Positions 1 through 64,000 of a DNA stretch of 64,000 nt are shown in pieces (position 1 is the first letter of the stretch; the number at the start of each line of letters is the position of its first letter). The notes below the pieces were generated by a model that did not search any database, was not told the origin of the DNA, and saw only the letters and a program-made list of their open reading frames with translations. Source of the stretch: Chromatocurvus halotolerans (GTDB taxonomy: Bacteria > Pseudomonadota > Gammaproteobacteria > Pseudomonadales > Halieaceae); NCBI RefSeq assembly GCF_004340525.1, contig NZ_SLWX01000010.1, positions 62,001-126,000 on the forward strand. Direction: 5' to 3'. Position numbers and translations under genes: made by a program.

Positions 1-404
1 TGGTCCACGGCGGGCATCCCGCTCATGTTCGGCGCCATGTCCGACAGCACGACGTCCGCACCAACGGCGCCGATCCCGGCAAGCAACTGCTCGAAAACTG
101 CGTCCTCGGTGAAGTCGCCCTGAATAAACGCGACGCCCGCAAGAGCATCCATCGGCAGGATGTCCGACGCAATGACCTGGCCCTGGTGACCCACCAGATT
201 TGCCGCGACCTGGGACCAGCCACCCGGTGCACTGCCCAGATCCACCACCGTCATACCGGGCCGCAGCAGGCGGTCGCGCTCCTGGAGTTCAAGCAGCTTG
301 TAGCACGCGCGGGAGCGATAGCCCTCCCGCTGAGCGCGCTTGACGTAAGGGTCGTCGCGGTGCTCCTGCAGCCAGGCCTTGCTGGAAGATCGTTTCTTTG
401 CCAT
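1..404 (-). CDS. rlmE: 23S rRNA 2'-O-methyltransferase RlmE (FtsJ), 3' end outside the window
   Basis: N-terminal part of the SAM-dependent enzyme that methylates the 2'-O of U2552 in 23S rRNA at a late step of 50S assembly. The translation begins [15 protein letters not shown], followed by the basic RNA-binding stretch and the SAM-binding motif [12 protein letters not shown] (about residues 50-61). The catalytic-region motif SDMAPNMSG lies near the edge. All of these are hallmarks of the FtsJ family. The start is the ATG at 402-404. About 134 codons are visible, and the C-terminus, including the last catalytic Lys/Glu positions, is missing. It is divergent from yhbY, as in many Gammaproteobacteria, with about 90 bases between the two starts. 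Confidence 0.93.
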
Positions 405-493
405 GCGTTCAGGTCCGGCTCCGGGGTTTCCGCCCGGGATGGGGCTGGTGTAGACTGCGCGGCCCCGCCAACGGACCACAGCGTAGCCGTCGA

Positions 494-805
494 ATGACTT
501 CCATTGATCGCCAGGAGCAGCGTCGCCTCAAGGCCATTGGCCACAAGCTCAAACCGGTACTCACAATCGCCGGAAACGGCCTGACCGACAGCGTTATCGC
601 CGAACTCGAGCGCGCCCTGAACGACCACGAACTGATAAAGATAAAGCTCTCGGTCGGTGATCGGGATGTGCGCGATGCCCTCATCGACTCGCTGCTGGAA
701 CGCAGCCGGGCGAAAGCGGTGCAGCGCATTGGCAACACTGTCCTGCTACTTCGCCGCAGCTCGCAACCTGATCCACGGCTGTCAAACCTGATCCGCAGGC
801 CCTGA
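494..805 (+). CDS. yhbY: YhbY family CRM-domain RNA-binding protein
   Basis: Small (103 aa) single-domain CRM protein that associates with pre-50S ribosomal particles. The ATG at 494 gives [19 protein letters not shown]; an in-frame upstream start would only add residues that overlap the rlmE promoter region. The GxNG-type loop typical of CRM domains is present as AGNGLTDSV (about residues 28-36). The pattern [13 protein letters not shown] and the C-terminal GNTVLLLRR also match the family. It is divergent from rlmE and convergent with greA, 30 bases away. Confidence 0.92.
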
Positions 806-835
806 TTCGACCACGGCAGGCAGCGACGGTCGCTG

Positions 836-1312
836 TCAGAGATGCTCCACCCGGTCTATCTCATACTCGGTATCGCCGCCGGGGGCTCTCACTACAACGA
901 CATCCCCTTCTTCCTTGCCTATCAGCGCCCGGGCAATCGGCGAACTCACTGAAATCAGATTGTTCCTGACGTCCGCCTCGTCGTCACCAACAATGCGGTA
1001 AACCACCGTGGCATCCGTATCGACATTGAGCAGCGTTACCGTGGTGCCGAAAATGACTTTGCCCGTGGGAGCAATCTGGGTGACGTCGATAACCTGAGCC
1101 CCCGCCAGCTTGCTCTCAATCTCAATGATGCGACCCTCGGCGAAGCTCTGCTGCTCCCGCGCTGCGTGGTATTCGGCATTTTCCTTGAGGTCACCGTGCT
1201 CGCGGGCGTCAGCGATCGCCTGACTGATACGCGGCCGGTCCACTTTCTTGAGCCGGTCCAGCTCCTGGCGAAGCGCGGCCTCGCCCTGCACCGTCATCGG
1301 AACCTTGTTCAT
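836..1312 (-). CDS. greA: Transcription elongation factor GreA
   Basis: Full-length GreA (158 aa). It enters the secondary channel of RNA polymerase and stimulates cleavage of backtracked transcripts. The N-terminal coiled coil carries the conserved acidic tip region ([18 protein letters not shown], about residues 35-52), whose Asp and Glu residues act in cleavage. The C-terminal FKBP-like half includes [11 protein letters not shown] and the end motif [13 protein letters not shown]. The start ATG overlaps the carB stop by four bases (1309-1312), so it is the last gene of a carA-carB-greA operon. The same linkage is known in Pseudomonas. Confidence 0.97.
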
Positions 1313-4300
1313 GGCTGAATACTCCCGTGAAGATCCTGCAGCCGTCGCACCTTGGTGTCGCCCTCCTGCTTCAATGACAGGCAGACGGCCTCGGCAGCCG
1401 CCAGCGTCGTCGTGTAGAACACCCGGTGCGCCTCGGCACTGGCGCGGATCGGGGCTGAGTCGGCAATGGCGCGCCTGCCCTCGGTGGTGTTGATAATGAT
1501 ATCCGCCTCGTCATTCTTGATCATGTCGACGATATGCGGCCGCCCCTCCAGCACCTTGTTCACCCGCCGCACTTCGAGTCCGGCGGCTTCCAGCGCTGTC
1601 GCCGTGCCCCGGGTCGCCGCCAGCGTGAAGCCCAGCTCGACCATCTGCTTCGCCACGGCAATGGCGCCGGGCTTGTCGACATCCCGGACGCTGATCAGCA
1701 CCGTGCCACTGCGCGGCGCGGGATCGCCAGCCGCGAGCTGCGCCTTGGCAAAGGCATCGGCAAAGGTATCGCCGGTACCCATGACTTCTCCCGTGGACTT
1801 CATTTCAGGGCCGAGGATGGGGTCGACACCCGGGAACTTGTTGAACGGCAGAATCGCTTCCTTGACGCTAAAATACGGCGGCACGATCTCGCGGTCGAAA
1901 CCCTGTGAGGCGAGGGTCTGCCCCACCATGCAGCGAGCCGCGATCTTGGCCAGCGACGCGCCTATACACTTGGACACGAACGGCACTGTACGCGATGCGC
2001 GCGGGTTGACTTCAATAATGTAGACGGTGTCGTCCTGCCAGGCCAGCTGCACGTTCATCAAGCCACGCACGCCCAGTTCAAGCGCCATCTGCCGGACCTG
2101 CTCGCGCATCATGTCCTGGACGTGCGCCGGCAGACTGTAGGGCGGCAATGAGCAGGCGGAGTCGCCGGAGTGCACCCCGGCCTGCTCGATGTGCTGCATG
2201 ATGGCACCGATGACCACCGTTTCACCGTCGCTGACGGCATCGATGTCCACTTCGATCGCGGCGCTCAGAAAGCTGTCCAGCAGCACCGGCGATTCATTGG
2301 AGACTGACACCGCGTCATTCATGTAGCGCAGGAGATCCTCCTCGCGATAGACGATTTCCATGGCGCGACCGCCGAGCACGTAGGACGGCCGCACCACCAG
2401 CGGGTAGCCGATATTCTGCGCCGCCGCCACCGCCGCATCGACGCTGCGTACGGTCGTGTTCGCCGGCTGCCGCAGGCCGAGCTTGTCGATCATCTGCTGG
2501 AAACGCTCACGGTCCTCAGCCCGGTCGATGGCATCCGGCGTGGTGCCGATGATCGGCACACCCGCCGCCTCGAGATCCCGCGCCAGCTTCAGCGGCGTCT
2601 GTCCGCCGAACTGCACAATCACGCCTTCCGGCTTCTCCAGATCGACTATTTCCAGTACGTCCTCCAGCGTGACCGGCTCGAAGTACAGGCGGTCGGAGGT
2701 ATCGTAATCGGTGGAGACAGTCTCGGGGTTGCAGTTGATCATGATGGTCTCGTAGCCATCCTCGCGCATGGCCAGCACCGCGTGTACACAGCAGTAATCG
2801 AACTCGATACCCTGACCAATGCGGTTCGGACCACCGCCGATCACCAGGATCTTGCGGCGCGAGGAAGCGGCCGCCTCACACTCCTCCTCGTAGGTGGAGT
2901 ACATGTAGGCGGTTTCGGCGGCAAATTCCGCGGCGCAGGTATCCACACGCTTGTAGACCGGGCGAATGCCAAGGCCATGGCGATGGGCACGCACCTCGGA
3001 TTCAGAAACGCCGAACAACACGGCAAGGCGGGCATCAGAGAACCCCTTGCGCTTCAGGCTGAACATCCGCTCACGATCAATCTGGCCCAGAGCGAGCTTT
3101 TTCAGGCCATTCTCGGTGCTCACGATATCCTCAATCTGCACCAGGAACCACGGATCGACTCCGGAATAGCCGTGCACCTCGTCTACTGACATACCGGCGC
3201 GGAAGGCATCTGCAAGATACCAGATGCGGTCACAGCTGGGGTTGGTCAGTTCGGCCACCAGCTCATCGCGCAGATCGGGGTTATCCACATCCATCATATG
3301 CTCGAAGCCGGTGGATCCGACCTCGAGACTGCGCAGCGCTTTCTGCAGGGATTCCTGGAAGGTACGGCCAATGGCCATGGCCTCGCCCACGGATTTCATC
3401 TGCGTGGTGAGACGCGCATCTGCAGTACTGAATTTCTCGAAGGCGAAGCGCGGTATCTTGGTGACGACGTAGTCGATAGAGGGTTCGAACGATGCCGGCG
3501 TAGCGCCTCCGGTGATCTCGTTGCGCAACTCATCCAGCGTGTAGCCAACGGCCAGCTTGGCAGCCACTTTGGCGATCGGGAATCCCGTCGCCTTGGACGC
3601 CAGGGCGGAAGACCGGGAGACCCGGGGGTTCATTTCGATCACCACCAGGCGGCCGGTTTTCGGGTCCAGCCCGAACTGGACGTTGGAACCGCCGGTCTCG
3701 ACGCCAATCTCGCGCAGCACCGCCAGCGAGGCGTTGCGCATGATCTGGTATTCCTTGTCAGTCAGCGTCTGCGCCGGCGCGACGGTGATGGAGTCGCCCG
3801 TGTGCACGCCCATAGCGTCCACATTCTCGATCGCGCAGACAATAATGCAATTGTCGTTGCGGTCGCGGACGACCTCCATCTCGAACTCTTTCCAGCCGAT
3901 CAGGGACTCGTCAATCAGCAGCTCATTGGTCGGCGAAAGATCGAGCCCACGATTGCAGATTTGCTCGAACTCGTCGCGATTGTAGGCGATGCCGCCACCG
4001 GAGCCGCCCATGGTGAAGGACGGGCGGATGATGCACGGAAGACCGATGGAGTCGAGGACCTGGTAGGCCTCCTCAAGGCTGTGGGCGAGCATGGCCCGGG
4101 GCGTCTCGAGGCCGATGCGTTTCATGGCCTTGTCGAACAGATCGCGATCCTCGGCCATGTCGATCGCCGACTTGGTCGCGCCGATCATCTCAACGCCATG
4201 GGCTGCCAGGACACCCTCGCGATCCAGGTCGAGGGCGCAGTTGAGCGCGGTCTGGCCACCCATGGTGGGCAACAGGGCGTCGGGCTTCTCGGTTTCGATG

Positions 4301-4530
4301 ATCCGCGCCACGGTGCGCCATTCGATGGGCTCGATGTAGGTCGAATCGGCCATCGCCGGATCGGTCATGATCGTGGCGGGATTCGAGTTCACCAGGATGA
4401 CGCGGAACCCCTCCTCACGCAGCGCCTTGCAGGCCTGAGCCCCGGAGTAGTCGAATTCGCACGCCTGGCCGATGACGATGGGTCCGGCACCGAGGATGAG
4501 GATACTTTGGATGTCGGTACGCTTTGGCAT
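1309..4530 (-). CDS. carB: Carbamoyl-phosphate synthase large subunit CarB
   Basis: 1073-aa synthetase subunit that makes carbamoyl phosphate from ammonia, bicarbonate and two ATP, for arginine and pyrimidine synthesis. Two homologous ATP-grasp halves are visible: the first starts at [20 protein letters not shown], the second near residue 560 with the glycine-rich motif [20 protein letters not shown]. The C-terminal MGS-like allosteric domain (about 940-1073, starting [12 protein letters not shown]) is intact and probably binds UMP or ornithine as in enteric enzymes. Length matches the family. It lies 8 bases after carA, and its stop overlaps the greA start, so the three are almost certainly co-transcribed. 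Confidence 0.98.
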
Positions 4531-4538
4531 TGCTGGCT

Positions 4539-5684
4539 TCAGTCCTGCGCTGGGCGAGCCCGCATGAGCTCGATGAAGTGGTCGAATAGCGGCGCCGCAT
4601 CGTGCGGCCCCGGGCTCGCTTCCGGGTGCCCCTGAAAACTGAAGGCGGGCCGGTCGGTGCGATGAATGCCCTGCAGGGAGCCGTCAAACAGCGATCGGTG
4701 GGTCACTCGCAGATTCTCGGGTAGCGCAGCGTCATCCACCGCGAAACCGTGATTCTGGCTGGTGATCATGACGCTGCCATCGGCCAGATTCTGTACCGGG
4801 TGGTTGGCGCCGTGGTGACCGAACTTCATCTTGAGCGTCCGACCGCCGCTGGCCAGTGCCAGCAGCTGGTGCCCGAGGCAGATCCCGAACACGGGGGTAT
4901 CGGTTTCCAGCAAGGCCGTGATGGCCTCGATGGCATAGTCGCAGGGCTCCGGATCGCCCGGCCCGTTGGACAGGAAGACGCCGTCCGGGCGCAGCGCCAG
5001 CACCTCGCTGGCAGGCGTGGTCGCCGGCACCACCGTCAGCCGACAACCCCGATCCACCAGCATGCGCAGAATATTGCGCTTGCAGCCGTAGTCATAGGCA
5101 ACCACATGCAGATCGAGAGACGCCTTCGCGGGTTCAGCGTAACCGAGGTCCCACTGCCAGCTGCCCTCGTGCCAGGTGTAGGCCTCGGTCACTGACACCT
5201 CCCGAGCGAGATCGGCGCCGGCCAGCCCGGGAAAGGCACGGGCAGCGGCAATGGCGGCATCGCTGTCGGCCGCTGCATCGCCGGTGACGATGCAGCCGGC
5301 CTGGGCACCTTTTTCCCGCAGCACACGGGTCAGGCGGCGGGTATCGATATCGCCGATGGCAACGACACCGTTATCACGCAGCCAGGCAGCGAGTGGCTGG
5401 CTGTTCCGGTAGTTGCTGGCCATCAGGGGCAGGTCGCGAATGATCAGCCCGGCGGCCCAGACACGGCTGGACTCGTTGTCTTCCGAATTGGTACCGGTAT
5501 TGCCGATATGCGGGTAGGTCAACGTCACCATCTGGCGGGCATAGGATGGATCGGTGAGTATCTCCTGGTAGCCGGTCATGGCGGTGTTGAACACCACCTC
5601 TCCGACACTGGAGCCTTCTGCGCCGACGGCGATGCCGCGGAACAGGTTGCCATCTTCAAGGGCGAGTAAAGCCGGGCTGGACAA
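4539..5684 (-). CDS. carA: Carbamoyl-phosphate synthase small (glutaminase) subunit CarA
   Basis: Class-I glutamine amidotransferase subunit that supplies ammonia to CarB. I place the start at a TTG (5682-5684) giving 381 residues, the family's length. It follows a good GGAGG ribosome-binding sequence five bases upstream and lines up with the known UUG start of E. coli carA. The open frame runs upstream to 5840, but that Arg-rich extension spans the leader terminator and is not CarA-like. The nucleophile Cys is in FGICLGHQ, and the His/Glu pair is in [13 protein letters not shown] near the C-terminus. The N-terminal motif [15 protein letters not shown] is typical. First gene of carA-carB-greA. 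Confidence 0.96.
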
Positions 5685-5729
5685 TCTGACCTCCACTCTG
5701 CGACAACTGGGCGCCCGTCGAGCGGCCGC

Positions 5730-5762
5730 AAAAAAGCGAGATGTGTTGACGCATCTCGCTTT
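5730..5762 (-). terminator. Intrinsic terminator (possible attenuator) in the carA leader
   Basis: On the minus strand an 11-bp perfect stem (AAAGCGAGATG / CATCTCGCTTT, loop of 8) runs directly into a run of six T. This is a textbook Rho-independent terminator. It sits about 85 bases downstream of the predicted carA transcription start and 46 bases before the carA TTG start. No minus-strand gene lies upstream that it could serve, so it most likely acts as a leader terminator controlling carAB-greA. Confidence 0.8.
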
Positions 5763-5853
5763 CCGTGAAGTCCTCCGACGCTGCGCGGGGGTGGCGCGCG
5801 CACGATTCCGGCAACTGCTCCCTGCCAGACCCGTGCACACAATTTGGGGCGCG

Positions 5854-5882
5854 AGTGTAGGTGATCAGGGGATTGCTGTCCA
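5854..5882 (-). promoter_or_regulatory. Predicted sigma-70 promoter of carA-carB-greA
   Basis: The minus strand reads TGGACA (5882-5877), a 17-base spacer and TACACT (5859-5854), so the transcript should start near 5847. This leaves a leader of about 160 bases that contains the terminator at 5730-5762. The 5685-6026 interval holds this promoter, the leader and the weakly defined upstream region of the divergent SDR gene, and I see no gene in it. Confidence 0.6.
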
Positions 5883-6026
5883 GCGATAGATGGTGAGCGG
5901 GCGCGACAATGAGGACCCACCCGGAGCCGGTCGCGGCAGCCGGGAAAACCCTGGCGAAAACAGTTGCGTCCGCGTTCGGGTTTTTTAAGATGGGGGCACC
6001 ACCCCAACAACAGGGACACGCTGATC

Positions 6027-6863
6027 ATGAGTTACTGCACCGGGAAAACCGCTGTGATTACCGGCGCGGGCTCCGGCATCGGTCGCGCACTTGCCATCGA
6101 GCTGAACCGTCAGGGGTGTGCGCTTTTCCTTGGCGACATCGACCACGCGGGTCTGGCGGCAACCGTGACAGACCTGCCCCGCAAAGAGGTGCCCGCCGAT
6201 CAGCGATCGATTGATGTCGCCGACAAGAGCGCCGTTGACCGTTGGGCCAGAGAGATCAGTGAGCATCACGGTCACAGGGATCATGCCGCCATCGATATTG
6301 TCATCAACAACGCGGGGGTCGCCTACAGTTCGCGGGTCGACGCCTGTGACTATGCCGAGGTGCAGTGGCTGATGGCCATCAATTTCTGGGGAGTCGTCCA
6401 TGGCACGCTGGCGTTCCTGCCGATGCTGCAGGCAGCGCCCCGGGGACACCTGATCAACATGTCGTCCATCTTTGGCGTTATCGGTGTCCCTACGCAGTCT
6501 GCCTACAACGCCTCAAAGTTCGCCGTGCGTGGCTACACCGAGTCACTGCGCCAGGAACTCAGAGCAAGCCGTGTTCACACCTGTTGCGTGCACCCCGGCG
6601 GCGTCAGGACCAACATCGCCCGCAACGGTCGCGGCGGTGAACCCGGCCTGTCAGCCGATGACAGGGCGGCGCTATTCGAGCCGCTGGCGCGCACGACGCC
6701 CGAGAAGGCTGCAGCCCGGATCATCCGGGCCATTGAGCGGCGTCAGCCGCGCCTGCTGATAGGGCGGGACGCGCGCGTCATTGACCTGTTGGCGCGACTT
6801 TTCCCGGCGCGGTATCCGCACATGCTGCCAGGGCTCGGCAGGCTGGGTCAGGCCGCAGAGTGA
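6027..6863 (+). CDS. Short-chain dehydrogenase/reductase
   Basis: 278-aa classical SDR. The NAD(P)-binding motif TGAGSGIG is at about residues 11-18, NNAG at about 95, the catalytic Ser in NMSSIFG and the YNASK catalytic pair at about 160. The ATG at 6027 begins MSYCTGKTAVITG and has AGGGA upstream. The aspartate at the end of the second beta strand (GDIDH) hints at NAD(H) preference. Substrate is unknown; the C-terminal extension resembles SDRs found near lipid and steroid genes. Its stop overlaps the GTG start of the MFS gene, so the two are probably co-translated. Confidence 0.85.
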   Translation: MSYCTGKTAVITGAGSGIGRALAIELNRQGCALFLGDIDHAGLAATVTDLPRKEVPADQRSIDVADKSAVDRWAREISEHHGHRDHAAIDIVINNAGVAYSSRVDACDYAEVQWLMAINFWGVVHGTLAFLPMLQAAPRGHLINMSSIFGVIGVPTQSAYNASKFAVRGYTESLRQELRASRVHTCCVHPGGVRTNIARNGRGGEPGLSADDRAALFEPLARTTPEKAAARIIRAIERRQPRLLIGRDARVIDLLARLFPARYPHMLPGLGRLGQAAE

Positions 6864-8065
6864 GCGATACCCTGCAGTGGCGCCACACGGCGGTTCTCAT
6901 TACCGCCCTTATGGCAACCGGTATCGGCCAGTCGCTGGTGTTTGCCATCCTCGCCCCCCTCGGGCGCGAGGTGGCACTTAGCGAGCTGCAGATCACCTCG
7001 ATCATCAGCCTGTCGGCACTGGCCTTCGGCCTGGCATCACCATTCTGGGGCCGGGTCAGTGATCGCGTGGGCCGCAAGCCGATCATTATCGTCGGTCTTA
7101 TCGGCTACACCATCGGCACACTGATCTTCACCTCCGTATTCTACGCCGGCCTTGCCGGCATGATTGGCGGACTCTCCCTTTATGTCGTTGCCCTGGTGGC
7201 ACGCTGCGCACAGTCGCTGGTGATGTCAGCCGCGGGTCCCGCCAGCACCGCCTACGCCGCTGACCACACATCCCCGGCCGGCCGCACCCGCGCCATGGCC
7301 AAGCTGGGCACGGCGAACAGCCTGGGCATGATCCTGGGTCCCGCCGTCAGCGGCGCACTCGCGGCCTTCGGTCTGCTGGCGCCGCTTTACTTTGCGGGAG
7401 CGCTGTCAGCCTGTGCTGCCCTGCTGGTCTGGCGCATGCTGCCGATCACCCCGCCCCGCGATCGACGGAAACGGGAAGGGCCCGCCCGACTGCGCTTCAG
7501 TGATCCCCGCCTGCGCGCTTACGTGCTGACCGCAATAGCACTTTTCACCGGCTTTTCGGCCATCCAGCAGACTCTCGGCTTTCTGGTTCAGGACACGCTG
7601 GAACTGGACGGCATCGCTACCGCACAAATGACCGGCGCCGCCCTGATGGTCTCGGCCATCTTCACGTTCACAGTCCAGGTGACCGCCATGCAGTGGTTGA
7701 AGCTGCAGCCAGGGACCTTCATCCGGCTGGGGCTGCTGGCGATGCTGGTCGGCGCCGCCATACTCGGCGGCGGCAGCGCCTTTCTGTTACTCGCGGCGGG
7801 CATGGCGTTTCTGGGTGCGGGGCTCGGGCTGACCATGCCGGCCATCATTGCCGGCGCCTCACTGGCGGTCAGCGCGGACGAACAGGGGGGTGCCGCGGGG
7901 CTGATCGCCGCCTGCCCGGCGATCGGTTTCGTTGCCGGCCCCCTCTGTGGAGGACTGCTGTACCAGGTGGAGCCAGCCCTGGCACCGCTGTTTGCGGCGC
8001 TGATTTTTTTCCTTGCACTGCTGGTGCTCGCGCTGGGCCAGCGCAGCGCCCGATCAGTCGACTAG
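6860..8065 (+). CDS. MFS transporter (DHA1, TetA-like)
   Basis: 401-aa inner-membrane protein with about 12 hydrophobic segments. The family motif between TM2 and TM3 is well preserved (GRVSDRVGRKP, about residues 66-76), and the motif-C-like glycine/proline-rich stretch GMILGPAVSGAL sits in TM5, typical of drug:H+ antiporters of the tetracycline-resistance type. The GTG start overlaps the stop of the SDR gene. The 3' end overlaps the convergent thioesterase gene by 12 bases. The exported substrate cannot be read from sequence. Confidence 0.88.
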   Translation: MSDTLQWRHTAVLITALMATGIGQSLVFAILAPLGREVALSELQITSIISLSALAFGLASPFWGRVSDRVGRKPIIIVGLIGYTIGTLIFTSVFYAGLAGMIGGLSLYVVALVARCAQSLVMSAAGPASTAYAADHTSPAGRTRAMAKLGTANSLGMILGPAVSGALAAFGLLAPLYFAGALSACAALLVWRMLPITPPRDRRKREGPARLRFSDPRLRAYVLTAIALFTGFSAIQQTLGFLVQDTLELDGIATAQMTGAALMVSAIFTFTVQVTAMQWLKLQPGTFIRLGLLAMLVGAAILGGGSAFLLLAAGMAFLGAGLGLTMPAIIAGASLAVSADEQGGAAGLIAACPAIGFVAGPLCGGLLYQVEPALAPLFAALIFFLALLVLALGQRSARSVD

Positions 8066-8491
8066 CAGGGTTTGCAATGCCCGGCGCAGCGTCTCGGGCA
8101 ACGGCACCGGACGATTGGCGGGGCGCGCGACAAACACGTGTACGGAGAAGCCGCGGGCACAGGGACTGTCTTCGCCCCGGCGGAAAATCCCCACGCCGTA
8201 TCGGACCGAACTGTTGCCCAGGTGATCGACGCGCAGGCCGGCGTCCAGTGCATCGGGGTAGGCCGCGGGCTTCAGGTAGTCACAGCCCGAGCTCACGACA
8301 AAGCCCACAACATTACCGCCGCTGATATCGAGGCCGCCCTCCTCAATCAGAAAGCGGTTCACCACCGAGTCGATATAGGAATAGTAGATGACGTTATTGA
8401 TATGCCCGTAGATATCGTTGTCGGACCAGCGGGTATCCAGCGGATAGAAATGCCCATAATCCGCTCGCGAGCCGGCGCCCTGCTCCTTCAC
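8054..8491 (-). CDS. Hotdog-fold acyl-CoA thioesterase (4HBT/YbgC-like)
   Basis: 145-aa single hotdog domain. The sequence DTRWSDNDIYGHINNVIYY (about residues 18-36) matches the 4-hydroxybenzoyl-CoA thioesterase/YbgC signature, in which the first Asp is catalytic and HxNN follows. As the last gene of the minus-strand beta-oxidation operon (it overlaps the preceding iron-alcohol dehydrogenase by four bases) it probably releases CoA from a dead-end or product acyl-CoA. The fatty-acid chain or aryl specificity is unknown. Confidence 0.88.
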   Translation of the reverse strand: MKEQGAGSRADYGHFYPLDTRWSDNDIYGHINNVIYYSYIDSVVNRFLIEEGGLDISGGNVVGFVVSSGCDYLKPAAYPDALDAGLRVDHLGNSSVRYGVGIFRRGEDSPCARGFSVHVFVARPANRPVPLPETLRRALQTLLVD

Positions 8492-9654
8492 GCCGGATCA
8501 CCATAGGCTGCACGGTAGATCGCTCGAGCATCCTCCAGTGCGAGCTCGCGGGGATTGTTCACCAGCAGGCGCTCCTGCAGCATGGCATCCTCTGCCAGAC
8601 GGTCGATGGCATCCTCCCGGACGCCCGCGGCCGCCAGGGTGGCGGGCAGCGCGACATCGGCGATCAGCTCACGCAGTGCATCAATCAGTGCCTGGGTTTT
8701 CGCCTCGTCGCTGCCCGCAACGGGCCTGCCGACCACCAGCTCCGCCAGCTCCGCATACAGGCCGCTCGCCGCCGGCGCATTGAAGGCCAGTACGCTTGGC
8801 AGCACCAGTGAATTACTCAGGCCGTGGGGAATGTGATAGTGCCCACCCAGAGGATAGGCCAGGGCATGTACCGCCGCGACCGGCGCATTGGCGAAGGCCT
8901 GCCCCGCCTGCATGGCACCGAGCAGCATGGCGCTGCGCGCCTCGCGATTGCCTCCCTCGTGAACCGCCGTACGGATATTGCGCGACAGCAGGGACAGGGC
9001 GCTGCGCGCCAGATTGTCGGAAATCGGGTTTTTCCTGAGCCGCGAGGTGTAGGCCTCGATGGCGTGCACCATGGCATCAACGCCGGTCATCGCCGTTACC
9101 GCGGGGGGCAGTCCGAGCGTCAGGTCGGGATCGAGAACGGCAATGTCGGGCAGCAGCACCGGGGATGAAATTCCCGCCTTGGTCGTCTCGCCGGTGGTCA
9201 GCACCGCCACCGGCGTCACCTCGGAGCCGGTGCCGGCTGTGGTCGGCACCAGAATCAGCGGCAGGCGTCCACCACGCAGCTGCTCCACGCCATACATTGT
9301 GGCCAGCGGCTGGCGTCCATCCAGCAGCGCCGCAGCGACCTTTGCCACATCCATGGAACTACCGCCGCCAACGGCAATGACCCCGTCCGCCGCCTGCTCC
9401 CGGGCCAGGGCGACCGCGGCCTCGACCACCGACTCCGGCGGGTCCTCCCTTACCTGGTCAAACAGCACCACTTCAAGGCCCGCCGCCTCCAGCGCGTGGC
9501 ACAGCGGCTGCACCAGACCGAGACTCACCAGACCGGGGTCGGTGACCAGCAGTGGGCGGCGGATTCCCAGAGGCGCACACAGTCCGTCCAGCTCCAGGGC
9601 GGCGCCCGGGGCACTGACAATCCGCGCGACGGTCGTGAACGTGTACGCTGTCAT
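8488..9654 (-). CDS. Iron-containing alcohol dehydrogenase
   Basis: 388-aa group III (Fe) alcohol dehydrogenase. The Rossmann-like motif GGGSSMDVAK (about residues 95-104) binds NAD(P); the metal site is given by the Asp in the middle of the protein and the histidines of HALAYPLGGHYHIPHG (about 262-277). The family covers 1,3-propanediol, lactaldehyde and maleylacetate reductases, so the substrate is open. In this operon it could oxidise an alcohol to the aldehyde that precedes CoA activation. It lies 17 bases after the quinone-oxidoreductase gene and overlaps the thioesterase. Confidence 0.88.
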   Translation of the reverse strand: MTAYTFTTVARIVSAPGAALELDGLCAPLGIRRPLLVTDPGLVSLGLVQPLCHALEAAGLEVVLFDQVREDPPESVVEAAVALAREQAADGVIAVGGGSSMDVAKVAAALLDGRQPLATMYGVEQLRGGRLPLILVPTTAGTGSEVTPVAVLTTGETTKAGISSPVLLPDIAVLDPDLTLGLPPAVTAMTGVDAMVHAIEAYTSRLRKNPISDNLARSALSLLSRNIRTAVHEGGNREARSAMLLGAMQAGQAFANAPVAAVHALAYPLGGHYHIPHGLSNSLVLPSVLAFNAPAASGLYAELAELVVGRPVAGSDEAKTQALIDALRELIADVALPATLAAAGVREDAIDRLAEDAMLQERLLVNNPRELALEDARAIYRAAYGDPA

Positions 9655-9671
9655 GGCGTTGCCTTCCGTTT

Positions 9672-10652
9672 TCAGTCCATCGTCAGCATGACCTTGCCGC
9701 GGGCGCGACGCTGGATCATGCAGTCATAGGCCTTGGCGTAGTCCTCGAGGGGGTAGATATCCGTGATAACCGGCTTCAACTCGCCGGACTCGAACATGGC
9801 CCAGAGCTCCTCGATATTGCGCAGGTTCTCCTGCGGCTCCTCACTGGTAAAGCGCCCCCAGAAGACCCCCATGATAGAGCAGCCCTTGAGCAGCGTCAGG
9901 TTGAGTGGAATGCTGGGGATGGGGCCGCTGGCAAAGCCGACCACCAGATAGCGGCCTTTCCAGGCCATGCCGCGTATCGCCGGTTCGGAAAAATCACCGC
10001 CGACCGGATCGTAGACCACATCCACGCCCTTGCCGTCGGTCAGCGTCTTGATGGCGTTCTTGAGATCGACCTCACTGTAATTGATAACCTCATCCGCGCC
10101 CAGCTTGCGGCACAGCTCCAGTTTCTCGTCGCTGCTGGCCGCTGCGATCACCCGGGCACCCATGTGCTTGCCCAGCTCGACCGCGGTGACGCCCACGCCA
10201 CCAGCCGCGCCCAGCACCAGCAGGGTCTCGCCGGGCTGCAGGTTGGCCCGCTGCTTCAGCGCGTGGTAGGACGTAAAGTACGTCACCGAGACCCCTGCCG
10301 CCTGAACATGGCTCAGCGCTTCGGGCTTGCGGAAAACACCGTTTTCGTTCACCGCAATCCGCTCGCAGAAGGCGCCCACGCCGGCCATGGAAATCACGCT
10401 TTCGCCGACGGAAAAGCGGGTCACCTTGTCGCCCACTGCGCTGACTACGCCGGCGCACTCACCGCCCGGGATGAACGGCAGATCCGGCTGCATCTGGTAC
10501 TTGCCCTGGATGATCAGCACGTCCGGAAAATTGAGGCCGGCGGCTTTCACGTCGATCAGAACATCGTGCTCCCCGAGCTCCGGCTCCGGCCAGTCCGTCA
10601 CCAGGTCCAGCTTTTCGGGACCGCCATGTTCCCTGCATACCAACGCTTTCAT
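9672..10652 (-). CDS. NADPH:quinone oxidoreductase-like MDR protein
   Basis: 326-aa medium-chain dehydrogenase/reductase of the zeta-crystallin/QOR type. It has the GroES-like N-terminal domain (AAGLNFPDVLI, about residues 35-45; FIPGGECAGVV, about 60-70) and the nucleotide motif GAAGGVGVTAVELGKH (about 148-163). The zinc-ligand set of true alcohol dehydrogenases is not present, as in QORs. Members next to acyl-CoA genes often reduce enoyl or enone substrates. It is the eighth gene of the operon that starts at 18800. The start ATG at 10652 begins MKALVCREHGGPEKL, typical for the family. Confidence 0.88.
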   Translation of the reverse strand: MKALVCREHGGPEKLDLVTDWPEPELGEHDVLIDVKAAGLNFPDVLIIQGKYQMQPDLPFIPGGECAGVVSAVGDKVTRFSVGESVISMAGVGAFCERIAVNENGVFRKPEALSHVQAAGVSVTYFTSYHALKQRANLQPGETLLVLGAAGGVGVTAVELGKHMGARVIAAASSDEKLELCRKLGADEVINYSEVDLKNAIKTLTDGKGVDVVYDPVGGDFSEPAIRGMAWKGRYLVVGFASGPIPSIPLNLTLLKGCSIMGVFWGRFTSEEPQENLRNIEELWAMFESGELKPVITDIYPLEDYAKAYDCMIQRRARGKVMLTMD

Positions 10653-10732
10653 CGTTTTTCCCCTGCGCTACCGCGCTGTCGCTGAATGAAGAAACAGCGC
10701 CCTGAAGCGCCGTCTGTCGGGTTTATCGGGGC

Positions 10733-11911
10733 TCAGGCTACCTCGAACAGGCCCGCGGCCCCCATACCGCCACCGACACACATGGTAACCACCACATATT
10801 TGACGCCCCGGCGTTTACCCTCGATCAGCGCGTGGCCGATCATGCGTGAGCCACTCATGCCGTAGGGATGGCCAACGGAAATGGCGCCCCCATTGACATT
10901 CAATGTGTCGTTATCTATGCCGAGCTGATCACGGCAGTAGATGACCTGAACCGCGAACGCCTCATTCAGCTCCCACAGACCGATATCGCCCACCGACAGG
11001 CCGTGCTGCTTGAGCAGCCGGGGCACAGCGAACACGGGGCCAATGCCCATTTCGTCCGGCTCACAGCCGGCAACAGCCATGCCACGATAATAGCCTAGGG
11101 GTGTCAGCCCGAGTCGCTGGGCCTCGCCCGCCTCCATCAGCACCTGGGCAGACGACCCGTCGGAGAGCTGTGAGGCATTGCCGGCGGTAATCGTGCCGCC
11201 CTCGATCACCGTTTTCAGGCCCGCCAGTCCCTCGGCCGTGGTTGCGCGCAAGCCCTCGTCGGCAGATACCGTCGCCTCTGCCTCTGATTGCTCACCGGTT
11301 TCCTTGTTCCAGACAATGCGCGTGCAGGTGACCGGGGTCAGCTCATCGTCAAAACGTCCCGCTTCATAGGCGGCCGCCGTGCGCTGCTGTGACTGCAGGC
11401 CGTACGCATCCATCTGCTCGCGGGAAACGCCGTAACGCTTCGCCACCACTTCCGCCGTCTGCAGCATGGGCATGTGGATATCCGGATGCATGGCGACCAG
11501 TTCGTCGTCCACCATGCGATGCACGTTCATGTGCTCGTTCTGCACCAGCGAGATGGACTCGAGGCCGCCGGCGACCGCGCAGGTCATGCCGTCGTGCAGG
11601 ATCTGCTTGGCCGCGGTGGCAACGGCCATGAGTCCGGATGAGCACTGGCGATCCAGCGTCATCCCGGGAACCGAGACCGGCAGGCCCGCGCGCAGCGCAA
11701 TCTGGCGGGCGACGTTCTGTCCCGTCGAGCCCTGCTGCAGTGCGCAACCCATGATCACATCCTCTACCTGTGCCGGATCGATACCCGCGCGGCGCACCGC
11801 TTCAGCGACAGATGCCGCGCCCAGGGTCGCGCCCGGCAGATTGTTGAACCCGCCCCGGTAGGCCTTGCCAATCGGGGTGCGGGCGGTCGATACAATGACA
11901 GCTTCTCTCAT
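10733..11911 (-). CDS. Acetyl-CoA acyltransferase (thiolase)
   Basis: 392-aa thiolase. The acyl-accepting Cys is in [13 protein letters not shown] (about residues 84-96), the [15 protein letters not shown] motif supplies the active-site His (about 345-359), and the second Cys is in [11 protein letters not shown] near the C-terminus. It should cleave a 3-ketoacyl-CoA with free CoA, giving acetyl-CoA or propionyl-CoA. GGAGAACATC precedes the ATG at 11911. In the operon it follows the SDR and MaoC genes that make its substrate. It belongs to the AtoB/FadA-like degradative branch rather than to the SCP2 type. Confidence 0.92.
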
Positions 11912-11948
11912 GATGTTCTCCTTGTCGCGGCGCCATCGCCGGCGTGAT

Positions 11949-12869
11949 TCAGTCCAGCTTGATGCCCAGACCCTCTGCGGCCTTGCCGATCATTTTCCCG
12001 GTCTGCTCAAAACCCGCCTTGAGGGCACGCTCGCCATCGCTTGCCGCAATGGCATCCCAGTGCGCCGCAATGCCCTCGGGCGTCTGCTCTTCGGGTGACA
12101 GCCACAGGCCATCGCTCTCGACAATCCGGGCCACGGCAAAGCTGCCGGCGCCAGCAGCCAGAATGGTGTGCGTGGGCGCGTCTTCGCTGACCAGGTAGAG
12201 TACGGCGGGCGTGACGGTTTCCGGGGTCAGCAGCTCAAAGGCCTTTTCCGGCATCAGGCCCTCGGTCATGCGCGTGCCTGCGGTCGGCGCCAGGGCGTTG
12301 ACGCGGATGTTGTACTTGGCGCCCTCCTGAACGAGGGTGTTCATCAGCCCGACAACCCCCATTTTGGCAGCACCATAGTTGGTCTGCCCGAAGTTGCCGT
12401 AGAGACCGGACGACGATGTCGTCACGACAATGCGGCCATATTCCTGCTCCTTCATGATGTCCCAGACGGCCTTGGTGCAGTAGACCGTGCCCATGAGGTG
12501 CACATCGACCACCAGCCGGAAATCCTCCATGCTGCCCTTGCTGAAGCTCTTGTCGCGCAGGATTCCGGCGTTGTTGACCAGAATGTCGATACGGCCCCAC
12601 TGGTCCATGGCCTGGGCCACCATGGCCTTCACTTCCTCTTCCTTCGCCACGTTGGCGCCGTTGGCGATCGCCTCACCGCCGGCGGCCTCGATCTCGGCGA
12701 CGACAGCATGCGCTGCGTCACTCGAACCGCCGGTGCCGTCCTTGCTGCTGCCAAGGTCATTGACCACGACCTTCGCACCGCGCTTCGCCAGCTCGATGGC
12801 GTGGCAGCGCCCCAGGCCCTGGCCGGCACCGGTCACGATAGCCACTTTACCGTCATATCGAATCGTCAT
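11949..12869 (-). CDS. MFE-2-like SDR, probable (R)-3-hydroxyacyl-CoA dehydrogenase
   Basis: 306-aa SDR. It has TGAGQGLGR (about residues 14-22) and the long insertion [17 protein letters not shown] (about 42-58) characteristic of the dehydrogenase part of peroxisomal multifunctional enzyme 2 and actinobacterial Hsd4A. NNAG and the catalytic YGAAK follow. The start at ATG 12869 gives [14 protein letters not shown]; the upstream in-frame extension overlaps the MaoC gene and is not SDR-like. The expected reaction is NAD-dependent oxidation of (R)-3-hydroxyacyl-CoA made by the adjacent MaoC hydratase. Confidence 0.88.
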
Positions 12870-12900
12870 TCCTGCTTCCTCTTGTTCGTTGATGCCTGCT

Positions 12901-13365
12901 TCAGGCGCATACCACCATGGACAGCCATTCTGCCGCCAGGGCCGGCGTCTCCTCGCCCTCAATCTCCACCGTCACGCTCGACTTGATCAGGAAGCGATTG
13001 TCATCCTTCTGCGTGACATCGAGAATTTCGGAATGCACGCGCACGCGCTTGCCCGCGCGCACCGGCGCGAGAAAACGCACTTTGTCGAAGCCGTAGTTGA
13101 TACCCATCACCATGTTCTCGGGGAACACGCCCTCTTCCTCGCTCATCTTGACCAGCATAGACAGCGTGAGGAAGCCGTGGGCAATCGTGCCCCCGAAGGG
13201 GGTCTGCGCCGCGCGCTCCTCGTCGATGTGAATGAACTGGTGGTCCTCCGTGCAGTCGGCAAAGGCATTGATGCGTGCCTGGTCTATGGTGACCCAGGGG
13301 CCGGGCGGAAACTTCACGCCCTTCTGCTTCAGCATGTCAGCCTTGGGCACTGTCGTTACTGCCAT
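12901..13365 (-). CDS. MaoC-like (R)-specific enoyl-CoA hydratase
   Basis: 154-aa hotdog-fold hydratase of the NodN/MaoC type. The active-site pattern FADCTEDHQFIHIDEERA (about residues 35-52) contains the Asp/His pair of R-hydratases, and PFGGTIAHGFLTLS (about 56-69) is the second family motif. It should add water to a trans-2-enoyl-CoA with R stereochemistry, which fits the MFE-2-like dehydrogenase 31 bases downstream. GGAGAT precedes the ATG at 13365. Confidence 0.9.
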   Translation of the reverse strand: MAVTTVPKADMLKQKGVKFPPGPWVTIDQARINAFADCTEDHQFIHIDEERAAQTPFGGTIAHGFLTLSMLVKMSEEEGVFPENMVMGINYGFDKVRFLAPVRAGKRVRVHSEILDVTQKDDNRFLIKSSVTVEIEGEETPALAAEWLSMVVCA

Positions 13366-13437
13366 TGTCGTTATCTCCGTGTTGTCATAAAGGGTTCGCC
13401 TCAGGTCCGGACCTTGGCCGGGCCACCGGGACTGGCG

Positions 13438-14688
13438 TCAGCCATCCCGGAATGTGGCGTTGACGTCCTGTTGTCCAGCGTATTTTTTCAGCTCGTTGCG
13501 GCCCACAACCATACGGTGCACGGCATCCGGACCATCGGCGAGGCGCAGCGTGCGCTGCGCCATGTACATACCCGCCAGCGGTGTATCCTGGGAAACGCCG
13601 AGTCCGCCAAACATCTGTATCGCCTCGTCGACAATGCGGATGGTGACGTTGGGCACGACGGTCTTGATCATGGAGATCCACACCCTTGCCTCGCGCGGGT
13701 CGACGTTGTCCATCATCCAGGCCGCCTTGAGCGTCAGCAGACGCGCCTGCTCGATATCCATGCGCGCATTGGCAACGATGTCAATGTTGCCGCCGAGACG
13801 GGCCAGCGGCTTGCCGAAGGCCACCCGTGTCGTCGCGCGCTCGCACATGAGCCGGAGGGCCTTTTCCGCCGCGCCCAGGGCACGCATGCAGTGATGTATG
13901 CGTCCCGGCCCCAGGCGGCCCTGGGAAATCTCGAAGCCGCGGCCGGCACCGAGAATGATGTTGTCCTTAGGCACCCGCGCGTTATTGAAGCGCAGGTGCA
14001 TATGGCCGTGCGGTGCGTCATCCATCGAGAACACCTGCATTGGCCGGATGATCTCAACACCGGGATTGTCCAGAGGCACGAGGATCTGCGACTGCTGCTG
14101 GTGCTTCGGCGCCTCCGGATCCGTCTTGACCATGACGATCATGATCCTGCAGCGCGGGTCACCGGCGCCGGAGATCCAGTGCTTCTCGCCGTTGATTACC
14201 CACTCGTCGCCCTCCAGAACTGCGCTGGTGCTGATGTTGGTCGCGTCGGAGGAGGCAACGCCCGGCTCGGTCATGGCGTAGGCCGAACGGATTTCACCCG
14301 CCAACAGCGGCTCAAGCCACTCAGCCTTCTGCGCCTCGCTGCCGTATTTGTGCAACACTTCCATATTGCCGGTGTCCGGCGCCGCACAATTGAACACCTC
14401 CGCCGCGATGTGCGACTTGCCCATCTCCTCGGCGAGGTAGGCGTACTCTACCGTCGTCAGGCCAGAACCGTGCTCTCCGTCCGTCAGGAAGAAGTTCCAC
14501 AGACCCTGTGCCCGGGCCTCGCGCTTGAGTCCCTCCATGATCTCGATCTGACGATCAGTGAACTGCCATCGGTCCCCCACCGCGATTTGCGCCATGTATT
14601 CCGCCTCGACCGGCTCAATGTGCTCGCTGATGAATTGCTTTACCCGCTCGAGCAGCGGCGCCACTTTCTCTGAAATGCCAAGATCCAT
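13438..14688 (-). CDS. Acyl-CoA dehydrogenase (ACAD10/11-like)
   Basis: 416-aa flavoprotein of the acyl-CoA dehydrogenase family. The FAD/substrate region (YAMTEPGVASSDATN, about residues 135-149; WISGAGDPRCRI) and the C-terminal segment MFGGLGVSQDTPLAG and LRLADGPDAVHR are characteristic of the longer ACAD10/11-like subgroup. It would introduce the 2,3 double bond that MaoC hydrates. AGGAGT precedes the ATG. Six bases separate it from the upstream CoA ligase. Chain-length preference is unknown. Confidence 0.9.
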   Translation of the reverse strand: MDLGISEKVAPLLERVKQFISEHIEPVEAEYMAQIAVGDRWQFTDRQIEIMEGLKREARAQGLWNFFLTDGEHGSGLTTVEYAYLAEEMGKSHIAAEVFNCAAPDTGNMEVLHKYGSEAQKAEWLEPLLAGEIRSAYAMTEPGVASSDATNISTSAVLEGDEWVINGEKHWISGAGDPRCRIMIVMVKTDPEAPKHQQQSQILVPLDNPGVEIIRPMQVFSMDDAPHGHMHLRFNNARVPKDNIILGAGRGFEISQGRLGPGRIHHCMRALGAAEKALRLMCERATTRVAFGKPLARLGGNIDIVANARMDIEQARLLTLKAAWMMDNVDPREARVWISMIKTVVPNVTIRIVDEAIQMFGGLGVSQDTPLAGMYMAQRTLRLADGPDAVHRMVVGRNELKKYAGQQDVNATFRDG

Positions 14689-14693
14689 CGTTG

Positions 14694-16457
14694 TTACTCC
14701 TGGGTTGTTCCGTTTGTCAGGTGGGTCGGCTTCGGGGACGCCGATGAGGCACCGGCCGCAAGCAGGTCGGAATACCGGGATTTCAGCTCCCGCTTGAAGA
14801 TCTTCCCCGACGCGATTCGTGGCAGTGGCTCATGGGTGAACCACACATGTCCGGGCAGCTTGAAAGCCGCCAGATGACCGTGGAGATGTTCGTGCAGGGC
14901 GGCCGGGTCAAGTACGCTGTTGGGCTGCAGCACAATGACAGCTCCCACTGCCTCGCCCAGACGTTCGTCGGGCAGACCGAAAACGGCAACCTCGAACACC
15001 GCCGGGTGCCGATAGATCGCCGCCTCGACCTCGAGACAGCTGATGTTCTCCCCCCCGCGGATGATGATTTCTTTCTTGCGATCGACGATGTAAAGAAAGC
15101 CGCTGTCGTCGAGATAGCCAATGTCGCCGGTGTGAAACCAGCCGTTGCGGAAGGCCTCAGCGCTTGCCTCGGGTCGATTCCAGTAGCCGCGGCAGTTGGC
15201 CGGTGAGCGGATGCACACCTCGCCGTGCTCACCCGCAGCCAGCTGTCGCTGCGAATCATCGAGGATGGCAATATCGGTCACGGCAGGCACCGTCCGCCCG
15301 GTGCTGTGGGGATTGGCCAGGTAGAAGGCACCGCTGTTCACCGCGCCCAGCGCGTTGGTCTCGGTCAGACCGTAGCCGATGCCGGGGGATGACTTGCGAA
15401 AGGCGTCCTGGATCTTGCCCACCTGGTCCGGAGGCCGCGCTGCACCGCCGGCGAAAATCTCCGTCAGCGAGGAAAGATCGCGGCTCGATTTTCGCGCCGC
15501 CGCCTGCAACTCCGCCGACATGGTTGGCACACCGGTAAACCAGGTCACCTTTTCCACCTCGATCAGGCGCAGCGCTTCCTCGACATCCCACTTGTACATG
15601 ATGACCAGCTTGCGGCCGGTAATCAGGGACAGCAGAAAGGCTGAGTGGCTGGCAGTGCAATGGAACAGGGGAATGGTCAGCAGGCCGCAGGCCGGTAGCG
15701 ATGGCGCGTCTTTCGCCGACGGCGACAGCGTCTTGGTGACCGTACCCATGAGTATCCAGCTGTAGAGTGCCGACAGAATACCGCGGTGTGAGGACAGCGC
15801 GCCTTTGGGGTGGCCGGTAGAGCCCGAGGTATACATGATGGTGGCGTAGTCGTCCGGCGCTACCGCAATCTCGGGCATTGCCGCACCGGCGCGAGCGGCG
15901 ACAACATCGGCAAACGGGGTGGCCGTGACCTCGAGCCCGCTGCAGTCATCAATCCCGATCAGGCGCAGCGCCAGCGGCTGCACCAGCGGCGCCAGTCGCC
16001 CGACACGGACCCGGTCAGCCACCACAAGACGTGCGCCGCTGTCGCGAAGTCCGTAGTCGAGTTCCTCCGTCGTCCACCAGGCGTTCATTGGCACAGCCAC
16101 CGCACCGATCGACAGCACGGCCATGAAGCTGATCATCCACTGCGGATTGTTGCGGCTGAGGATTGCCACGCGATCGCCGGGCGCAACGCCGTAATCCTCA
16201 CGCAGCGCCGTCGCCAGCGCTGCCGACTGTGACCAGGCCTGCGCATAGGTCAGCCGCTCGCCCTGGTAGACAGCGAACTCTTTCTCGGCATGACGCCGCA
16301 TGAGCTGGAAATACTGCCCCATATTGACAGGCATTGCAGCGTAATTACGATACTCGACGCCATCCACTTCGGCGGTATTCAGTGCGAAGGGCTGCCCGGG
16401 CGCCGTCAGACGGGCGACCTCTTCCTCGAAGGCGACCAGCTGCGGATGCAGTGGCAT
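14694..16457 (-). CDS. Acyl-CoA synthetase (AMP-forming)
   Basis: 587-aa ANL-superfamily ligase. It has the P-loop-like A3 motif YTSGSTGHPKG (about residues 208-218), a YGLTETNA motif (about 370) and the hinge/A8 region TGDIGYLDDSGF (about 465), then RKKEIIIRGGENIS and the C-terminal catalytic Lys region ASGKIFKRELK. It activates a carboxylic acid to its CoA ester for the pathway encoded around it. The ATG overlaps the stop of the preceding acyl-CoA dehydrogenase. Medium/long-chain or side-chain acids are plausible substrates; the sequence does not decide. Confidence 0.92.
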   Translation of the reverse strand: MPLHPQLVAFEEEVARLTAPGQPFALNTAEVDGVEYRNYAAMPVNMGQYFQLMRRHAEKEFAVYQGERLTYAQAWSQSAALATALREDYGVAPGDRVAILSRNNPQWMISFMAVLSIGAVAVPMNAWWTTEELDYGLRDSGARLVVADRVRVGRLAPLVQPLALRLIGIDDCSGLEVTATPFADVVAARAGAAMPEIAVAPDDYATIMYTSGSTGHPKGALSSHRGILSALYSWILMGTVTKTLSPSAKDAPSLPACGLLTIPLFHCTASHSAFLLSLITGRKLVIMYKWDVEEALRLIEVEKVTWFTGVPTMSAELQAAARKSSRDLSSLTEIFAGGAARPPDQVGKIQDAFRKSSPGIGYGLTETNALGAVNSGAFYLANPHSTGRTVPAVTDIAILDDSQRQLAAGEHGEVCIRSPANCRGYWNRPEASAEAFRNGWFHTGDIGYLDDSGFLYIVDRKKEIIIRGGENISCLEVEAAIYRHPAVFEVAVFGLPDERLGEAVGAVIVLQPNSVLDPAALHEHLHGHLAAFKLPGHVWFTHEPLPRIASGKIFKRELKSRYSDLLAAGASSASPKPTHLTNGTTQE

Positions 16458-17593
16458 CAGAAACCGCTCAGGCGCGCGAAGCGGTCGAGGTGATAGTTGT
16501 AGTCACCGAACTGGTGTTGAAGCACCCGTGCACGCTTGATGAAAAAGCCGATCTCGTGCTCGTCCGTCATGCCAATGCCGCCGTGCATCTGTATTCCTTC
16601 ATTGGTCGAGAGCGTCGCCACCTCGCACAGCTTGGCCTTGGCCGCGCTCGCCAGCAGGGGAAGCTCCGGATCTTCCGCGTCGATCGCCTGCAGCGCCTGC
16701 AGCACAATGGAGCGCGAGAGCTCAAGCTCGGCGAACAGGTGCGCGGCGCGATGCTGCAGACCCTGGAAGGATCCGATGACCCTGCCGAACTGCTTGCGCT
16801 CGCCCAGGTAGGCAACGGTGCGCTCGAACGCCTCCGTGGCCAGCCCGAGCAGCATCGCCGACAGGCCGATCGAGGCAATGTCCAGTGTGCGCGACAGCCC
16901 CGGCCAGGCGGCTCCGATATCGCCAATGACGTTGTCGCTGTCAACGTGTACGTCATGCAGCGTCAGCACGCCGACGTTACGCGAATCGACCAGGTGGCGA
17001 CGCTCCACATGCACACCCGGCGCGCCGGCCTCGACCAGGAAAGCGCTCAGACCGTGCTCAGCGCCGGGCCGCCCCTCGCTGCGCGCAATCACGATAAAGG
17101 CATCGGCGACATGGGCATCCGTCACCAGGCACTTGCTGCCTTCCAGGATGACATGTTCACCGTGCCGAGTGGCACGCAGGGCCGTGCGCAGTGGCGCATG
17201 ATGGGCGTTCTCCTGCAGTGCCAGCGTCAGAATCTTCTCGCCGCTGGCGATTGCCGGCAGCCAATGTTCTTTCTGTGCCTCGGTGCCAAGCTCCGCAAGC
17301 GCCGTGGCAGCCACCAGGACACTCGACTCCAGGGGCGACGCACTGAGATTGCGCCCCGCCTGCTCCAGCACCAGACCGAGGCCGGTGTAGCCATAGCCCA
17401 GCCCGCCGTAGGCTTCCGGGATGGCAATTCCCGCCCAGCCCATGTCGGCCATATCCCGCCACACTGCGGGGTCGAATCCGGTCTCATCGTCACTATCGCG
17501 CAGCTTGCGCAGGTGTGACACCGTTGCCCGGTCCGCGAGAAAGCCCGCGGCGGCATCCTTGAGCATTACCTGATCTTCATTCAATACCAGCAT
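16457..17593 (-). CDS. Acyl-CoA dehydrogenase, subunit lacking the catalytic glutamate
   Basis: 378-aa acyl-CoA dehydrogenase. The family fold is clear (IAIPEAYGGLGYGYTGLG near residue 55; QFGRVIGSFQGLQHRAA near 270; QMHGGIGMTDEHEIG near 340). The C-terminal stretch where the catalytic Glu normally sits (the YEGTS/EGGTSE position) reads RARVLQHQFGDYNYH and carries none. This is the pattern of the non-catalytic partner in heteromeric enzymes. The ATG at 17593 begins MLVLNEDQVMLK; the upstream in-frame residues overlap the next gene's end. Translationally coupled to the ligase gene. Confidence 0.88.
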   Translation of the reverse strand: MLVLNEDQVMLKDAAAGFLADRATVSHLRKLRDSDDETGFDPAVWRDMADMGWAGIAIPEAYGGLGYGYTGLGLVLEQAGRNLSASPLESSVLVAATALAELGTEAQKEHWLPAIASGEKILTLALQENAHHAPLRTALRATRHGEHVILEGSKCLVTDAHVADAFIVIARSEGRPGAEHGLSAFLVEAGAPGVHVERRHLVDSRNVGVLTLHDVHVDSDNVIGDIGAAWPGLSRTLDIASIGLSAMLLGLATEAFERTVAYLGERKQFGRVIGSFQGLQHRAAHLFAELELSRSIVLQALQAIDAEDPELPLLASAAKAKLCEVATLSTNEGIQMHGGIGMTDEHEIGFFIKRARVLQHQFGDYNYHLDRFARLSGF

Positions 17594-17618
17594 GTCTTTT
17601 CTCCGCTGATCGCCGGAC

Positions 17619-18800
17619 TCACGCGTCCGGCAGGCCAAGTACGCGCTTGGCGACAATGTTCAGCTGCACCTCGCTGGTACCGCCCTCAATGGAATTGCCC
17701 TTGGAGCGCAGCCAGCTGCGCGCCGCCTCGCCACCGCGATAGACATCACCTTCCCAGCCCAGGGCGTTCTCACCGCCCACGGCAACGTTCAGCTCGTTTC
17801 GACGCTTGTTCAGTTCGGTGCCGTAATACTTGAAAATTGACGACGCAGCGCCGAGACCCTGGCCGGCCTTCACTTCATCGCCGACCCGGGCCATGGTGGC
17901 GGCGAAGCAGCGCGCGTCGAGCTGGTACTGGGCAATGGACTGGCGCAGCGCGCTGTTGTCGAGGCGACCCTCTGCATCCGTACCGACGGTTTCGAGTGCC
18001 GTTTTACCGGGCGAGGGACCACTGCTCGCGCCGAAGCCGGAAATCATTTCCCGCTCATGGGTCAGCAGGTATTTCGCGATCGCCCAGCCCTTGCCCTCAT
18101 CGCCGACGCGATTTTTCTTTTCCGCGCGGACGTTGTCGAAAAAGGTCTCACAGAAGGGAGAGGAACCGCTGATCAGGCGAATCGGGCGGGTGGTCACACC
18201 CGGCGACGCCATGTCGAAGAGCACAAAACTGATGCCCTCGTGCTTGGACCCACTGTTGTCGGTGCGCACGAGGCAGAATATCCAGTCTGCCTTGTTGGCG
18301 TAGGAGGTCCAGACCTTCTGGCCGTTGATCGTGTAGTGATCGCCGTGGTCCTCGGCGCGGGTCTGAAGGCTGGCGAGGTCCGAGCCGGCATTCGGCTCGG
18401 AATAGCCCTGGCACCAGCGGATTTCGCCACGACAGATCGGCGGCAGGTGTTCCTGCTTCTGCTCCTCATTGCCGAACTTGAGAAGCGCCGGTCCCAGCAT
18501 CGAGATCCCGAAACTGTCCAGTGGACGCCGCGCGCCGATACGGGCCATCTCCTCCCGAAGCACACGCTGTTCCTCCGCATCCAGGCCACCGCCACCGTAC
18601 TCCCGTGGCCAGTGAGGTACGGTCCAGCCGCGCCCGGCCATACGCTCACACCAGAGCTGCTGATCGGGGTGGGCTACCTCGGGGTTGCGCCCACCCATGT
18701 AGTAGTCTTCAAAGCTTTGCACAGGCTCGCGCATGGTCGGCGGGCAGTTGTGTTCAAGCCACTCGCGCGCCTCGGCGCGGAATTGCGTCAGGTCGGTCAC
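17619..18800 (-). CDS. Acyl-CoA dehydrogenase, catalytic-type subunit
   Basis: 393-aa acyl-CoA dehydrogenase with QGYSEPNAGSDLA (about residues 125-137), INGQKVWTSYANKAD and a C-terminal NSIEGGTSEVQLNIVAKR that includes the expected active-site Glu. The GTG start at 18800 gives MTDLTQFRAEAREWL and follows GAGG by seven bases, which is better supported than the upstream in-frame start at 18830. First gene of the minus-strand beta-oxidation operon; the neighbouring 378-aa enzyme is its likely partner subunit. Confidence 0.9.
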   Translation of the reverse strand: MTDLTQFRAEAREWLEHNCPPTMREPVQSFEDYYMGGRNPEVAHPDQQLWCERMAGRGWTVPHWPREYGGGGLDAEEQRVLREEMARIGARRPLDSFGISMLGPALLKFGNEEQKQEHLPPICRGEIRWCQGYSEPNAGSDLASLQTRAEDHGDHYTINGQKVWTSYANKADWIFCLVRTDNSGSKHEGISFVLFDMASPGVTTRPIRLISGSSPFCETFFDNVRAEKKNRVGDEGKGWAIAKYLLTHEREMISGFGASSGPSPGKTALETVGTDAEGRLDNSALRQSIAQYQLDARCFAATMARVGDEVKAGQGLGAASSIFKYYGTELNKRRNELNVAVGGENALGWEGDVYRGGEAARSWLRSKGNSIEGGTSEVQLNIVAKRVLGLPDA

Positions 18801-18835
18801 GGCAATGCCTCTTTTCACGTTCTTCCACAATTTTG

Positions 18836-18864
18836 AACATACAGTATGTTTTGCTGTCGCTCAA
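18836..18864 (-). promoter_or_regulatory. Promoter of the beta-oxidation operon with overlapping palindromic operator
   Basis: The minus strand has TTGAGC (18864-18859), a 17-base spacer and TATGTT (18841-18836). The -10 hexamer lies inside the perfect inverted repeat AACATAC-A-GTATGTT (18836-18850), a typical size and placement for a repressor such as a TetR-family acyl-CoA sensor. No regulator gene is adjacent. Confidence 0.6.
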
Positions 18865-18957
18865 GTATTCCCCGGTGGCGACACACAGCCCGCTCTCGAA
18901 ACACCGGCATGGATTGCAGTATGATGCAGGCCCATGCACTTCGCACCGGCGACCCCC

Positions 18958-19428
18958 ATGACAGGCCTGAAGAAACCCGATCGCAAGCAGCTGGAAGCAT
19001 GGCTTGCCGACTCCCACGTGACCTTCGATCACTGCGGTGATTGCGAGGGCCTGCACCTCGCGGCCCTGCAGTCTGTGGACGGCGTGATAGACAGCCGGAT
19101 CTTCCTTGAGCACTGGGGCATCCTGTTCACCACGGAACTGGAGATACGCCCCATGGCCATGCTGGCTGTCTGCGCCGATCTGGGCCGGCTCAACATGAAT
19201 TACCCGACGCTGAAGGTGTTCCTCGATATCGTTGACGATGCAACACCGCAGCTGGTGATCGCGGGCACGCTGCCGATGGGGGCGGGTCTCAGCGAGGCCC
19301 AGTGTGCTCACTTTGTGTCCACGACCATGGAAGGAACCCGCGAGCTCGCGGCCGAATGCCTGGCACTGGACTACCTGTTCCCGGAGGGAAAGAGCGAGCG
19401 AGCGCCGCCGAGCCGCGCATTGCACTGA
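18958..19428 (+). CDS. ybjN: YbjN family protein
   Basis: 156-aa protein that aligns end to end by eye with E. coli YbjN. MTGLKKPDRKQLEAWL corresponds to the E. coli N-terminus, HCGDCEGLHL to its CDNCQALHL, and LKVFLDIVDDATPQLVI to the VKAFLDMQDDNLPKLVV stretch. The ATG at 18958 gives the family length; the ATG at 18934 would add eight residues without a better ribosome-binding site. YbjN has a type III secretion chaperone-like fold and affects motility, biofilm and stress phenotypes in enterics, but its biochemical role is not settled. Ends four bases before the convergent MFS gene. Confidence 0.85.
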   Translation: MTGLKKPDRKQLEAWLADSHVTFDHCGDCEGLHLAALQSVDGVIDSRIFLEHWGILFTTELEIRPMAMLAVCADLGRLNMNYPTLKVFLDIVDDATPQLVIAGTLPMGAGLSEAQCAHFVSTTMEGTRELAAECLALDYLFPEGKSERAPPSRALH

Positions 19429-19432
19429 CGGG

Positions 19433-20728
19433 TCATCCAGGGGGCCACGCGTCGCGGCGCTCTGTCTGCATCAGCCAGCGCCGCTTGCGCGCGAGCAACA
19501 GCGTCGCCAGCAGGCCGAACAGACCAAACCCCAGCAGTGATGGGGCGAAACCGAAGGCGTCCGCCAGCGCGCCAAGAATGAACGCGCCGACAGCGGGCGT
19601 GCCCATCGCCAGCACTGTCCAAAGACTGAGCACGCGGCCGCGGAAGCTGTCGTCCACACGCAACTGCGCCAGCGCCTGACAACCTGTGCCTACCATCGTT
19701 GTGATCATGCCGACCGCCATCACCAGCAAGCCCACTGCCACCGTTCCCGGCAGGACGTAGATCAGCATCAGTGCCAGTGACCCCACCACCAGGCTCCCGA
19801 TCACAATGGACAGCAGTTGGGTCTCATTGCCGCTTTGCCGGGAAATAATGAGACCGCCGACAATCGACCCCACGCCCGCGCAGGCGGTCAGAATGGCAAG
19901 TGTGGATGCGTCGCCGCGCAGGAGCTTGCCCGACAGCGCCGGCAGCAGCTCGATCGCCGTGCGTCCGAGCATGCCGTTGATCAGCGTGAATGCGAGGATC
20001 AGACGGATACCCCGGTGCTGCCTCGCGTAGCGCAGTCCCGCTGCGAGTTCAACGCCCATGGAACGCGAAGCACTGGCATGCGCCGCCTTCCCGACACGCA
20101 GGGAGAGCATGACCGGCAGCGTCGCGAGAAAAAGCAGGCTGGACGCCAGAAACGCCCAACCCACTGAAACCACGGCAAGCAGACCCGCACCCGCCGCTGG
20201 ACCGACAATTCTTGAGGTATTGAAGACAATCGCCGAATAACCAATGGCGCTGGGCAGCGCATCGCGGGTGACCAGCCTTGGAATCAATGCCAGGCGAATC
20301 GGTGTGTGCGCTGCCGTGGCTGCCCCAAGCAGCACTGCGAGACAGAGCAACACCGACAGGGAAAACAGGCCAAGCGCCAGTGTCAGCGCCGTGCCCGCGG
20401 CAATTGCCGCCTGACAGGTCAGCGTGACGAGCAGCCCGTTGCGTGGATTGATCCTGTCGGAAACGATGCCGAATATCGGCGATAGAACAAAGGTGGGCAG
20501 AAGCATGAGGCTGGCGACCACACCCACCCAGAACGCGGATTCAGTCAGGTCCCAGGCGCTCCAACCCAGCAGGAAACGCAGGAGCCAGCCGGCGAATGTG
20601 GAAAAACAGCTGGAGACGAAGTAACGTCGGTACAGCGGCTCAGCAAACGCAGAACGGTGCCGGGATGACTCGCTGGCGTCCGGAGCGATCAATGCAGTAC
20701 CTGAAACCCATCCTGAAAGGGAACGGGA
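19433..20728 (-). CDS. MFS transporter (DHA3/EntS-like)
   Basis: 431-aa membrane protein with about 12 hydrophobic segments. The loop 2-3 motif is FGIVSDRINPRNG (about residues 90-102), typical of the DHA3 group that includes enterobactin exporter EntS and macrolide pumps. The start is uncertain. I use the ATG at 20728 (MSRSLSGWVSGTAL) because the frame continues upstream into the divergent Yip1 gene, although no strong ribosome-binding site is visible. Substrate unknown. Confidence 0.8.
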   Translation of the reverse strand, partial: SRSLSGWVSGTALIAPDASESSRHRSAFAEPLYRRYFVSSCFSTFAGWLLRFLLGWSAWDLTESAFWVGVVASLMLLPTFVLSPIFGIVSDRINPRNGLLVTLTCQAAIAAGTALTLALGLFSLSVLLCLAVLLGAATAAHTPIRLALIPRLVTRDALPSAIGYSAIVFNTSRIVGPAAGAGLLAVVSVGWAFLASSLLFLATLPVMLSLRVGKAAHASASRSMGVELAAGLRYARQHRGIRLILAFTLINGMLGRTAIELLPALSGKLLRGDASTLAILTACAGVGSIVGGLIISRQSGNETQLLSIVIGSLVVGSLALMLIYVLPGTVAVGLLVMAVGMITTMVGTGCQALAQLRVDDSFRGRVLSLWTVLAMGTPAVGAFILGALADAFGFAPSLLGFGLFGLLATLLLARKRRWLMQTERRDAWPPG

Positions 20729-20840
20729 CATTACCGGCAATGACGGCAGGGCGCAAACCGTAGCCAGGCCAGATGCCGAGACACCCCGCGGCGAGGGCAC
20801 CATCAGTGCCGACGCTATCTGACGATACAAGGAGACCCGC

Positions 20841-21521
20841 ATGACTGACAACACAGCCTTCAATCCTGACGCGATTATTCGCAAGGTCAGATGGGTGATC
20901 ACCGATCCCGGCGGTTATTTCCGACAAATGCCACGCAGCGGCGGTTTCGTGGAGCCCATGGTGTTCATTGCGATCATGGCCGCCGTGCTTGGTGTTATCT
21001 CCGCCGTATGGGCCTTGTTCGGGGCTACCACGGGAGTCGTGGCCGGTGGTTTTTTTGCCGCGCTTATCATTACGCCGATCGCCGCGGTGATCGGCGCCTT
21101 TATCGGCGCCGCCATCCTGTTCGTGATCTGGAAGCTCATGGGCTCGGGTGAAAACTACGAGACGGCCTTCCGCTGCCAGTCCTCGGTGGCCGCCATCTAT
21201 CCTGTCGTCGGCATCGTTTCCATCATTCCTTATGTCGGCAACATTCTTGCCATTGCCTGGGGCGCTTTCCTCATGATCGAGGCCAGCGTTCAGGTCCATG
21301 GACGCTCGCGCAAACTCGCCACCACCGTATTCGGCATACTCGCCGTGCTGCTGATCCTGTCCAATACGGCAGGTGAACGCGCGTCGCGGCAGATGGCCGA
21401 GCGAATGGAAAACATGGGCTCGGAGTTCGAGGGTTACGAAGAGATGTCGCCAGAGGAAGCAGGCCGCAAGATGGGTGAATTCCTGCGAGGCATGGAGGAG
21501 GCACAGAAGAAAAACAACTGA
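20841..21521 (+). CDS. Yip1-domain inner-membrane protein
   Basis: 226-aa protein with a Yip1-type membrane domain: five predicted helices between about residues 35 and 180, starting after an N-terminal amphipathic region DPGGYFRQMPRSGGFVEP. The family is widespread in bacteria but without assigned function. The C-terminal 45 residues are soluble, charged and probably helical (ERASRQMAERMENMG to EEAQKKNN). A strong AAGGAG precedes the ATG. Monocistronic by position; a 10-bp-stem hairpin follows at 21567. Confidence 0.8.
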   Translation: MTDNTAFNPDAIIRKVRWVITDPGGYFRQMPRSGGFVEPMVFIAIMAAVLGVISAVWALFGATTGVVAGGFFAALIITPIAAVIGAFIGAAILFVIWKLMGSGENYETAFRCQSSVAAIYPVVGIVSIIPYVGNILAIAWGAFLMIEASVQVHGRSRKLATTVFGILAVLLILSNTAGERASRQMAERMENMGSEFEGYEEMSPEEAGRKMGEFLRGMEEAQKKNN

Positions 21522-21566
21522 CCCTGCCGCATGGGCGGGGCAGTCCGCTCCCACCCTCCCGACCAT

Positions 21567-21590
21567 CCGGGATCAGCTGGCTGATCCCGG
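21567..21590. terminator. Perfect hairpin without U-tract after the Yip1 gene
   Basis: CCGGGATCAG-CTGG-CTGATCCCGG is a 10-bp perfect stem with a four-base loop, 46 bases after the stop. No T-run follows on either strand, so it is a weak or Rho-dependent terminator, or an mRNA-stabilising stem. Confidence 0.4.
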
Positions 21591-21664
21591 CTCCGCCTCC
21601 AGCGCAAGACGACACAAACCGCAAACCCTGCCGGCCCCGGTGGCAAATCGGCAGGTGGTCACTC

Positions 21665-21693
21665 TTGACAGCGACCTTAATTGGGATTATTTT
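21665..21693 (+). promoter_or_regulatory. Predicted sigma-70 promoter of the DUF5666 lipoprotein gene
   Basis: Consensus TTGACA at 21665-21670, a 17-base spacer and TATTTT at 21688-21693. Transcription would begin near 21700, about 77 bases before the ATG. The region is markedly AT-richer than its surroundings. Confidence 0.6.
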
Positions 21694-21776
21694 CCCATTC
21701 TGAGAATCGCGCGTTCATTGCACACCCGTGATGACATTCGTTAGAGAAGCCCGGCAGGGCCATCAGGAGATGAACC

Positions 21777-23522
21777 ATGAAAACGACAAGCACCGGTAAA
21801 CCCGTCATGACCGCCAGCGCCCTTGCACTGGTCCTGACTGCCTGCGGAGGCGGCGGTGGCGGTGGCGGCTTTGTCGGCAACACGGCCACGGAGTCGGTCA
21901 CCGGTGGTGGCAGCACCAGCAGCGTCGGCCAGAGCACCACAGGCACCATTGACGGCTTCGGCAGCATTTTCGTGAACGGTGTCAGGTTTGAGACCGATGA
22001 CGCCGAGGTGCTCATCGACGGCGAGAGCCGCGGCGAGGACGCGCTCAGTGTGGGCATGGTCGTTACCGTGCAGGGTGAGATCAATGACGACGGTGTCAGC
22101 GGCACCGCACAACGCATTCTTTACGACGACGAGCTGACCGGACCGGTTACCAGTATTGAGTACAGCCCGGACGGCGATGCACTGCTCATGCGCGTTCTCG
22201 GGTTCGCCGTGATCGTCGAGCGCAACGGCACGCGCTTTGACGACACGACCTTTGACACCCTTGCCGTGGATGACGTGGTGGAAGTCTCCGGCTTTATCGG
22301 CCAGGGCAACCGGCTGCGCGCGACACGGATCGAACGCAAATCGCGCTTCCAGCCCGGCCGCACAGAAGTGGAACTGAAAGGCCGGGTGCGAAACCTCACC
22401 GCCACCACCTTCACCCTCGGCGAGCTCACCGTGGACTACAGCAATGCAGAGCTGGACGATATCGACAGCGGCGGGCTCGAGGACGGGCTGCTTGTGGCAG
22501 TTGAAGGCACGTTGAATGGCAGCACCATTACGGCCAGTGAGGTGGAAGGCGAGGATGAGCCCAACCGCGGCGGGCGTTTTGCCGAGGGCGAAGCGGTGCG
22601 TCTTCACGGCAGTGTGTCCCGCTACGTGAGCAACGCCGATTTTCGACTCAACGGCACACCGGTGGATGCGTCATCGGCAGGTTTCAGTCCCGCCGACCTC
22701 ACGCTCTTCAACGGCGCCGTAGTGCAGATAAACGGCACCTGGAATGGCAATGTGCTGGTCGCAGACGCAGTCGAGGCCCGCCGCGGGAGAATCAAGCTTG
22801 AAGCCAGCGTGGATGATGTCGATGCCGGCGCCGGTGAAATCAGTCTGCGGCTGTTCTCCGGCACAGTCGACGTTCTGGTAGACGCTCGCACCCGATTCGA
22901 TGATGAAACCGACCAGGTCAGGCGTATGACCCTGGCCGATGTTCGCAGCGGTGACTTTCTTGAAATCGAGGCTTACCTGTTGGGAGATCGACTGATTGCC
23001 ACGCTGGTGGACCGGGATGACCCCGACGATGACGTGATCAGGGCACCCGTTGAATCCTTCGTGGCAAATTCGGAAATCACGCTTCTTGGCATCACCTATC
23101 AGATCGGCGATACCGACTACGAAGATGCGGATGACAACACGGTGGATGCCGACAGCTTTTTCAGTCTCCTCCAGATCGGTGATCTGGTTGAAATTGAAGA
23201 CAAGGAAGACGCCGACGGCGTGGCCGATGACATCGAGCTCGAAGACCGGCTCCGGCTGGAGGGGACTCGGGAGTTCGGCTGTGGCTTCGAGGATGACAGC
23301 AGCAGCTGCGATGATTCAGTCTTCGATGACGAATCATCGGACGACACCTCCGGGGATGACGATCTCGACGAGAGCGACTCGCTGGACGATGTCACCGACG
23401 ATGATTCCCTGGACGATGACGTGACCGGTGACGACCTCTCCGAGGACGACATCGACGATGCAACAACAGACGAGACTGATGGCGACACAACGGATGAGGA
23501 AGAGGCCGACGACGGGATCTGA
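21777..23522 (+). CDS. DUF5666-repeat lipoprotein with acidic C-terminal tail
   Basis: 581-aa predicted lipoprotein: signal peptide followed by the lipobox LTAC (Cys at about residue 22) and a poly-Gly linker. The body is a series of beta-rich units of about 65-75 residues of the DUF5666 type (for example GTIDGFGSIFVNGVRFE, ELKGRVRNLTATTFTLGE, VRLHGSVSRYVSNADFRLNG). The last 80 residues or so are extraordinarily rich in Asp, Ser and Thr, with a short Cys pair (FGCGFEDDSSSCDDS) before the tail. Function is unknown. The tail could bind Ca2+ or other cations, but that is inference. Own promoter at 21665. Confidence 0.82.
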   Translation: MKTTSTGKPVMTASALALVLTACGGGGGGGGFVGNTATESVTGGGSTSSVGQSTTGTIDGFGSIFVNGVRFETDDAEVLIDGESRGEDALSVGMVVTVQGEINDDGVSGTAQRILYDDELTGPVTSIEYSPDGDALLMRVLGFAVIVERNGTRFDDTTFDTLAVDDVVEVSGFIGQGNRLRATRIERKSRFQPGRTEVELKGRVRNLTATTFTLGELTVDYSNAELDDIDSGGLEDGLLVAVEGTLNGSTITASEVEGEDEPNRGGRFAEGEAVRLHGSVSRYVSNADFRLNGTPVDASSAGFSPADLTLFNGAVVQINGTWNGNVLVADAVEARRGRIKLEASVDDVDAGAGEISLRLFSGTVDVLVDARTRFDDETDQVRRMTLADVRSGDFLEIEAYLLGDRLIATLVDRDDPDDDVIRAPVESFVANSEITLLGITYQIGDTDYEDADDNTVDADSFFSLLQIGDLVEIEDKEDADGVADDIELEDRLRLEGTREFGCGFEDDSSSCDDSVFDDESSDDTSGDDDLDESDSLDDVTDDDSLDDDVTGDDLSEDDIDDATTDETDGDTTDEEEADDGI

Positions 23523-23627
23523 CCCATCCGCCTTCCGGGTCTTAGCAACGGGGCCCGGGATGCCGCGACCCGCTCGGAGTGTGCTAACGTGCGTCGTTAT
23601 TCACTCATCGGCGGCACTTGATCGGGC

Positions 23628-25061
23628 ATGACAGCGGCGGGTCAAAAAGACGGGGACCGGGCAGCGCTGGAGGCCCTGCAGGCAGATATCCAGCAGAAGC
23701 GCTTCGCTTCTGCCCTGGAGCGCAGCCGTGAAATCCTTGAGGATGACACTGATGCGGGACCTGCAGTCTGGGCGCTATGCGGCAAGGCACTGGAGGGGCT
23801 TCAGCGCAATGACAACGCGCTGTCCATCTACCTTCAGGGCCTTGAGAAATACCGCGACAATGCGCGCCTGCATCTGTACGCCGGACATGCCCTGACCCGT
23901 GCGGGTGAGTCACGACAGGCCGTTCATCACTTCCATCAGGCTCTCAGGATCAGTCCCTCGCTGCTGGATGCCTACCGGGGGTTGCTGAACTTCGAGGCCG
24001 TGCACCCGGACAGCCGGGACACCGCGCGCATTCTCTCGGTAGCGTTGAACGAGTCCCGCAACGAGATGGATCGTGCACGTGCCTGCTTCCTGCTGGGTCA
24101 GATTTCCGTGGATGCCGGTCGCGACGATGTCGGCTTTACCTTTTATCGCCGTGCCAACCACCTTGTCGGCAATGGCTTCAGTGCCCGGCAGCGACAGTTC
24201 ATGGTCCCGGCCTCCACGCTGGCGATCAACCGACAGCATTTCCGTGGCCCGGAGGGCAGAAAGCTCCCCGGCGAGAGCTGTCCGGCCATTATCATCGCGG
24301 GACTGCCGCGCTCCGGGAAAAGCCTCGTGGAATCGCTGCTGGCAGCGGATGTCCGCATTCTGCCCGGGGGCGAGCTGGCGTTTGTTCGCCGCTTTGTGTC
24401 CGACCTCGACACCTCAAAGAATATTGCCGATCTTGCTGAGGACCTTCGCCGCAGGGCCACGCAGAGTCCGCATGGCTCGCCGCTCGCGCGCCGCTACCTC
24501 GATTATGCACATCGCGCACGGCCCGATCACCCGCCGCGTTATGTCACGGACACCTCACCGGCCAATCTGCGACGCATTGGCTACCTGTCACTACTGCACC
24601 CCGATGTACCGATTGTCTTTTGTCGGCGGAATCCACTGGACCTGGCTGTCGCCCTGTATTTCAAGCATTTCAAGACCGGCCACGGCTACAGCTACAGCCT
24701 GGGGACGATAGGCAGGGCTATTGCCAGATCAGAAAGGCTAATGGCGCACTGGCTGCGTGAATTACCCAACCCGATGGCCACGGTGCATTACGAATCGCTC
24801 ACCAGGGATCCCACCGGAGCGCTGCAGGCACTTGCCCGGGATCTTGAACTCGATATCCATGTCGGCCATCCGGCAGCACCTGATGGCCCTTCTGCAACGC
24901 CGGAATCCGAATGGCGTCTTTTCACCTCACGCTCAATCGATTCCCACGGCAGCATCCGGCCCGACCTGATAGGCTTTGGCGCTCGCTTCCAGCGGCAGAT
25001 GCAGGCCGCGATGACTGCGTACAAGGAGGACTATGCAAACGCCCCTCGCATCGAAGTTTGA
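23628..25061 (+). CDS. TPR-containing sulfotransferase (first of three), divergent P-loop
   Basis: 477-aa protein: TPR-like helical repeats over about residues 1-190 (ALCGKALEGLQRNDNALS, LHLYAGHALTRAGES) and a Sulfotransfer_3-type domain from about 220. The PAPS 5'-phosphosulfate loop reads AGLPRSGKSLVESLL, where relatives have RSGTT, so both threonines are changed. The 3'-phosphate region is PIVFCRRNPLDLAVALYF (about 327-344), which is conserved. Family members move sulfate from PAPS to peptides, glycans or small molecules. It overlaps the PrnB-like gene by 29 bases, which implies coupling. Substrate unknown. Confidence 0.85.
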   Translation: MTAAGQKDGDRAALEALQADIQQKRFASALERSREILEDDTDAGPAVWALCGKALEGLQRNDNALSIYLQGLEKYRDNARLHLYAGHALTRAGESRQAVHHFHQALRISPSLLDAYRGLLNFEAVHPDSRDTARILSVALNESRNEMDRARACFLLGQISVDAGRDDVGFTFYRRANHLVGNGFSARQRQFMVPASTLAINRQHFRGPEGRKLPGESCPAIIIAGLPRSGKSLVESLLAADVRILPGGELAFVRRFVSDLDTSKNIADLAEDLRRRATQSPHGSPLARRYLDYAHRARPDHPPRYVTDTSPANLRRIGYLSLLHPDVPIVFCRRNPLDLAVALYFKHFKTGHGYSYSLGTIGRAIARSERLMAHWLRELPNPMATVHYESLTRDPTGALQALARDLELDIHVGHPAAPDGPSATPESEWRLFTSRSIDSHGSIRPDLIGFGARFQRQMQAAMTAYKEDYANAPRIEV

Positions 25062-26211
25062 CCACTGGATACGCCAGGACTTCCGCGACATGAATACCGC
25101 GCTGGAGGAGCTGTACTTCGCCCAGGAGAATCGGGACAACCTGGAAGGGGTCGGCGACGGCATCAAGCAGCAGCTGGTTACCGAGGGTCGGGACTACATT
25201 GCGCAATTGCTCAGGGAGGGGAACACCGATGAGGGCTTTGACCACGGCTTCGAGCTGCTGGGCAACGTGGGGTTCTACATGGCAGCGTGCCGGCGCCACG
25301 GCATCACCGACCCGGCACGCGAAACCCGATCCCCATTGAGAGAAGCCTCCGCACTGGCCATGCAGCTGGGGGCCTCACTGGGCGCTGTTCCTCGCTTCGC
25401 CTCGAGCCACCTGGAAACGCACAACCGGGCCGTCAATGGCGTCTACAAGACCTTCACGGCACTCAACGACGAGCGCATTTTCATTGACTACAATACGCGC
25501 GGCGTTTTCGGCTACATTCGCACCGCCGAGGCGCTACTGCACTCTCTGCCGCTGGGTGTGTCCCACCCGGTCACCCTCGACCTGCTGCGGGTTGCCCGGG
25601 CAGCCCTGGAGGACGTCTTTGCCTCCAACCAGGAGCTGTTCACCGCGCTTGATATGCAGCGTTTCTTCTTCTGCATCCGGCCCTATTACAAGCCACATCG
25701 GGTCGGTCTGCGCGAGTACCGCGGGGCGAACGCCGGCGACTTTGCGGGCATCAACGTGATCGATCTCCTGCTCGGCCTGTGCCGCGCCGACGACCCCTAT
25801 TATTCCCAGCTGCTTGTGGACAAGTTTCTGTTCATGCGGCCCGAGGACCAACTGCTGCTTCGCGACTGCATGCGGCGCAAAAGCCTGCTGAACAGCTTCC
25901 TGGAGGAAGCCGAGGAGCACGCCGGGGAAGACTGGTTCCAGACCAACGTGTCTGCATTCCTTGAGGTATGCGAGGCACATGGCAGGGTTGCTGTTCAACA
26001 CCATGAACTACTGGTCGAGAAGTATATCGTGCAGCCGGCGTCGGACGCTGGCCTCGAGGACAAGGCAGATCTCAGTGCCAGCGGGCCGCCGCTGCCTGTA
26101 TTACTCAAGGGCCTGAAGACACTGTGCGATCTGCGCTCCGCGGCACCGCGGGATGACATCCCGTCCCGCTATCGGGATATCGGGCGACTCAAGGCTTGTG
26201 TCCACCGATAA
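25033..26211 (+). CDS. PrnB-like (DUF1864) haem protein of the IDO/TDO superfamily
   Basis: 392-aa protein. Its middle part (IRPYYKPHRVGLREYRG, about residues 218-234) lines up with the ELRPFYEPIRVGGQSYLG stretch of pyrrolnitrin enzyme PrnB. LETHNRAVNGVYKTF matches PrnB's N-T-A-A-D...SYT region. VQHHELLVEKY (about 319-329) aligns with the PrnB segment that carries the proximal haem histidine. PrnB rearranges 7-chlorotryptophan and belongs to the tryptophan/indoleamine dioxygenase superfamily. The start is the ATG at 25033, preceded by AAGGAGG inside the sulfotransferase gene. The actual substrate is unknown; an indole or tryptophan residue is plausible. The 3' end overlaps the convergent di-haem gene by 23 bases. 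Confidence 0.68.
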   Translation: MQTPLASKFDHWIRQDFRDMNTALEELYFAQENRDNLEGVGDGIKQQLVTEGRDYIAQLLREGNTDEGFDHGFELLGNVGFYMAACRRHGITDPARETRSPLREASALAMQLGASLGAVPRFASSHLETHNRAVNGVYKTFTALNDERIFIDYNTRGVFGYIRTAEALLHSLPLGVSHPVTLDLLRVARAALEDVFASNQELFTALDMQRFFFCIRPYYKPHRVGLREYRGANAGDFAGINVIDLLLGLCRADDPYYSQLLVDKFLFMRPEDQLLLRDCMRRKSLLNSFLEEAEEHAGEDWFQTNVSAFLEVCEAHGRVAVQHHELLVEKYIVQPASDAGLEDKADLSASGPPLPVLLKGLKTLCDLRSAAPRDDIPSRYRDIGRLKACVHR

Positions 26212-27256
26212 ACGCCTTCGGTGGCGCAAAGTGCGGGGGCACCTCACCCGTCAGGGACGTCAGAAAACTCACGATCTCCCCTGTAGCGCCGTCGTCAGGA
26301 TCTCGCCCGAGCTGGACCCGTGACATGACGCGAACTGCCTGCGCCAGCGTCGGCACCGAGGCATCGTGGAAATAGGGCGCCGTCTCTGCGACGTTGCGCA
26401 ATGAGGCAACCCGGAAGACATCGCGGTCCGCGTCGCGGCCGCTGACCTCCATCACGCCGTGATGCGGCTCGTCGGAGCCCGTATGCGCCCAGTAATCCGC
26501 CATCAGGCCAAACTTCTGCAGTGACTGGCCGCCCAGTAGTTCTCCGTTGTGGCAACCGGCGCAGCCCACATCCATGAAACGCCTGAGACCCGATTTCTGT
26601 GTTTGCGTCATCGCGGCATCGTCGCCCGTCAGCCACGCATCGAAGGGGGCCGGCGTTCGCAGGGTGCGCTGGTAGGCTTCCAGCGCCTCGCCGTAATGAT
26701 CGACGGCCAGCGGCTCATCGGCATCGGGAAAAGCCGCTGCGAACCGCGAGCGGTAACCGTGCTCGATCAGCGACGCCAGGATATCCTCCCGCTGATCAAA
26801 ACCCATCGAGCCAGTAATGGAACCCAGCGCCTGCGCCTTTCCGGACGGACGGTCAGCCAGCCAGCGCAAGCCCGCACCCGCTGTCTGCGTATTGAAGACG
26901 GTCATTGAGTGAAAGCCGGTCCGGCCGCCGCGGGCAGTTGTGGAGCGAGCACGCCGATCCGAGCCATGGTCCTCGATCAGATGGCAGCTGGCGCAGGCGG
27001 TGTCGCCACTTGAGGACAGGCGGGGGTCCCAGAACAGGGCTCGCCCAAGGGTTGCCTGCGGAGCATGGCGCTCTTCAGGAGTCACCTCCGGGATGGCAAT
27101 AAAGTGGGTTCTGGCCCGTTCCCGCAATGTTACGTCGGCCCGCGCAATCTCTATCGGCCTTACGAGAACGGCACAGACTGCCAGCAGGAGCAACCGGCGC
27201 CAACACGGCATCAACAGCCGGATTGACGACGGTGCCCAACCACTTTTCGTCGCCAT
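26189..27256 (-). CDS. Di-haem cytochrome c peroxidase/MauG family protein
   Basis: 355-aa exported protein. After a signal peptide (hydrophobic RLLLLAVCAVLV, cleavage probably near ARA-D at about residue 40), it has two c-type haem sites, CASCH (about 88-92) and CAGCH (about 230), and the family motif RVASLRNVAETAPYFHD. Members are bacterial cytochrome c peroxidases, MauG (TTQ formation) and MbnH (tryptophan oxidation in the methanobactin system). I cannot assign one of these roles from sequence. It starts four bases after the stop of the TonB receptor upstream, so receptor and di-haem protein are co-transcribed. ATG at 27256 chosen; 27211 is an alternative. Confidence 0.88.
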   Translation of the reverse strand: MATKSGWAPSSIRLLMPCWRRLLLLAVCAVLVRPIEIARADVTLRERARTHFIAIPEVTPEERHAPQATLGRALFWDPRLSSSGDTACASCHLIEDHGSDRRARSTTARGGRTGFHSMTVFNTQTAGAGLRWLADRPSGKAQALGSITGSMGFDQREDILASLIEHGYRSRFAAAFPDADEPLAVDHYGEALEAYQRTLRTPAPFDAWLTGDDAAMTQTQKSGLRRFMDVGCAGCHNGELLGGQSLQKFGLMADYWAHTGSDEPHHGVMEVSGRDADRDVFRVASLRNVAETAPYFHDASVPTLAQAVRVMSRVQLGRDPDDGATGEIVSFLTSLTGEVPPHFAPPKAFIGGHKP

Positions 27257-27259
27257 CAA

Positions 27260-29782
27260 CTAGAACTGAACTGCCACACGTCCATACAGGAAGCGCCCGT
27301 TAAAGCCGAACGGCGAAAAACCCGAGTAGGGAAAAATGCGATCAAAGGTCGTGGGCGTCAGTCCCGCCGCCAGGTCGTTGGACACCGTATCATCGGGATA
27401 GACGTCGAAAAGATTGTTCGCACCCACGGCTGCAGATATGTTGCGGGTGAAGGAATACGCCACCTCGAGATCGGTGATCCACTGTGCATCCAGCTTTTCA
27501 TCGAACTCCGCGGACGTGCCCGGGTCGAGTGTCTCACCGAAGCGGGTGAAGCGAAGGTCTACCGTCAGATCGTCGTAATACCACGCCCCCCCCAGGTTGA
27601 TCTTGTCTTCCGGACCTCCATCCTCGAAACGCGTGACTTCACGGCGGGCAAACAGGTTGTCCTCGGTAACGCCAACCTGCGCCAGCTCTTCGGGCGGCGG
27701 CAGTACGCGAGTCACTTCGTTATCGGTGTAGTTATAACCGCCGTTCAGACGCAGCGACCCCCACTCCCCCAGCTCAAGGTTGTAGGTGGCGACAACATCA
27801 AAGCCGCTGGTCTCACTATCAATGCCGTTCAGGAAAAAGCGGGCGCGGTTGGCACCTGTACCTGCCAGCAGTTGTTCTATCCCCGGACCGGAAAGGTTCT
27901 CGGACAGAACAATGCGGTCATCTATCTCAATGTAAAAGTAGTCTGCGGTCACGGAGAGCCCGTCCAGTGGCTGCCACGAGAAGCCACCCGAGAAGGATAT
28001 ACTGGTCTCTTCCTCCAGGCCCGGTGAGCCAAGCGCCCTGGCGACATCACTGTCAGGGCGAAAGGTGCCGGTTTCCGTCGGCACGGCGTCAACGAAAACC
28101 GTGGCGATAGAGGTAAAAGATTGCTGCGCCAGTGATGGTGCGCGAAACCCGGTCGATGTGGATGCCCGCAGGGCAAAGCCCTCCACAATCTCATAACGCG
28201 TGGCGAACTTACCGTTGAAGGTTGAGCCGAAGTCCGAATAGTCCTCAAACCGGCCGGCAACCGCCACGTTCCAGCGCGAGGTCACGTCGGCATCAATATC
28301 GAGATACAGACTGATGTTATCGCGACTGGCATCGACCTCCGACTCGGGAGTGAAGCCCGGAAACACCTGGGACCCGGCAGCGCGATCTTCAAACTCACCG
28401 AGTTGATAACTACCGGGCTCTCCGGCCTCTATCTTGTAGGTGTCATCCCTGTACTCAACACCGAAAGCGACGTTGACCGGGCGACCGCCAAGGTCCAGGA
28501 GCTTCGACGCACCCGCATTGAACACCAGGTGCTCATTGATCAAGGTACCGGCGAAGAACTGCGTGGGACTGCTCGGGCCGAAAGAGGCATTCAGCGTGTT
28601 CTTGATCGTATAGTCCAGCTCATTGCCACCGACCAGCAATGAAGCGTCCAGGTCCCAGCCATTCCAGTCACCGCGTACACCGGCGGCCACGCTGTAATCC
28701 GTGATATCGGTAGTGATGAGCGGCAGGAAGCCATCCGGGTAGATTTCTGTCCAGTTGCGGCTGTCCTGGGCGCGGCGATAAAAGCCCGCACTCTCGCCCT
28801 GACGCTCACCGTAACTGCCGAAGCTGTAAAGCTCCCAGTCATCGTTCAACGGCACGCCGGCGTTGTAGAACAGCGCGATATCCTCGACATCCGCATTGCC
28901 AAAGCGGTGATTGATGCGATCAAAATCCAGTTCCCTGGGATCGGCACTACCATCCGGAAGGCTCGCGTAATTGTTTCGCGGGTCAAAGCCGCTGCGATTG
29001 GTGGGATCGCGATCACGGAATTCACCGGCGACGTTGAGAAAGCCACCGTCACCGAGCTCAACGCCGCCGTTCAGTCGGACGGTCAGTGTATCGCCGTCAT
29101 TGACATTCCGATCACCACCCTGCGTCAACTGCAGGGCGCCATCAGGCCCGATCGCGGCGCTTCCCAGCCCCGGCGTACCATCCATTTCGCTGTCGTATTC
29201 GCCATAGGTGACCGACGCGCCGAAGCCGCTAGAGGCATCCTTGAGAACGATGTTGATAACGCCGGCGATGGCGTCGGACCCGTATTGCGCCGCGGCACCG
29301 TCTCTCAACACTTCAATACGCTTGATGGCATTGGCGGGAATCATGTTCATATCCACGGCAGAGGACCCGCGCCCCACAGAGCCGTTCAGGTTCAGCAACG
29401 CAGAGGCATGCCGACGCTTTCCATTCACCAGAACCAGCGTGTGATCGGGGGCCAGGCCGCGCAGCGTTGCCGGGCGCACGTGATCGGTGCCGTCAGTGAC
29501 GGAGGGCAGCGGAAAATTGAAGCTGGGCAGAAGGCGGTTCAGCAACTGGTTGGTTTCAGTGATACCGGTGGACATCAACATGTCCTCGGAGATCACGTCA
29601 ATCGGCACAGCGCTCTCGAGAATTGAGCGATCAGAGCGCCGGGTCCCCGTGACAACCACCTCCTCGACCATCGCCTCGGCACCCGGCTCCTGCGCGCTAG
29701 CCGTTGCGGCGCAAAGTGCAGCGGTAATGCCGGCCATGGCCGCGGCCAGTGGTCGTCTTGCAAAGTTATCCTGTCGCATCAT
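27260..29782 (-). CDS. TonB-dependent outer-membrane receptor
   Basis: About 840 aa. Signal peptide (PLAAAMAGITAALCAATASA-Q), then the TonB-box region EEVVVTGTRRS, a plug domain with RIEVLRDGAAAQYGSDAIAG (about residues 145-164) and a long beta barrel that ends in a terminal aromatic residue (GRVAVQF). The start is placed at the ATG at 29782 (MMRQDNFARR), which has GGGGA upstream; an ATG at 29809 lacks one. The ligand is unknown. There is no Fur-like site that I can see upstream. It forms a two-gene unit with the MauG-like protein. Confidence 0.9.
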   Translation of the reverse strand: MMRQDNFARRPLAAAMAGITAALCAATASAQEPGAEAMVEEVVVTGTRRSDRSILESAVPIDVISEDMLMSTGITETNQLLNRLLPSFNFPLPSVTDGTDHVRPATLRGLAPDHTLVLVNGKRRHASALLNLNGSVGRGSSAVDMNMIPANAIKRIEVLRDGAAAQYGSDAIAGVINIVLKDASSGFGASVTYGEYDSEMDGTPGLGSAAIGPDGALQLTQGGDRNVNDGDTLTVRLNGGVELGDGGFLNVAGEFRDRDPTNRSGFDPRNNYASLPDGSADPRELDFDRINHRFGNADVEDIALFYNAGVPLNDDWELYSFGSYGERQGESAGFYRRAQDSRNWTEIYPDGFLPLITTDITDYSVAAGVRGDWNGWDLDASLLVGGNELDYTIKNTLNASFGPSSPTQFFAGTLINEHLVFNAGASKLLDLGGRPVNVAFGVEYRDDTYKIEAGEPGSYQLGEFEDRAAGSQVFPGFTPESEVDASRDNISLYLDIDADVTSRWNVAVAGRFEDYSDFGSTFNGKFATRYEIVEGFALRASTSTGFRAPSLAQQSFTSIATVFVDAVPTETGTFRPDSDVARALGSPGLEEETSISFSGGFSWQPLDGLSVTADYFYIEIDDRIVLSENLSGPGIEQLLAGTGANRARFFLNGIDSETSGFDVVATYNLELGEWGSLRLNGGYNYTDNEVTRVLPPPEELAQVGVTEDNLFARREVTRFEDGGPEDKINLGGAWYYDDLTVDLRFTRFGETLDPGTSAEFDEKLDAQWITDLEVAYSFTRNISAAVGANNLFDVYPDDTVSNDLAAGLTPTTFDRIFPYSGFSPFGFNGRFLYGRVAVQF

Positions 29783-29894
29783 TCTGTCCCCGTATGTCGT
29801 GTCGCTCATCGATTCGTCGTTGTTGTTGTTATCCGTTTGTTCCCAGAACGTAGATAATCGAACACGGTGGGACAATGGCGAATCCTGTGAACAA

Positions 29895-32615
29895 TTACCT
29901 TTGCCCTCCCGATGCAGATTTCTTGCCGTGTCTGTGTGGCCGCCGGCGCCACCACTTCGCCGCCTCGTCGAGCGCGAGGAGAGACAGGGCAACAGCGAGC
30001 AAAAGACTCCACAGTGACAGGGAAACCGGCTCCACTGCGAGCACGTCCCGCAGCACAGGCATATACATCGCCCCGATATGCACACCCTGCGCGAGAATCA
30101 CCGCCAGGATCAACAGCCGGTTGGCGGCAAAGGGAACCTGCAACACGGAGCGGGTTTCTGAGCGACAGCTGAAGGTATGCACATTCTCGAACAGCACCAT
30201 CAGCAGCAGCACCAGGTTACGGGCCTCAAATTCGCCAATACCGAAGAACTCAAACATCACGAAAAACAGCAGGAACGCCATGCTCCCCATGTAACCGCCC
30301 GAAATAAGGGTCTGTCGGATCATGCGCTGGTTGAAAATGCGTTCCCGGACGGGACGTGGCTTGCGCTTAAGAGCCCCGGGCTCCACGCCCTCTGAGGCCA
30401 GTGCAACGTCCTGAATCCCGTTGGTGACAAGATTCAGCCAGAGCAGCTGTATCGCGGTGAGCGGCAGCGGCAGTCCGGCGAAAAGCGCAAGAAAGAACAG
30501 CAGGACCTCGGCAACGCCGGTTGACAGCAGCAGCCAGGTCACCTTGCGGACATTGTCATAAGCACAACGACCCTGCTCAATGCCATCGACAAGTGACGCA
30601 AAATTATCATCGCCGAGGATCAGCGAGGCGGCCCGGCGCGCCACGTCGGTGCCCCCGCGACCCATGGCAACGCCAATATGCGCCGTCTTCAGTGCTGGGG
30701 CGTCATTGACGCCATCCCCGGTGACCGCAACGAGCTCCCCGGCATCCTGCAGCAGCTCAACGATCTGCGTTTTCTGCGACGGCTCAACCCGGGCGAATAC
30801 CGGCGCGGCGCGAACACGCGCGGCGAGTGACTCGGGTTCATCTTCAAGTTCGCGCAGCGCAGCGCCGGTCAGCGCCTCCGACGCCTCATCTGCCATACCC
30901 AGTTCGCGGGCGATCGCCAGTCCCGTGGCAGGATGATCGCCGGTGATCATCCGGATCTGTACGCCTGCCTCGCGGCAGCGCTTTACCGCCTCGGGCACCT
31001 CTTCCCGGATCGGATCGATCAGTGCCGCAAAACCCACGAACCCGAGTCCGGCAAGGTCATCCGCACCGTAATCGTTGGCTGTGTCTGATACGCGCCCAGT
31101 GGCGACGGCAAGCACGCGATATCCTTCCTGCGCGAGGCACTCCTCGCGTTTAAGCAGCGCCTCCTGGTCGACCTCTGCACACATCGGAAGGACCGCTTCC
31201 GCAGCGCCCTTGACGTGCGCCACCACGGCATTATCGACCTCATTGAAGGTTGCGGCGAAGCGCCGCTCGGAACTGAAGGGCAGACTGGCGACCTCCGGGT
31301 AACGCTCGAGCATTCGCCCACGCTCTTCGTTGGTCTTGGCGCCCAGCACGAGAAAGGCCAGATCGACGCTATCGCCCTCGCTTGCCGCTGGCTCACCCGC
31401 CTTGTCAAAGCGGATACACGCGTCGTTGCACAGCATGCCGGCACGTACCAGGTGCGCTATGGCAGCTGCGCATTCATCATGTGGCTCGCTGTCATCACGA
31501 TGTATGCGACCGTCAGGCCTGTATCCCTCGCCGGAGACGTCCCATTGCTCGCCACTGGCGAGTTCCAGGCGCTGTATGGTGAGCTGGTTTTCCGTCAGCG
31601 TTCCTGTCTTGTCGCTGGCGATCAGCGTACAGGACCCGAGTCCCTCAACGGCGGCTAACTGACGCACAATCACATTGCACCGCGCCATCCGCCGGGTCGC
31701 AAGCGCCATCGCCACAGTGATGGCGATAGGCAGGCCCGCAGGAATGGCCGACACCGCGAGGGCCACGCCGAGAAAGAATATCTGTTCGGGTGTCTCACCA
31801 CGCAGGAACTGGGTGATACTCAACAGAACAACGGCAAACAGCACGAAAAGCGCAATCTGCCGGGTGAGACGGCGCAGCTTCAGCACCAGCGGCGGTGCCT
31901 GCGACTCACCGTGCGCCAGGGACTCGGCGATCTGTCCGACCTCGGTGTCCTTGCCAATACGACAGACAATGCCCCGGGCGTTGCCGCTCATGACGGTGCT
32001 GCCGGCGAAAGCCATCGTGGTGCGCTCGTTGACCACGGCGCCTTCTTTCACCTCGTCGTCTGCGTTCTTGGCTACCGGCGTGGATTCGCCGGTCAGCGGC
32101 GCCTCGTCCACCTCAAGGTCCTGGCTGGAAAGCAGGCGCAGGTCCGCCGGCACAGCGTCGCCCTGTGCAAGCTCCACGATATCACCGGGCACCAGCCCTG
32201 TGGCATCCACCCGCTCCTCGCGCCCGGCTCTCACTGCCCGGGTGCGCACCCGGATCATGTCCTGGAGGGCCGCTGCGCTCGCCTCGGCGCGGCCTTCCTG
32301 AAGGGCACCGATCCCCGCATTGATCAGCAACACCGCAGCAATGAATGTCGCGTTGGCGAGGTTATCAAGCGCCAGCGAGACTGCGGCAGCGATGAGCAGA
32401 ATGTAGACCAGCGGATCCTTGAACTGACGCAGAAAAATGCGTAGCGCGCCCGCACGATTCTCCTCGGGAAGTGCGTTCGCACCCCAGGAAGCCTGACGCC
32501 TCTCTACCTCGTCGAGGGCAAGTCCGTCGGTGTCACTGTCCAGCCTGTCGAGCGCCTCGCGGCCGGTCAGGGCGTGCCAGGCCTCTTCAGTAGGGGCGTT
32601 TCGATCATGCGCCAT
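29895..32615 (-). CDS. Cation-transporting P-type ATPase (P2-like), unusual ion-site residues
   Basis: 906-aa P-type ATPase: N-terminal cation-ATPase domain, A-domain loop VDEAPLTGES, phosphorylation motif SDKTGTLTENQL (about residues 340-351), hinge region GDGVNDAPALK and about ten membrane helices. Overall it resembles SERCA/PMR1-type Ca2+ pumps. The M4 ion-site motif is PAGLP instead of PEGLP and M6 reads NLVTNG instead of NLVTDG, so two carboxylates that ligate Ca2+ in SERCA are absent. The transported ion is therefore uncertain. The start overlaps the end of the HdeD-like gene by 11 bases. Confidence 0.88.
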   Translation of the reverse strand: MAHDRNAPTEEAWHALTGREALDRLDSDTDGLALDEVERRQASWGANALPEENRAGALRIFLRQFKDPLVYILLIAAAVSLALDNLANATFIAAVLLINAGIGALQEGRAEASAAALQDMIRVRTRAVRAGREERVDATGLVPGDIVELAQGDAVPADLRLLSSQDLEVDEAPLTGESTPVAKNADDEVKEGAVVNERTTMAFAGSTVMSGNARGIVCRIGKDTEVGQIAESLAHGESQAPPLVLKLRRLTRQIALFVLFAVVLLSITQFLRGETPEQIFFLGVALAVSAIPAGLPIAITVAMALATRRMARCNVIVRQLAAVEGLGSCTLIASDKTGTLTENQLTIQRLELASGEQWDVSGEGYRPDGRIHRDDSEPHDECAAAIAHLVRAGMLCNDACIRFDKAGEPAASEGDSVDLAFLVLGAKTNEERGRMLERYPEVASLPFSSERRFAATFNEVDNAVVAHVKGAAEAVLPMCAEVDQEALLKREECLAQEGYRVLAVATGRVSDTANDYGADDLAGLGFVGFAALIDPIREEVPEAVKRCREAGVQIRMITGDHPATGLAIARELGMADEASEALTGAALRELEDEPESLAARVRAAPVFARVEPSQKTQIVELLQDAGELVAVTGDGVNDAPALKTAHIGVAMGRGGTDVARRAASLILGDDNFASLVDGIEQGRCAYDNVRKVTWLLLSTGVAEVLLFFLALFAGLPLPLTAIQLLWLNLVTNGIQDVALASEGVEPGALKRKPRPVRERIFNQRMIRQTLISGGYMGSMAFLLFFVMFEFFGIGEFEARNLVLLLMVLFENVHTFSCRSETRSVLQVPFAANRLLILAVILAQGVHIGAMYMPVLRDVLAVEPVSLSLWSLLLAVALSLLALDEAAKWWRRRPHRHGKKSASGGQR

Positions 32616-33195
32616 GCTGCTCGCTGCGTACGGTCAACGCGAGTGACGTCAGCAGTGTTCCGTTGAAGAGTATCTCGATCGCCACGAACAGCCCGATGAC
32701 CCAGAGCCCGGTTGCCGGCCAGCCCACAACGATCAGACCGGCCAGCGCCACATTGACGAGCCCGGTAAACGCTGCCAGCTTCCAGCGCCAGCCGCGACGC
32801 TGCCACTGCCATGCGTGATAAAGACGAAAGACGCCGATGGCCAGCAGGAATGACGCGAGCAGCAGAGTCAGGGACAACGAGCCGCTCAGTGGATCCCACA
32901 GGAGAAGACCACTGAATATGAGGTAGATCACGGCGACCAGAAGGTGCAGGCCACGGCCTCCCCAGCTTTCCTCACCTGCGGCGAAGCCGTGCCAGAGCTG
33001 CAGCAGACCGGCCGCGAGAACCAACGCGCCGAAAACGATAACGCTTGCCATCGTCAGCGCAAACGTAAAAAAGAGTCCTGTGATGCCGAATGCAATCATG
33101 GCAATGCCAAGAGCAAGCAACCAGCCCCATTTTACCGGGAGTTCCACCGATTCTTCGATAAGGGTTGCGCCGGGTTCGATGTGTCTGTCAGTCAT
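32605..33195 (-). CDS. HdeD family membrane protein (DUF308)
   Basis: 196-aa protein with six predicted helices in three hairpin pairs (WGWLLALGIAMIAFGI, VIVFGALVLAAGLLQLW and repeats). This is the DUF308/HdeD architecture of the acid-resistance membrane protein of E. coli. ATG at 33195 preceded by GAAGGAG. It is translated just ahead of, and overlaps, the P-type ATPase gene, so the pair probably serves ion or pH stress. Its molecular activity is not known. Confidence 0.83.
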   Translation of the reverse strand: MTDRHIEPGATLIEESVELPVKWGWLLALGIAMIAFGITGLFFTFALTMASVIVFGALVLAAGLLQLWHGFAAGEESWGGRGLHLLVAVIYLIFSGLLLWDPLSGSLSLTLLLASFLLAIGVFRLYHAWQWQRRGWRWKLAAFTGLVNVALAGLIVVGWPATGLWVIGLFVAIEILFNGTLLTSLALTVRSEQHGA

Positions 33196-33443
33196 GACTT
33201 CTCCTTCGCGCCGGTGACGCTGTCTGCGGAATCCGAGGCCGGCATGAAAGACGGGGGAGCACGAGTGGGCCACGCGGCAAATTCGATGTCCTCCGGGGAG
33301 CCGGCTGTTCAGGTTCTGTACGGATTACCCACTCTACCAGACCATACTCATCCTGATCGATGTCGGCCAGTACAGCGGTGCAAAAGCGCGGCGTGTGCGC
33401 TATCTTCAGGTCTTTCGAGCCGGACGAAGAGGTGGATTCGCCG

Positions 33444-34004
33444 ATGGAAGGACAAGCCGTCAGCTACTCGAAGACCGTCATTACCGAACTGATGATCCCC
33501 TCCTATGCGAATTTCGGGGGCAAGATACATGGCGGCACTCTTCTCTCGCTCATGGACAAGGTGGCCTATGCCTGCGCCAGCAAGCACGCGCGCGCCTATT
33601 GCGTTACTGTCGCCGTCGGCGGCGTGAACTTCCTGCAGCCGGTCGAAGTGGGAGAGCTCGTGTCCATGCTTGCCTCTGTCAATTACGTCGGCAGAACATC
33701 GCTGGTGGTGGGCATCAAGGTGATTGCAGAAAATGTCCAGACCGGTGTCGTCAAGCATACCAACACCTCGTATTTTACCCTCGTTGCCAAGGACGATAGC
33801 GGCAAACTGATCGAGGTGCCGCCACTCATTCTGGAATCCGAGGAGGATGTACGGCGCTTCCACTCCGCCGGTCGCCGTCATCGCCTGCGCTCCGAGCTTT
33901 TCCGGGCGATGGAGGTGCACAGGGAGGAGTTCAAGCTCAACGAGCAGGTGCGCGCCGACCTCGCCGACGAACGCTGTATTATCCGTCTTGATAACAATGA
34001 GTAA
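33444..34004 (+). CDS. Acyl-CoA thioesterase, hotdog fold (YciA/BFIT-like)
   Basis: 186-aa acyl-CoA hydrolase. The motif ANFGGKIHGGTLLSLMDKVA (about residues 20-39) has the N...GG...HGG...D pattern of cytosolic acyl-CoA thioesterases, and GVNFLQPVEVGELV follows. The ATG at 33444 has GAGGTGG upstream. An in-frame ATG at 33360 would add 28 residues that do not look like the family. The charged C-terminal 45 residues extend past the hotdog domain. It probably trims acyl-CoA pools; no operon partner. Confidence 0.85.
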   Translation: MEGQAVSYSKTVITELMIPSYANFGGKIHGGTLLSLMDKVAYACASKHARAYCVTVAVGGVNFLQPVEVGELVSMLASVNYVGRTSLVVGIKVIAENVQTGVVKHTNTSYFTLVAKDDSGKLIEVPPLILESEEDVRRFHSAGRRHRLRSELFRAMEVHREEFKLNEQVRADLADERCIIRLDNNE

Positions 34005-34128
34005 GGCTGTGGACTGAAAGAGCGCCGGGCCACCCCGGCAAGCCCGCCCTGAAAGCCAGGCCCTCACCCGGAATCATCGGATAGCGTAGAATTGGAGCTG
34101 CAAAGCCTTTGTTTTCGGAGCCAGTACC

Positions 34129-35667
34129 TTGACCAGATTCATTACCTGCACGTTTATCCTGTTACTGACGAGTATCGCCCCCGATGTGGACGCCAGCTAT
34201 GGCTACTATGTCGGCAAGAACCTCACGGCCGACGGCAGCGTGCTGCTCGGCGGCACCGGCGAGGAGCCCTCCAGTCACTGGCTGGAGATTGTCCCCCGCC
34301 AGATGCACCCGGCCAATGCAACGATTACCGTCGGCGCCACGGCGTCTGCCTCGCTGCCTGCCCGGCTCATCGAGATTCCACAGGTGCGGGAAACCTTCCG
34401 CTACATCACGATGAACTACACCAGCTATGCCGGCTTTCCGGCGCCGATAACCAATGGCGGTCTCAACGAGCACCAGGTCGCGATTCGCGACATCTGGTCG
34501 CCCTCACGGGATGAGCTGGTGGCAATGACACCCAGCGACCAGACGGGCCCCAACTACAGCGATCTTGCCCGCATAGCGCTGGAGCGCGCGGAAACAGCGC
34601 GGCAGGCCGTGGAAATCATCGGCGCACTGATCGACGAGTTCGGCTACACCACCTACGGCGGCAACTCCCACCTGATCGCCGATGCGAACGAAGGCTGGGT
34701 CGTTCTGGAGTTCGCCGGCGGGCAGGGTCTCTGGGTCGCAGAGCGGCTGGGCGCGAATGATGTCCGGGTCAGCTATCCCGGATACATCGGGGACGTTCCT
34801 GCAGACTACCTCAGTCGTGATGACTGGATGGGGTCGCCAAACCTGATTGCTTTCGCCATCGAGCAGGGCTGGTACGATCCGGACCCGGCACAGCCCTTCA
34901 ACGTCGACAAGGTCTATGGTCTGGGCGGCACCATGCGTCACCCGGGCACCAAGTACGTCTCGCCGCAGGTGCTAGAGGAGGAGTTCCGGGCCATGGCCCC
35001 GGTGACACCGGAGGCGATGATGGCCATGGTTCGCGACCCACGGATTGCCGATGACCACGCGGGTTACGGCCAGGTCGCCCAGCTGCGCGATGATCTTCCC
35101 CACCCGGACCTGGCACTGCTCTGGGTCGCCCCTACGGGTTCGGTCACCGCACCGTTCCTGCCGTGGTGGATCGGTACGCGGGATGTCCCCGCGGAGTACG
35201 GCCAGCATCGCTACCTCACTGAGGGTTCAGGGCCGAACTTTATCAACCCCGACTTCCAGCTGCGCGAGGCGACCGAGTTCGCGGGCCGCGTTTTCAAGCG
35301 TCTGATGTACTATACCTGCGCGTATCCGGAAGAGCTCCTCGAGCGTGTCCAGGGCACACTGCAGGCATTCGAAGACAACACTCGCTCCGCTCTGCCGCAC
35401 ATCGAACGTGCCGCCGCCCTCGCTTATGCCGCCGGTGAACCGGCCGCCGCGCAGGCGCTGCTCACCCGAGAGAGCCATGCCCGCGCCGCCGAAGCGCTGT
35501 CCATTGGCCGCGATCTGGTGGCCGGCATCGGCACCGAGGTGCGGCTTCGCCATGGCATTCCGGGGGTGCCGAATGCGGGCGATATCAACGAGGGCGGACC
35601 CGCCGTCAGCTGCCTGGTCGGCGCAGATCCCGACCGATTACCCGCAGATCGGGCCGGGAAGCGATGA
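34129..35667 (+). CDS. Secreted C69-type Ntn-hydrolase with Ser at the predicted mature N-terminus
   Basis: 512-aa relative of the C69 dipeptidases. The signal peptide ends VDA-S (residues 20-23), after which the mature chain would begin SYGYYVGKNLTADGS. In classical C69 enzymes the corresponding position is the catalytic Cys (a CT...VGK..SxDGS pattern), so here Ser23 would be the nucleophile. Other family-like blocks are GGTGEEPSSHWLEIVP, TNGGLNEHQVAIRD and YGGNSHLIADANEGWVVLE. Start: TTG at 34129 with CGGAG eight bases upstream. The stop overlaps the ATG of the TPR-sulfotransferase. A clear paralogue is encoded at 37378-38892. Confidence 0.78.
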   Translation: MTRFITCTFILLLTSIAPDVDASYGYYVGKNLTADGSVLLGGTGEEPSSHWLEIVPRQMHPANATITVGATASASLPARLIEIPQVRETFRYITMNYTSYAGFPAPITNGGLNEHQVAIRDIWSPSRDELVAMTPSDQTGPNYSDLARIALERAETARQAVEIIGALIDEFGYTTYGGNSHLIADANEGWVVLEFAGGQGLWVAERLGANDVRVSYPGYIGDVPADYLSRDDWMGSPNLIAFAIEQGWYDPDPAQPFNVDKVYGLGGTMRHPGTKYVSPQVLEEEFRAMAPVTPEAMMAMVRDPRIADDHAGYGQVAQLRDDLPHPDLALLWVAPTGSVTAPFLPWWIGTRDVPAEYGQHRYLTEGSGPNFINPDFQLREATEFAGRVFKRLMYYTCAYPEELLERVQGTLQAFEDNTRSALPHIERAAALAYAAGEPAAAQALLTRESHARAAEALSIGRDLVAGIGTEVRLRHGIPGVPNAGDINEGGPAVSCLVGADPDRLPADRAGKR

Positions 35668-37355
35668 GCATGCCCGAGTCCCTCGATCCCCGCTTGCGCA
35701 ATGGTGTTGGACAGCATCGCAGGGGTGATGTCGCGGCGGCAGCAAGGATCTACAAGGCTATCCTCGACCGGGAACCGGAACACTGGCAGGCGCTGCATTA
35801 CCTGGGTCTCGCGCGGCTGCAGCAGGGCCAGCTCAAGGAGGCCGACAGCCTGTTGTCACGCTCTGTCAGCATCGAGCCGCGTAACGCCAATGCCTGGAGC
35901 GATCTGGGCAGTGTCAGGGTGAAGGCCGATGCACCACAGGAGGCTCTGGCTCCCTTCTCAAAAGCGCTCGAACTGTCACCTGAGCATCCCGATGCGCTGA
36001 ATAACATGGCCCGGGCGCTGCGGCTGCTGAGCCGCTTCGACCAGGCGCGACCACTGCTGGAGCGGCTGGTAGCGCTGCAGCCGGGACAGCCTGGGCCCCT
36101 GCGGGCACTTGCCGATGTGCAGACGAAAAGCGGCGATGTCGTGTCGGCGATAGACACCTTTCAGGAAGCCCTGAAAATCGACCCGGACGATCCGCGCATC
36201 CGCCTGGGCCTGGGTGATGCCTGCGAGTCTGCGGGGCGCTTTCGACAGGCGCGGATGCAATACCTTTCCATTCTGCGCCGGGAACCGGAGAGTCCGCTGG
36301 CCCTGTCCCGACTGCTGCAGATGCGCGAGGGTGAAGTGGAGCCGGAGTGGGTCCAGACAGCGCAGCGACTGGCAGAGAGTACCGCCACGCCAGAGGACGG
36401 CCGCATTCGACTGAATATTGCCCTTGGCTATCATGCGGATCGCGCCGGCGAGTACCGCACGGCCTTTCGCCATTTGCGGCGCGGCTACGACGCTCAGGCA
36501 GCGCGCGCACCCTTCGACAGCGACGGCTACAGGCGCGCGATTGACCGGCTGATCGACACCCTGGACCACGCGTTCTTCGCGGAAGCCACGGATTCGGGGC
36601 TCGACTCGCAGCGCCCGGTCTTCGTCGTCGGCATGCCCCGCTCCGGAACCACGCTCACCGAGCAGATCCTCGCCAGCCATTCCCGGGTCGCCGCCGGCGG
36701 TGAGATGTCGATGCTGCTGAAAGTGAGCTACCAGATCGCCGAACTGTCCCGCTCCGGCAAACCCTACCCGGAGGGCCTGCTAACGACCGGACGTGTCTCG
36801 CTACGACGCATGGGCCGGCGCTACCTCGAGGCGCTGGAAAAGGTGTCAGAGAGCGCCGACCGGGTCACCGACAAGCTGCCATTCAATTTCATGCACCTGG
36901 GCGTGATAGCCCTGCTGTTCCCGGGCGCAAAGGTGATTCACTGCCGCCGCCATCCGCTGGACAACTGCCTGTCCTGTTACTTCACCAGCTTCGCCGACCA
37001 GATCCACTTCGCCAATCGGCTCGACACACTGGGACACTACTATCTCGACTATCACCGACTGATGCAGCACTGGCACGACGTACTGCCGATCGAGATTCTG
37101 GATCTGCCGTATGAGAGCATGGTGGAGGACACCGAGGGTCAGGTCCGGAAACTTCTGGACCATTGCGGCCTCGCATGGGAAGACGCCTGCCTCGACTTTC
37201 ATCGCACGGAACGAGGGGTGCGCACCCCCAGCCGGTGGCAGGTGCGACAGCCGATCTACCGAGGCTCAGTGCAGCGCTGGCGCCATTACGAGGAAGAGCT
37301 GGAGCCACTGCGGAAAATCCTGTCCCCCATTCTGCCCGTCGGGGACGCGGCCTGA
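35664..37355 (+). CDS. TPR-containing sulfotransferase (second of three)
   Basis: 563-aa protein. Residues about 1-260 are TPR repeats (for example WQALHYLGLARLQQGQLKEA, NAWSDLGSVRVKADAP, PDALNNMARALRLLSRFD). The sulfotransferase domain starts near 315 with a canonical PAPS loop FVVGMPRSGTTLTEQILA, followed by TDKLPFNFMHLG and the 3'-phosphate motif KVIHCRRHPLDNCLSCYF (about 415). The ATGA overlap with the upstream C69-like gene implies translational coupling. TPRs probably recruit a protein or peptide partner, so a proteinaceous acceptor is possible. A strong hairpin covers its stop codon (37344-37375). Confidence 0.87.
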   Translation: MSMPESLDPRLRNGVGQHRRGDVAAAARIYKAILDREPEHWQALHYLGLARLQQGQLKEADSLLSRSVSIEPRNANAWSDLGSVRVKADAPQEALAPFSKALELSPEHPDALNNMARALRLLSRFDQARPLLERLVALQPGQPGPLRALADVQTKSGDVVSAIDTFQEALKIDPDDPRIRLGLGDACESAGRFRQARMQYLSILRREPESPLALSRLLQMREGEVEPEWVQTAQRLAESTATPEDGRIRLNIALGYHADRAGEYRTAFRHLRRGYDAQAARAPFDSDGYRRAIDRLIDTLDHAFFAEATDSGLDSQRPVFVVGMPRSGTTLTEQILASHSRVAAGGEMSMLLKVSYQIAELSRSGKPYPEGLLTTGRVSLRRMGRRYLEALEKVSESADRVTDKLPFNFMHLGVIALLFPGAKVIHCRRHPLDNCLSCYFTSFADQIHFANRLDTLGHYYLDYHRLMQHWHDVLPIEILDLPYESMVEDTEGQVRKLLDHCGLAWEDACLDFHRTERGVRTPSRWQVRQPIYRGSVQRWRHYEEELEPLRKILSPILPVGDAA

Positions 37356-37375
37356 GTCACATCCCAGGCCGCGTC
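37344..37375. terminator. 11-bp hairpin between convergent sulfotransferase and C69 genes
   Basis: GACGCGGCCTG / CAGGCCGCGTC, perfect 11-bp stem with a 10-base loop. It includes the sulfotransferase stop codon and lies three bases from the end of the convergent gene. No U-tract on either side. Probably a bidirectional barrier or 3' stabiliser. Confidence 0.5.
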
Positions 37376-37377
37376 GG

Positions 37378-38892
37378 TCATTCAACCCGGCAATTCACGT
37401 AGGGACCGTAGCGTGTACCCATCTCGCGGGCATCCGCCGGAACTTCCGTCCCCTCGAGGAGCCTGTGGCGGGCTTCGATGCTGCCAAGCAGAGCGTCACC
37501 CAGCGCCAGCGCGGCCCGCGCACGGGCTGACGAATAATCGTCGATCACCGCCCGCGCCATCGCCGGTTCCCCGGCGTTGAACAGCACCAGTGAGCGGGAC
37601 TCAATCGCGCCAGCCTGCTCGATGCTCTGGTCCTCGAAGGCGGTCAGCGCCTCGGTGACCTCGGGCAGGAATCTGGCCGGCGCGTCACAGGTGTAGTACA
37701 TCAGCCGCTTGAACAGGCGTCCCGCAAATCGCGAGGCTTCCTGCACCGCGAAGTCCGGCCGCACGAAGGTCGATGCCTGCCCCTTGGTCAGATAACGGTG
37801 CTTGCCGAACTCCGGCAGCACCTCGGAACCCGCAATCCAGTAGGGGACGAAGGGTGCCGTCACGGAACCCGTGGGCGCCACCCAGAGCATTTTCAGCTCC
37901 GGGTGTGGATCCTGCTGCCGGATATGTGCCACCTGGCCATAGCCCGCGGCATCCGAGGAAATCAGCGGATCGCGCACCGCATTCATCATCTGCCGCAGGG
38001 TAACACCGCCTTCCATTGCCTGCTGACGCAGCCGCGCCTCGATGATGCGTACGCCTTCGGAGCGGCCTTCACCGTTACCGTAAACCGCGTTGGCGTCGAA
38101 GGGCTCACCGGAATCAGGGTCCCACCAGCCCTGATCCACGGCAAAGGAGATGAAGTTCGCCGACCCCATCCATCCCTCGCGCTCCCGAAAGTCTACCGGC
38201 ACTTCATGGATGTAGCCTGGGTACGACATCCGCACCTCGTCGGAACCCAGGCGCTGTGCAATCCACAGCCCCTGACCACCGGCAAAGTTCAGCACCACCC
38301 AGCCCTCGTTCGCATCCGCGAACAGGTGCGAGTTACCGCCGTAGGTGGAATAGCCGTATTCGTCCATCAACCCGCCGATAATCGTCACCGCCTCACGGGC
38401 ACTGGTAGCGCGCTCCATGGCGATGCGGGAGAGGTCCGAGTAATTGGGACCCCTCTGGGGCTCCGGCGTCATCGCCGCCAGCTCGGGTCGCGAGGGTGCC
38501 CAGATGTCCCGAGCGGCCACCCCGTGCTCGTTCAGTCCACCATTGGTCAGCGGCGGTGGAAATCCTTCGTAATCGGTGTAGTTCATCGTGATGTATTTCG
38601 CCGTCTGTGGGACCTGCGGTATCTCGATGAACTCACCGGGGTAGGTGGCGCGCCCGTCAACGCCGACGGAAATGGTTGCCCCTTCAGGATGCGTGCCGGC
38701 CGGGACGATCTCCAGCCAGTGGCTGGAGACCTCTTCGCCGGTTCCGCCGAGCAGCACGCTGCCGTCGGCAGTGAGGCCACTACCGACGTAGATGCCGTAG
38801 CTGGCTAGCGCCGGTGCCGCGAAGGCCAGCGTAAGCGCGAGGCCGCAGCCAGCACGCAGAATCCGCTGCATATCACTATCCATGCCCATCAT
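37378..38892 (-). CDS. Secreted C69-type Ntn-hydrolase paralogue with Ser at the predicted mature N-terminus
   Basis: 504-aa paralogue of the protein at 34129-35667. The signal peptide (LALTLAFAAPALA) is followed directly by SYGIYVGSGLTADGS, so cleavage after ALA would leave Ser31 at the N-terminus in the place of the Cys nucleophile of C69 enzymes. Shared blocks: GGTGEEVSSHWLEIVP, YITMNYTDYEGFPPPLTNGG, YGGNSHLFADANEGWVVL, VAPTGSVTAPFVPYWIAG. The stop of the TonB receptor gene overlaps its ATG (TGATG), so receptor and hydrolase are co-translated. The likely substrate is a peptide or amide that reaches the periplasm. Confidence 0.78.
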   Translation of the reverse strand: MMGMDSDMQRILRAGCGLALTLAFAAPALASYGIYVGSGLTADGSVLLGGTGEEVSSHWLEIVPAGTHPEGATISVGVDGRATYPGEFIEIPQVPQTAKYITMNYTDYEGFPPPLTNGGLNEHGVAARDIWAPSRPELAAMTPEPQRGPNYSDLSRIAMERATSAREAVTIIGGLMDEYGYSTYGGNSHLFADANEGWVVLNFAGGQGLWIAQRLGSDEVRMSYPGYIHEVPVDFREREGWMGSANFISFAVDQGWWDPDSGEPFDANAVYGNGEGRSEGVRIIEARLRQQAMEGGVTLRQMMNAVRDPLISSDAAGYGQVAHIRQQDPHPELKMLWVAPTGSVTAPFVPYWIAGSEVLPEFGKHRYLTKGQASTFVRPDFAVQEASRFAGRLFKRLMYYTCDAPARFLPEVTEALTAFEDQSIEQAGAIESRSLVLFNAGEPAMARAVIDDYSSARARAALALGDALLGSIEARHRLLEGTEVPADAREMGTRYGPYVNCRVE

Positions 38893-41198
38893 CACATTGT
38901 GTAGCGCAGGCCGACGGTAATGCGCTGCTGATCAATGAACATGATGCCAAAACCGGGATTCCCCTGCTTCGCGACCAGAATGTCCTCGTCGAAGACGTTC
39001 AACCAGTTCGCGTAGATCTGGAAGTTCTGCAAGCGGCCGTCGCGGGGCGCGTAGGATGCATTGAGGTCAAAACGCTCGTGGGCGCCAGCCTCCAGCGCAC
39101 CGAAGCGATTAACGTTGGTCGGACCGTCAATGAAGCTGTAGTCACCGCTGATTTTGAGCGTGGCACCAACCCGAAGACCTGCCATGGGGCCTTCCAGGAA
39201 CTCGTAGGTGCTGATGATGGCGCCCGCGTGCTCCGGCACGGTCCGCGGTGGTGCCGAGCCACTGTTGGGGTCGGTGATATTGATATCGGACCAGGCGTAG
39301 TTCGCGGAGACGTTCCAGCCGGGCAGTATCTCGCCGACGATCTCGGCTTCAAGGCCCGTGGCCTCCTGCGCACCTTCCAGGACCGTGCTGCCGAACCCAC
39401 CGAAGGAGCCGAGGAAGGAACTCGACACCTCGATGTTGGTGATCTCGTAGTCATACAGCGCCAGCGAGGCACCGACCGCGCCGCCGAACATCTCGGTCTT
39501 CAGGCCGATTTCGTGCTGCTCCATCTCCTGCGGCGCGCTCACGTTGTTGCCGTCAGCATCGGTGAAGGTTTGCGGCTCAAAGCCCTCGCTGTAGCTGTAA
39601 TACACCCGCGCGTCGTTGACGAAGCCCCAGTCGTCCAGAATGTCGTAGGTGGCACCAAACCGATAGACCTCCTGCTCGAAACCGACGTTGGTCACCTCCG
39701 GCGGATCGTTCACCACATTGGCATTGATGGGAATGGTGGTGACCGTGTTGTTCTTCTGGTAGAGCACCCCGAACATCAGCCGCAGCCGGTCGGTAGGCTT
39801 GAGAAGCACCTGGGCGCTCAATAGAAGGTCCTCCGTCTCCTCCAGTAGTTCCTGGCGAACACCGAAGACCTCCTTGCGACTGCCCTGGATCGGGTTGAAA
39901 TCCGAACCGTCTGCGAAGCGCGGCTGGCCGTCGTAATCGTCACCGTACATGCCGATAGTGCCAAACCCCTGGAACGCGGAATTCAGCAGCTGGAATCTGT
40001 CCGGGTTTTGGTTATCGCTGTACTCGGCGGCGAGAAAGAACTCGTGGTTCTTGCCCATGAGATCGAAATCGCCACCGAGGGTCTGGCGCAGGGTGAGTTC
40101 CTCACCATCGCGCTCGATGTCGTAGGTATAGATGTAGATCTCGTCGTCACCCAGCGAGTAGGCACCGAAGGGGCCGAACGGATAGAAATAGGACAGGTCC
40201 TCGTCGTACTTGTTCCACGCCACCTGGGTCGTGGAATTCCAGCCGTTGGCGAATTGGTGCTCGAGTTCAAGAATGCCGAAGTGCATATCCAGCGTTTCCC
40301 GGGACTGATCCGGGTGCGAAAAATACCACTGCTCTGGATCCACGTCGGGCAAGGCCAGCGAGCCGTCCGGCTGCTCTATCAGTGCACCACCATCCCAGGG
40401 ATCCATCGTGCGTTCCTGATGGTGCAGGGTTGCGCGGAGCGTCGTCATCGGCGTGATGTCCCAGGCAACGGAGCCCAGCACCATGAACTTCTCGTTGGGA
40501 AAGTCTTCCTGGTTGATGTCGAGCGGCAGATCGAACTCATCGTACTTGACCACGAAGCGACCGGATACAGTGCCGGCATCGTTGAGCGGGCCGCCGATGT
40601 CCAGGGAGTAATTCTGCGTATCGTAGTTGCCAAACTCCACGCCGACTTCCGCGCGCGGGGTTCGCAGCGGCCGCTTCAGGATGGAGTTGATCTCACCGCC
40701 GAAGGAGCCAGTCACGCCGTACAGGACCGTCGCCGGGCCGCGGACAATCTCGATGCGCTCGGCGGCGTAGGACTCGACGGAAGTCAGAATGTTGCCAAAC
40801 AGGATGTTGTTCACGCGGTGGCGGCCATTGAAGATGCCGCGCATCACGATCTGCTCGAAGCCGAAACCGAAGCCGGACCGCTGCACGCCCGGCACCAGGT
40901 CCGTGGCCTCGTAGGCGGAATCGGCGTTGATGGTGTTCATCATCTCCGGCGTGATGACCGTGACCGCCTGGGGGGTGTCGATCAGTTGCATGTCCAGACC
41001 GGTCGCGGTGTTCTGCTCTTCCGGCCGGAACTTGCGCGCGACGCCGCGCACAACGATTTCTTCTATCGTCCCCTGGTTGGCCTGCTGCACGGCTTCCTGT
41101 GCGGACACTCCCGTGCTCGCGGTGCCGGCAGAAACGAGCGCGGTGGACGTGAGAAGTGACTGTAAATAGCGACTGCGTGAAATTGGTCGGCTGGACAT
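38892..41198 (-). CDS. TonB-dependent siderophore-type receptor
   Basis: About 768 aa. Signal peptide (SLLTSTALVSAGTASTGVSA), TonB box EEIVVRGVARK (about residues 45-55), then LIDTPQAVTVITPEMM and RIEIVRGPATVLYG in the plug, a pattern typical of siderophore-type receptors (FhuE/FpvA class). The barrel ends GLRYTM, lacking a C-terminal Phe or Tyr as last residue. ATG at 41198 chosen; 41225 is possible and has GGGGC upstream. It overlaps the C69-like hydrolase, which suggests that the imported ligand is a peptide-like or amide compound. The predicted promoter lies at 41388-41416, leaving a leader of about 180 bases. Confidence 0.9.
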   Translation of the reverse strand: MSSRPISRSRYLQSLLTSTALVSAGTASTGVSAQEAVQQANQGTIEEIVVRGVARKFRPEEQNTATGLDMQLIDTPQAVTVITPEMMNTINADSAYEATDLVPGVQRSGFGFGFEQIVMRGIFNGRHRVNNILFGNILTSVESYAAERIEIVRGPATVLYGVTGSFGGEINSILKRPLRTPRAEVGVEFGNYDTQNYSLDIGGPLNDAGTVSGRFVVKYDEFDLPLDINQEDFPNEKFMVLGSVAWDITPMTTLRATLHHQERTMDPWDGGALIEQPDGSLALPDVDPEQWYFSHPDQSRETLDMHFGILELEHQFANGWNSTTQVAWNKYDEDLSYFYPFGPFGAYSLGDDEIYIYTYDIERDGEELTLRQTLGGDFDLMGKNHEFFLAAEYSDNQNPDRFQLLNSAFQGFGTIGMYGDDYDGQPRFADGSDFNPIQGSRKEVFGVRQELLEETEDLLLSAQVLLKPTDRLRLMFGVLYQKNNTVTTIPINANVVNDPPEVTNVGFEQEVYRFGATYDILDDWGFVNDARVYYSYSEGFEPQTFTDADGNNVSAPQEMEQHEIGLKTEMFGGAVGASLALYDYEITNIEVSSSFLGSFGGFGSTVLEGAQEATGLEAEIVGEILPGWNVSANYAWSDINITDPNSGSAPPRTVPEHAGAIISTYEFLEGPMAGLRVGATLKISGDYSFIDGPTNVNRFGALEAGAHERFDLNASYAPRDGRLQNFQIYANWLNVFDEDILVAKQGNPGFGIMFIDQQRITVGLRYTM

Positions 41199-41375
41199 TG
41201 TCTGAGGACCCTCTGTTGAAAGCATAAAACGCCCCATAAAGACAGCGCCGTCGGACATCGGCGCTTCAATAGCGGCTTGCGAATAGTTGACCTTGTGGAG
41301 TTCGCGGGGGTTCTTCTGGCCGCTTGAAACAACACTACCCTCTGGGCATGAACGCCAGCAGATATTGTTTACACC

Positions 41376-41390
41376 ACTAAAAAATTTAGT
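41376..41390. promoter_or_regulatory. AT-rich palindrome at the TonB receptor promoter
   Basis: ACTAAA-AAA-TTTAGT, a perfect 6-bp inverted repeat in otherwise GC-rich DNA. It overlaps the last bases of the predicted -10 element and the start site of the receptor gene, a position suited to repression. It does not resemble the Fur consensus. Confidence 0.45.
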
Positions 41391-41416
41391 ATACATCATG
41401 TACTTGCGCGAGCCAA
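41388..41416 (-). promoter_or_regulatory. Predicted sigma-70 promoter of the TonB receptor and C69 hydrolase operon
   Basis: The minus strand reads TTGGCT (41416-41411), a 17-base spacer and TATACT (41393-41388). The 41199-41518 interval, which has no gene, holds this promoter, the palindrome at 41376, the hairpin at 41430 and the divergent promoter at 41475. Confidence 0.55.
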
Positions 41417-41429
41417 ATTCAGCGATGCG

Positions 41430-41472
41430 CCACTCTGGGGTCAGTTCCCGGTAGGACCTGGCCCCAGGGTGG
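41430..41472. repeat. 15-bp imperfect hairpin between two divergent promoters
   Basis: CCACTCTGGGGTCAG and CTGGCCCCAGGGTGG form a 15-bp stem with two G-U wobbles on the plus strand and a 13-base loop. It sits between the promoters of the TonB receptor and of the trigger-factor-like gene. The GGGGTCAG core resembles REP-type palindromes, but I see only this copy. Confidence 0.5.
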
Positions 41473-41474
41473 CC

Positions 41475-41483
41475 TGCTATACT
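41475..41483 (+). promoter_or_regulatory. Extended -10 promoter of the trigger-factor-like gene
   Basis: TGCTATACT is an extended -10 element (TG-N-TATACT). Transcription would start near 41490, about 30 bases before the ATG at 41519. No good -35 is visible, as expected for this promoter class; the upstream bases are part of the 41430-41472 hairpin. Confidence 0.5.
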
Positions 41484-41518
41484 GCGCGACATTTCTCACC
41501 GACGCTTCGGAGTTCACC

Positions 41519-42409
41519 ATGGAGCCCGCCCGCATCCTCGCTGAACACACAGACGGCCTGCGCCATGAATACCGGGTAACTCTCGACCCGCAGCAGGTCA
41601 GTGAGGCCGTGGATGCGCAGCTGCGAAGGGCCGGGGCAGGGCTGGCAGTGCCGGGTTTCCGGCCCGGACGCGCCCCGCTTGCGGTCCTGCGCAGCCATCA
41701 CGGCAGGCGCCTGCGTAATGATGTCGTCGACCGCCTTGCCATTGGCGTCGCTCGCCGCCTGATTGCTGAGCGAGGTCTGTCCCCACTCGGCCGCCCGTCC
41801 ATTCACATCGACACTGCCGCGCCGGAAACCTTCGTCCTGACGGTAGAGGTCACGCCCGAAATCACGCTGGGCCACATGGCAGACATCCACATCCATCGGC
41901 TGCAGGTCGAGAATGGCGATGCCGGGAGCAAGGACCTCGCCCAGGAATATGTGCGACGACAGTTGTTCGACGCGCTGATCGCGCAATGCGCCTTTCCGGT
42001 GCCGGGAGACTGGGTCGACACGGAGTATGCGGTGCTGATCGCCGGCTACCGCGATGCGGTTGGCGAGGAACCGGATCCGGCAACCCGCAGTGATCTTGAA
42101 GCCATCGCCGAGCGTCGGATCCGGCTGGCGCTTCTGCTGTCCGAGGTCGCTCGCGGCAATGCGATTGAGGTACCCCGGAGCGAAGTCGAGCAGCGGGTCG
42201 AGCAGATTGCAGACCGCGACCCGGAACACCAGAACGAGATCATCGATTACTACCTGGATCACCCGACCGCCATGGCCGAGCTTCAGTCGCCCCTGCTGGA
42301 GGCGCGGGTCGTGGACTTCATTCTTGAGCACTGCCATATCAGCGAGGAAACGGTGGACGCAGAGCACCTCAGAATGCTGGTGCTAGGTGATACCGCGGAT
42401 GCGTCGTGA
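41519..42409 (+). CDS. Trigger-factor-like chaperone lacking the PPIase domain
   Basis: 296-aa protein. Residues 1-115 match the trigger factor ribosome-binding domain, including its docking signature as GFRPGRAP (about residues 46-53), and VEVTPEITLG at the domain end. From about 140 on the sequence matches the substrate-cradle C-domain (YVRRQLFDALIAQCAFPVP, RRIRLALLLSEVARGN, EIIDYYLDHPTAMAEL). The FKBP-type domain, about 100 residues between them in normal trigger factor (about 430 aa), is absent. Its stop is overlapped by the GTG start of the third TPR-sulfotransferase. Probably a specialised paralogue that hands a client to that enzyme (inference). Confidence 0.8.
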   Translation: MEPARILAEHTDGLRHEYRVTLDPQQVSEAVDAQLRRAGAGLAVPGFRPGRAPLAVLRSHHGRRLRNDVVDRLAIGVARRLIAERGLSPLGRPSIHIDTAAPETFVLTVEVTPEITLGHMADIHIHRLQVENGDAGSKDLAQEYVRRQLFDALIAQCAFPVPGDWVDTEYAVLIAGYRDAVGEEPDPATRSDLEAIAERRIRLALLLSEVARGNAIEVPRSEVEQRVEQIADRDPEHQNEIIDYYLDHPTAMAELQSPLLEARVVDFILEHCHISEETVDAEHLRMLVLGDTADAS

Positions 42410-43770
42410 GTGCCGCTTCAGACCGGCGGACGCTGCTGCAGAAAACCCTGCAGCAGCCGACAAACCCGGCCATCCATGAGCAGCTCGCCCGCGTGTTGCT
42501 CGCGCAGCGGGATTTGACGGCCCTCGCCGCGCTGCAGTCCGTGCTCGATGAACGCTTTGGCGATCACCCTTTCACCCACCTGATTGCCGGCCACGCGGCC
42601 AAGGCACGCGGCGATGCAGACGCTGCCGCGCAGCGCTATCGTCGGGCTCTGGCACTGCAGCCTGCCTCCGGCGAGGCCCAGTACAACCTGGTTGACCTGG
42701 AAGTCGACCTGCAGAGCGCCGAACGCAAGCGCATTGCTGAACTGGCTGAAAGCCCTGCTGGAGATACACTGCCAGCCGCAGACCGCATCAATATTCACTT
42801 TGCGCACGCCCGTCTGCTTGAGCGGGCGGGTGAGGCGGAGCCGGCCTTCGCTCATTACCGGCTCGCCAACGACCTGGCGAAGGCAACGCTTGACGAACGC
42901 GGCATCCGCCACGATGCCGCGAGCGCCGAACGACAGCTGCAAGCCGACCTGAAAAACTGGCGCGCCGGGTTGTTCGAGAACCCCTTGCCGCCTCCCGGCA
43001 TCGATCTGACGCCGGTTTTCGTGACCGGTCTGCCCCGCTCGGGGACCACGCTGGTCGAACAGATTCTCGCCAGCCATCCGCAGGTCTGTGCGGGCGGCGA
43101 ATTGACGCTGGGGCCAGGGGTGCAGCAGGCCTTTCGCCAGCAGCTCGGTATCGGACCTGCCGACCCACTGCCATCGCCCACGGATACGGCGCTGCGCGAA
43201 GCGCTCGCGCGCGCCCGCGAGCAGTATCTGAATGGGTTGTTCGAGCACGGACTGGACGCTCGCTGGGTGGTTGACAAGCTGCCAGCCAATGCAAGGATTT
43301 CCGGCTTTTTACGCCTGCTGTTCCCCGACGCGCCAATTATCCACTGCCGGCGCGCGCCCCAGGCACTGGCCTGGTCGCTGTATGCGGCCAACTTTGCAGC
43401 GCACGAGGCCTGGTACCACGACCTCAATGACATGGCTGGCGTCTTTCAGCGCCACGACCGCTTGATAGCGCACTGGCGAACCCTGCTGCCGCCGCCTTTC
43501 ATCGAGTTGACCTACGAGACACTGGTGCGGGCACCGGACGTGCAGATCCCTCGCCTGCTGGCTGACTGTGGCATTCCTTTCGACGCGGCCACGCTGCAGC
43601 CGGAGTTGCTTGACCGACCGGTCTTCACTGCCAGTCATGCCCAGGTCCGCAGGCCGATCCACAGCGCTGCCATCGCGCGTTGGCGGCCGCAGGCGAAACA
43701 TCTGGTGCAGTTCGCATCAGTCGATGACGCTGAAGAAGCTCAGCCATCCTCATTAAATGCCGAGCGGTGA
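42406..43770 (+). CDS. TPR-containing sulfotransferase (third of three)
   Basis: 454-aa protein: short TPR region (about residues 15-110, for example NPAIHEQLARVLLAQRDL and ARGDADAAAQRYRRALALQP), then a sulfotransferase domain with canonical loop FVTGLPRSGTTLVEQILA (about 200-217), VVDKLPANARISGFL and PIIHCRRAPQALAWSLY (about 305). GTG start overlapping the TGA of the trigger-factor-like gene, so the two are made together. The 3' end overlaps the convergent deacetylase gene by 31 bases. Confidence 0.86.
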   Translation: MSAASDRRTLLQKTLQQPTNPAIHEQLARVLLAQRDLTALAALQSVLDERFGDHPFTHLIAGHAAKARGDADAAAQRYRRALALQPASGEAQYNLVDLEVDLQSAERKRIAELAESPAGDTLPAADRINIHFAHARLLERAGEAEPAFAHYRLANDLAKATLDERGIRHDAASAERQLQADLKNWRAGLFENPLPPPGIDLTPVFVTGLPRSGTTLVEQILASHPQVCAGGELTLGPGVQQAFRQQLGIGPADPLPSPTDTALREALARAREQYLNGLFEHGLDARWVVDKLPANARISGFLRLLFPDAPIIHCRRAPQALAWSLYAANFAAHEAWYHDLNDMAGVFQRHDRLIAHWRTLLPPPFIELTYETLVRAPDVQIPRLLADCGIPFDAATLQPELLDRPVFTASHAQVRRPIHSAAIARWRPQAKHLVQFASVDDAEEAQPSSLNAER

Positions 43771-44843
43771 AACTCGGCAGCATGCTCGGCTTCCCTGACA
43801 CCACTTTCCCGCAGTTCGGGAACGTCACCTCCCGACAGCACCTCAAGCACGGCATGAACACCACGCGACAGTGAGGAGAGGTTATAGCCGCCCTCCAGAA
43901 CCAGGGCCAGTCGACCATCGCAGTGCTTGTCGGCGATGTCCTGAACAATGCGCGTAATGACGCGAAAACCATCGTATGTGAGATTCAACGCCATATCGTT
44001 GCGGTGAGCATCAAAGCCCGCCGAGACCAGCACAAGGTCGGGTTTGAAGTGGTCCGCTGCCGGTACCAGAATCTCGCGAAACACCTTTTCAAAGGCAATA
44101 TCGCCTGCGGATTCCGGCAGCGGTACATTGATGGTGTAGCCCTCGCCGAGGCCATCACCGATTTCCTCGAGGTCGCCAGAGCCCGGGTAAAAGGGTGCGG
44201 CGCAGTGGGTATCGAAAAACAGCACGTCCGGGTCAGCCCAGAAGATATCCTGGGTGCCATTGCCATGATGGGCATCCCAGTCAATGATTAGGATGCGCTC
44301 ACAGCCAAGCTTTGCCTGTGCATGCGCGGCGGCGACGGCGACGTTGTTGAGCAGACAGAAGCCACGGGCACGCACCGGCTCGGCGTGATGACCGGGCGGG
44401 CGAACCAGCGCAAAGGCGCTGTCCGCCTCACCTTTCACGACGCACTCTACTGCCGCAATGGCATTGCCAGCGGCGGCAGTGGCCGCATCGATACTGGCCG
44501 GCGATACCGCCGTGGTGTCCTTGTCCAGCCAGGCGCGCTTGCCCGCCAGCGACAGAATATGATCGAGATAGGAGGTTGTGTGCACACGCGCGAGTTGCTC
44601 GTAGGTGGCGGATCTGGCACCCGTGCAAATCTTAACACCGGGCACAGGGTGTTCATCGAGATGCTCCTTGATCTCCGACAGGCGGCCCGGGTGCTCCGGG
44701 TAGCTCCACTTGAAGTCCAGCCCCTCCAGAACGCTTCTGACTCGCTTCTCCACTCGACTGGGCAGAAAGGGCAGCTCTACCTCAGGGTTGTGTTCCAGCA
44801 TGATCGGGTCATAGAACACGTGGACACCACGATCACCAATCAT
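43740..44843 (-). CDS. Histone deacetylase family protein (class II HDAC/acetylpolyamine amidohydrolase-like)
   Basis: 367-aa zinc-dependent deacetylase. RPPGHHAEP (about residues 148-156) carries the charge-relay histidines, and DWDAHHGNGTQDIF (about 188-201) supplies zinc ligands. Further on, SAGFDAHRND and LEGGYNLSSLSRG complete the site. Bacterial homologues remove acetyl groups from lysines or polyamines. The ATG follows directly on the stop of the upstream GNAT gene (TGAATG), so an acetyltransferase and a deacetylase are encoded as a pair. Cytoplasmic. Confidence 0.9.
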   Translation of the reverse strand: MIGDRGVHVFYDPIMLEHNPEVELPFLPSRVEKRVRSVLEGLDFKWSYPEHPGRLSEIKEHLDEHPVPGVKICTGARSATYEQLARVHTTSYLDHILSLAGKRAWLDKDTTAVSPASIDAATAAAGNAIAAVECVVKGEADSAFALVRPPGHHAEPVRARGFCLLNNVAVAAAHAQAKLGCERILIIDWDAHHGNGTQDIFWADPDVLFFDTHCAAPFYPGSGDLEEIGDGLGEGYTINVPLPESAGDIAFEKVFREILVPAADHFKPDLVLVSAGFDAHRNDMALNLTYDGFRVITRIVQDIADKHCDGRLALVLEGGYNLSSLSRGVHAVLEVLSGGDVPELRESGVREAEHAAEFHRSAFNEDG

Positions 44844-45383
44844 TCAATTCTCCAGAGCGGCCCTGACCGTGGCCGTGTACGCTGCGGCACGAACGCCGGT
44901 GGTCTTGAAGCCCATTCGGGTCCAGACCGCCTTTGCCTGTTTATTGGTTGCCGAATATTCCAGGATCAGCTCATGGGCATTGTGGCGTTCGGCAAATGCC
45001 ACCAGCGACTCGAGCAGCGCCCGGAAAATACCAAGGCCGCGAAACGCCGGTTCCACCCAGACATCATCAATAATGCCAGAGCGCAATTCTACCGACTCCG
45101 CCTGCTCCCAGATGCCCTGACTGCGCCAGACGTAAACATAGCCCATACCCACAAGCCCGCTTTCGGGGTGATCCGCCACATACAGCCGCTTGTTGTCCTC
45201 AAGCAGCGCCGCGTGCAGCACCGACAGCAGGCGCTGATATTCTTCTTCCTTGAGTGTCTGTGGCGCGGCGCCGGACACATGTAGCGCCAGTTTGACCAGA
45301 AATTCAACGAGCACCGGGAGATCCGCTTCCGCCGCTTCGCGGATCACGAAGCGCGGCTTTTTTCTGCGCTGTATCGTCACCAT
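44844..45383 (-). CDS. GNAT family N-acetyltransferase, paired with an HDAC-type deacetylase
   Basis: 179-aa acetyltransferase. The GNAT motif A region is DDVWVEPAFRGLGIFRALLE (about residues 108-127), with a degenerate acetyl-CoA pyrophosphate loop (FRGLGIF rather than RGxGxG/A), and the C-terminal half has LEYSATNKQAKAVWTRMGF. It begins MVTIQRRKKPRFVIRE. No intergenic space to the downstream deacetylase gene. The acceptor amine is unknown; the pairing suggests reversible acetylation of a common target, which is inference. Confidence 0.82.
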   Translation of the reverse strand: MVTIQRRKKPRFVIREAAEADLPVLVEFLVKLALHVSGAAPQTLKEEEYQRLLSVLHAALLEDNKRLYVADHPESGLVGMGYVYVWRSQGIWEQAESVELRSGIIDDVWVEPAFRGLGIFRALLESLVAFAERHNAHELILEYSATNKQAKAVWTRMGFKTTGVRAAAYTATVRAALEN

Positions 45384-45445
45384 GGTTCATGATGCCTGTC
45401 CTCCCGGTGCATCGCAACGGCGCCGCCGGTGGCGGCGTTGATTTC

Positions 45446-45478
45446 AAAAAAAACGCTGGACCTCCCACAGGGGCCCAG
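45446..45478 (-). terminator. Rho-independent terminator after the MFS gene
   Basis: On the minus strand CTGGGCCCC-TGT-GGGAGGTCCAG (imperfect stem with one G-U and one mismatch) is followed after two bases by eight T. It begins 11 bases after the MFS stop codon and lies before the GNAT gene start. Confidence 0.75.
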
Positions 45479-45488
45479 GGCTGCTCAC

Positions 45489-46754
45489 TCAAGGCTGTTC
45501 CTCGGCCTCGCGTTCAGCCTCCGCGTGCTCGGCGGCCCAGGCCCCAGCGGCCTCTACCGCCACGGGAGACGTACTGGGCAGCACACCCAGATAACTCTCC
45601 GTCTCCTGCACCGGAACCACCGCGCGCTGGGTCATGCGGTAAAGAGCGTACAGAGCGATCGTTGAAAACGTTGCGCCGAGAACCAGCCAGAACGCGAACG
45701 GATCCATCACCTGCATCGCCCAGCCCGTGATCAAGGGGCCGGTAATTGCGCCCAGTCCGAACGTGAAAACCAGTCCACCGGAAGCGGCCGGCATGTCCTC
45801 CGCCGCCAGAAAATCGTTGGTGTAAGCCAGAAACAGCGCATAGAGCGGCGTTGTGACGCCGCCGGCAAAGAACGCTGCCGCCATCAATGGCAACAGCCCG
45901 CCGCCCGTCACCCAGCCCGCGGCACAGGAGGCAGCGCCGAGAGACGCGGCCGCAAATATCAGCTTGCGCCGATCCATCTGGTCCGAGAGCCAGCCGATAG
46001 GATACTGCAGCACCAGTGCGCCGCCGAACATCATTGCGACAAACAGGGCGATCTGTGACGCGGTCAGTCCAATCTGCGTGCCGAAGACGGCTCCCATGCC
46101 AGACTGGGTCGCATAGACGCTGCCGAGCAGGAAGATCCCCACGGTGCCCAGCGGCGAACTGACAAAAAGGTGGCGCAGCGACATGGGACGCGCAACGTCA
46201 ACCGCCGGCACGGGAACGGCGGACAGAAGAATGGGCGCGAACGACACCGATACCAGAATCGAGGCACAGATGAACAGGACAGACGTGCCCGCGTCCCCCA
46301 GAGTGAGCAGACCCTGCGCGCCGATAATACCCAGTGTCTGCGCCATCATGTAGGCCGACAGTACCTTGCCCCGGGTCTCATTGGTTGCGGCATTGTTGAG
46401 CCAGCTCTCCGCGGCGACATAGATACCTGACATGCAGAAACCGACCAGCACTCTCAGCAGCGTCCAGGCCCAGGGTTCGGTGATCAGGGGAAAGGTGATC
46501 AGGCCTGCCGACATGAAACTGCCCAGCGCCGCAAAGACGCGCACGTGCCCCACGCGTCGGATCAGCAGCGGGGTATAGCGCGCGCCGGACAGGAAACCCA
46601 TGAAATAGCCCGAAGTGACAAGCGCCAACTCTGCAGCCGAGAACCCCTCAATGCCGCCGCGCAGACCGATCAGCGTGAAATGCATGCCGTTGCCCAGCAT
46701 GATCAGCAGAACCCCGAGCAAGAGCGCCCATACCCCTGACAACATTTTCATCAT
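45489..46754 (-). CDS. MFS transporter, YcaD-like
   Basis: 421-aa inner-membrane protein with 12 predicted helices (opening MMKMLSGVWALLLGVLLIML). YcaD-type features include GLRGGIEGFS after TM1, GARYTPLLIRRVGHVR in loop 2-3, AESWLNNAATNETRGKVLS (about residues 115-133) and GWLSDQMDRRKL. The C-terminal 35 residues are soluble, Ala/Glu-rich. Substrate unknown. It is followed by a clear terminator and is probably monocistronic. Confidence 0.85.
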   Translation of the reverse strand: MMKMLSGVWALLLGVLLIMLGNGMHFTLIGLRGGIEGFSAAELALVTSGYFMGFLSGARYTPLLIRRVGHVRVFAALGSFMSAGLITFPLITEPWAWTLLRVLVGFCMSGIYVAAESWLNNAATNETRGKVLSAYMMAQTLGIIGAQGLLTLGDAGTSVLFICASILVSVSFAPILLSAVPVPAVDVARPMSLRHLFVSSPLGTVGIFLLGSVYATQSGMGAVFGTQIGLTASQIALFVAMMFGGALVLQYPIGWLSDQMDRRKLIFAAASLGAASCAAGWVTGGGLLPLMAAAFFAGGVTTPLYALFLAYTNDFLAAEDMPAASGGLVFTFGLGAITGPLITGWAMQVMDPFAFWLVLGATFSTIALYALYRMTQRAVVPVQETESYLGVLPSTSPVAVEAAGAWAAEHAEAEREAEEQP

Positions 46755-46964
46755 CGCGCTGTCTCTCGCTACCGGCGGCGTTTCCGACAGTGTCCAGCCT
46801 AGCGCAGTCCAGCCTCAGATGCAGTGCTGACCGCCTGTGCGGTAGCTGAGACGCAGGCTGTCGATCCGGTGCATAAGCTCTGGATATTTCAGTTTGAAAT
46901 ATCCCCTGTTTGCTGCGACTTTAAGCTCACATGTCCGCGGAAAGTCGGCCACGAGTCTCCCATC

Positions 46965-48997
46965 ATGAAAAGCCAGATATCCGAATTCTGCACCGAATTC
47001 AGTGAAACCCTGTTCCCCCTTTCCCAATTGCTGGGAGATACGGTGGACCAGATGGAAGCGGTAGACAGCGCCTCCGAAAAGGAACTCGTCACGGCGTCGT
47101 TTTCCAACATCTTTCACCGTCTGGAGGCTCTAATAAAGAAGGTACAGGGTCAGGAGGCCTACGTACTGCTTTTCGGTCCCTTGAAGAGCGGCAAGTCCAC
47201 CCTCATCAATGCGATCAGCGCTGGCTACGTCAGCGAGGTGACCAGCCTGCCTGCCTACCCCTGCATGGTCTACCTGAAGTATGGCGAGACACCGTCCTAC
47301 TCGGTATTCCGCTATAGCGGCAAGCGGGAGGAGCTCGATTCCCCCGAGGCGCTCAAGCATCTGCTGGAGCAAAGTCACCGCACACTATCGGAACGTATCC
47401 GCGCCATGGACGATTTTGGCGAGACCTTTGATCCGACCACACACCTCCCTCCGCAATCCGGCGCGTGCAGGTGGAACTGCCAGCCAGGAACCTGCGCGAG
47501 TCGGGAACGGTCCTGGTGGACACCCCGGGGCTCTACAGCAAGATGAAGTTCGGGTACGACTTCATGACGCGCGAATTCCGCGACAGCGCCGCCTGCGCCG
47601 TATTCGTGGTCAAGACGGACAACCTGTTTCTGGAGCAGGTGTTCGACGATTTCAACGATCTGCTCGAGCAGTTCAGTCGCGTGTTCGTGGTGGTGAATAT
47701 CGACAAGAACAAGAGCGACCTGCAGGCCGACGGGAGTCTCTCGCCCAGCCTGGAAAGCCGCGACCCGGACAGGATTGTCGAGGCTTTTGAAATGCTCACC
47801 ATGAGCGCACCCCTGCGCCGGGCATCGGAAACAGGACGGCTTCACCTGTACCCGATCGACCTGCGTTCGGCGGCCGCACGGCGCCTTCAGGCATCAGCCG
47901 CCCCGGTGGAGCCACTCACGCAGGGCGACGAGGCAGCGGATGAGCCGGATGCCTTCGATGACTTCCTGAACGACCTGATGGGCTACCTCAACAGCACGGA
48001 TTACCTGCGCGAGTTCATGACCGACACCATCCGTCAGTCGGGGAAGCTCTGTGCGGAAATCAGGCAACACTGCGCATCACATCTTGAAAGCGTTGTCGAC
48101 GCCGAGCAATCGCGCCAGCGAACGACCCTGGATGCCATCGCCCGCAAACAACAGGCGCTGGAGGTGGCAAACACAACCGCCCCAGTGGAATGGATGGCTG
48201 ACACTCTGGGTCGACTGAAGCGGGAGAGGGAGGAGAGCGTCAACACGACCCGTGCGACATTCAGGGAAGCGGCGCAGCCCGCTATCGCTACCTGGCTGGA
48301 ATCGGATGAGAGCCTGGAGCAGCTGAAATCCACGTTGAAAGGACTGATGGACGAGAGCTGCCAGCGCTTTCTGGCCGAAGAGGAAATACGACTCACGGCA
48401 TGTGCACGCTCGGCCCATGCCGGATTCTCCCTGTCCAGCGCTGAGGCCGAGTCTTTTGCCATTCTGGGGATAGACCTGCCCAGCCTCGCGGACGAGTCGC
48501 TGAGTGAAAGTGCCTCACCGGCGCTGGATCCGTCCGGGCAGGCGCCCGATCTGAATCCGTTTCCCGTGCGCATGGGGTTCACGGACAAGCTTCTGTTCCG
48601 CTCGCCGGACACGGTACGCAAGCGGCTGTTCAAGGATCCCGCACAGGAAATTCCGGCCAGGGCCAAGCGTGGCAAGCTGGAGGACAACGCCGGCGAGGCG
48701 ATTTTCGCGCTGGCCGAGCCCGATTTGAAGCAGCGACTGGAACAGCTGTCGGCCAGGATCGGCGAATCCGCGGTAGACGCCTATGTCGCAGGCGTCTCCC
48801 GACGCGTGCAAGCCGCCTGTACAAAAGTCAAAAAAGACCTGGACGACCAGGAAGCGCACGCCAACCAGACACTCGCCAGGCTAACGGAGCTGAAGGAGAA
48901 ATACCGTGGGCTCTCCGATCTTGCGGAGGAGGTCTCCGCCACTGTTCACGATCTGGAGGAAAAGCACGCACCGGAGCTGGAACTGACCTCAGGCTGA
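46965..48997 (+). pseudogene. Dynamin-like GTPase gene interrupted by a single-base frameshift
   Basis: One coding region in two frames: 46965 to about 47452 (frame starting MKSQISEFCTEFSETLF) and about 47453 to 48997 (frame passing through RVQVELPARNL). Together they make about 677 aa with a dynamin-family G domain: P-loop GPLKSGKST in the first part, switch/G3 DTPGLYSKMKF and a VVVNIDKNKSDL (G4-like NxD) stretch in the second. Helical C-terminal part with coiled-coil character (KKDLDDQEAHANQTLARLTE). Around 47448-47456 the bases CTCCCTCCGCAATC look as if one C is missing; adding it joins HLPP to AIRRVQVELPA. Either a true frameshift mutation or a sequencing error, less likely programmed -1 slippage. 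Membrane remodelling is the usual family role. Confidence 0.8.
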
Positions 48998-49047
48998 TGG
49001 CTTCCGACCGCTCTACGTTTGCGCAGCGTCAACCCGGCGCTGAAGCG

Positions 49048-50952
49048 TCACGCCACAGGCGCGGCTTCAATCCGGTCCTTGCCGCCTGCCTTCGCGCGGT
49101 AGAGAGCTTCGTCTGCTGCTGAATAAAGCGCTTCCGCGCTGGCGCGTGACCGGGTGACAGCAGCCACGCCGATACTCGCACTCACGCGCAATGTCTCGCC
49201 ACCTGCGCTGACCACATGCAGTTCCCTGATGGCAAGCAGTGCACGCTCGGCCACCGTGCAGGCGCCATCCACTCCGGTGCGCGGCAGCAACATCAGGAAC
49301 TCTTCACCGCCGATCCGGGACAGCTCGTCCCCGGGGCGCAGGAGCGCCGACAGCGCGGAAGCGATCTTCTGCAGGACGCGGTCGCCTGCGGGGTGGCCAT
49401 GCTGATCATTGACGCTCTTGAAGTCATCGAGATCCAGAAGCACCATTGAGAGCTCGCCCCGCGCCGGATCCAGCTCCTGCAGGCGGGACGCCAGACGGTC
49501 AAAGGCATGGCGGCGATTGCCGACACCGGTGAGAGGGTCGAGGATTGAGAGCTCCCGCAATCGGCGCATGTCGCGCAGCCGCCAAAGCACAATTCCACCG
49601 AGGATCAGTCCGCCAACGACAAGCAAGACCGTCCAGAAACGTTGTTGGCGCAGATCTCGGCGCTGCTTGTCCAGTTCGAGAGATCGTACCCTGGCCTGCT
49701 GCTGCAGAAGCTCGATGCGCAATGCCTGGCGTTCGTTCTCGAGACCTTCACGCCGGCTCTGCTGCCGCTCCGCTGCGTTTTCCTGCTGCAGCGCTGTCTT
49801 CTCCCGGTGAAATACCACCATCGCTTGATAGGCCGCTTCAAAGTTGCCGAGCGCGGCCTCCATCTCCGCCTCACTTCGGCGGAGGTCGATCTCCCAGCGC
49901 GTGCCGCGGAGTTCCGGAATGGCATTGATAATGGACTGCGCTCGCGTCAGGGCACCCCGGGCTGCCTGTGCATTGCCTGCCTCGGCCTGACAGACGGCCA
50001 CGCGTTTCAGCAGTTCGGCCTTGTAGTCCTCGGGCCCGATCGCCGTCAGCGCCCTGCCGATGACAGCGAGTGCCTGCTCGCAGTCGCCGCGGTCGCCGTG
50101 TGTGCTGCCAAGCCCGTACAGCGCCATGAAGCGCCCGTGAGTATCCCCTCGCGCCTCGGTCATGGCTCGGTACCGATCAAACGCCGCGAGTGCCTCAGGG
50201 TAGTCGCCGGCGTAGCGGTGGGCCGTTGCGAGCCCGTAAACCGCCTCACCGCTAAACACCGCGTACCCGACCTCGTCGTAGTCCTGCAGCGCCAGCCGAT
50301 AATGTCGGATCGCCCGGTCATACTCGTCGATGTAGGTGTATAGCACGCCAAATACCTCGTTCACCGCAGCGACCAGAAAAATGTCACCCAAGGCCACGGC
50401 GTCGGCGTGCGCGCCCTGAAGCTCCTCGACCGCCACGTCATGGCGACCCGCGAGGGTCAGGGCATAGCCGAGTTCGGCGCGGGTCAGAGTCGCAATGCGT
50501 GACAGGCCGGCAGCGCGCGACTCTCGAACGGTCGCTTCAAGCTGCACGATCGCCTCGGTATAGGCGCCCGCCCGCAGCAGGCGAACGCCCTCATGAAAAT
50601 GCAGCATCTGGCGCAGGCGTGCCGGAGTATCTTCTTCCAGCGCGTCGATACCACGCTGCACCGTGTCGGCATAAACCTCGTCGACGTGCAGATACTGAAG
50701 TGCCTGCGCCAGCAACAGATAGAGCGCGACGCGCTCGTTGCGACCCGCCGTCCCAGCGCCTTGCGCAAGTGCTTCAAGGGCTGCGCGAGCCTGCCATGGG
50801 TCCTGCCAGACACGCGGCTCGAGGGCCTGGAGTTCTTGCGCCAACGACTCCTCCAGGGCTTCCGGCAACAGGCGCGGCTGGGCGCTGACGAGTGTCGCAA
50901 TGACGGCCAGAGGGGCCACAAGCGCACGTAGCGAGAAAGTCAGAACGTTCAA
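49048..50952 (-). CDS. Diguanylate cyclase with periplasmic TPR sensor domain
   Basis: About 634 aa. N-terminal signal/anchor (LRALVAPLAVIATLVSA), then about 350 residues of TPR-like helices, a coiled coil (about 375-425, RRDLRQQRFW end), a transmembrane segment (TVLLVVGGLILGGIVLW) and a C-terminal GGDEF domain. The active-site loop is GGEEF, and RPGD five residues before it is a product-inhibition I-site. So a cyclic-di-GMP synthase that senses something in the periplasm through TPRs. The start is unsure: TTG at 50952 gives the best signal peptide, GTG at 51066 is the furthest possible, and neither has a good ribosome-binding site. Confidence 0.85.
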   Translation of the reverse strand: MNVLTFSLRALVAPLAVIATLVSAQPRLLPEALEESLAQELQALEPRVWQDPWQARAALEALAQGAGTAGRNERVALYLLLAQALQYLHVDEVYADTVQRGIDALEEDTPARLRQMLHFHEGVRLLRAGAYTEAIVQLEATVRESRAAGLSRIATLTRAELGYALTLAGRHDVAVEELQGAHADAVALGDIFLVAAVNEVFGVLYTYIDEYDRAIRHYRLALQDYDEVGYAVFSGEAVYGLATAHRYAGDYPEALAAFDRYRAMTEARGDTHGRFMALYGLGSTHGDRGDCEQALAVIGRALTAIGPEDYKAELLKRVAVCQAEAGNAQAARGALTRAQSIINAIPELRGTRWEIDLRRSEAEMEAALGNFEAAYQAMVVFHREKTALQQENAAERQQSRREGLENERQALRIELLQQQARVRSLELDKQRRDLRQQRFWTVLLVVGGLILGGIVLWRLRDMRRLRELSILDPLTGVGNRRHAFDRLASRLQELDPARGELSMVLLDLDDFKSVNDQHGHPAGDRVLQKIASALSALLRPGDELSRIGGEEFLMLLPRTGVDGACTVAERALLAIRELHVVSAGGETLRVSASIGVAAVTRSRASAEALYSAADEALYRAKAGGKDRIEAAPVA

Positions 50953-51253
50953 CGAGCGGATATTCCAAGAATTAGGACCCACAAATAATAACACCGGGAC
51001 CGACGCAAAAGCGGAAGGGGCGACCGGGCTGTGACAGCCATCGAGAAACTGAGGCGCTGCGCGCACTTTGGGGTGATGCGGGAAGCCCCGGCTACACGTG
51101 CTTCCAAAAAGTAACGGTGACGCAGAGTGGCAGCAGGACCGAACTGCCAGGCAGCGGAAGCATAATGACCCGGTTGGTTACCATCCCCGGTATTGCCATT
51201 CCTGGCTATCTCGCGATAAGACTCTTTTATGCAATGAAGCAGGCTGGGTGAAG

Positions 51254-52816
51254 TCAGGGCACTGCGGGCCCGGCGCTGTCCAGCGCACCGACGGTTCGGT
51301 CCGCCAGGCCCATGCCTGCCTGGTACATCGTCAGGTAGGTGTGCGTGGCGCCCGCCTCGGTAATGCGCGCCACGTGGTCCTCATGCAGGGCGTGGGACAC
51401 GATGGGCCCGGTGAATCCCTTGGCACGCAGGCTGCGCGCGGCGACCACCTTGGCCTCGATGTCATCCATGGCCAGTACGGCGGCCTTGATCGAGGAGACA
51501 TCCACACCGCGCCAGAAATTGCTGTCCTCGGCATCGGCGAACACCACGTTGCGACCGGCGTCCCGATGGGCGATAGCCTTGTAGGTATCACCATCCAGGC
51601 CCGCCGGTGATTTTCCCTGGGCGCAAAGATGATCATAGGCGGCGGTGCCCGTCCGGCCCATGCCAAAAATGAGAATATCGGCGGCACCCAGATCCGTGGG
51701 CTGCTCATCCGGATGCATGGCACGGCGTTCGAAGCGCTGCAGCCGGTCCTCAATACGCGCAAACAGGGGGTGGGCCATGCGGTTCAGGGGCGCGGCAATC
51801 ACGAAGGAGATCGAGACCGCGAGAGCCAGCGGTACCAGCCAGTCCTGCAGCACCACCGCGGCAACGATCAGGCCGAATTCGCTGTAGGCGGAAAGGCTGA
51901 CGGCGGCGAGAAACGATGTGCGGGCGCGAAGCCCGAAAGCGATCAGCAGGAAGAAAAACAGCATACCCTTGAGCGGCAGCATGACGCCCACGCCAAGCGC
52001 GAACAGCAGTGCTTTCAGATCCGGCAGGCCGGACATGCCGATCTCGAGAAAGAACCCCACGAGGAAAATCTCCCGCAAGGCCCACAGGGACTCCGAGAGC
52101 TCCTTGGCCCGCTGATGGCTGGACAACAGCACGCCCATCAGGAGGGCGCCAATTTCCGAACTCAGCCCCATGGCCTCGAAGCCCATACCGCCGATGACCA
52201 GCGCCAGCATCATCCCCATCAGCACCAGCAGCTCATCATGGCCGGCAAAATCCAGAAGCCAGTGCATCAGCGGACGTAGCAGCGGCAGTCCGAATACCGA
52301 CAACGCCCAGATGTTGGGCGTCTGCCCGCTCCATATGGCCAGTACCACGAGGGCAATCACATCCTGGACGATGAGGATGCCAATCGCGGTACGGCCATGG
52401 AAAACCGCCAGCTCTCGCTTCGACTCCAGCAGCTTCGCCGCCAGCACGGTGGAAGAGAATGAAAGCGCAATGGCCAGCAGGAGCGCCGTGTTCCAGTCCA
52501 CCCCGACGAAGTAGAACAACCCGGGGGCAAACACGACAACGCTGATGGCAAAGTGCAGCAGTGCCCCACCGAGAACCTGTGGCTGGGCAATCTGCCGCAG
52601 CTTGAGTTTCAGGCCCACGGTGAACAGCAGAAGCAGCACGCCCAGGTGGGCCACGTAGTGCAGAATATTGTCCGTATCGGCGGGCAGACCAAGGCCGGCA
52701 CCAAAAATATTGATCGCGAAACCGGCAGCCAGAAAACCCACCAGGGGCGGCAGACCTACCTGACGCACGGCCAGGCCGAAGAAAAACGCAAAGCTGATAC
52801 AGATGACTTCAAACAT
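51254..52816 (-). CDS. KefC/YbaL-like CPA2 cation:proton antiporter with RCK domain
   Basis: 520-aa protein: CPA2 antiporter domain of 12-13 helices (residues about 1-380, VGLPPLVGFLAAGFAI near the N-terminus, SFSSTVLAAKLLESKRELAVFHGR near 140) and a C-terminal TrkA-N/RCK domain with the nucleotide motif GMGRTGTAAYD (about 400-410). Kef-type systems exchange K+ for H+ and in enterics are gated by glutathione adducts. It lies 78 bases after the Crp/Fnr gene on the same strand and may share its transcript. A thiol-linked role in the sulfur cluster is plausible but not shown. Confidence 0.88.
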   Translation of the reverse strand: MFEVICISFAFFFGLAVRQVGLPPLVGFLAAGFAINIFGAGLGLPADTDNILHYVAHLGVLLLLFTVGLKLKLRQIAQPQVLGGALLHFAISVVVFAPGLFYFVGVDWNTALLLAIALSFSSTVLAAKLLESKRELAVFHGRTAIGILIVQDVIALVVLAIWSGQTPNIWALSVFGLPLLRPLMHWLLDFAGHDELLVLMGMMLALVIGGMGFEAMGLSSEIGALLMGVLLSSHQRAKELSESLWALREIFLVGFFLEIGMSGLPDLKALLFALGVGVMLPLKGMLFFFLLIAFGLRARTSFLAAVSLSAYSEFGLIVAAVVLQDWLVPLALAVSISFVIAAPLNRMAHPLFARIEDRLQRFERRAMHPDEQPTDLGAADILIFGMGRTGTAAYDHLCAQGKSPAGLDGDTYKAIAHRDAGRNVVFADAEDSNFWRGVDVSSIKAAVLAMDDIEAKVVAARSLRAKGFTGPIVSHALHEDHVARITEAGATHTYLTMYQAGMGLADRTVGALDSAGPAVP

Positions 52817-52894
52817 GACCGGCGCCTTGTCAGTCGCTCGCCCTGGCGGCGGAGCGCCGATGTTACCGCACGAATGCCATCATGCGCGACGGCT

Positions 52895-53491
52895 TCAGCC
52901 GTCGTCGGCGATGTCGTCCAGCGCGTCGCGGTCCAGCAGCGTGACCTGCCCGCGCTCCATGCCAACCAGATTGGCGGCAGCGAAGCGCGCCAGCTGGCGG
53001 CTGACCACCGCACGTCCGGAGCCGGTCTCTACGGCGAGCTGCTCGTGGGTAGCCACCACCTTGCCGTCGGCATTTGCGAGGCGCAACAGGGCCCGGGCGA
53101 GGCGCGCCGTGAAACCTGTCAGCGCGACATCCTCGACCAGGCGCTCAAAGTCGCTGAAGCGATGGGCGACAGCCGTAAATACCTGGCTGCGGAAATCGCT
53201 GTCACCGGCCAGGCGGCGATGGAAATCGGCCGCTGACATGATCTCCGCCGACAGCGCCGTCTCCGCGACCCCGCAGGCGGCATAGTCACGCCCCTCTACC
53301 AGGCAGGAGAACGTCTGCAGACAGATATCACCCCGCGAGACACGGTAAAGCACGATCTCGCGACCGCTCGCGGCGGTCAGGGTGACGCGCAGCGTTCCCT
53401 CATGCAGAATCACGAAACCCCGACAGGGGTCGCCCGGACGAAAAAGTACCGTTCCGGCCTCAATGCGCTGAGGCGCAGCGCTCACCGCCAT
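52895..53491 (-). CDS. Crp/Fnr family transcriptional regulator
   Basis: 198-aa regulator: cyclic-nucleotide-like beta-roll (about residues 8-115, with AGTVLFRPGDPCRGFVILHEG and GREIVLYRVSRGD), dimer helix, and a winged HTH near the C-terminus (EQLAVETGSGRAVVSRQL, about 150-167). There is no Fnr-type CxxC cluster; single cysteines at about 23, 59, 65 and 75 could be redox- or sulfur-sensitive. ATG at 53491; the longer frame upstream runs through the DUF2892 gene. Likely regulator of the nearby GTGAC-N3-GTCAC sites, one of which precedes its own operon (inference). Confidence 0.88.
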   Translation of the reverse strand: MAVSAAPQRIEAGTVLFRPGDPCRGFVILHEGTLRVTLTAASGREIVLYRVSRGDICLQTFSCLVEGRDYAACGVAETALSAEIMSAADFHRRLAGDSDFRSQVFTAVAHRFSDFERLVEDVALTGFTARLARALLRLANADGKVVATHEQLAVETGSGRAVVSRQLARFAAANLVGMERGQVTLLDRDALDDIADDG

Positions 53492-53498
53492 TGCGCTG

Positions 53499-53699
53499 CT
53501 ACGGCGTCTGCCGGGGTGCCGGACACGTGCGAATGCCAAGCAGACTGTAGGCGGGACAGACACCGAGCAGTCCCGTCGCCAGGGGCACCAGACCCAGCCA
53601 GCCCCAGGCTGTCTGTGGGCCGACAAACACCAGTGACAGAATGCCGAGTCCGACGATGGTGCGCAGAACGCGATCGATGGTTCCTTCGTTGCGTTGCAT
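53499..53699 (-). CDS. DUF2892 (YgaP-type) small membrane protein
   Basis: 66-aa protein, MQRNEGTIDRVLRTIVGLG followed by two hydrophobic helices and the GLLGVCPAYSLLGIRTC end with conserved Cys residues. This is the DUF2892 domain that forms the membrane part of rhodanese YgaP and is common beside rhodanese, YeeE and CoA-disulfide-reductase genes. ATG at 53699 with a strong GAAGGAG; the in-frame GTG at 53714 would put that sequence inside the gene. Seven bases before the Crp/Fnr gene. Confidence 0.88.
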   Translation of the reverse strand: MQRNEGTIDRVLRTIVGLGILSLVFVGPQTAWGWLGLVPLATGLLGVCPAYSLLGIRTCPAPRQTP

Positions 53700-53766
53700 G
53701 GTTCTCTCCTTCACTCATTTGCGATAGGTTCCCAAGAAGCCTGACACCGGCGACCGGGACGCGTCG

Positions 53767-53779
53767 GTGACTTGGTCAC
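53767..53779. promoter_or_regulatory. GTGAC-N3-GTCAC site upstream of the DUF2892-crp operon
   Basis: GTGAC-TTG-GTCAC, 68 bases before the DUF2892 start. The 19 bases 53762-53780 are identical to 60689-60707. Resembles a Crp/Fnr-type operator, although the gap between TGA and TCA is five bases rather than six. Confidence 0.55.
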
Positions 53780-53802
53780 ACTCGGTCCTCGCCGCAACCT
53801 CT

Positions 53803-55725
53803 TCAGGGCCTTTTTTCTTCATGACCCACCGCGGCCGGCCCCTGCAGACCATGAAGCCTCATCGTGCTTTCAATATCGGAAAGGCTTTCCACATCATCAA
53901 TGGTTGATGGCACCGCGTACTCCTCCCCATCGGCAATCTGGCGAATCAGTTTGCGCAGGATTTTTCCCGAGCGGGTCTTGGGCAGGCGCTGCACCACAAG
54001 AGCGTGGTTGAAACAGGCGATAGGGCCAATCTGCTTGCGCACCATCGCAATGAGTTCCTGTTCCAGCAGCTTCTCATCGACCTCAATTCCGTCCTTCAGA
54101 ATCACCAGTCCCGTTGGTGCCTGCCCCTTGATCGGATCTTTCAGGCCAATCACGACACACTCGGCGACCGCGGGATGCGCCGCGACTATTTCCTCCATTT
54201 CACCCGTGGACAGGCGATGGCCCGCTACATTGATCACGTCATCGGTGCGCCCCATGATGAAGACATAGCCTTCTTCATCCATGTAGCCTCCATCACCAGT
54301 TGTGTAATAACCGGGGACGTCGCTCAAATAACCATCGCGAAAGCGCGCGAAATCACGCCAGAGCGTTGCGAGGCACGACGGTGGCAACGGAAGTTTTATG
54401 GCGATGGAGCCCTGCTCTCCGGGTGGCAGCTGATGTCCTTCCGCGTCCAGTATCCGGATATCGTAGCCCGGCATCGGCAGCGTTGAAGAACCGGGCTTCG
54501 TGGGTTTTGCCTCGATCCCCATGAGATTGCCGCAGATCGCCCATCCGGTTTCGGTCTGCCACCAGTGGTCTACGACGGTCTTGCCGGTTTTTTCGACTGT
54601 CCACTCATACGTGGGCGGATCCAGCCGCTCACCGGCCATGAAGATGGTCTGCAGTGCCGAGGTGTCGTATTTGCCAAACTCCAGCGCCTGGGCATCTTCC
54701 TTGATAATGGCACGGAAAGCCGTCGGTGCTGCGAACAGCACCTTCACACGGTAATCGGCACAGACACGCCAGAAAGCGCCTGCGTCTGGCGTGCGCACAG
54801 GCTTGCCTTCGTAGACGACCGTCGTACAGCCGGCCAGCAGCGGGGCATAGACGATGTAGGAATGCCCCACTACCCAGCCCACGTCTGAAGCGGCCCAGAA
54901 GACGTCTCCGGGACTCATGTCATAGATGGCTTTCATGGAGTATTTCAGCGCGACAGCATGTCCGCCATTGTCGCGCTGAACTCCCTTTGGCTTGCCGGTG
55001 GTGCCTGAAGTGTAGAGAACATAGAGTGGATCGGTACCCTTGACCGGGACACAGTCAGCCGGTTCCGCTGCCGCCATCGCGTCTTTCCAGTCAATATCCT
55101 GGCCGTCAATCAACTGCGCCGGGGCTTCCGGACGTTGCAGCACCACACTTCGCAGCGACTTGTGTGTCGACAGACGCAGCGCCTCATCCAGCATCGGCTT
55201 GTATTCAACAATCCGCTTGACCTCGACACCACAGGACGCCGATACCACAACCTTTGGCTCGGCATCCTCAATACGCACAGCGAGCTCACGCGACGAAAAA
55301 CCACCGAACACCACAGAGTGCACCGCACCCAGGCGAGCCACCGCCAGCATTGCCACCAATGCCTCCGGCACCATTGGCATATAGATGATGACTCGATCCC
55401 CCCGCTCAACCCCCTGCTGCCTGAGAACCCCCGCAAACCGGGCGACCTGATCGCGCAGCTCAGAGTAACTCAGCGTAAGACGGGTTTCCGTGACAGGTGA
55501 ATCGTAAATCACTGCAGCCTGATCGCCACGCCCCTGCTCGATATGGTAATCCAGCGCCATATAGGCGGTGTTCATCTCGCCATCGGCAAACCAGCGATCG
55601 ATGCCGTTCTCATCCCGGGACAGGATAGTCTGCGGCGGCCTGTACCAGGGCAGATCGTCGGCTTTTTCCGCCCAGAACGTTTCCGGATGCTCAATAGACT
55701 CAGTGTATTCAGAAAGATAGGACAT
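53803..55725 (-). CDS. prpE: Propionyl-CoA synthetase (acetyl-CoA synthetase family)
   Basis: 640-aa ACS-family enzyme. Motifs: YTSGTTGKPKGVQRDNGGHA (about residues 240-259), FWAASDVGWVVGHSYIVY, and the acyl-pocket segment VDHWWQTETGWAICGN, whose form favours PrpE over Acs. TTGDGGYMDEEGY and the C-terminal KTRSGKILRKLI, with the catalytic and acetylation-regulated Lys, complete the enzyme. It activates propionate (and perhaps acetate) with ATP and CoA. It is not visibly co-transcribed with the sulfur genes on either side. The propionyl-CoA link could serve the beta-oxidation operon at 8-19 kb. Confidence 0.88.
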   Translation of the reverse strand: MSYLSEYTESIEHPETFWAEKADDLPWYRPPQTILSRDENGIDRWFADGEMNTAYMALDYHIEQGRGDQAAVIYDSPVTETRLTLSYSELRDQVARFAGVLRQQGVERGDRVIIYMPMVPEALVAMLAVARLGAVHSVVFGGFSSRELAVRIEDAEPKVVVSASCGVEVKRIVEYKPMLDEALRLSTHKSLRSVVLQRPEAPAQLIDGQDIDWKDAMAAAEPADCVPVKGTDPLYVLYTSGTTGKPKGVQRDNGGHAVALKYSMKAIYDMSPGDVFWAASDVGWVVGHSYIVYAPLLAGCTTVVYEGKPVRTPDAGAFWRVCADYRVKVLFAAPTAFRAIIKEDAQALEFGKYDTSALQTIFMAGERLDPPTYEWTVEKTGKTVVDHWWQTETGWAICGNLMGIEAKPTKPGSSTLPMPGYDIRILDAEGHQLPPGEQGSIAIKLPLPPSCLATLWRDFARFRDGYLSDVPGYYTTGDGGYMDEEGYVFIMGRTDDVINVAGHRLSTGEMEEIVAAHPAVAECVVIGLKDPIKGQAPTGLVILKDGIEVDEKLLEQELIAMVRKQIGPIACFNHALVVQRLPKTRSGKILRKLIRQIADGEEYAVPSTIDDVESLSDIESTMRLHGLQGPAAVGHEEKRP

Positions 55726-55891
55726 GGAGCGATTCCCCTATGTGCGGTTCCCGACAGCGCTATCGCCCGGGCGGGCATTAACGTTGTTATCGCCTGACCC
55801 TGACCGGCCTGCTGCGCTGAACTATACCAAGCCCGAATGCTGCTGACACTGTCACGTGATGGGGAACTCACGGGGATAGCGCTGACCGGGA

Positions 55892-55904
55892 GTGACTTTG
55901 TCAC
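55892..55904. promoter_or_regulatory. GTGAC-N3-GTCAC site upstream of the DsrE-like gene
   Basis: GTGAC-TTT-GTCAC. On the reverse strand it is preceded by GTCG, as in the two other copies. It is centred 41 bases before a start site expected from the -10-like TACTGT at 55927-55932, the usual place for a class II Crp/Fnr activator. Confidence 0.55.
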
Positions 55905-55976
55905 CGACCGGGTCCGGTTAACGGCGTACTGTCACTGTGGCTTCGATCAATCCACCGTAAACGAGGAGTTTTTCCC

Positions 55977-56420
55977 ATGCACAACACCGTCAAAGCCATG
56001 GCAATTTCCGCACTGATTGCCGTTGCACCTTTCGGCGCTCAGGCCGACAGCCACAACCGTAGCATTGACGAAGTACTGGTCATTCTTTCCAGCGATTCGC
56101 TGCAGACTCAGGGTATGGCCATGGTGCTGTCCAATACCATGGCCCAGCAAGGCGCCAGGGTGAATGTACTGCTGTGTGACAAAGCCGGCGACCTGGCACT
56201 GAAATCCTATGAAGCGCCAGCACTCAAGCCCAGGGACATGACACCCGGACAGATGCTTCGCGGACTGCTTAAGCAGGGCGGCGAGGCCAAGGTCTGCGCG
56301 CTGTACCTGCCCAACAGCGAGCATGACAAGGAAGACCTGATCGACGGCGTCGGTGTTGCCATGCCGCCGGAAATGGCCGGCCAGATGCTGAATGGAAAGA
56401 TGCGAACTTTCATCTTCTGA
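55977..56420 (+). CDS. Periplasmic DsrE/DsrF-like protein
   Basis: 147-aa exported protein: signal peptide MHNTVKAMAISALIAVAPFG, cleavage near AQA-D, then a DsrE fold (IDEVLVILSSDSLQTQGMAM; VNVLLCDKAGD with Cys at about 67; AKVCALYLPN with Cys at about 107; C-terminal MAGQMLNGKMRTFIF). DsrE-type proteins carry sulfane sulfur on cysteine. GAGGAG precedes the ATG. First gene of a plus-strand series with the rhodanese, YeeE and small membrane protein genes, and one of the palindromic sites lies upstream. Probably handles per- or polysulfide in the periplasm. Confidence 0.84.
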   Translation: MHNTVKAMAISALIAVAPFGAQADSHNRSIDEVLVILSSDSLQTQGMAMVLSNTMAQQGARVNVLLCDKAGDLALKSYEAPALKPRDMTPGQMLRGLLKQGGEAKVCALYLPNSEHDKEDLIDGVGVAMPPEMAGQMLNGKMRTFIF

Positions 56421-56547
56421 TACGGCTCTATACCACGATACGCCGCGCCGATGGCGCGGTTTTCCGCAAACCTGCCCGCTCGTACTGTAGGCGTCAGGCG
56501 CCTGCCGACCCATCGGCAGACCACCCACTCTTGCTACAATTGGCGTC

Positions 56548-57495
56548 ATGATGAAAAAAATGCGTTTCTTACTGGTACTTCTCACCACCCTGCTAGCGGT
56601 CACCGGCACCCGTGCTGCGCCCGAAGGCTGGTCCCCCCTGCTGACTCCAGAGACATTGGCCAGCATGCTGGAGGGCGGCGCCGCGCCGCAAATCCTGCGT
56701 ATCAGCGGCGACCACGACGCGGGACACATTGCCGGCTCCGTCTCCGCCAACTACGCGGACTTTCGTGGTCCGTCCGGCAATCCCGGCGCCCTGCCATCCC
56801 TCCAGGCCCTGACCGACACGGTTCAGTCACTGGGACTGGAAGGAACCCGGCCCGTGGTTCTGGTTCACGATGGCACCAGCCCCTCGGACATGGGCACGGC
56901 CACCCGCCTCTACTGGACCCTGAAGTCTCTGGGCCTGCAGGACCTGGCCATCCTCAACGGTGGCTTCAGCGCCTGGAAGGACGCTGGACTGCCGGTTCGT
57001 GTGGGCACGGTGGCGGCAACACCGACAGACTGGACCCCGAAGTGGCACGACGACTGGCGGATCAGCACCCAGGAGATGGAGCGTCGTCTCGATGATCCCG
57101 ACGTCCGCATGATAGATGCACGTCCGACGGCCTTTTACAACGGCTCACAATCCTCTGTCGCCCGGCCAGGCACCATCGAGGGCGCCGCCAGCCTGAGCTT
57201 CGACCGCTGGTTCGACGATAGCCGAATGAAGCATCCTGAGGAACTCCGGCAGATCCTGGCATCGAGTCCACTGCCCGACGCCTCCCAGACCGCCTCCTTC
57301 TGCAATACCGGCCACTGGGCATCGATCAACTGGTTCGTACTCAGCGAGCTGGCCGGCGTGCCGGATACCCGCCTGTATGCCGAAAGCATGGCGGAATGGA
57401 GCGCGGCTGACCGACCCATGGATAACCAACCGAGCCGGATCGCCCACTACTGGGATATGACCGTGGAATGGGTCAATGGACTGTGGAAGGGCTGA
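56548..57495 (+). CDS. Exported two-domain sulfurtransferase (rhodanese)
   Basis: 315-aa tandem rhodanese with signal peptide (RFLLVLLTTLLAVTGTRA-A). The N-terminal domain (about residues 30-150; HIAGSVSANYADFRG) lacks an active-site Cys: its loop reads VLVHDGTSPSDMG. The C-terminal domain has MIDARPTAFYNG and the active loop FCNTGHWAS with Cys at about 252. It should move sulfane sulfur between thiosulfate or persulfide and a thiol acceptor in the periplasm. The start may be ATG 56548 or 56551. The 3' end slightly precedes the YeeE start (5 bases), so they are coupled. Confidence 0.9.
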   Translation: MMKKMRFLLVLLTTLLAVTGTRAAPEGWSPLLTPETLASMLEGGAAPQILRISGDHDAGHIAGSVSANYADFRGPSGNPGALPSLQALTDTVQSLGLEGTRPVVLVHDGTSPSDMGTATRLYWTLKSLGLQDLAILNGGFSAWKDAGLPVRVGTVAATPTDWTPKWHDDWRISTQEMERRLDDPDVRMIDARPTAFYNGSQSSVARPGTIEGAASLSFDRWFDDSRMKHPEELRQILASSPLPDASQTASFCNTGHWASINWFVLSELAGVPDTRLYAESMAEWSAADRPMDNQPSRIAHYWDMTVEWVNGLWKG

Positions 57496-57499
57496 ACCG

Positions 57500-58660
57500 A
57501 TGACAGCAGCAAACCGTCCTCCGATACGCGCCATCCGCAGTGCTCTGACTCTGTTCAGCCTGGCGGTGATCGGATTCACCTTCGCCATGGCGGGCCCCAG
57601 GGCCGCCCTGCTGATGCTGATCGGGCTGGGCTTCGGGCTGGTGCTTGAGGGCCTGCGCTTCGGATTCACCGGACCGTGGCGGCGCATGATCCAGGCCCGC
57701 GATGGCCGCGGGCTGCTGGCCCAGTTCGTGGCCATCGGCCTGTGTGCGCTGGTCGCCTTCCCACTGCTGGCGGCGTTTCCGGATGAGCTCTATGGCGCCC
57801 ACGCCCCGGTGGGCATCGCCATGCTGGCAGCGGCCTTCGTGTTCGGCGCGACCATGCAGATAGTGCTGGGCTGCGGCTCCGGTGTACTGGTCAATGCAGG
57901 CAGCGGGAACCTGATGGCGGTGCTGGCCCTGCTGGGCTTCGTTGTCGGCAGCTTCTTCGGCACACTGCATCTCGACTGGTGGACCGGCCTGGGCTCGCTG
58001 CCGGTGCATACGCTACAGGGCAGTTTCGGCGAGAGTGCCGGACTGTGGGTGACGCTGACCGGCCTGGCCGCACTCGCGATTCTGGTGGCGCGGCTTTCAA
58101 GGCCTGGCCAGCGCCTGCCGTCACCGCGGCTGTGGCTGGCGGCCATCCTGGTGGCAGCCCTGGCGGTACTGAACCTCGTAGTGGCCGGCCAGTCATGGGG
58201 AATCGTCTACGGCCTGGGATTGTGGGGCGCGAAAGCGGGCCAGGCAGCCGGCATGGATGTGCTGGCCACTGCCTTCTGGTCGGCACCGGACCACGCCGAA
58301 CGCCTGCAGCAGAGCCTGCTGACGGACGTCACCAGTCTGACCAATATCGGCATTATCATTGGCGCCTTTGTCGCCATGCGCTGGCGCCGGGATCCGGGGC
58401 CGCAGGTACCGCGCGGCAGTACGCCCGGCCGCCTGGGTATCGCGCTGTCCGGCCTGATTCTCGGCTACAGCGCCCGCATCGCCTTCGGCTGTAATGTCGG
58501 CGCCTATTTCAGCGGCATTGCCACGGGTAGTTTCCACGGCTGGGCGTGGTTCGCGGCCGCCTTTGCCGGCTCGGCGCTCGCACTGCATGCACGGCCCAGG
58601 GTTCTGCAATGGCTGTCACTGAGCGCCGCAGCGACGCCCGGCGGGAGCATACGCCCATGA
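57500..58660 (+). CDS. YeeE/YedE family (thiosulfate uptake TsuA-like) membrane protein
   Basis: 386-aa polytopic protein, about nine or ten helices, of the sulphur-transport family. The substrate-relay cysteines of TsuA-type proteins appear in LGCGSGVLVNAG (about residue 125) and AFGCNVGAYFSGIATGSFHG (about 330-349). Start ATG at 57500 (MTAANRPPIRAIRSAL). It would bring thiosulfate or another sulfane-sulfur compound across the inner membrane. Followed by an ATGA overlap with a small gene. Length and context fit YeeE proteins that stand next to rhodaneses. Confidence 0.88.
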   Translation: MTAANRPPIRAIRSALTLFSLAVIGFTFAMAGPRAALLMLIGLGFGLVLEGLRFGFTGPWRRMIQARDGRGLLAQFVAIGLCALVAFPLLAAFPDELYGAHAPVGIAMLAAAFVFGATMQIVLGCGSGVLVNAGSGNLMAVLALLGFVVGSFFGTLHLDWWTGLGSLPVHTLQGSFGESAGLWVTLTGLAALAILVARLSRPGQRLPSPRLWLAAILVAALAVLNLVVAGQSWGIVYGLGLWGAKAGQAAGMDVLATAFWSAPDHAERLQQSLLTDVTSLTNIGIIIGAFVAMRWRRDPGPQVPRGSTPGRLGIALSGLILGYSARIAFGCNVGAYFSGIATGSFHGWAWFAAAFAGSALALHARPRVLQWLSLSAAATPGGSIRP

Positions 58661-58839
58661 TGTCGATATTCCACCGTCCCGGCCGCACCGCTACTGGCCT
58701 GCTGACCCTTGCCCTGATTGCGCTTTTGCTGATCCTGGATGCGCGTCAGTCCATGCCGATCAATCCCCACGCCGCCCCGTCACCGGTGGCGCTGGGATCG
58801 GGGCAGGCGCCGGCCGGGGCCCACTGTACCCAGCGCTGA
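58657..58839 (+). CDS. Small single-pass membrane protein, unrecognised
   Basis: 60-aa reading frame whose ATG overlaps the YeeE stop (ATGA). The translation is basic N-terminus MMSIFHRPGRTATG, one hydrophobic helix (LLTLALIALLLILDA) and an Ala/Pro/Gly-rich tail ending GAHCTQR with a single Cys. This could be a tail-cysteine partner in the sulfur relay. Its last 80 bases overlap the convergent disulfide-reductase gene, which weakens the case. No family recognised. Confidence 0.45.
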   Translation: MMSIFHRPGRTATGLLTLALIALLLILDARQSMPINPHAAPSPVALGSGQAPAGAHCTQR

Positions 58840-60517
58840 TGCTGCTTATGGCATGGGCGCGCAGCAGGGTCCCGCCGGACAGATTGTAAACGGTGTTGAA
58901 ACCGCGCTGCATGAGGATGCGAGTGGCTACGTAGCTGCGGGCGCCCGACGCGCAGCTGACCACCGTCGGCTGCGCCGAATCCAGCTCGGCGATCCGTTCG
59001 CGCAGTTCGTGAAGTGGTATGTTGATGGCATGCGGTGCACCGTATAGTGCACTGCCAGACACCTCGTCGCGGCTGCGCACATCAAGCACCTGATAGCCGT
59101 CGAGATCGCTGTCGATGGGCATGATCACCGCCGTGCCCGCGAGATCATTTGCCGCGACAAAGCCCGCCATGTGCACAGGATCCTTGGCGGCCCCGAAGGA
59201 CGGCGCATAGGCGAGGTCCAGTGCTGTCAGATCATGCACGGTAGCACCGAAGTGCATGGCAGTGGCGATCACATCGATGCGCTTGTCGATGCCTTCCCGA
59301 CCCACCGCCTGCGCGCCGAGAATCCTGCCGGTGCCGGCTTCATAGACCAGTTTGAGTGTCACTGGCTGCGCCCCAGGATAGTAACCCACGTGGTGATTCG
59401 CGCGAACCACACAACACCGGGCGTCGAGGCCCGAGCGCCGCGCCATGCTCATGGTCAGCCCGACCATCCCGGCAGCCAGGCCGAACACGCGCACAATGGC
59501 AGTACCCCAGGCTCGTGGTACCGGTGCGGAACTGCCGGTCACGGCATGCTCACCGGCCAGACGACCCGCGCGGTTTGCGGGGCCGGCCAGGGCCACCCGC
59601 ATCTGCTTGCCCGTGGGCCCAAACGTGTATTCGCAGGCATCCCCTACCGCATAGATATCCGGATCATCGGTCTGCCCATGCGCATTCACATGAATGCCGC
59701 CCGAGTCACCCAGCGACAGTCCAGCCTGCTCGGCAAGCTGGACGCTAGGCCTGACCCCGATACCGAGGATCACCATATCGGTATCAATCGTCTCTCCACT
59801 GCCGAGTACGACGCCCGTGGCCAGGCCCTCTGCAGACACCAGGGCCGAGATACCGTCACCCAGCCGCAGGTCGATATCGTGTGCCGCGATCTCCTCCTCC
59901 AGCATGTGTGCCAACTCCGGGTCCATCAGCGGCAGTACCTGTGGCTGCAGCTCGACCAGCGTGACCGCAACCCCGCGCGAGTGGAGCTGCTCCATCATTT
60001 CCAGTCCGATATAGCCAGCGCCGACAACGACCGCCCGACCTGGCTGTGCACGGGTCATGAAGGCATTGATACGGTCGGTGTCCGTCACGTTACGCACACT
60101 GAAAACATTGCTGGCCGATATACCCGCCAGCGGCGGCACAATGGGTGCCGCCCCGGGGGCCAGAATCAGCTTGTCATAGGCCTGACGGAAGTGCTCACCT
60201 GTTGTGTGATTGAGCACCGTCACTTCGCGGCGCGAACGGTCAATGTCGACGACCTCGTGCCGTGTGCGCACATCAATATTGAAGCGATCGGCAAACAGCG
60301 CCGGCCTCGCCACAAACAGACTCTCGCGCTCCGCAATCTCGCCGCCGACATGGTAGGGCAGGCCGCAATTGGCGAAGGAGACGTGCTCGTCCTTTTCAAA
60401 CATGATGATGGTGGCATGTTCGTTCATGCGCCTGGCTCGGGTGACGGCGCTGGCGCCGCCGGCCACACCGCCCACAACGACAAGCGTCGGTGAAGCGGCT
60501 GTGGTGGAATCTGTCAT
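58760..60517 (-). CDS. CoA-disulfide reductase-like flavoprotein with C-terminal rhodanese domain
   Basis: 585-aa fusion. FAD motif VVVGGVAGGASAVTRARR (about residues 13-30), the single redox Cys of CoADR/persulfide reductases in FANCGLPYH (Cys about 51), NAD motif VVGAGYIGLEM (about 160), and a dimerisation domain. The C-terminal rhodanese (about 475-565, VLDVRSRDEVSG) has its Cys in VVSCASGARSY (about 520). Known members (CoADR-RHD, Npsr) reduce CoA-disulfide, CoA-persulfide or polysulfide with NAD(P)H. ATG at 60517 follows a long leader that contains a GTGAC-N3-GTCAC site. Confidence 0.9.
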   Translation of the reverse strand: MTDSTTAASPTLVVVGGVAGGASAVTRARRMNEHATIIMFEKDEHVSFANCGLPYHVGGEIAERESLFVARPALFADRFNIDVRTRHEVVDIDRSRREVTVLNHTTGEHFRQAYDKLILAPGAAPIVPPLAGISASNVFSVRNVTDTDRINAFMTRAQPGRAVVVGAGYIGLEMMEQLHSRGVAVTLVELQPQVLPLMDPELAHMLEEEIAAHDIDLRLGDGISALVSAEGLATGVVLGSGETIDTDMVILGIGVRPSVQLAEQAGLSLGDSGGIHVNAHGQTDDPDIYAVGDACEYTFGPTGKQMRVALAGPANRAGRLAGEHAVTGSSAPVPRAWGTAIVRVFGLAAGMVGLTMSMARRSGLDARCCVVRANHHVGYYPGAQPVTLKLVYEAGTGRILGAQAVGREGIDKRIDVIATAMHFGATVHDLTALDLAYAPSFGAAKDPVHMAGFVAANDLAGTAVIMPIDSDLDGYQVLDVRSRDEVSGSALYGAPHAINIPLHELRERIAELDSAQPTVVSCASGARSYVATRILMQRGFNTVYNLSGGTLLRAHAISSISAGYSGPRPAPAPIPAPPVTGRRGD

Positions 60518-60693
60518 GGTAAACCCCGTGGATTGGCTGTGGTTCAAATAGGTCTGGGAGTTGGCTGCTCGCGGAGTCTCTGACCGGCACTGACGCGTGC
60601 CGGCCTCACGAGTGAGCCGCGCGCTGGAACCCGGATGTCCCGGTAACGCGATAACGGCAGGTGAAGAATGCCATCTTCGACCTGCCCACGTCG

Positions 60694-60706
60694 GTGACTT
60701 GGTCAC
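60694..60706. promoter_or_regulatory. GTGAC-N3-GTCAC site upstream of the CoA-disulfide reductase gene
   Basis: GTGAC-TTG-GTCAC, in a 19-base block identical to 53762-53780. It is 177 bases before the reductase ATG; a CATTCT -10-like element (60670-60665, minus strand) would put the start site about 42 bases from its centre. It could also serve the divergent GNAT gene. Nothing else is seen in the 60518-60860 gap. Confidence 0.5.
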
Positions 60707-60860
60707 AGTCAGGTATCGGGCCCGGCAGACGGTTGAAACCCTCACCCCGCAAGAGGCATGGATAAACGCTGATTTACGTGCCACGCTGCCGCGCAATGAT
60801 GGTGAAACGCGACCATGAATGCATTCTTACCCATACGCTGACCCCAAGGAGACCCGCGAC

Positions 60861-61319
60861 ATGACCGAGCTGTCCGTGCGCCCGAACCAGCCATTTGACC
60901 TTGAGCCCCTTGCCGAACTCCTGGTTGACGAAGCCGACCTGGCCAAGGTCAACCCCAACGCCAAACACCCGTTTGATCCGCTCGAGTGGCAAGAAAAATG
61001 GCTGAACGAGCCGGATGATGCGTCTTACTACCTCATTGATTCCCAGGGACGCGAGGTGGGCTTTTTCGCCCTTCGGGTTGGCATTGGCCCGGAGGTGCGC
61101 CATCTTACCTATGCCTTCGTTGCGCCGGAGGCACGCGGCGGTGCAGGCGGTCAGCTCGCTGCCGAAGTGGAAGCCTCGGCCCGATCACTCGGGGCGCTGT
61201 CGATCACGCTGAAGGTGGATCTGGATAACGCACCGGCTCTGAACGCCTACCTGTCGGCAGGCTTTGAGGAACTCGGTCGTAGTGGCGACGTCGCCACGAT
61301 GCGGAAGGATCTGGATTGA
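60861..61319 (+). CDS. GNAT family N-acetyltransferase
   Basis: 152-aa acetyltransferase. LTYAFVAPEARGGAGGQLAAE (about residues 80-100) contains the acetyl-CoA loop ARGGAGG, and the C-terminal half has VDLDNAPALNAYLSAGFEELG, the usual final GNAT motif. The ATG at 60861 (MTELSVRPNQ) has AAGGAG six bases upstream and is preferred over the ATG at 60819. Acceptor unknown. It resembles ribosomal-protein or small-amine acetyltransferases only in general terms. Confidence 0.85.
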   Translation: MTELSVRPNQPFDLEPLAELLVDEADLAKVNPNAKHPFDPLEWQEKWLNEPDDASYYLIDSQGREVGFFALRVGIGPEVRHLTYAFVAPEARGGAGGQLAAEVEASARSLGALSITLKVDLDNAPALNAYLSAGFEELGRSGDVATMRKDLD

Positions 61320-61349
61320 TGTCGAAAAAGTGTCTGAACACGATTCCGC

Positions 61350-62297
61350 TCAAGCGCCAGTTATCGGGATCCTCCTGCGGCACAGTGTAATCACCGAGAG
61401 CAGGAACATTGCCGCCGTAGCGACGGCGGCAATGGGGTACTGAAGCGGCTGGATCCAGACCGCCGGAAACCACCCGGCCATGGTCATTGCGTCCACGGGT
61501 ATTGAGAGCAGGTACGCCGTTGGGATGGCGTAGCGGATCACCAATCCCGTATTGCGGATTCGCACCAGTCTGCCAGCCAGGTACAGGCCCCAGCCCGCGA
61601 TGAGGGCGACAGCCGAGTAATACAGCTCGGACACATAGCCAAGCAGGCGTGGGTCATAGAGGGCGATGTTCAGCAGGTAAATGAACCAGATCACGAAGAC
61701 CGTCTCGGTGGCGGCAACACGTGCGGCGCTGTTGCTCTGCCGGGCGACAGGCGCCGGTGGGGCCAGGTGTAGCCGTCGCCGACACCAGCGCATCATGCGG
61801 CAGCGCGTGTCCCTGTTGGCCGCCATGAGCAGAACCAGCGGGAGAAAAATAAAGCTGCTGGCCTGCACGAGCAGGAGACTCGCAGGCAGCGCTGGCTGAC
61901 CGTTGACCATCAGCGGTTCGATCCCCAGCCATACGGACCAGTTTGCCCAGGTCCACTCGAAGAAGCCCATCCACAGAAAGGTACCACCAGCGTAGCCCAT
62001 AATACTGCCCGAAATATCATCGGCAGTGAGGCCTCGCCAGACCAGGGTAACGCCGACCGCAGCCAGGGTCAGGGACGCCAGGCTGTCCTGCCAGGACGGG
62101 CCGCTGAACAGGGCGTGCTGCAGCGCCAAGGTGATGTTTGCCAGAGCCACGCCGGCGAAGACCAGCAGCAGCGCCGCCAGGGTCTGGCGCAGCGGAAGAA
62201 GACGGCGGCTGCGCGGCTGCTGCATCACTTTTGCCGAATCCATGAGGGACCTGCTGTCATCTATCCCCGCAATCCGGTTGTGAATGGCACTTCCCAT
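61350..62297 (-). CDS. Polytopic membrane protein of unknown family
   Basis: 315-aa protein with a basic N-terminus (QQPRSRRLLPLRQ) and about eight hydrophobic segments, including LAALLLVFAGVALANITLAL, LLLVQASSFIFLPLVLLMAA and YPIAAVATAAMFLLSVITL. A central Trp-rich loop (WMGFFEWTWANWSVWLG) and a Cys/Arg cluster between helices (RCRMMRWCRRRLHL) are notable. I do not recognise a family. It sits between the GNAT gene and a TonB receptor on the same strand as the receptor, 53 bases after it, so co-transcription with the receptor is possible. Confidence 0.6.
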   Translation of the reverse strand: MGSAIHNRIAGIDDSRSLMDSAKVMQQPRSRRLLPLRQTLAALLLVFAGVALANITLALQHALFSGPSWQDSLASLTLAAVGVTLVWRGLTADDISGSIMGYAGGTFLWMGFFEWTWANWSVWLGIEPLMVNGQPALPASLLLVQASSFIFLPLVLLMAANRDTRCRMMRWCRRRLHLAPPAPVARQSNSAARVAATETVFVIWFIYLLNIALYDPRLLGYVSELYYSAVALIAGWGLYLAGRLVRIRNTGLVIRYAIPTAYLLSIPVDAMTMAGWFPAVWIQPLQYPIAAVATAAMFLLSVITLCRRRIPITGA

Positions 62298-62350
62298 GGC
62301 GGGCTCTCCCTTCGCTTACTTTCGTGCTACTGACACCTTGCTAAGGCCTT

Positions 62351-64000
62351 TTAGCGCCCGAAGCTGTAAGACGCGCGCAGGCCGAAAGCACGCGGCGGTG
62401 GCAGGTAGAATTGTGCGCTGTCGGGCAGGACAAAGGTGGCGCCGGCGAGCGAAAAGTCGTTGATGTAGCCACCGGTATTAAAACCGTCGCGAATCGTCTC
62501 GTCGTCGAAGAGGTTGTCCACGTAGGCCATGGCCTCCCAGTTGCCGCTGGCCACACCGAGGCGCAGGTCAGTCAACCAGTAGCTATCAAAGCGCAGCAGA
62601 TTACTCTGGTTCGAGAAGCGCTCGTCACGGAAGGTTGTCTGAACTTCGGCAAACCAGTTGCTGTTTGCGGTCAGCTGGTCCGTGTAGTTAACGATGCCGA
62701 CGAATGAGTGCCGGGGAACGCGCTCCAGGTCGTTGCCGGTGAAATCCACCCTGCATGTCGACCGGCCGGCGGTGGTGGTGACCACCTCACAGCCCCCCGC
62801 GTAGGCGATGGCGCCGGCACTGCTGGTGAGCTGTGTGAAGTCCGTAAACTCCGATTCCAGAAAAGTGTATCCCGCCTGCAGGCTGAGCCTGTCCGTGGCC
62901 AACAAGGTGACATCGAGCTCGGCACCGTAGACCTCGGCATCGGCATTGAGCACCCGCGCCACGAGAAAGCCGTTCGCATCCGGCACCTGGCTTGTGACCT
63001 GCTTGTCCGTGAAATCTTGCAGGAAAAGCGCGCCGTTGACGCGCAGGCGTCGGTTGAACAGGTCGGTCTTCGCACCAAGTTCGTACACAATGACCTGCTC
63101 CCGGTCGAAGCGGCCCTGCTCCGGCTGGAAGGTGCCTCCACCGCCGTTCACGGTGCTGATGCCTGCGGGCTTGATGCCCTGCGCCAGGGAGAAATAGGTC
63201 ATGGCGTTGTCGCTGATGGTGTACTGCAGAGTTGCCTTGGGCGCGACGAAGCTGTCGTCCTGGGATGCCAGCACCTGGCCCGCAGGCACGGGGAAGAGCA
63301 CCGAACCACCGCCGAAGATACCCAGGGGGTCAATGATCGAATTGTCAAGGTCGGGGCCGCTGACCTCGAGCTGCTCATCGACGTAGCGCGCCTCGAAGGT
63401 AAGCTCCCAGTGGTCGTTGAAGGCCCAGCCCACAAGTCCAAAGGCGGCCCAGTGCTCGATGTCGCGGGTCCATAGATCCGAATTGCGCGGCAATGTGGTC
63501 CCAACGGCGGCCACGAAGGGTCCGCAGTTCGGAGCGATATCCGCGGACAGGAATGGCGGCGCGTAGGTAAGACAGGTCACACCGCCGTTCAGCGTTTCAC
63601 GGTTCTCCTCCCAGTACTCGGCACCCACGGTCCAGGTGAGTGGTCCGTCACCCGCAGACTGAAGGCGGATCTCCTGACTGAACAGGCGCGTTTCGTTATC
63701 GATCCAGATTTCGCCAAAGGCGGGCAGGTCGTCGGCGCGGCCGAAGGCGTTGAAGTCCTGATACTGAAAACTGTCTGCCGAGGCGAGATGTGTCAGGGAA
63801 ATAAACTGGGCCCGACCCAGGCCACCGAGGTTGTCGAATTCCCGCGTGACGTCAAGTGTCGCGCGAAGCACTTCCTGGCTGCTGCCCGGGTACTCGCGGC
63901 CCGTGCGTGGATTGTCGCTGTTGCTGATAGTCAGGTCGCCGGCACTCGGTGGTGTACCGCGAATGCCGAGGATCGCGGTTACCGAGGGATCCACGACCGG
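62351..64000 (-). CDS. TonB-dependent receptor, N-terminus outside the window
   Basis: C-terminal 549 codons or so of a beta-barrel receptor: alternating strands with aromatic girdles (SLAQGIKPAGISTVNGGGG, TVGAEYWEENRETLNGG), the late motifs VYGAELDVTLLATDRLSLQA, VPRHSFVGIVNYTDQ and SYWLTDLRLGVASGNWEAMA, and the terminal ASYSFGR. The pattern is that of Sphingomonas/marine TonB receptors often annotated as general or FecA-like. Plug and signal peptide lie beyond position 64000. The reading frame is open to the edge. Confidence 0.9.
   Translation of the reverse strand, partial: PVVDPSVTAILGIRGTPPSAGDLTISNSDNPRTGREYPGSSQEVLRATLDVTREFDNLGGLGRAQFISLTHLASADSFQYQDFNAFGRADDLPAFGEIWIDNETRLFSQEIRLQSAGDGPLTWTVGAEYWEENRETLNGGVTCLTYAPPFLSADIAPNCGPFVAAVGTTLPRNSDLWTRDIEHWAAFGLVGWAFNDHWELTFEARYVDEQLEVSGPDLDNSIIDPLGIFGGGSVLFPVPAGQVLASQDDSFVAPKATLQYTISDNAMTYFSLAQGIKPAGISTVNGGGGTFQPEQGRFDREQVIVYELGAKTDLFNRRLRVNGALFLQDFTDKQVTSQVPDANGFLVARVLNADAEVYGAELDVTLLATDRLSLQAGYTFLESEFTDFTQLTSSAGAIAYAGGCEVVTTTAGRSTCRVDFTGNDLERVPRHSFVGIVNYTDQLTANSNWFAEVQTTFRDERFSNQSNLLRFDSYWLTDLRLGVASGNWEAMAYVDNLFDDETIRDGFNTGGYINDFSLAGATFVLPDSAQFYLPPPRAFGLRASYSFGR

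Follow-up and report, generated by a model that had tools for sequence, protein, structure and literature searches.

In the window, the 64,000-nucleotide stretch of Chromatocurvus halotolerans DNA analysed here, a gene for a trigger factor without the peptidyl-prolyl isomerase (PPIase) domain, termed TFL, ends inside the start of a TPR-sulfotransferase gene, termed ST2. Trigger factor (TF) is the chaperone that receives newly made proteins at the ribosome. We tentatively propose, with a probability of about 0.38, that TFL is a specialised and probably horizontally acquired TF paralogue serving one locus, where it would hold a nascent client for sulfation by ST2.

Organisation of the locus

TFL belongs to a six-gene locus of two C69 peptidase paralogues, two TPR-sulfotransferases, a TonB-dependent receptor and TFL itself, a setting that an earlier sequence-only reading of this DNA had missed. 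The features are as follows, in window positions.

34129..35667, + strand: C69b, peptidase C69 paralogue of C69a (about 57% identical); in 5 of 5 loci
35664..37355, + strand: ST1, TPR-sulfotransferase with a 4-bp overlap with C69b; Sulfotransfer_3 E 1e-47; in 5 of 5 loci
37378..38895, - strand: C69a, peptidase C69 family protein; PF03577 E 7e-15; in 5 of 5 loci
38892..41219, - strand: TonB-dependent receptor, siderophore-receptor type, divergent from TFL; Plug E 3e-14; in 5 of 5 loci
41519..42409, + strand: TFL, PPIase-less trigger factor; ATG start, 296 aa, Trigger_N and Trigger_C, no FKBP
41654..41677, + strand: ribosome-docking signature GFRPGRAP, TFL residues 46-53, read from the sequence
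42406..43770, + strand: ST2, TPR-sulfotransferase; GTG start, 454 aa, Sulfotransfer_3 E 2e-37

The reading frame of the receptor is open up to 41492, and its homology starts near 41219. The receptor scored 155.8 bits against TIGR01783, under the cut-off of 223.5, and its relatives in the PDB are FhuA/FpvA. All six genes occur in the same relative order in loci L025 (genome G076) and L030 (G426), and in both, as in the window, the receptor gene adjoins TFL and is transcribed divergently from it. L026 (G009) also holds all six genes, with the TFL-ST2 pair relocated next to ST1 and its overlap intact. The fifth locus, L139 (G016; L139:5130-7117), has the other five genes, including an ST2 of 40.8% identity, with no TFL between receptor and sulfotransferase; neither TFL nor a remnant of it was found there, even with HMMER filters off. 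TFL is therefore accessory to the locus and not strictly required. A tree of the C69 proteins did not separate loss of TFL in L139 from its original absence, and no operator palindrome was conserved in the intergenic region between TFL and the receptor.

The TGA stop of TFL and the GTG start of ST2 share a 4-bp GTGA overlap (within GCGTCGTGAGTG), as the sequence-only reading had described, and the overlap is retained in four genomes. This conserved coupling says that TFL is presumably made together with ST2. The sulfotransferase domain of ST2 (PF13469, E 2e-37) carries the PAPS-binding motif GLPRSGTT at residue 208. TPR_11 and TPR_15 matches to the window ST2 are weak (E about 1e-5, under the gathering scores), and some TPR models exceed the cut-off in the orthologues of L030 and L139.

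Domain structure and predicted fold of TFL

Pfam models placed Trigger_N (PF05697, E 3e-23) at residues 8-134 and Trigger_C (PF05698, E 1e-17) at residues 138-270 of TFL, and no FKBP domain was matched. In a profile alignment with solved structures, residues 6-137 and 272-426 of E. coli TF were matched and residues 138-271 had no counterpart; the missing segment therefore comprises the PPIase domain with the linker on either side of it and roughly 25 residues from the start of the C-domain. Pfam and the sequence thus bear out the initial claim that the FKBP domain is absent and the docking signature GFRPGRAP retained. A "complete C-domain" had also been claimed, and this stood in part: the Trigger_C match and a 282-residue structural alignment to E. 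coli TF agree with it, and the roughly 25 first residues do not. PGFRPGRAP was found in TFL, and the docking motif GFRxGxxP, as defined in PMC11559001, is intact in 4 of 4 TFLs with overall identities of 36-71%.

Against the tig model TIGR00115 (NCBIfam), TFL scored 138.8 bits, under the equivalog cut-off of 180.2, as is expected with one of the three trigger-factor domains missing. Since the PPIase domain is a defining one and was tested for, TFL is classed as a trigger-factor paralogue and not as a full trigger factor. The AlphaFold2 model, built from 25 aligned rows, had a mean pLDDT of 93.6 and a pTM of 0.80. Its top structural match in Foldseek was E. coli TF (E 1e-13); VIA-align gave Z 18.4 over 282 residues against 1w26 (E. 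coli TF), and the N-domain alone gave Z 12.9 against 1oms. TFL is confidently predicted to adopt the trigger-factor fold, and its anatomy says that it is a putative ribosome-docking holdase without an isomerase.

Distribution, selection and origin of TFL

A full-length tig lies on contig C17 of the window genome (45 contigs, 3.91 Mb, completeness 99.99%), and the ORFs after it look like ClpP and ClpX, as judged by eye from their sequences. The normal tig that the sequence-only reading wished to see is thus present, and TFL is an extra TF; the possibility that TFL is the only trigger factor of the organism was ruled out by this tig adjoining clpP/clpX. Two other TFL carriers, G076 and G009, each also hold a full-length tig.

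A profile search detected TFL in 3 of 140 genomes of the family, namely the window genome (G000), G076 (71% identical to the window copy) and G009 (46%). One more copy (36%) was found among 390 genomes sampled from the order, in G426, which belongs to another family, and 369 sampled genomes of the class yielded none besides that of the window. The threshold was strict, and the larger searches considered a limited number of candidates in each genome; weaker members may thus have escaped detection. A single-sequence scan of the contigs of a genome collection gave no TFL match, the 80 of 472 loci retained from a profile scan of the collection comprised canonical TFs and the protein of L055 described below, and the TF matches in plasmid and viral collections were all partial and weaker. 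The three other TFL genomes represent other genera, one of them in another family. The pair therefore extends beyond the strain, as had been put forward for checking: TFL and ST2 with the 4-bp overlap, and with the docking motif kept in TFL, occur in three more genomes, and a strain-specific pair was ruled out by its presence in four genomes over two families.

Between the window and the G076 orthologue (71% identical), TFL showed a dN of 0.195 and a dS of 1.10 (NG86), giving a dN/dS of about 0.18, a rough value because dS is near saturation. The corresponding values of ST2 were 0.197 and 0.98 (NG86), and three other genes of the locus had dN values of 0.07-0.09. Thus, TFL and ST2 are under constraint and evolve faster than their neighbours, at rates similar to each other. 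TFL is not a product of chance, given that the gene and the overlap are retained in four genomes with a dN/dS of about 0.18. In a tree of 288 shared columns, in which TFL has long branches and an unusual composition, the four TFLs formed one clade (100/99) that joined alphaproteobacterial TFs (100/97), and a grouping of TFL with gammaproteobacterial TFs was rejected at p 0.03. This disfavours a recent duplication of the host tig, and horizontal acquisition of TFL is the likelier origin.

Sulfotransferases beside TonB-dependent receptors

Five genes of the window genome are strong Sulfotransfer_3 matches (full-domain E below 1e-20, TPR-type length), and each has one of the genome's 43 Plug-domain genes at a distance of no more than about 3 kb. 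A family survey covered 40 regions of other genomes (L186-L225), chosen by homology to the sulfotransferase of contig C4, with a sulfotransferase called in 39. A receptor was the next gene to the TPR-sulfotransferase, or next but for another sulfotransferase, in 33 of the 39 regions. The regions derive from a few homology groups and do not count as independent cases, but chance alone would produce such neighbours at a level of a few per cent. TPR-sulfotransferases therefore go with receptors, and nearly all of these pairs in the survey are without a TFL. No paper describing a link between TPR-sulfotransferases and TonB-dependent receptors was found in the literature searched.

Tyrosines in acidic surroundings averaged 1.65 in 34 sulfotransferase-adjacent receptors vs 1.0 in 35 receptors (p 0.07, uncorrected for relatedness). 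This enrichment had first been noticed post hoc in the window genome, and with p 0.07 in the other genomes it was not accepted. The five locus receptors (58-84% identity) share an otherwise invariant stretch, YFYPFGPFGAYxLGDDEIYIYxYD, at about residues 344-367, of which the acidic-tyrosine part, GDDEIYIY(T/S)YD, is common to all five. With its tyrosines in acidic surroundings, it may be a site of modification or of ligand binding; a structure prediction of the receptor (pLDDT 32.5) failed to place it in the barrel.

Pairs of a TPR-sulfotransferase and a TonB-dependent receptor stand at several loci of the window genome (window 34129-43770, L123 and L124). The receptor beside the C4 sulfotransferase (L179, G000:C4:139500-143400; YKDHDYYYSEDFD) has the densest acidic-tyrosine sites among 40 receptors of the genome, and a similar stretch occurs in receptors beside orthologues of this sulfotransferase in other genomes (L186-L189). 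At window 23628-30085, a third TPR-sulfotransferase overlaps a PrnB-family gene (PF08933, E 1e-173), which is followed by a gene for a MauG-type di-haem cytochrome and by a further TonB-dependent receptor. A fused sulfotransferase/methyltransferase protein is encoded just before a TonB-dependent receptor at L127:8138-12515.

An isomerase-less trigger factor in another lineage

Among 80 of 472 loci, the sole isomerase-less relative was a TF of about 250 aa on one contig of a Krumholzibacteriota MAG (L055:8542-10642), with Trigger_N, Trigger_C and the motif GFRPGKAP. It lies directly downstream (about 55 nt) of an anaerobic sulfatase maturase (TIGR03942, 476.9 bits vs a cut-off of 349.45). Maturases of this type are known to work on proteins that are still unfolded. 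The L055 TF groups with an Acidobacteriota TF (96/86) apart from the TFLs; the isomerase domain was therefore probably lost twice, although a single MAG contig is a thin basis for this parallel. No paper linking trigger factor with sulfatase-maturating enzymes was found in the literature searched.

Discussion

According to our preferred model, TFL would be produced together with ST2 and dock at the ribosomal exit via its intact N-domain, where its arm-domain cradle would keep a nascent exported protein from its own locus unfolded. The client would most likely be the divergently transcribed TonB-dependent receptor and less likely a C69 peptidase. Its unfolded side chains would stay accessible to cytoplasmic ST2 ahead of Sec export, and loss of the isomerase domain would leave a holdase without a push toward folding. 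We infer ribosome binding, holdase activity, the client and protein sulfation alike. Because ST2 has no signal peptide and would be cytoplasmic, and the receptor and C69 proteins are presumably exported, a protein substrate would be met before export and unfolded, a situation that would suit an exit-tunnel chaperone. The domain content, the docking motif, the TF fold, the separate tig, the conserved overlap and locus and the dN/dS argue for this model, as do the findings that PPIase activity is seemingly dispensable for TF chaperone activity and that the C-domain is the main substrate-holding region (PMC11559001). The model also gains from the receptor-linked sulfotransferases (33 of 39) and from the L055 TF beside its maturase. 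Counted against it are the absence of TFL from L139 and from most sulfotransferase/receptor pairs, and acidic-tyrosine sites that are not clearly enriched (p 0.07); moreover, the target of the TPR-sulfotransferases could be a small molecule instead of a protein.

TFL might instead be an export holdase dedicated to the TonB-dependent receptor (or the C69 proteins), co-expressed with ST2 through the shared locus and with no hand-over. Canonical TF acts on outer-membrane proteins, and the divergent arrangement of receptor and TFL in the window, L025 and L030 fits such a role; we nevertheless consider it unlikely, since in L026 the TFL-ST2 pair left the receptor start yet stayed together with its overlap, which argues that the link of TFL to ST2 is tighter than that to the receptor. 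A role centred on ST2 would be that of a private folding or stability chaperone that holds the nascent TPR-sulfotransferase itself. The pair is indeed the most conserved linkage, with the 4-bp overlap in four genomes, and its members evolve at similar rates (dN 0.195 and 0.197), but L139 has an ST2 without TFL, no such partner accompanies the related TPR-sulfotransferases of the family, and this role is possible but doubtful.

TF also occurs off the ribosome as a free holdase or dimer (PMC11559001), and TFL might have given up its work at the ribosome to become a free adaptor that binds the TPRs of ST2 and a finished peptide or protein substrate. We regard this as quite improbable, because the docking motif, retained in 4 of 4 TFLs at overall identities of 36-71%, suggests selection for ribosome binding. 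There is a very small chance that TFL, which is rare and lacking at L139, where the rest of the locus is complete, is a duplicate in decay that has no specific role; against this stand the dN/dS of about 0.18, the confident fold, and a reading frame and docking motif intact in four genomes of two families.

Compared with bacterial trigger factor (tig; TIGR00115, PF05697/PF05698), TFL has the same GFRxGxxP N-domain, C-domain cradle and fold, but it has no FKBP/PPIase domain, a score below the cut-off and no clpP/clpX neighbour, and it is a second copy in the genome. A survey of 15,575 genomes found 390 with several TF homologues, of which 367 kept only one TF with the docking motif and 23 had more than one (Wan et al. 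2024, PMC11559001). The extra copies were mostly without the N-domain and survive by losing ribosome binding, dosage at the ribosome being limiting (PMC11559001). The extra TFs of Myxococcus and other bacteria resemble TFL as additional homologues with divergent roles beside one complete TF; however, they drop the N-domain and keep the PPIase and C-domain, whereas TFL keeps the N-domain and drops the PPIase (PMC11559001). TFL is rare, and its domain content makes it the reverse of these copies, with the docking domain retained, the isomerase dropped and the gene tied to one enzyme. Chloroplast Tig2 is likewise a truncated second TF with a ribosome-binding domain, but it consists of that domain only and has no chaperone activity (PMC11731035), whereas TFL also retains the C-domain. 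The L055 TF has the same Trigger_N and Trigger_C without FKBP and also adjoins a protein-modifying enzyme; it differs in its separate TF lineage and in its partner, an anaerobic sulfatase maturase. RaxST of Xanthomonas is, like ST2, a bacterial sulfotransferase, and acts before export in the tyrosine sulfation of the peptide RaxX (PMC6637879, PMC4216712). RaxST is encoded with this small peptide and an exporter (raxX-raxSTAB), whereas the neighbours of ST2 are a TonB-dependent receptor, C69 proteins and TFL. No paper joining trigger factor, its PPIase domain and a sulfotransferase was found in the literature searched.

Isomerase-less TFs may, though this wider reading is doubtful, be a device that recurs: dedicated holdases, bound to the ribosome, each of which presents a single nascent client to the modifying enzyme encoded with it before folding and export. 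With a sulfotransferase as the enzyme for TFL and a sulfatase maturase for L055, this would amount to co-translational client delivery for bacterial protein modification. If the client model is true, TFL would exemplify, in bacteria, a ribosome-bound chaperone that serves a single modification pathway, and would offer a handle on the role of the many TPR-sulfotransferases that stand beside TonB-dependent receptors.
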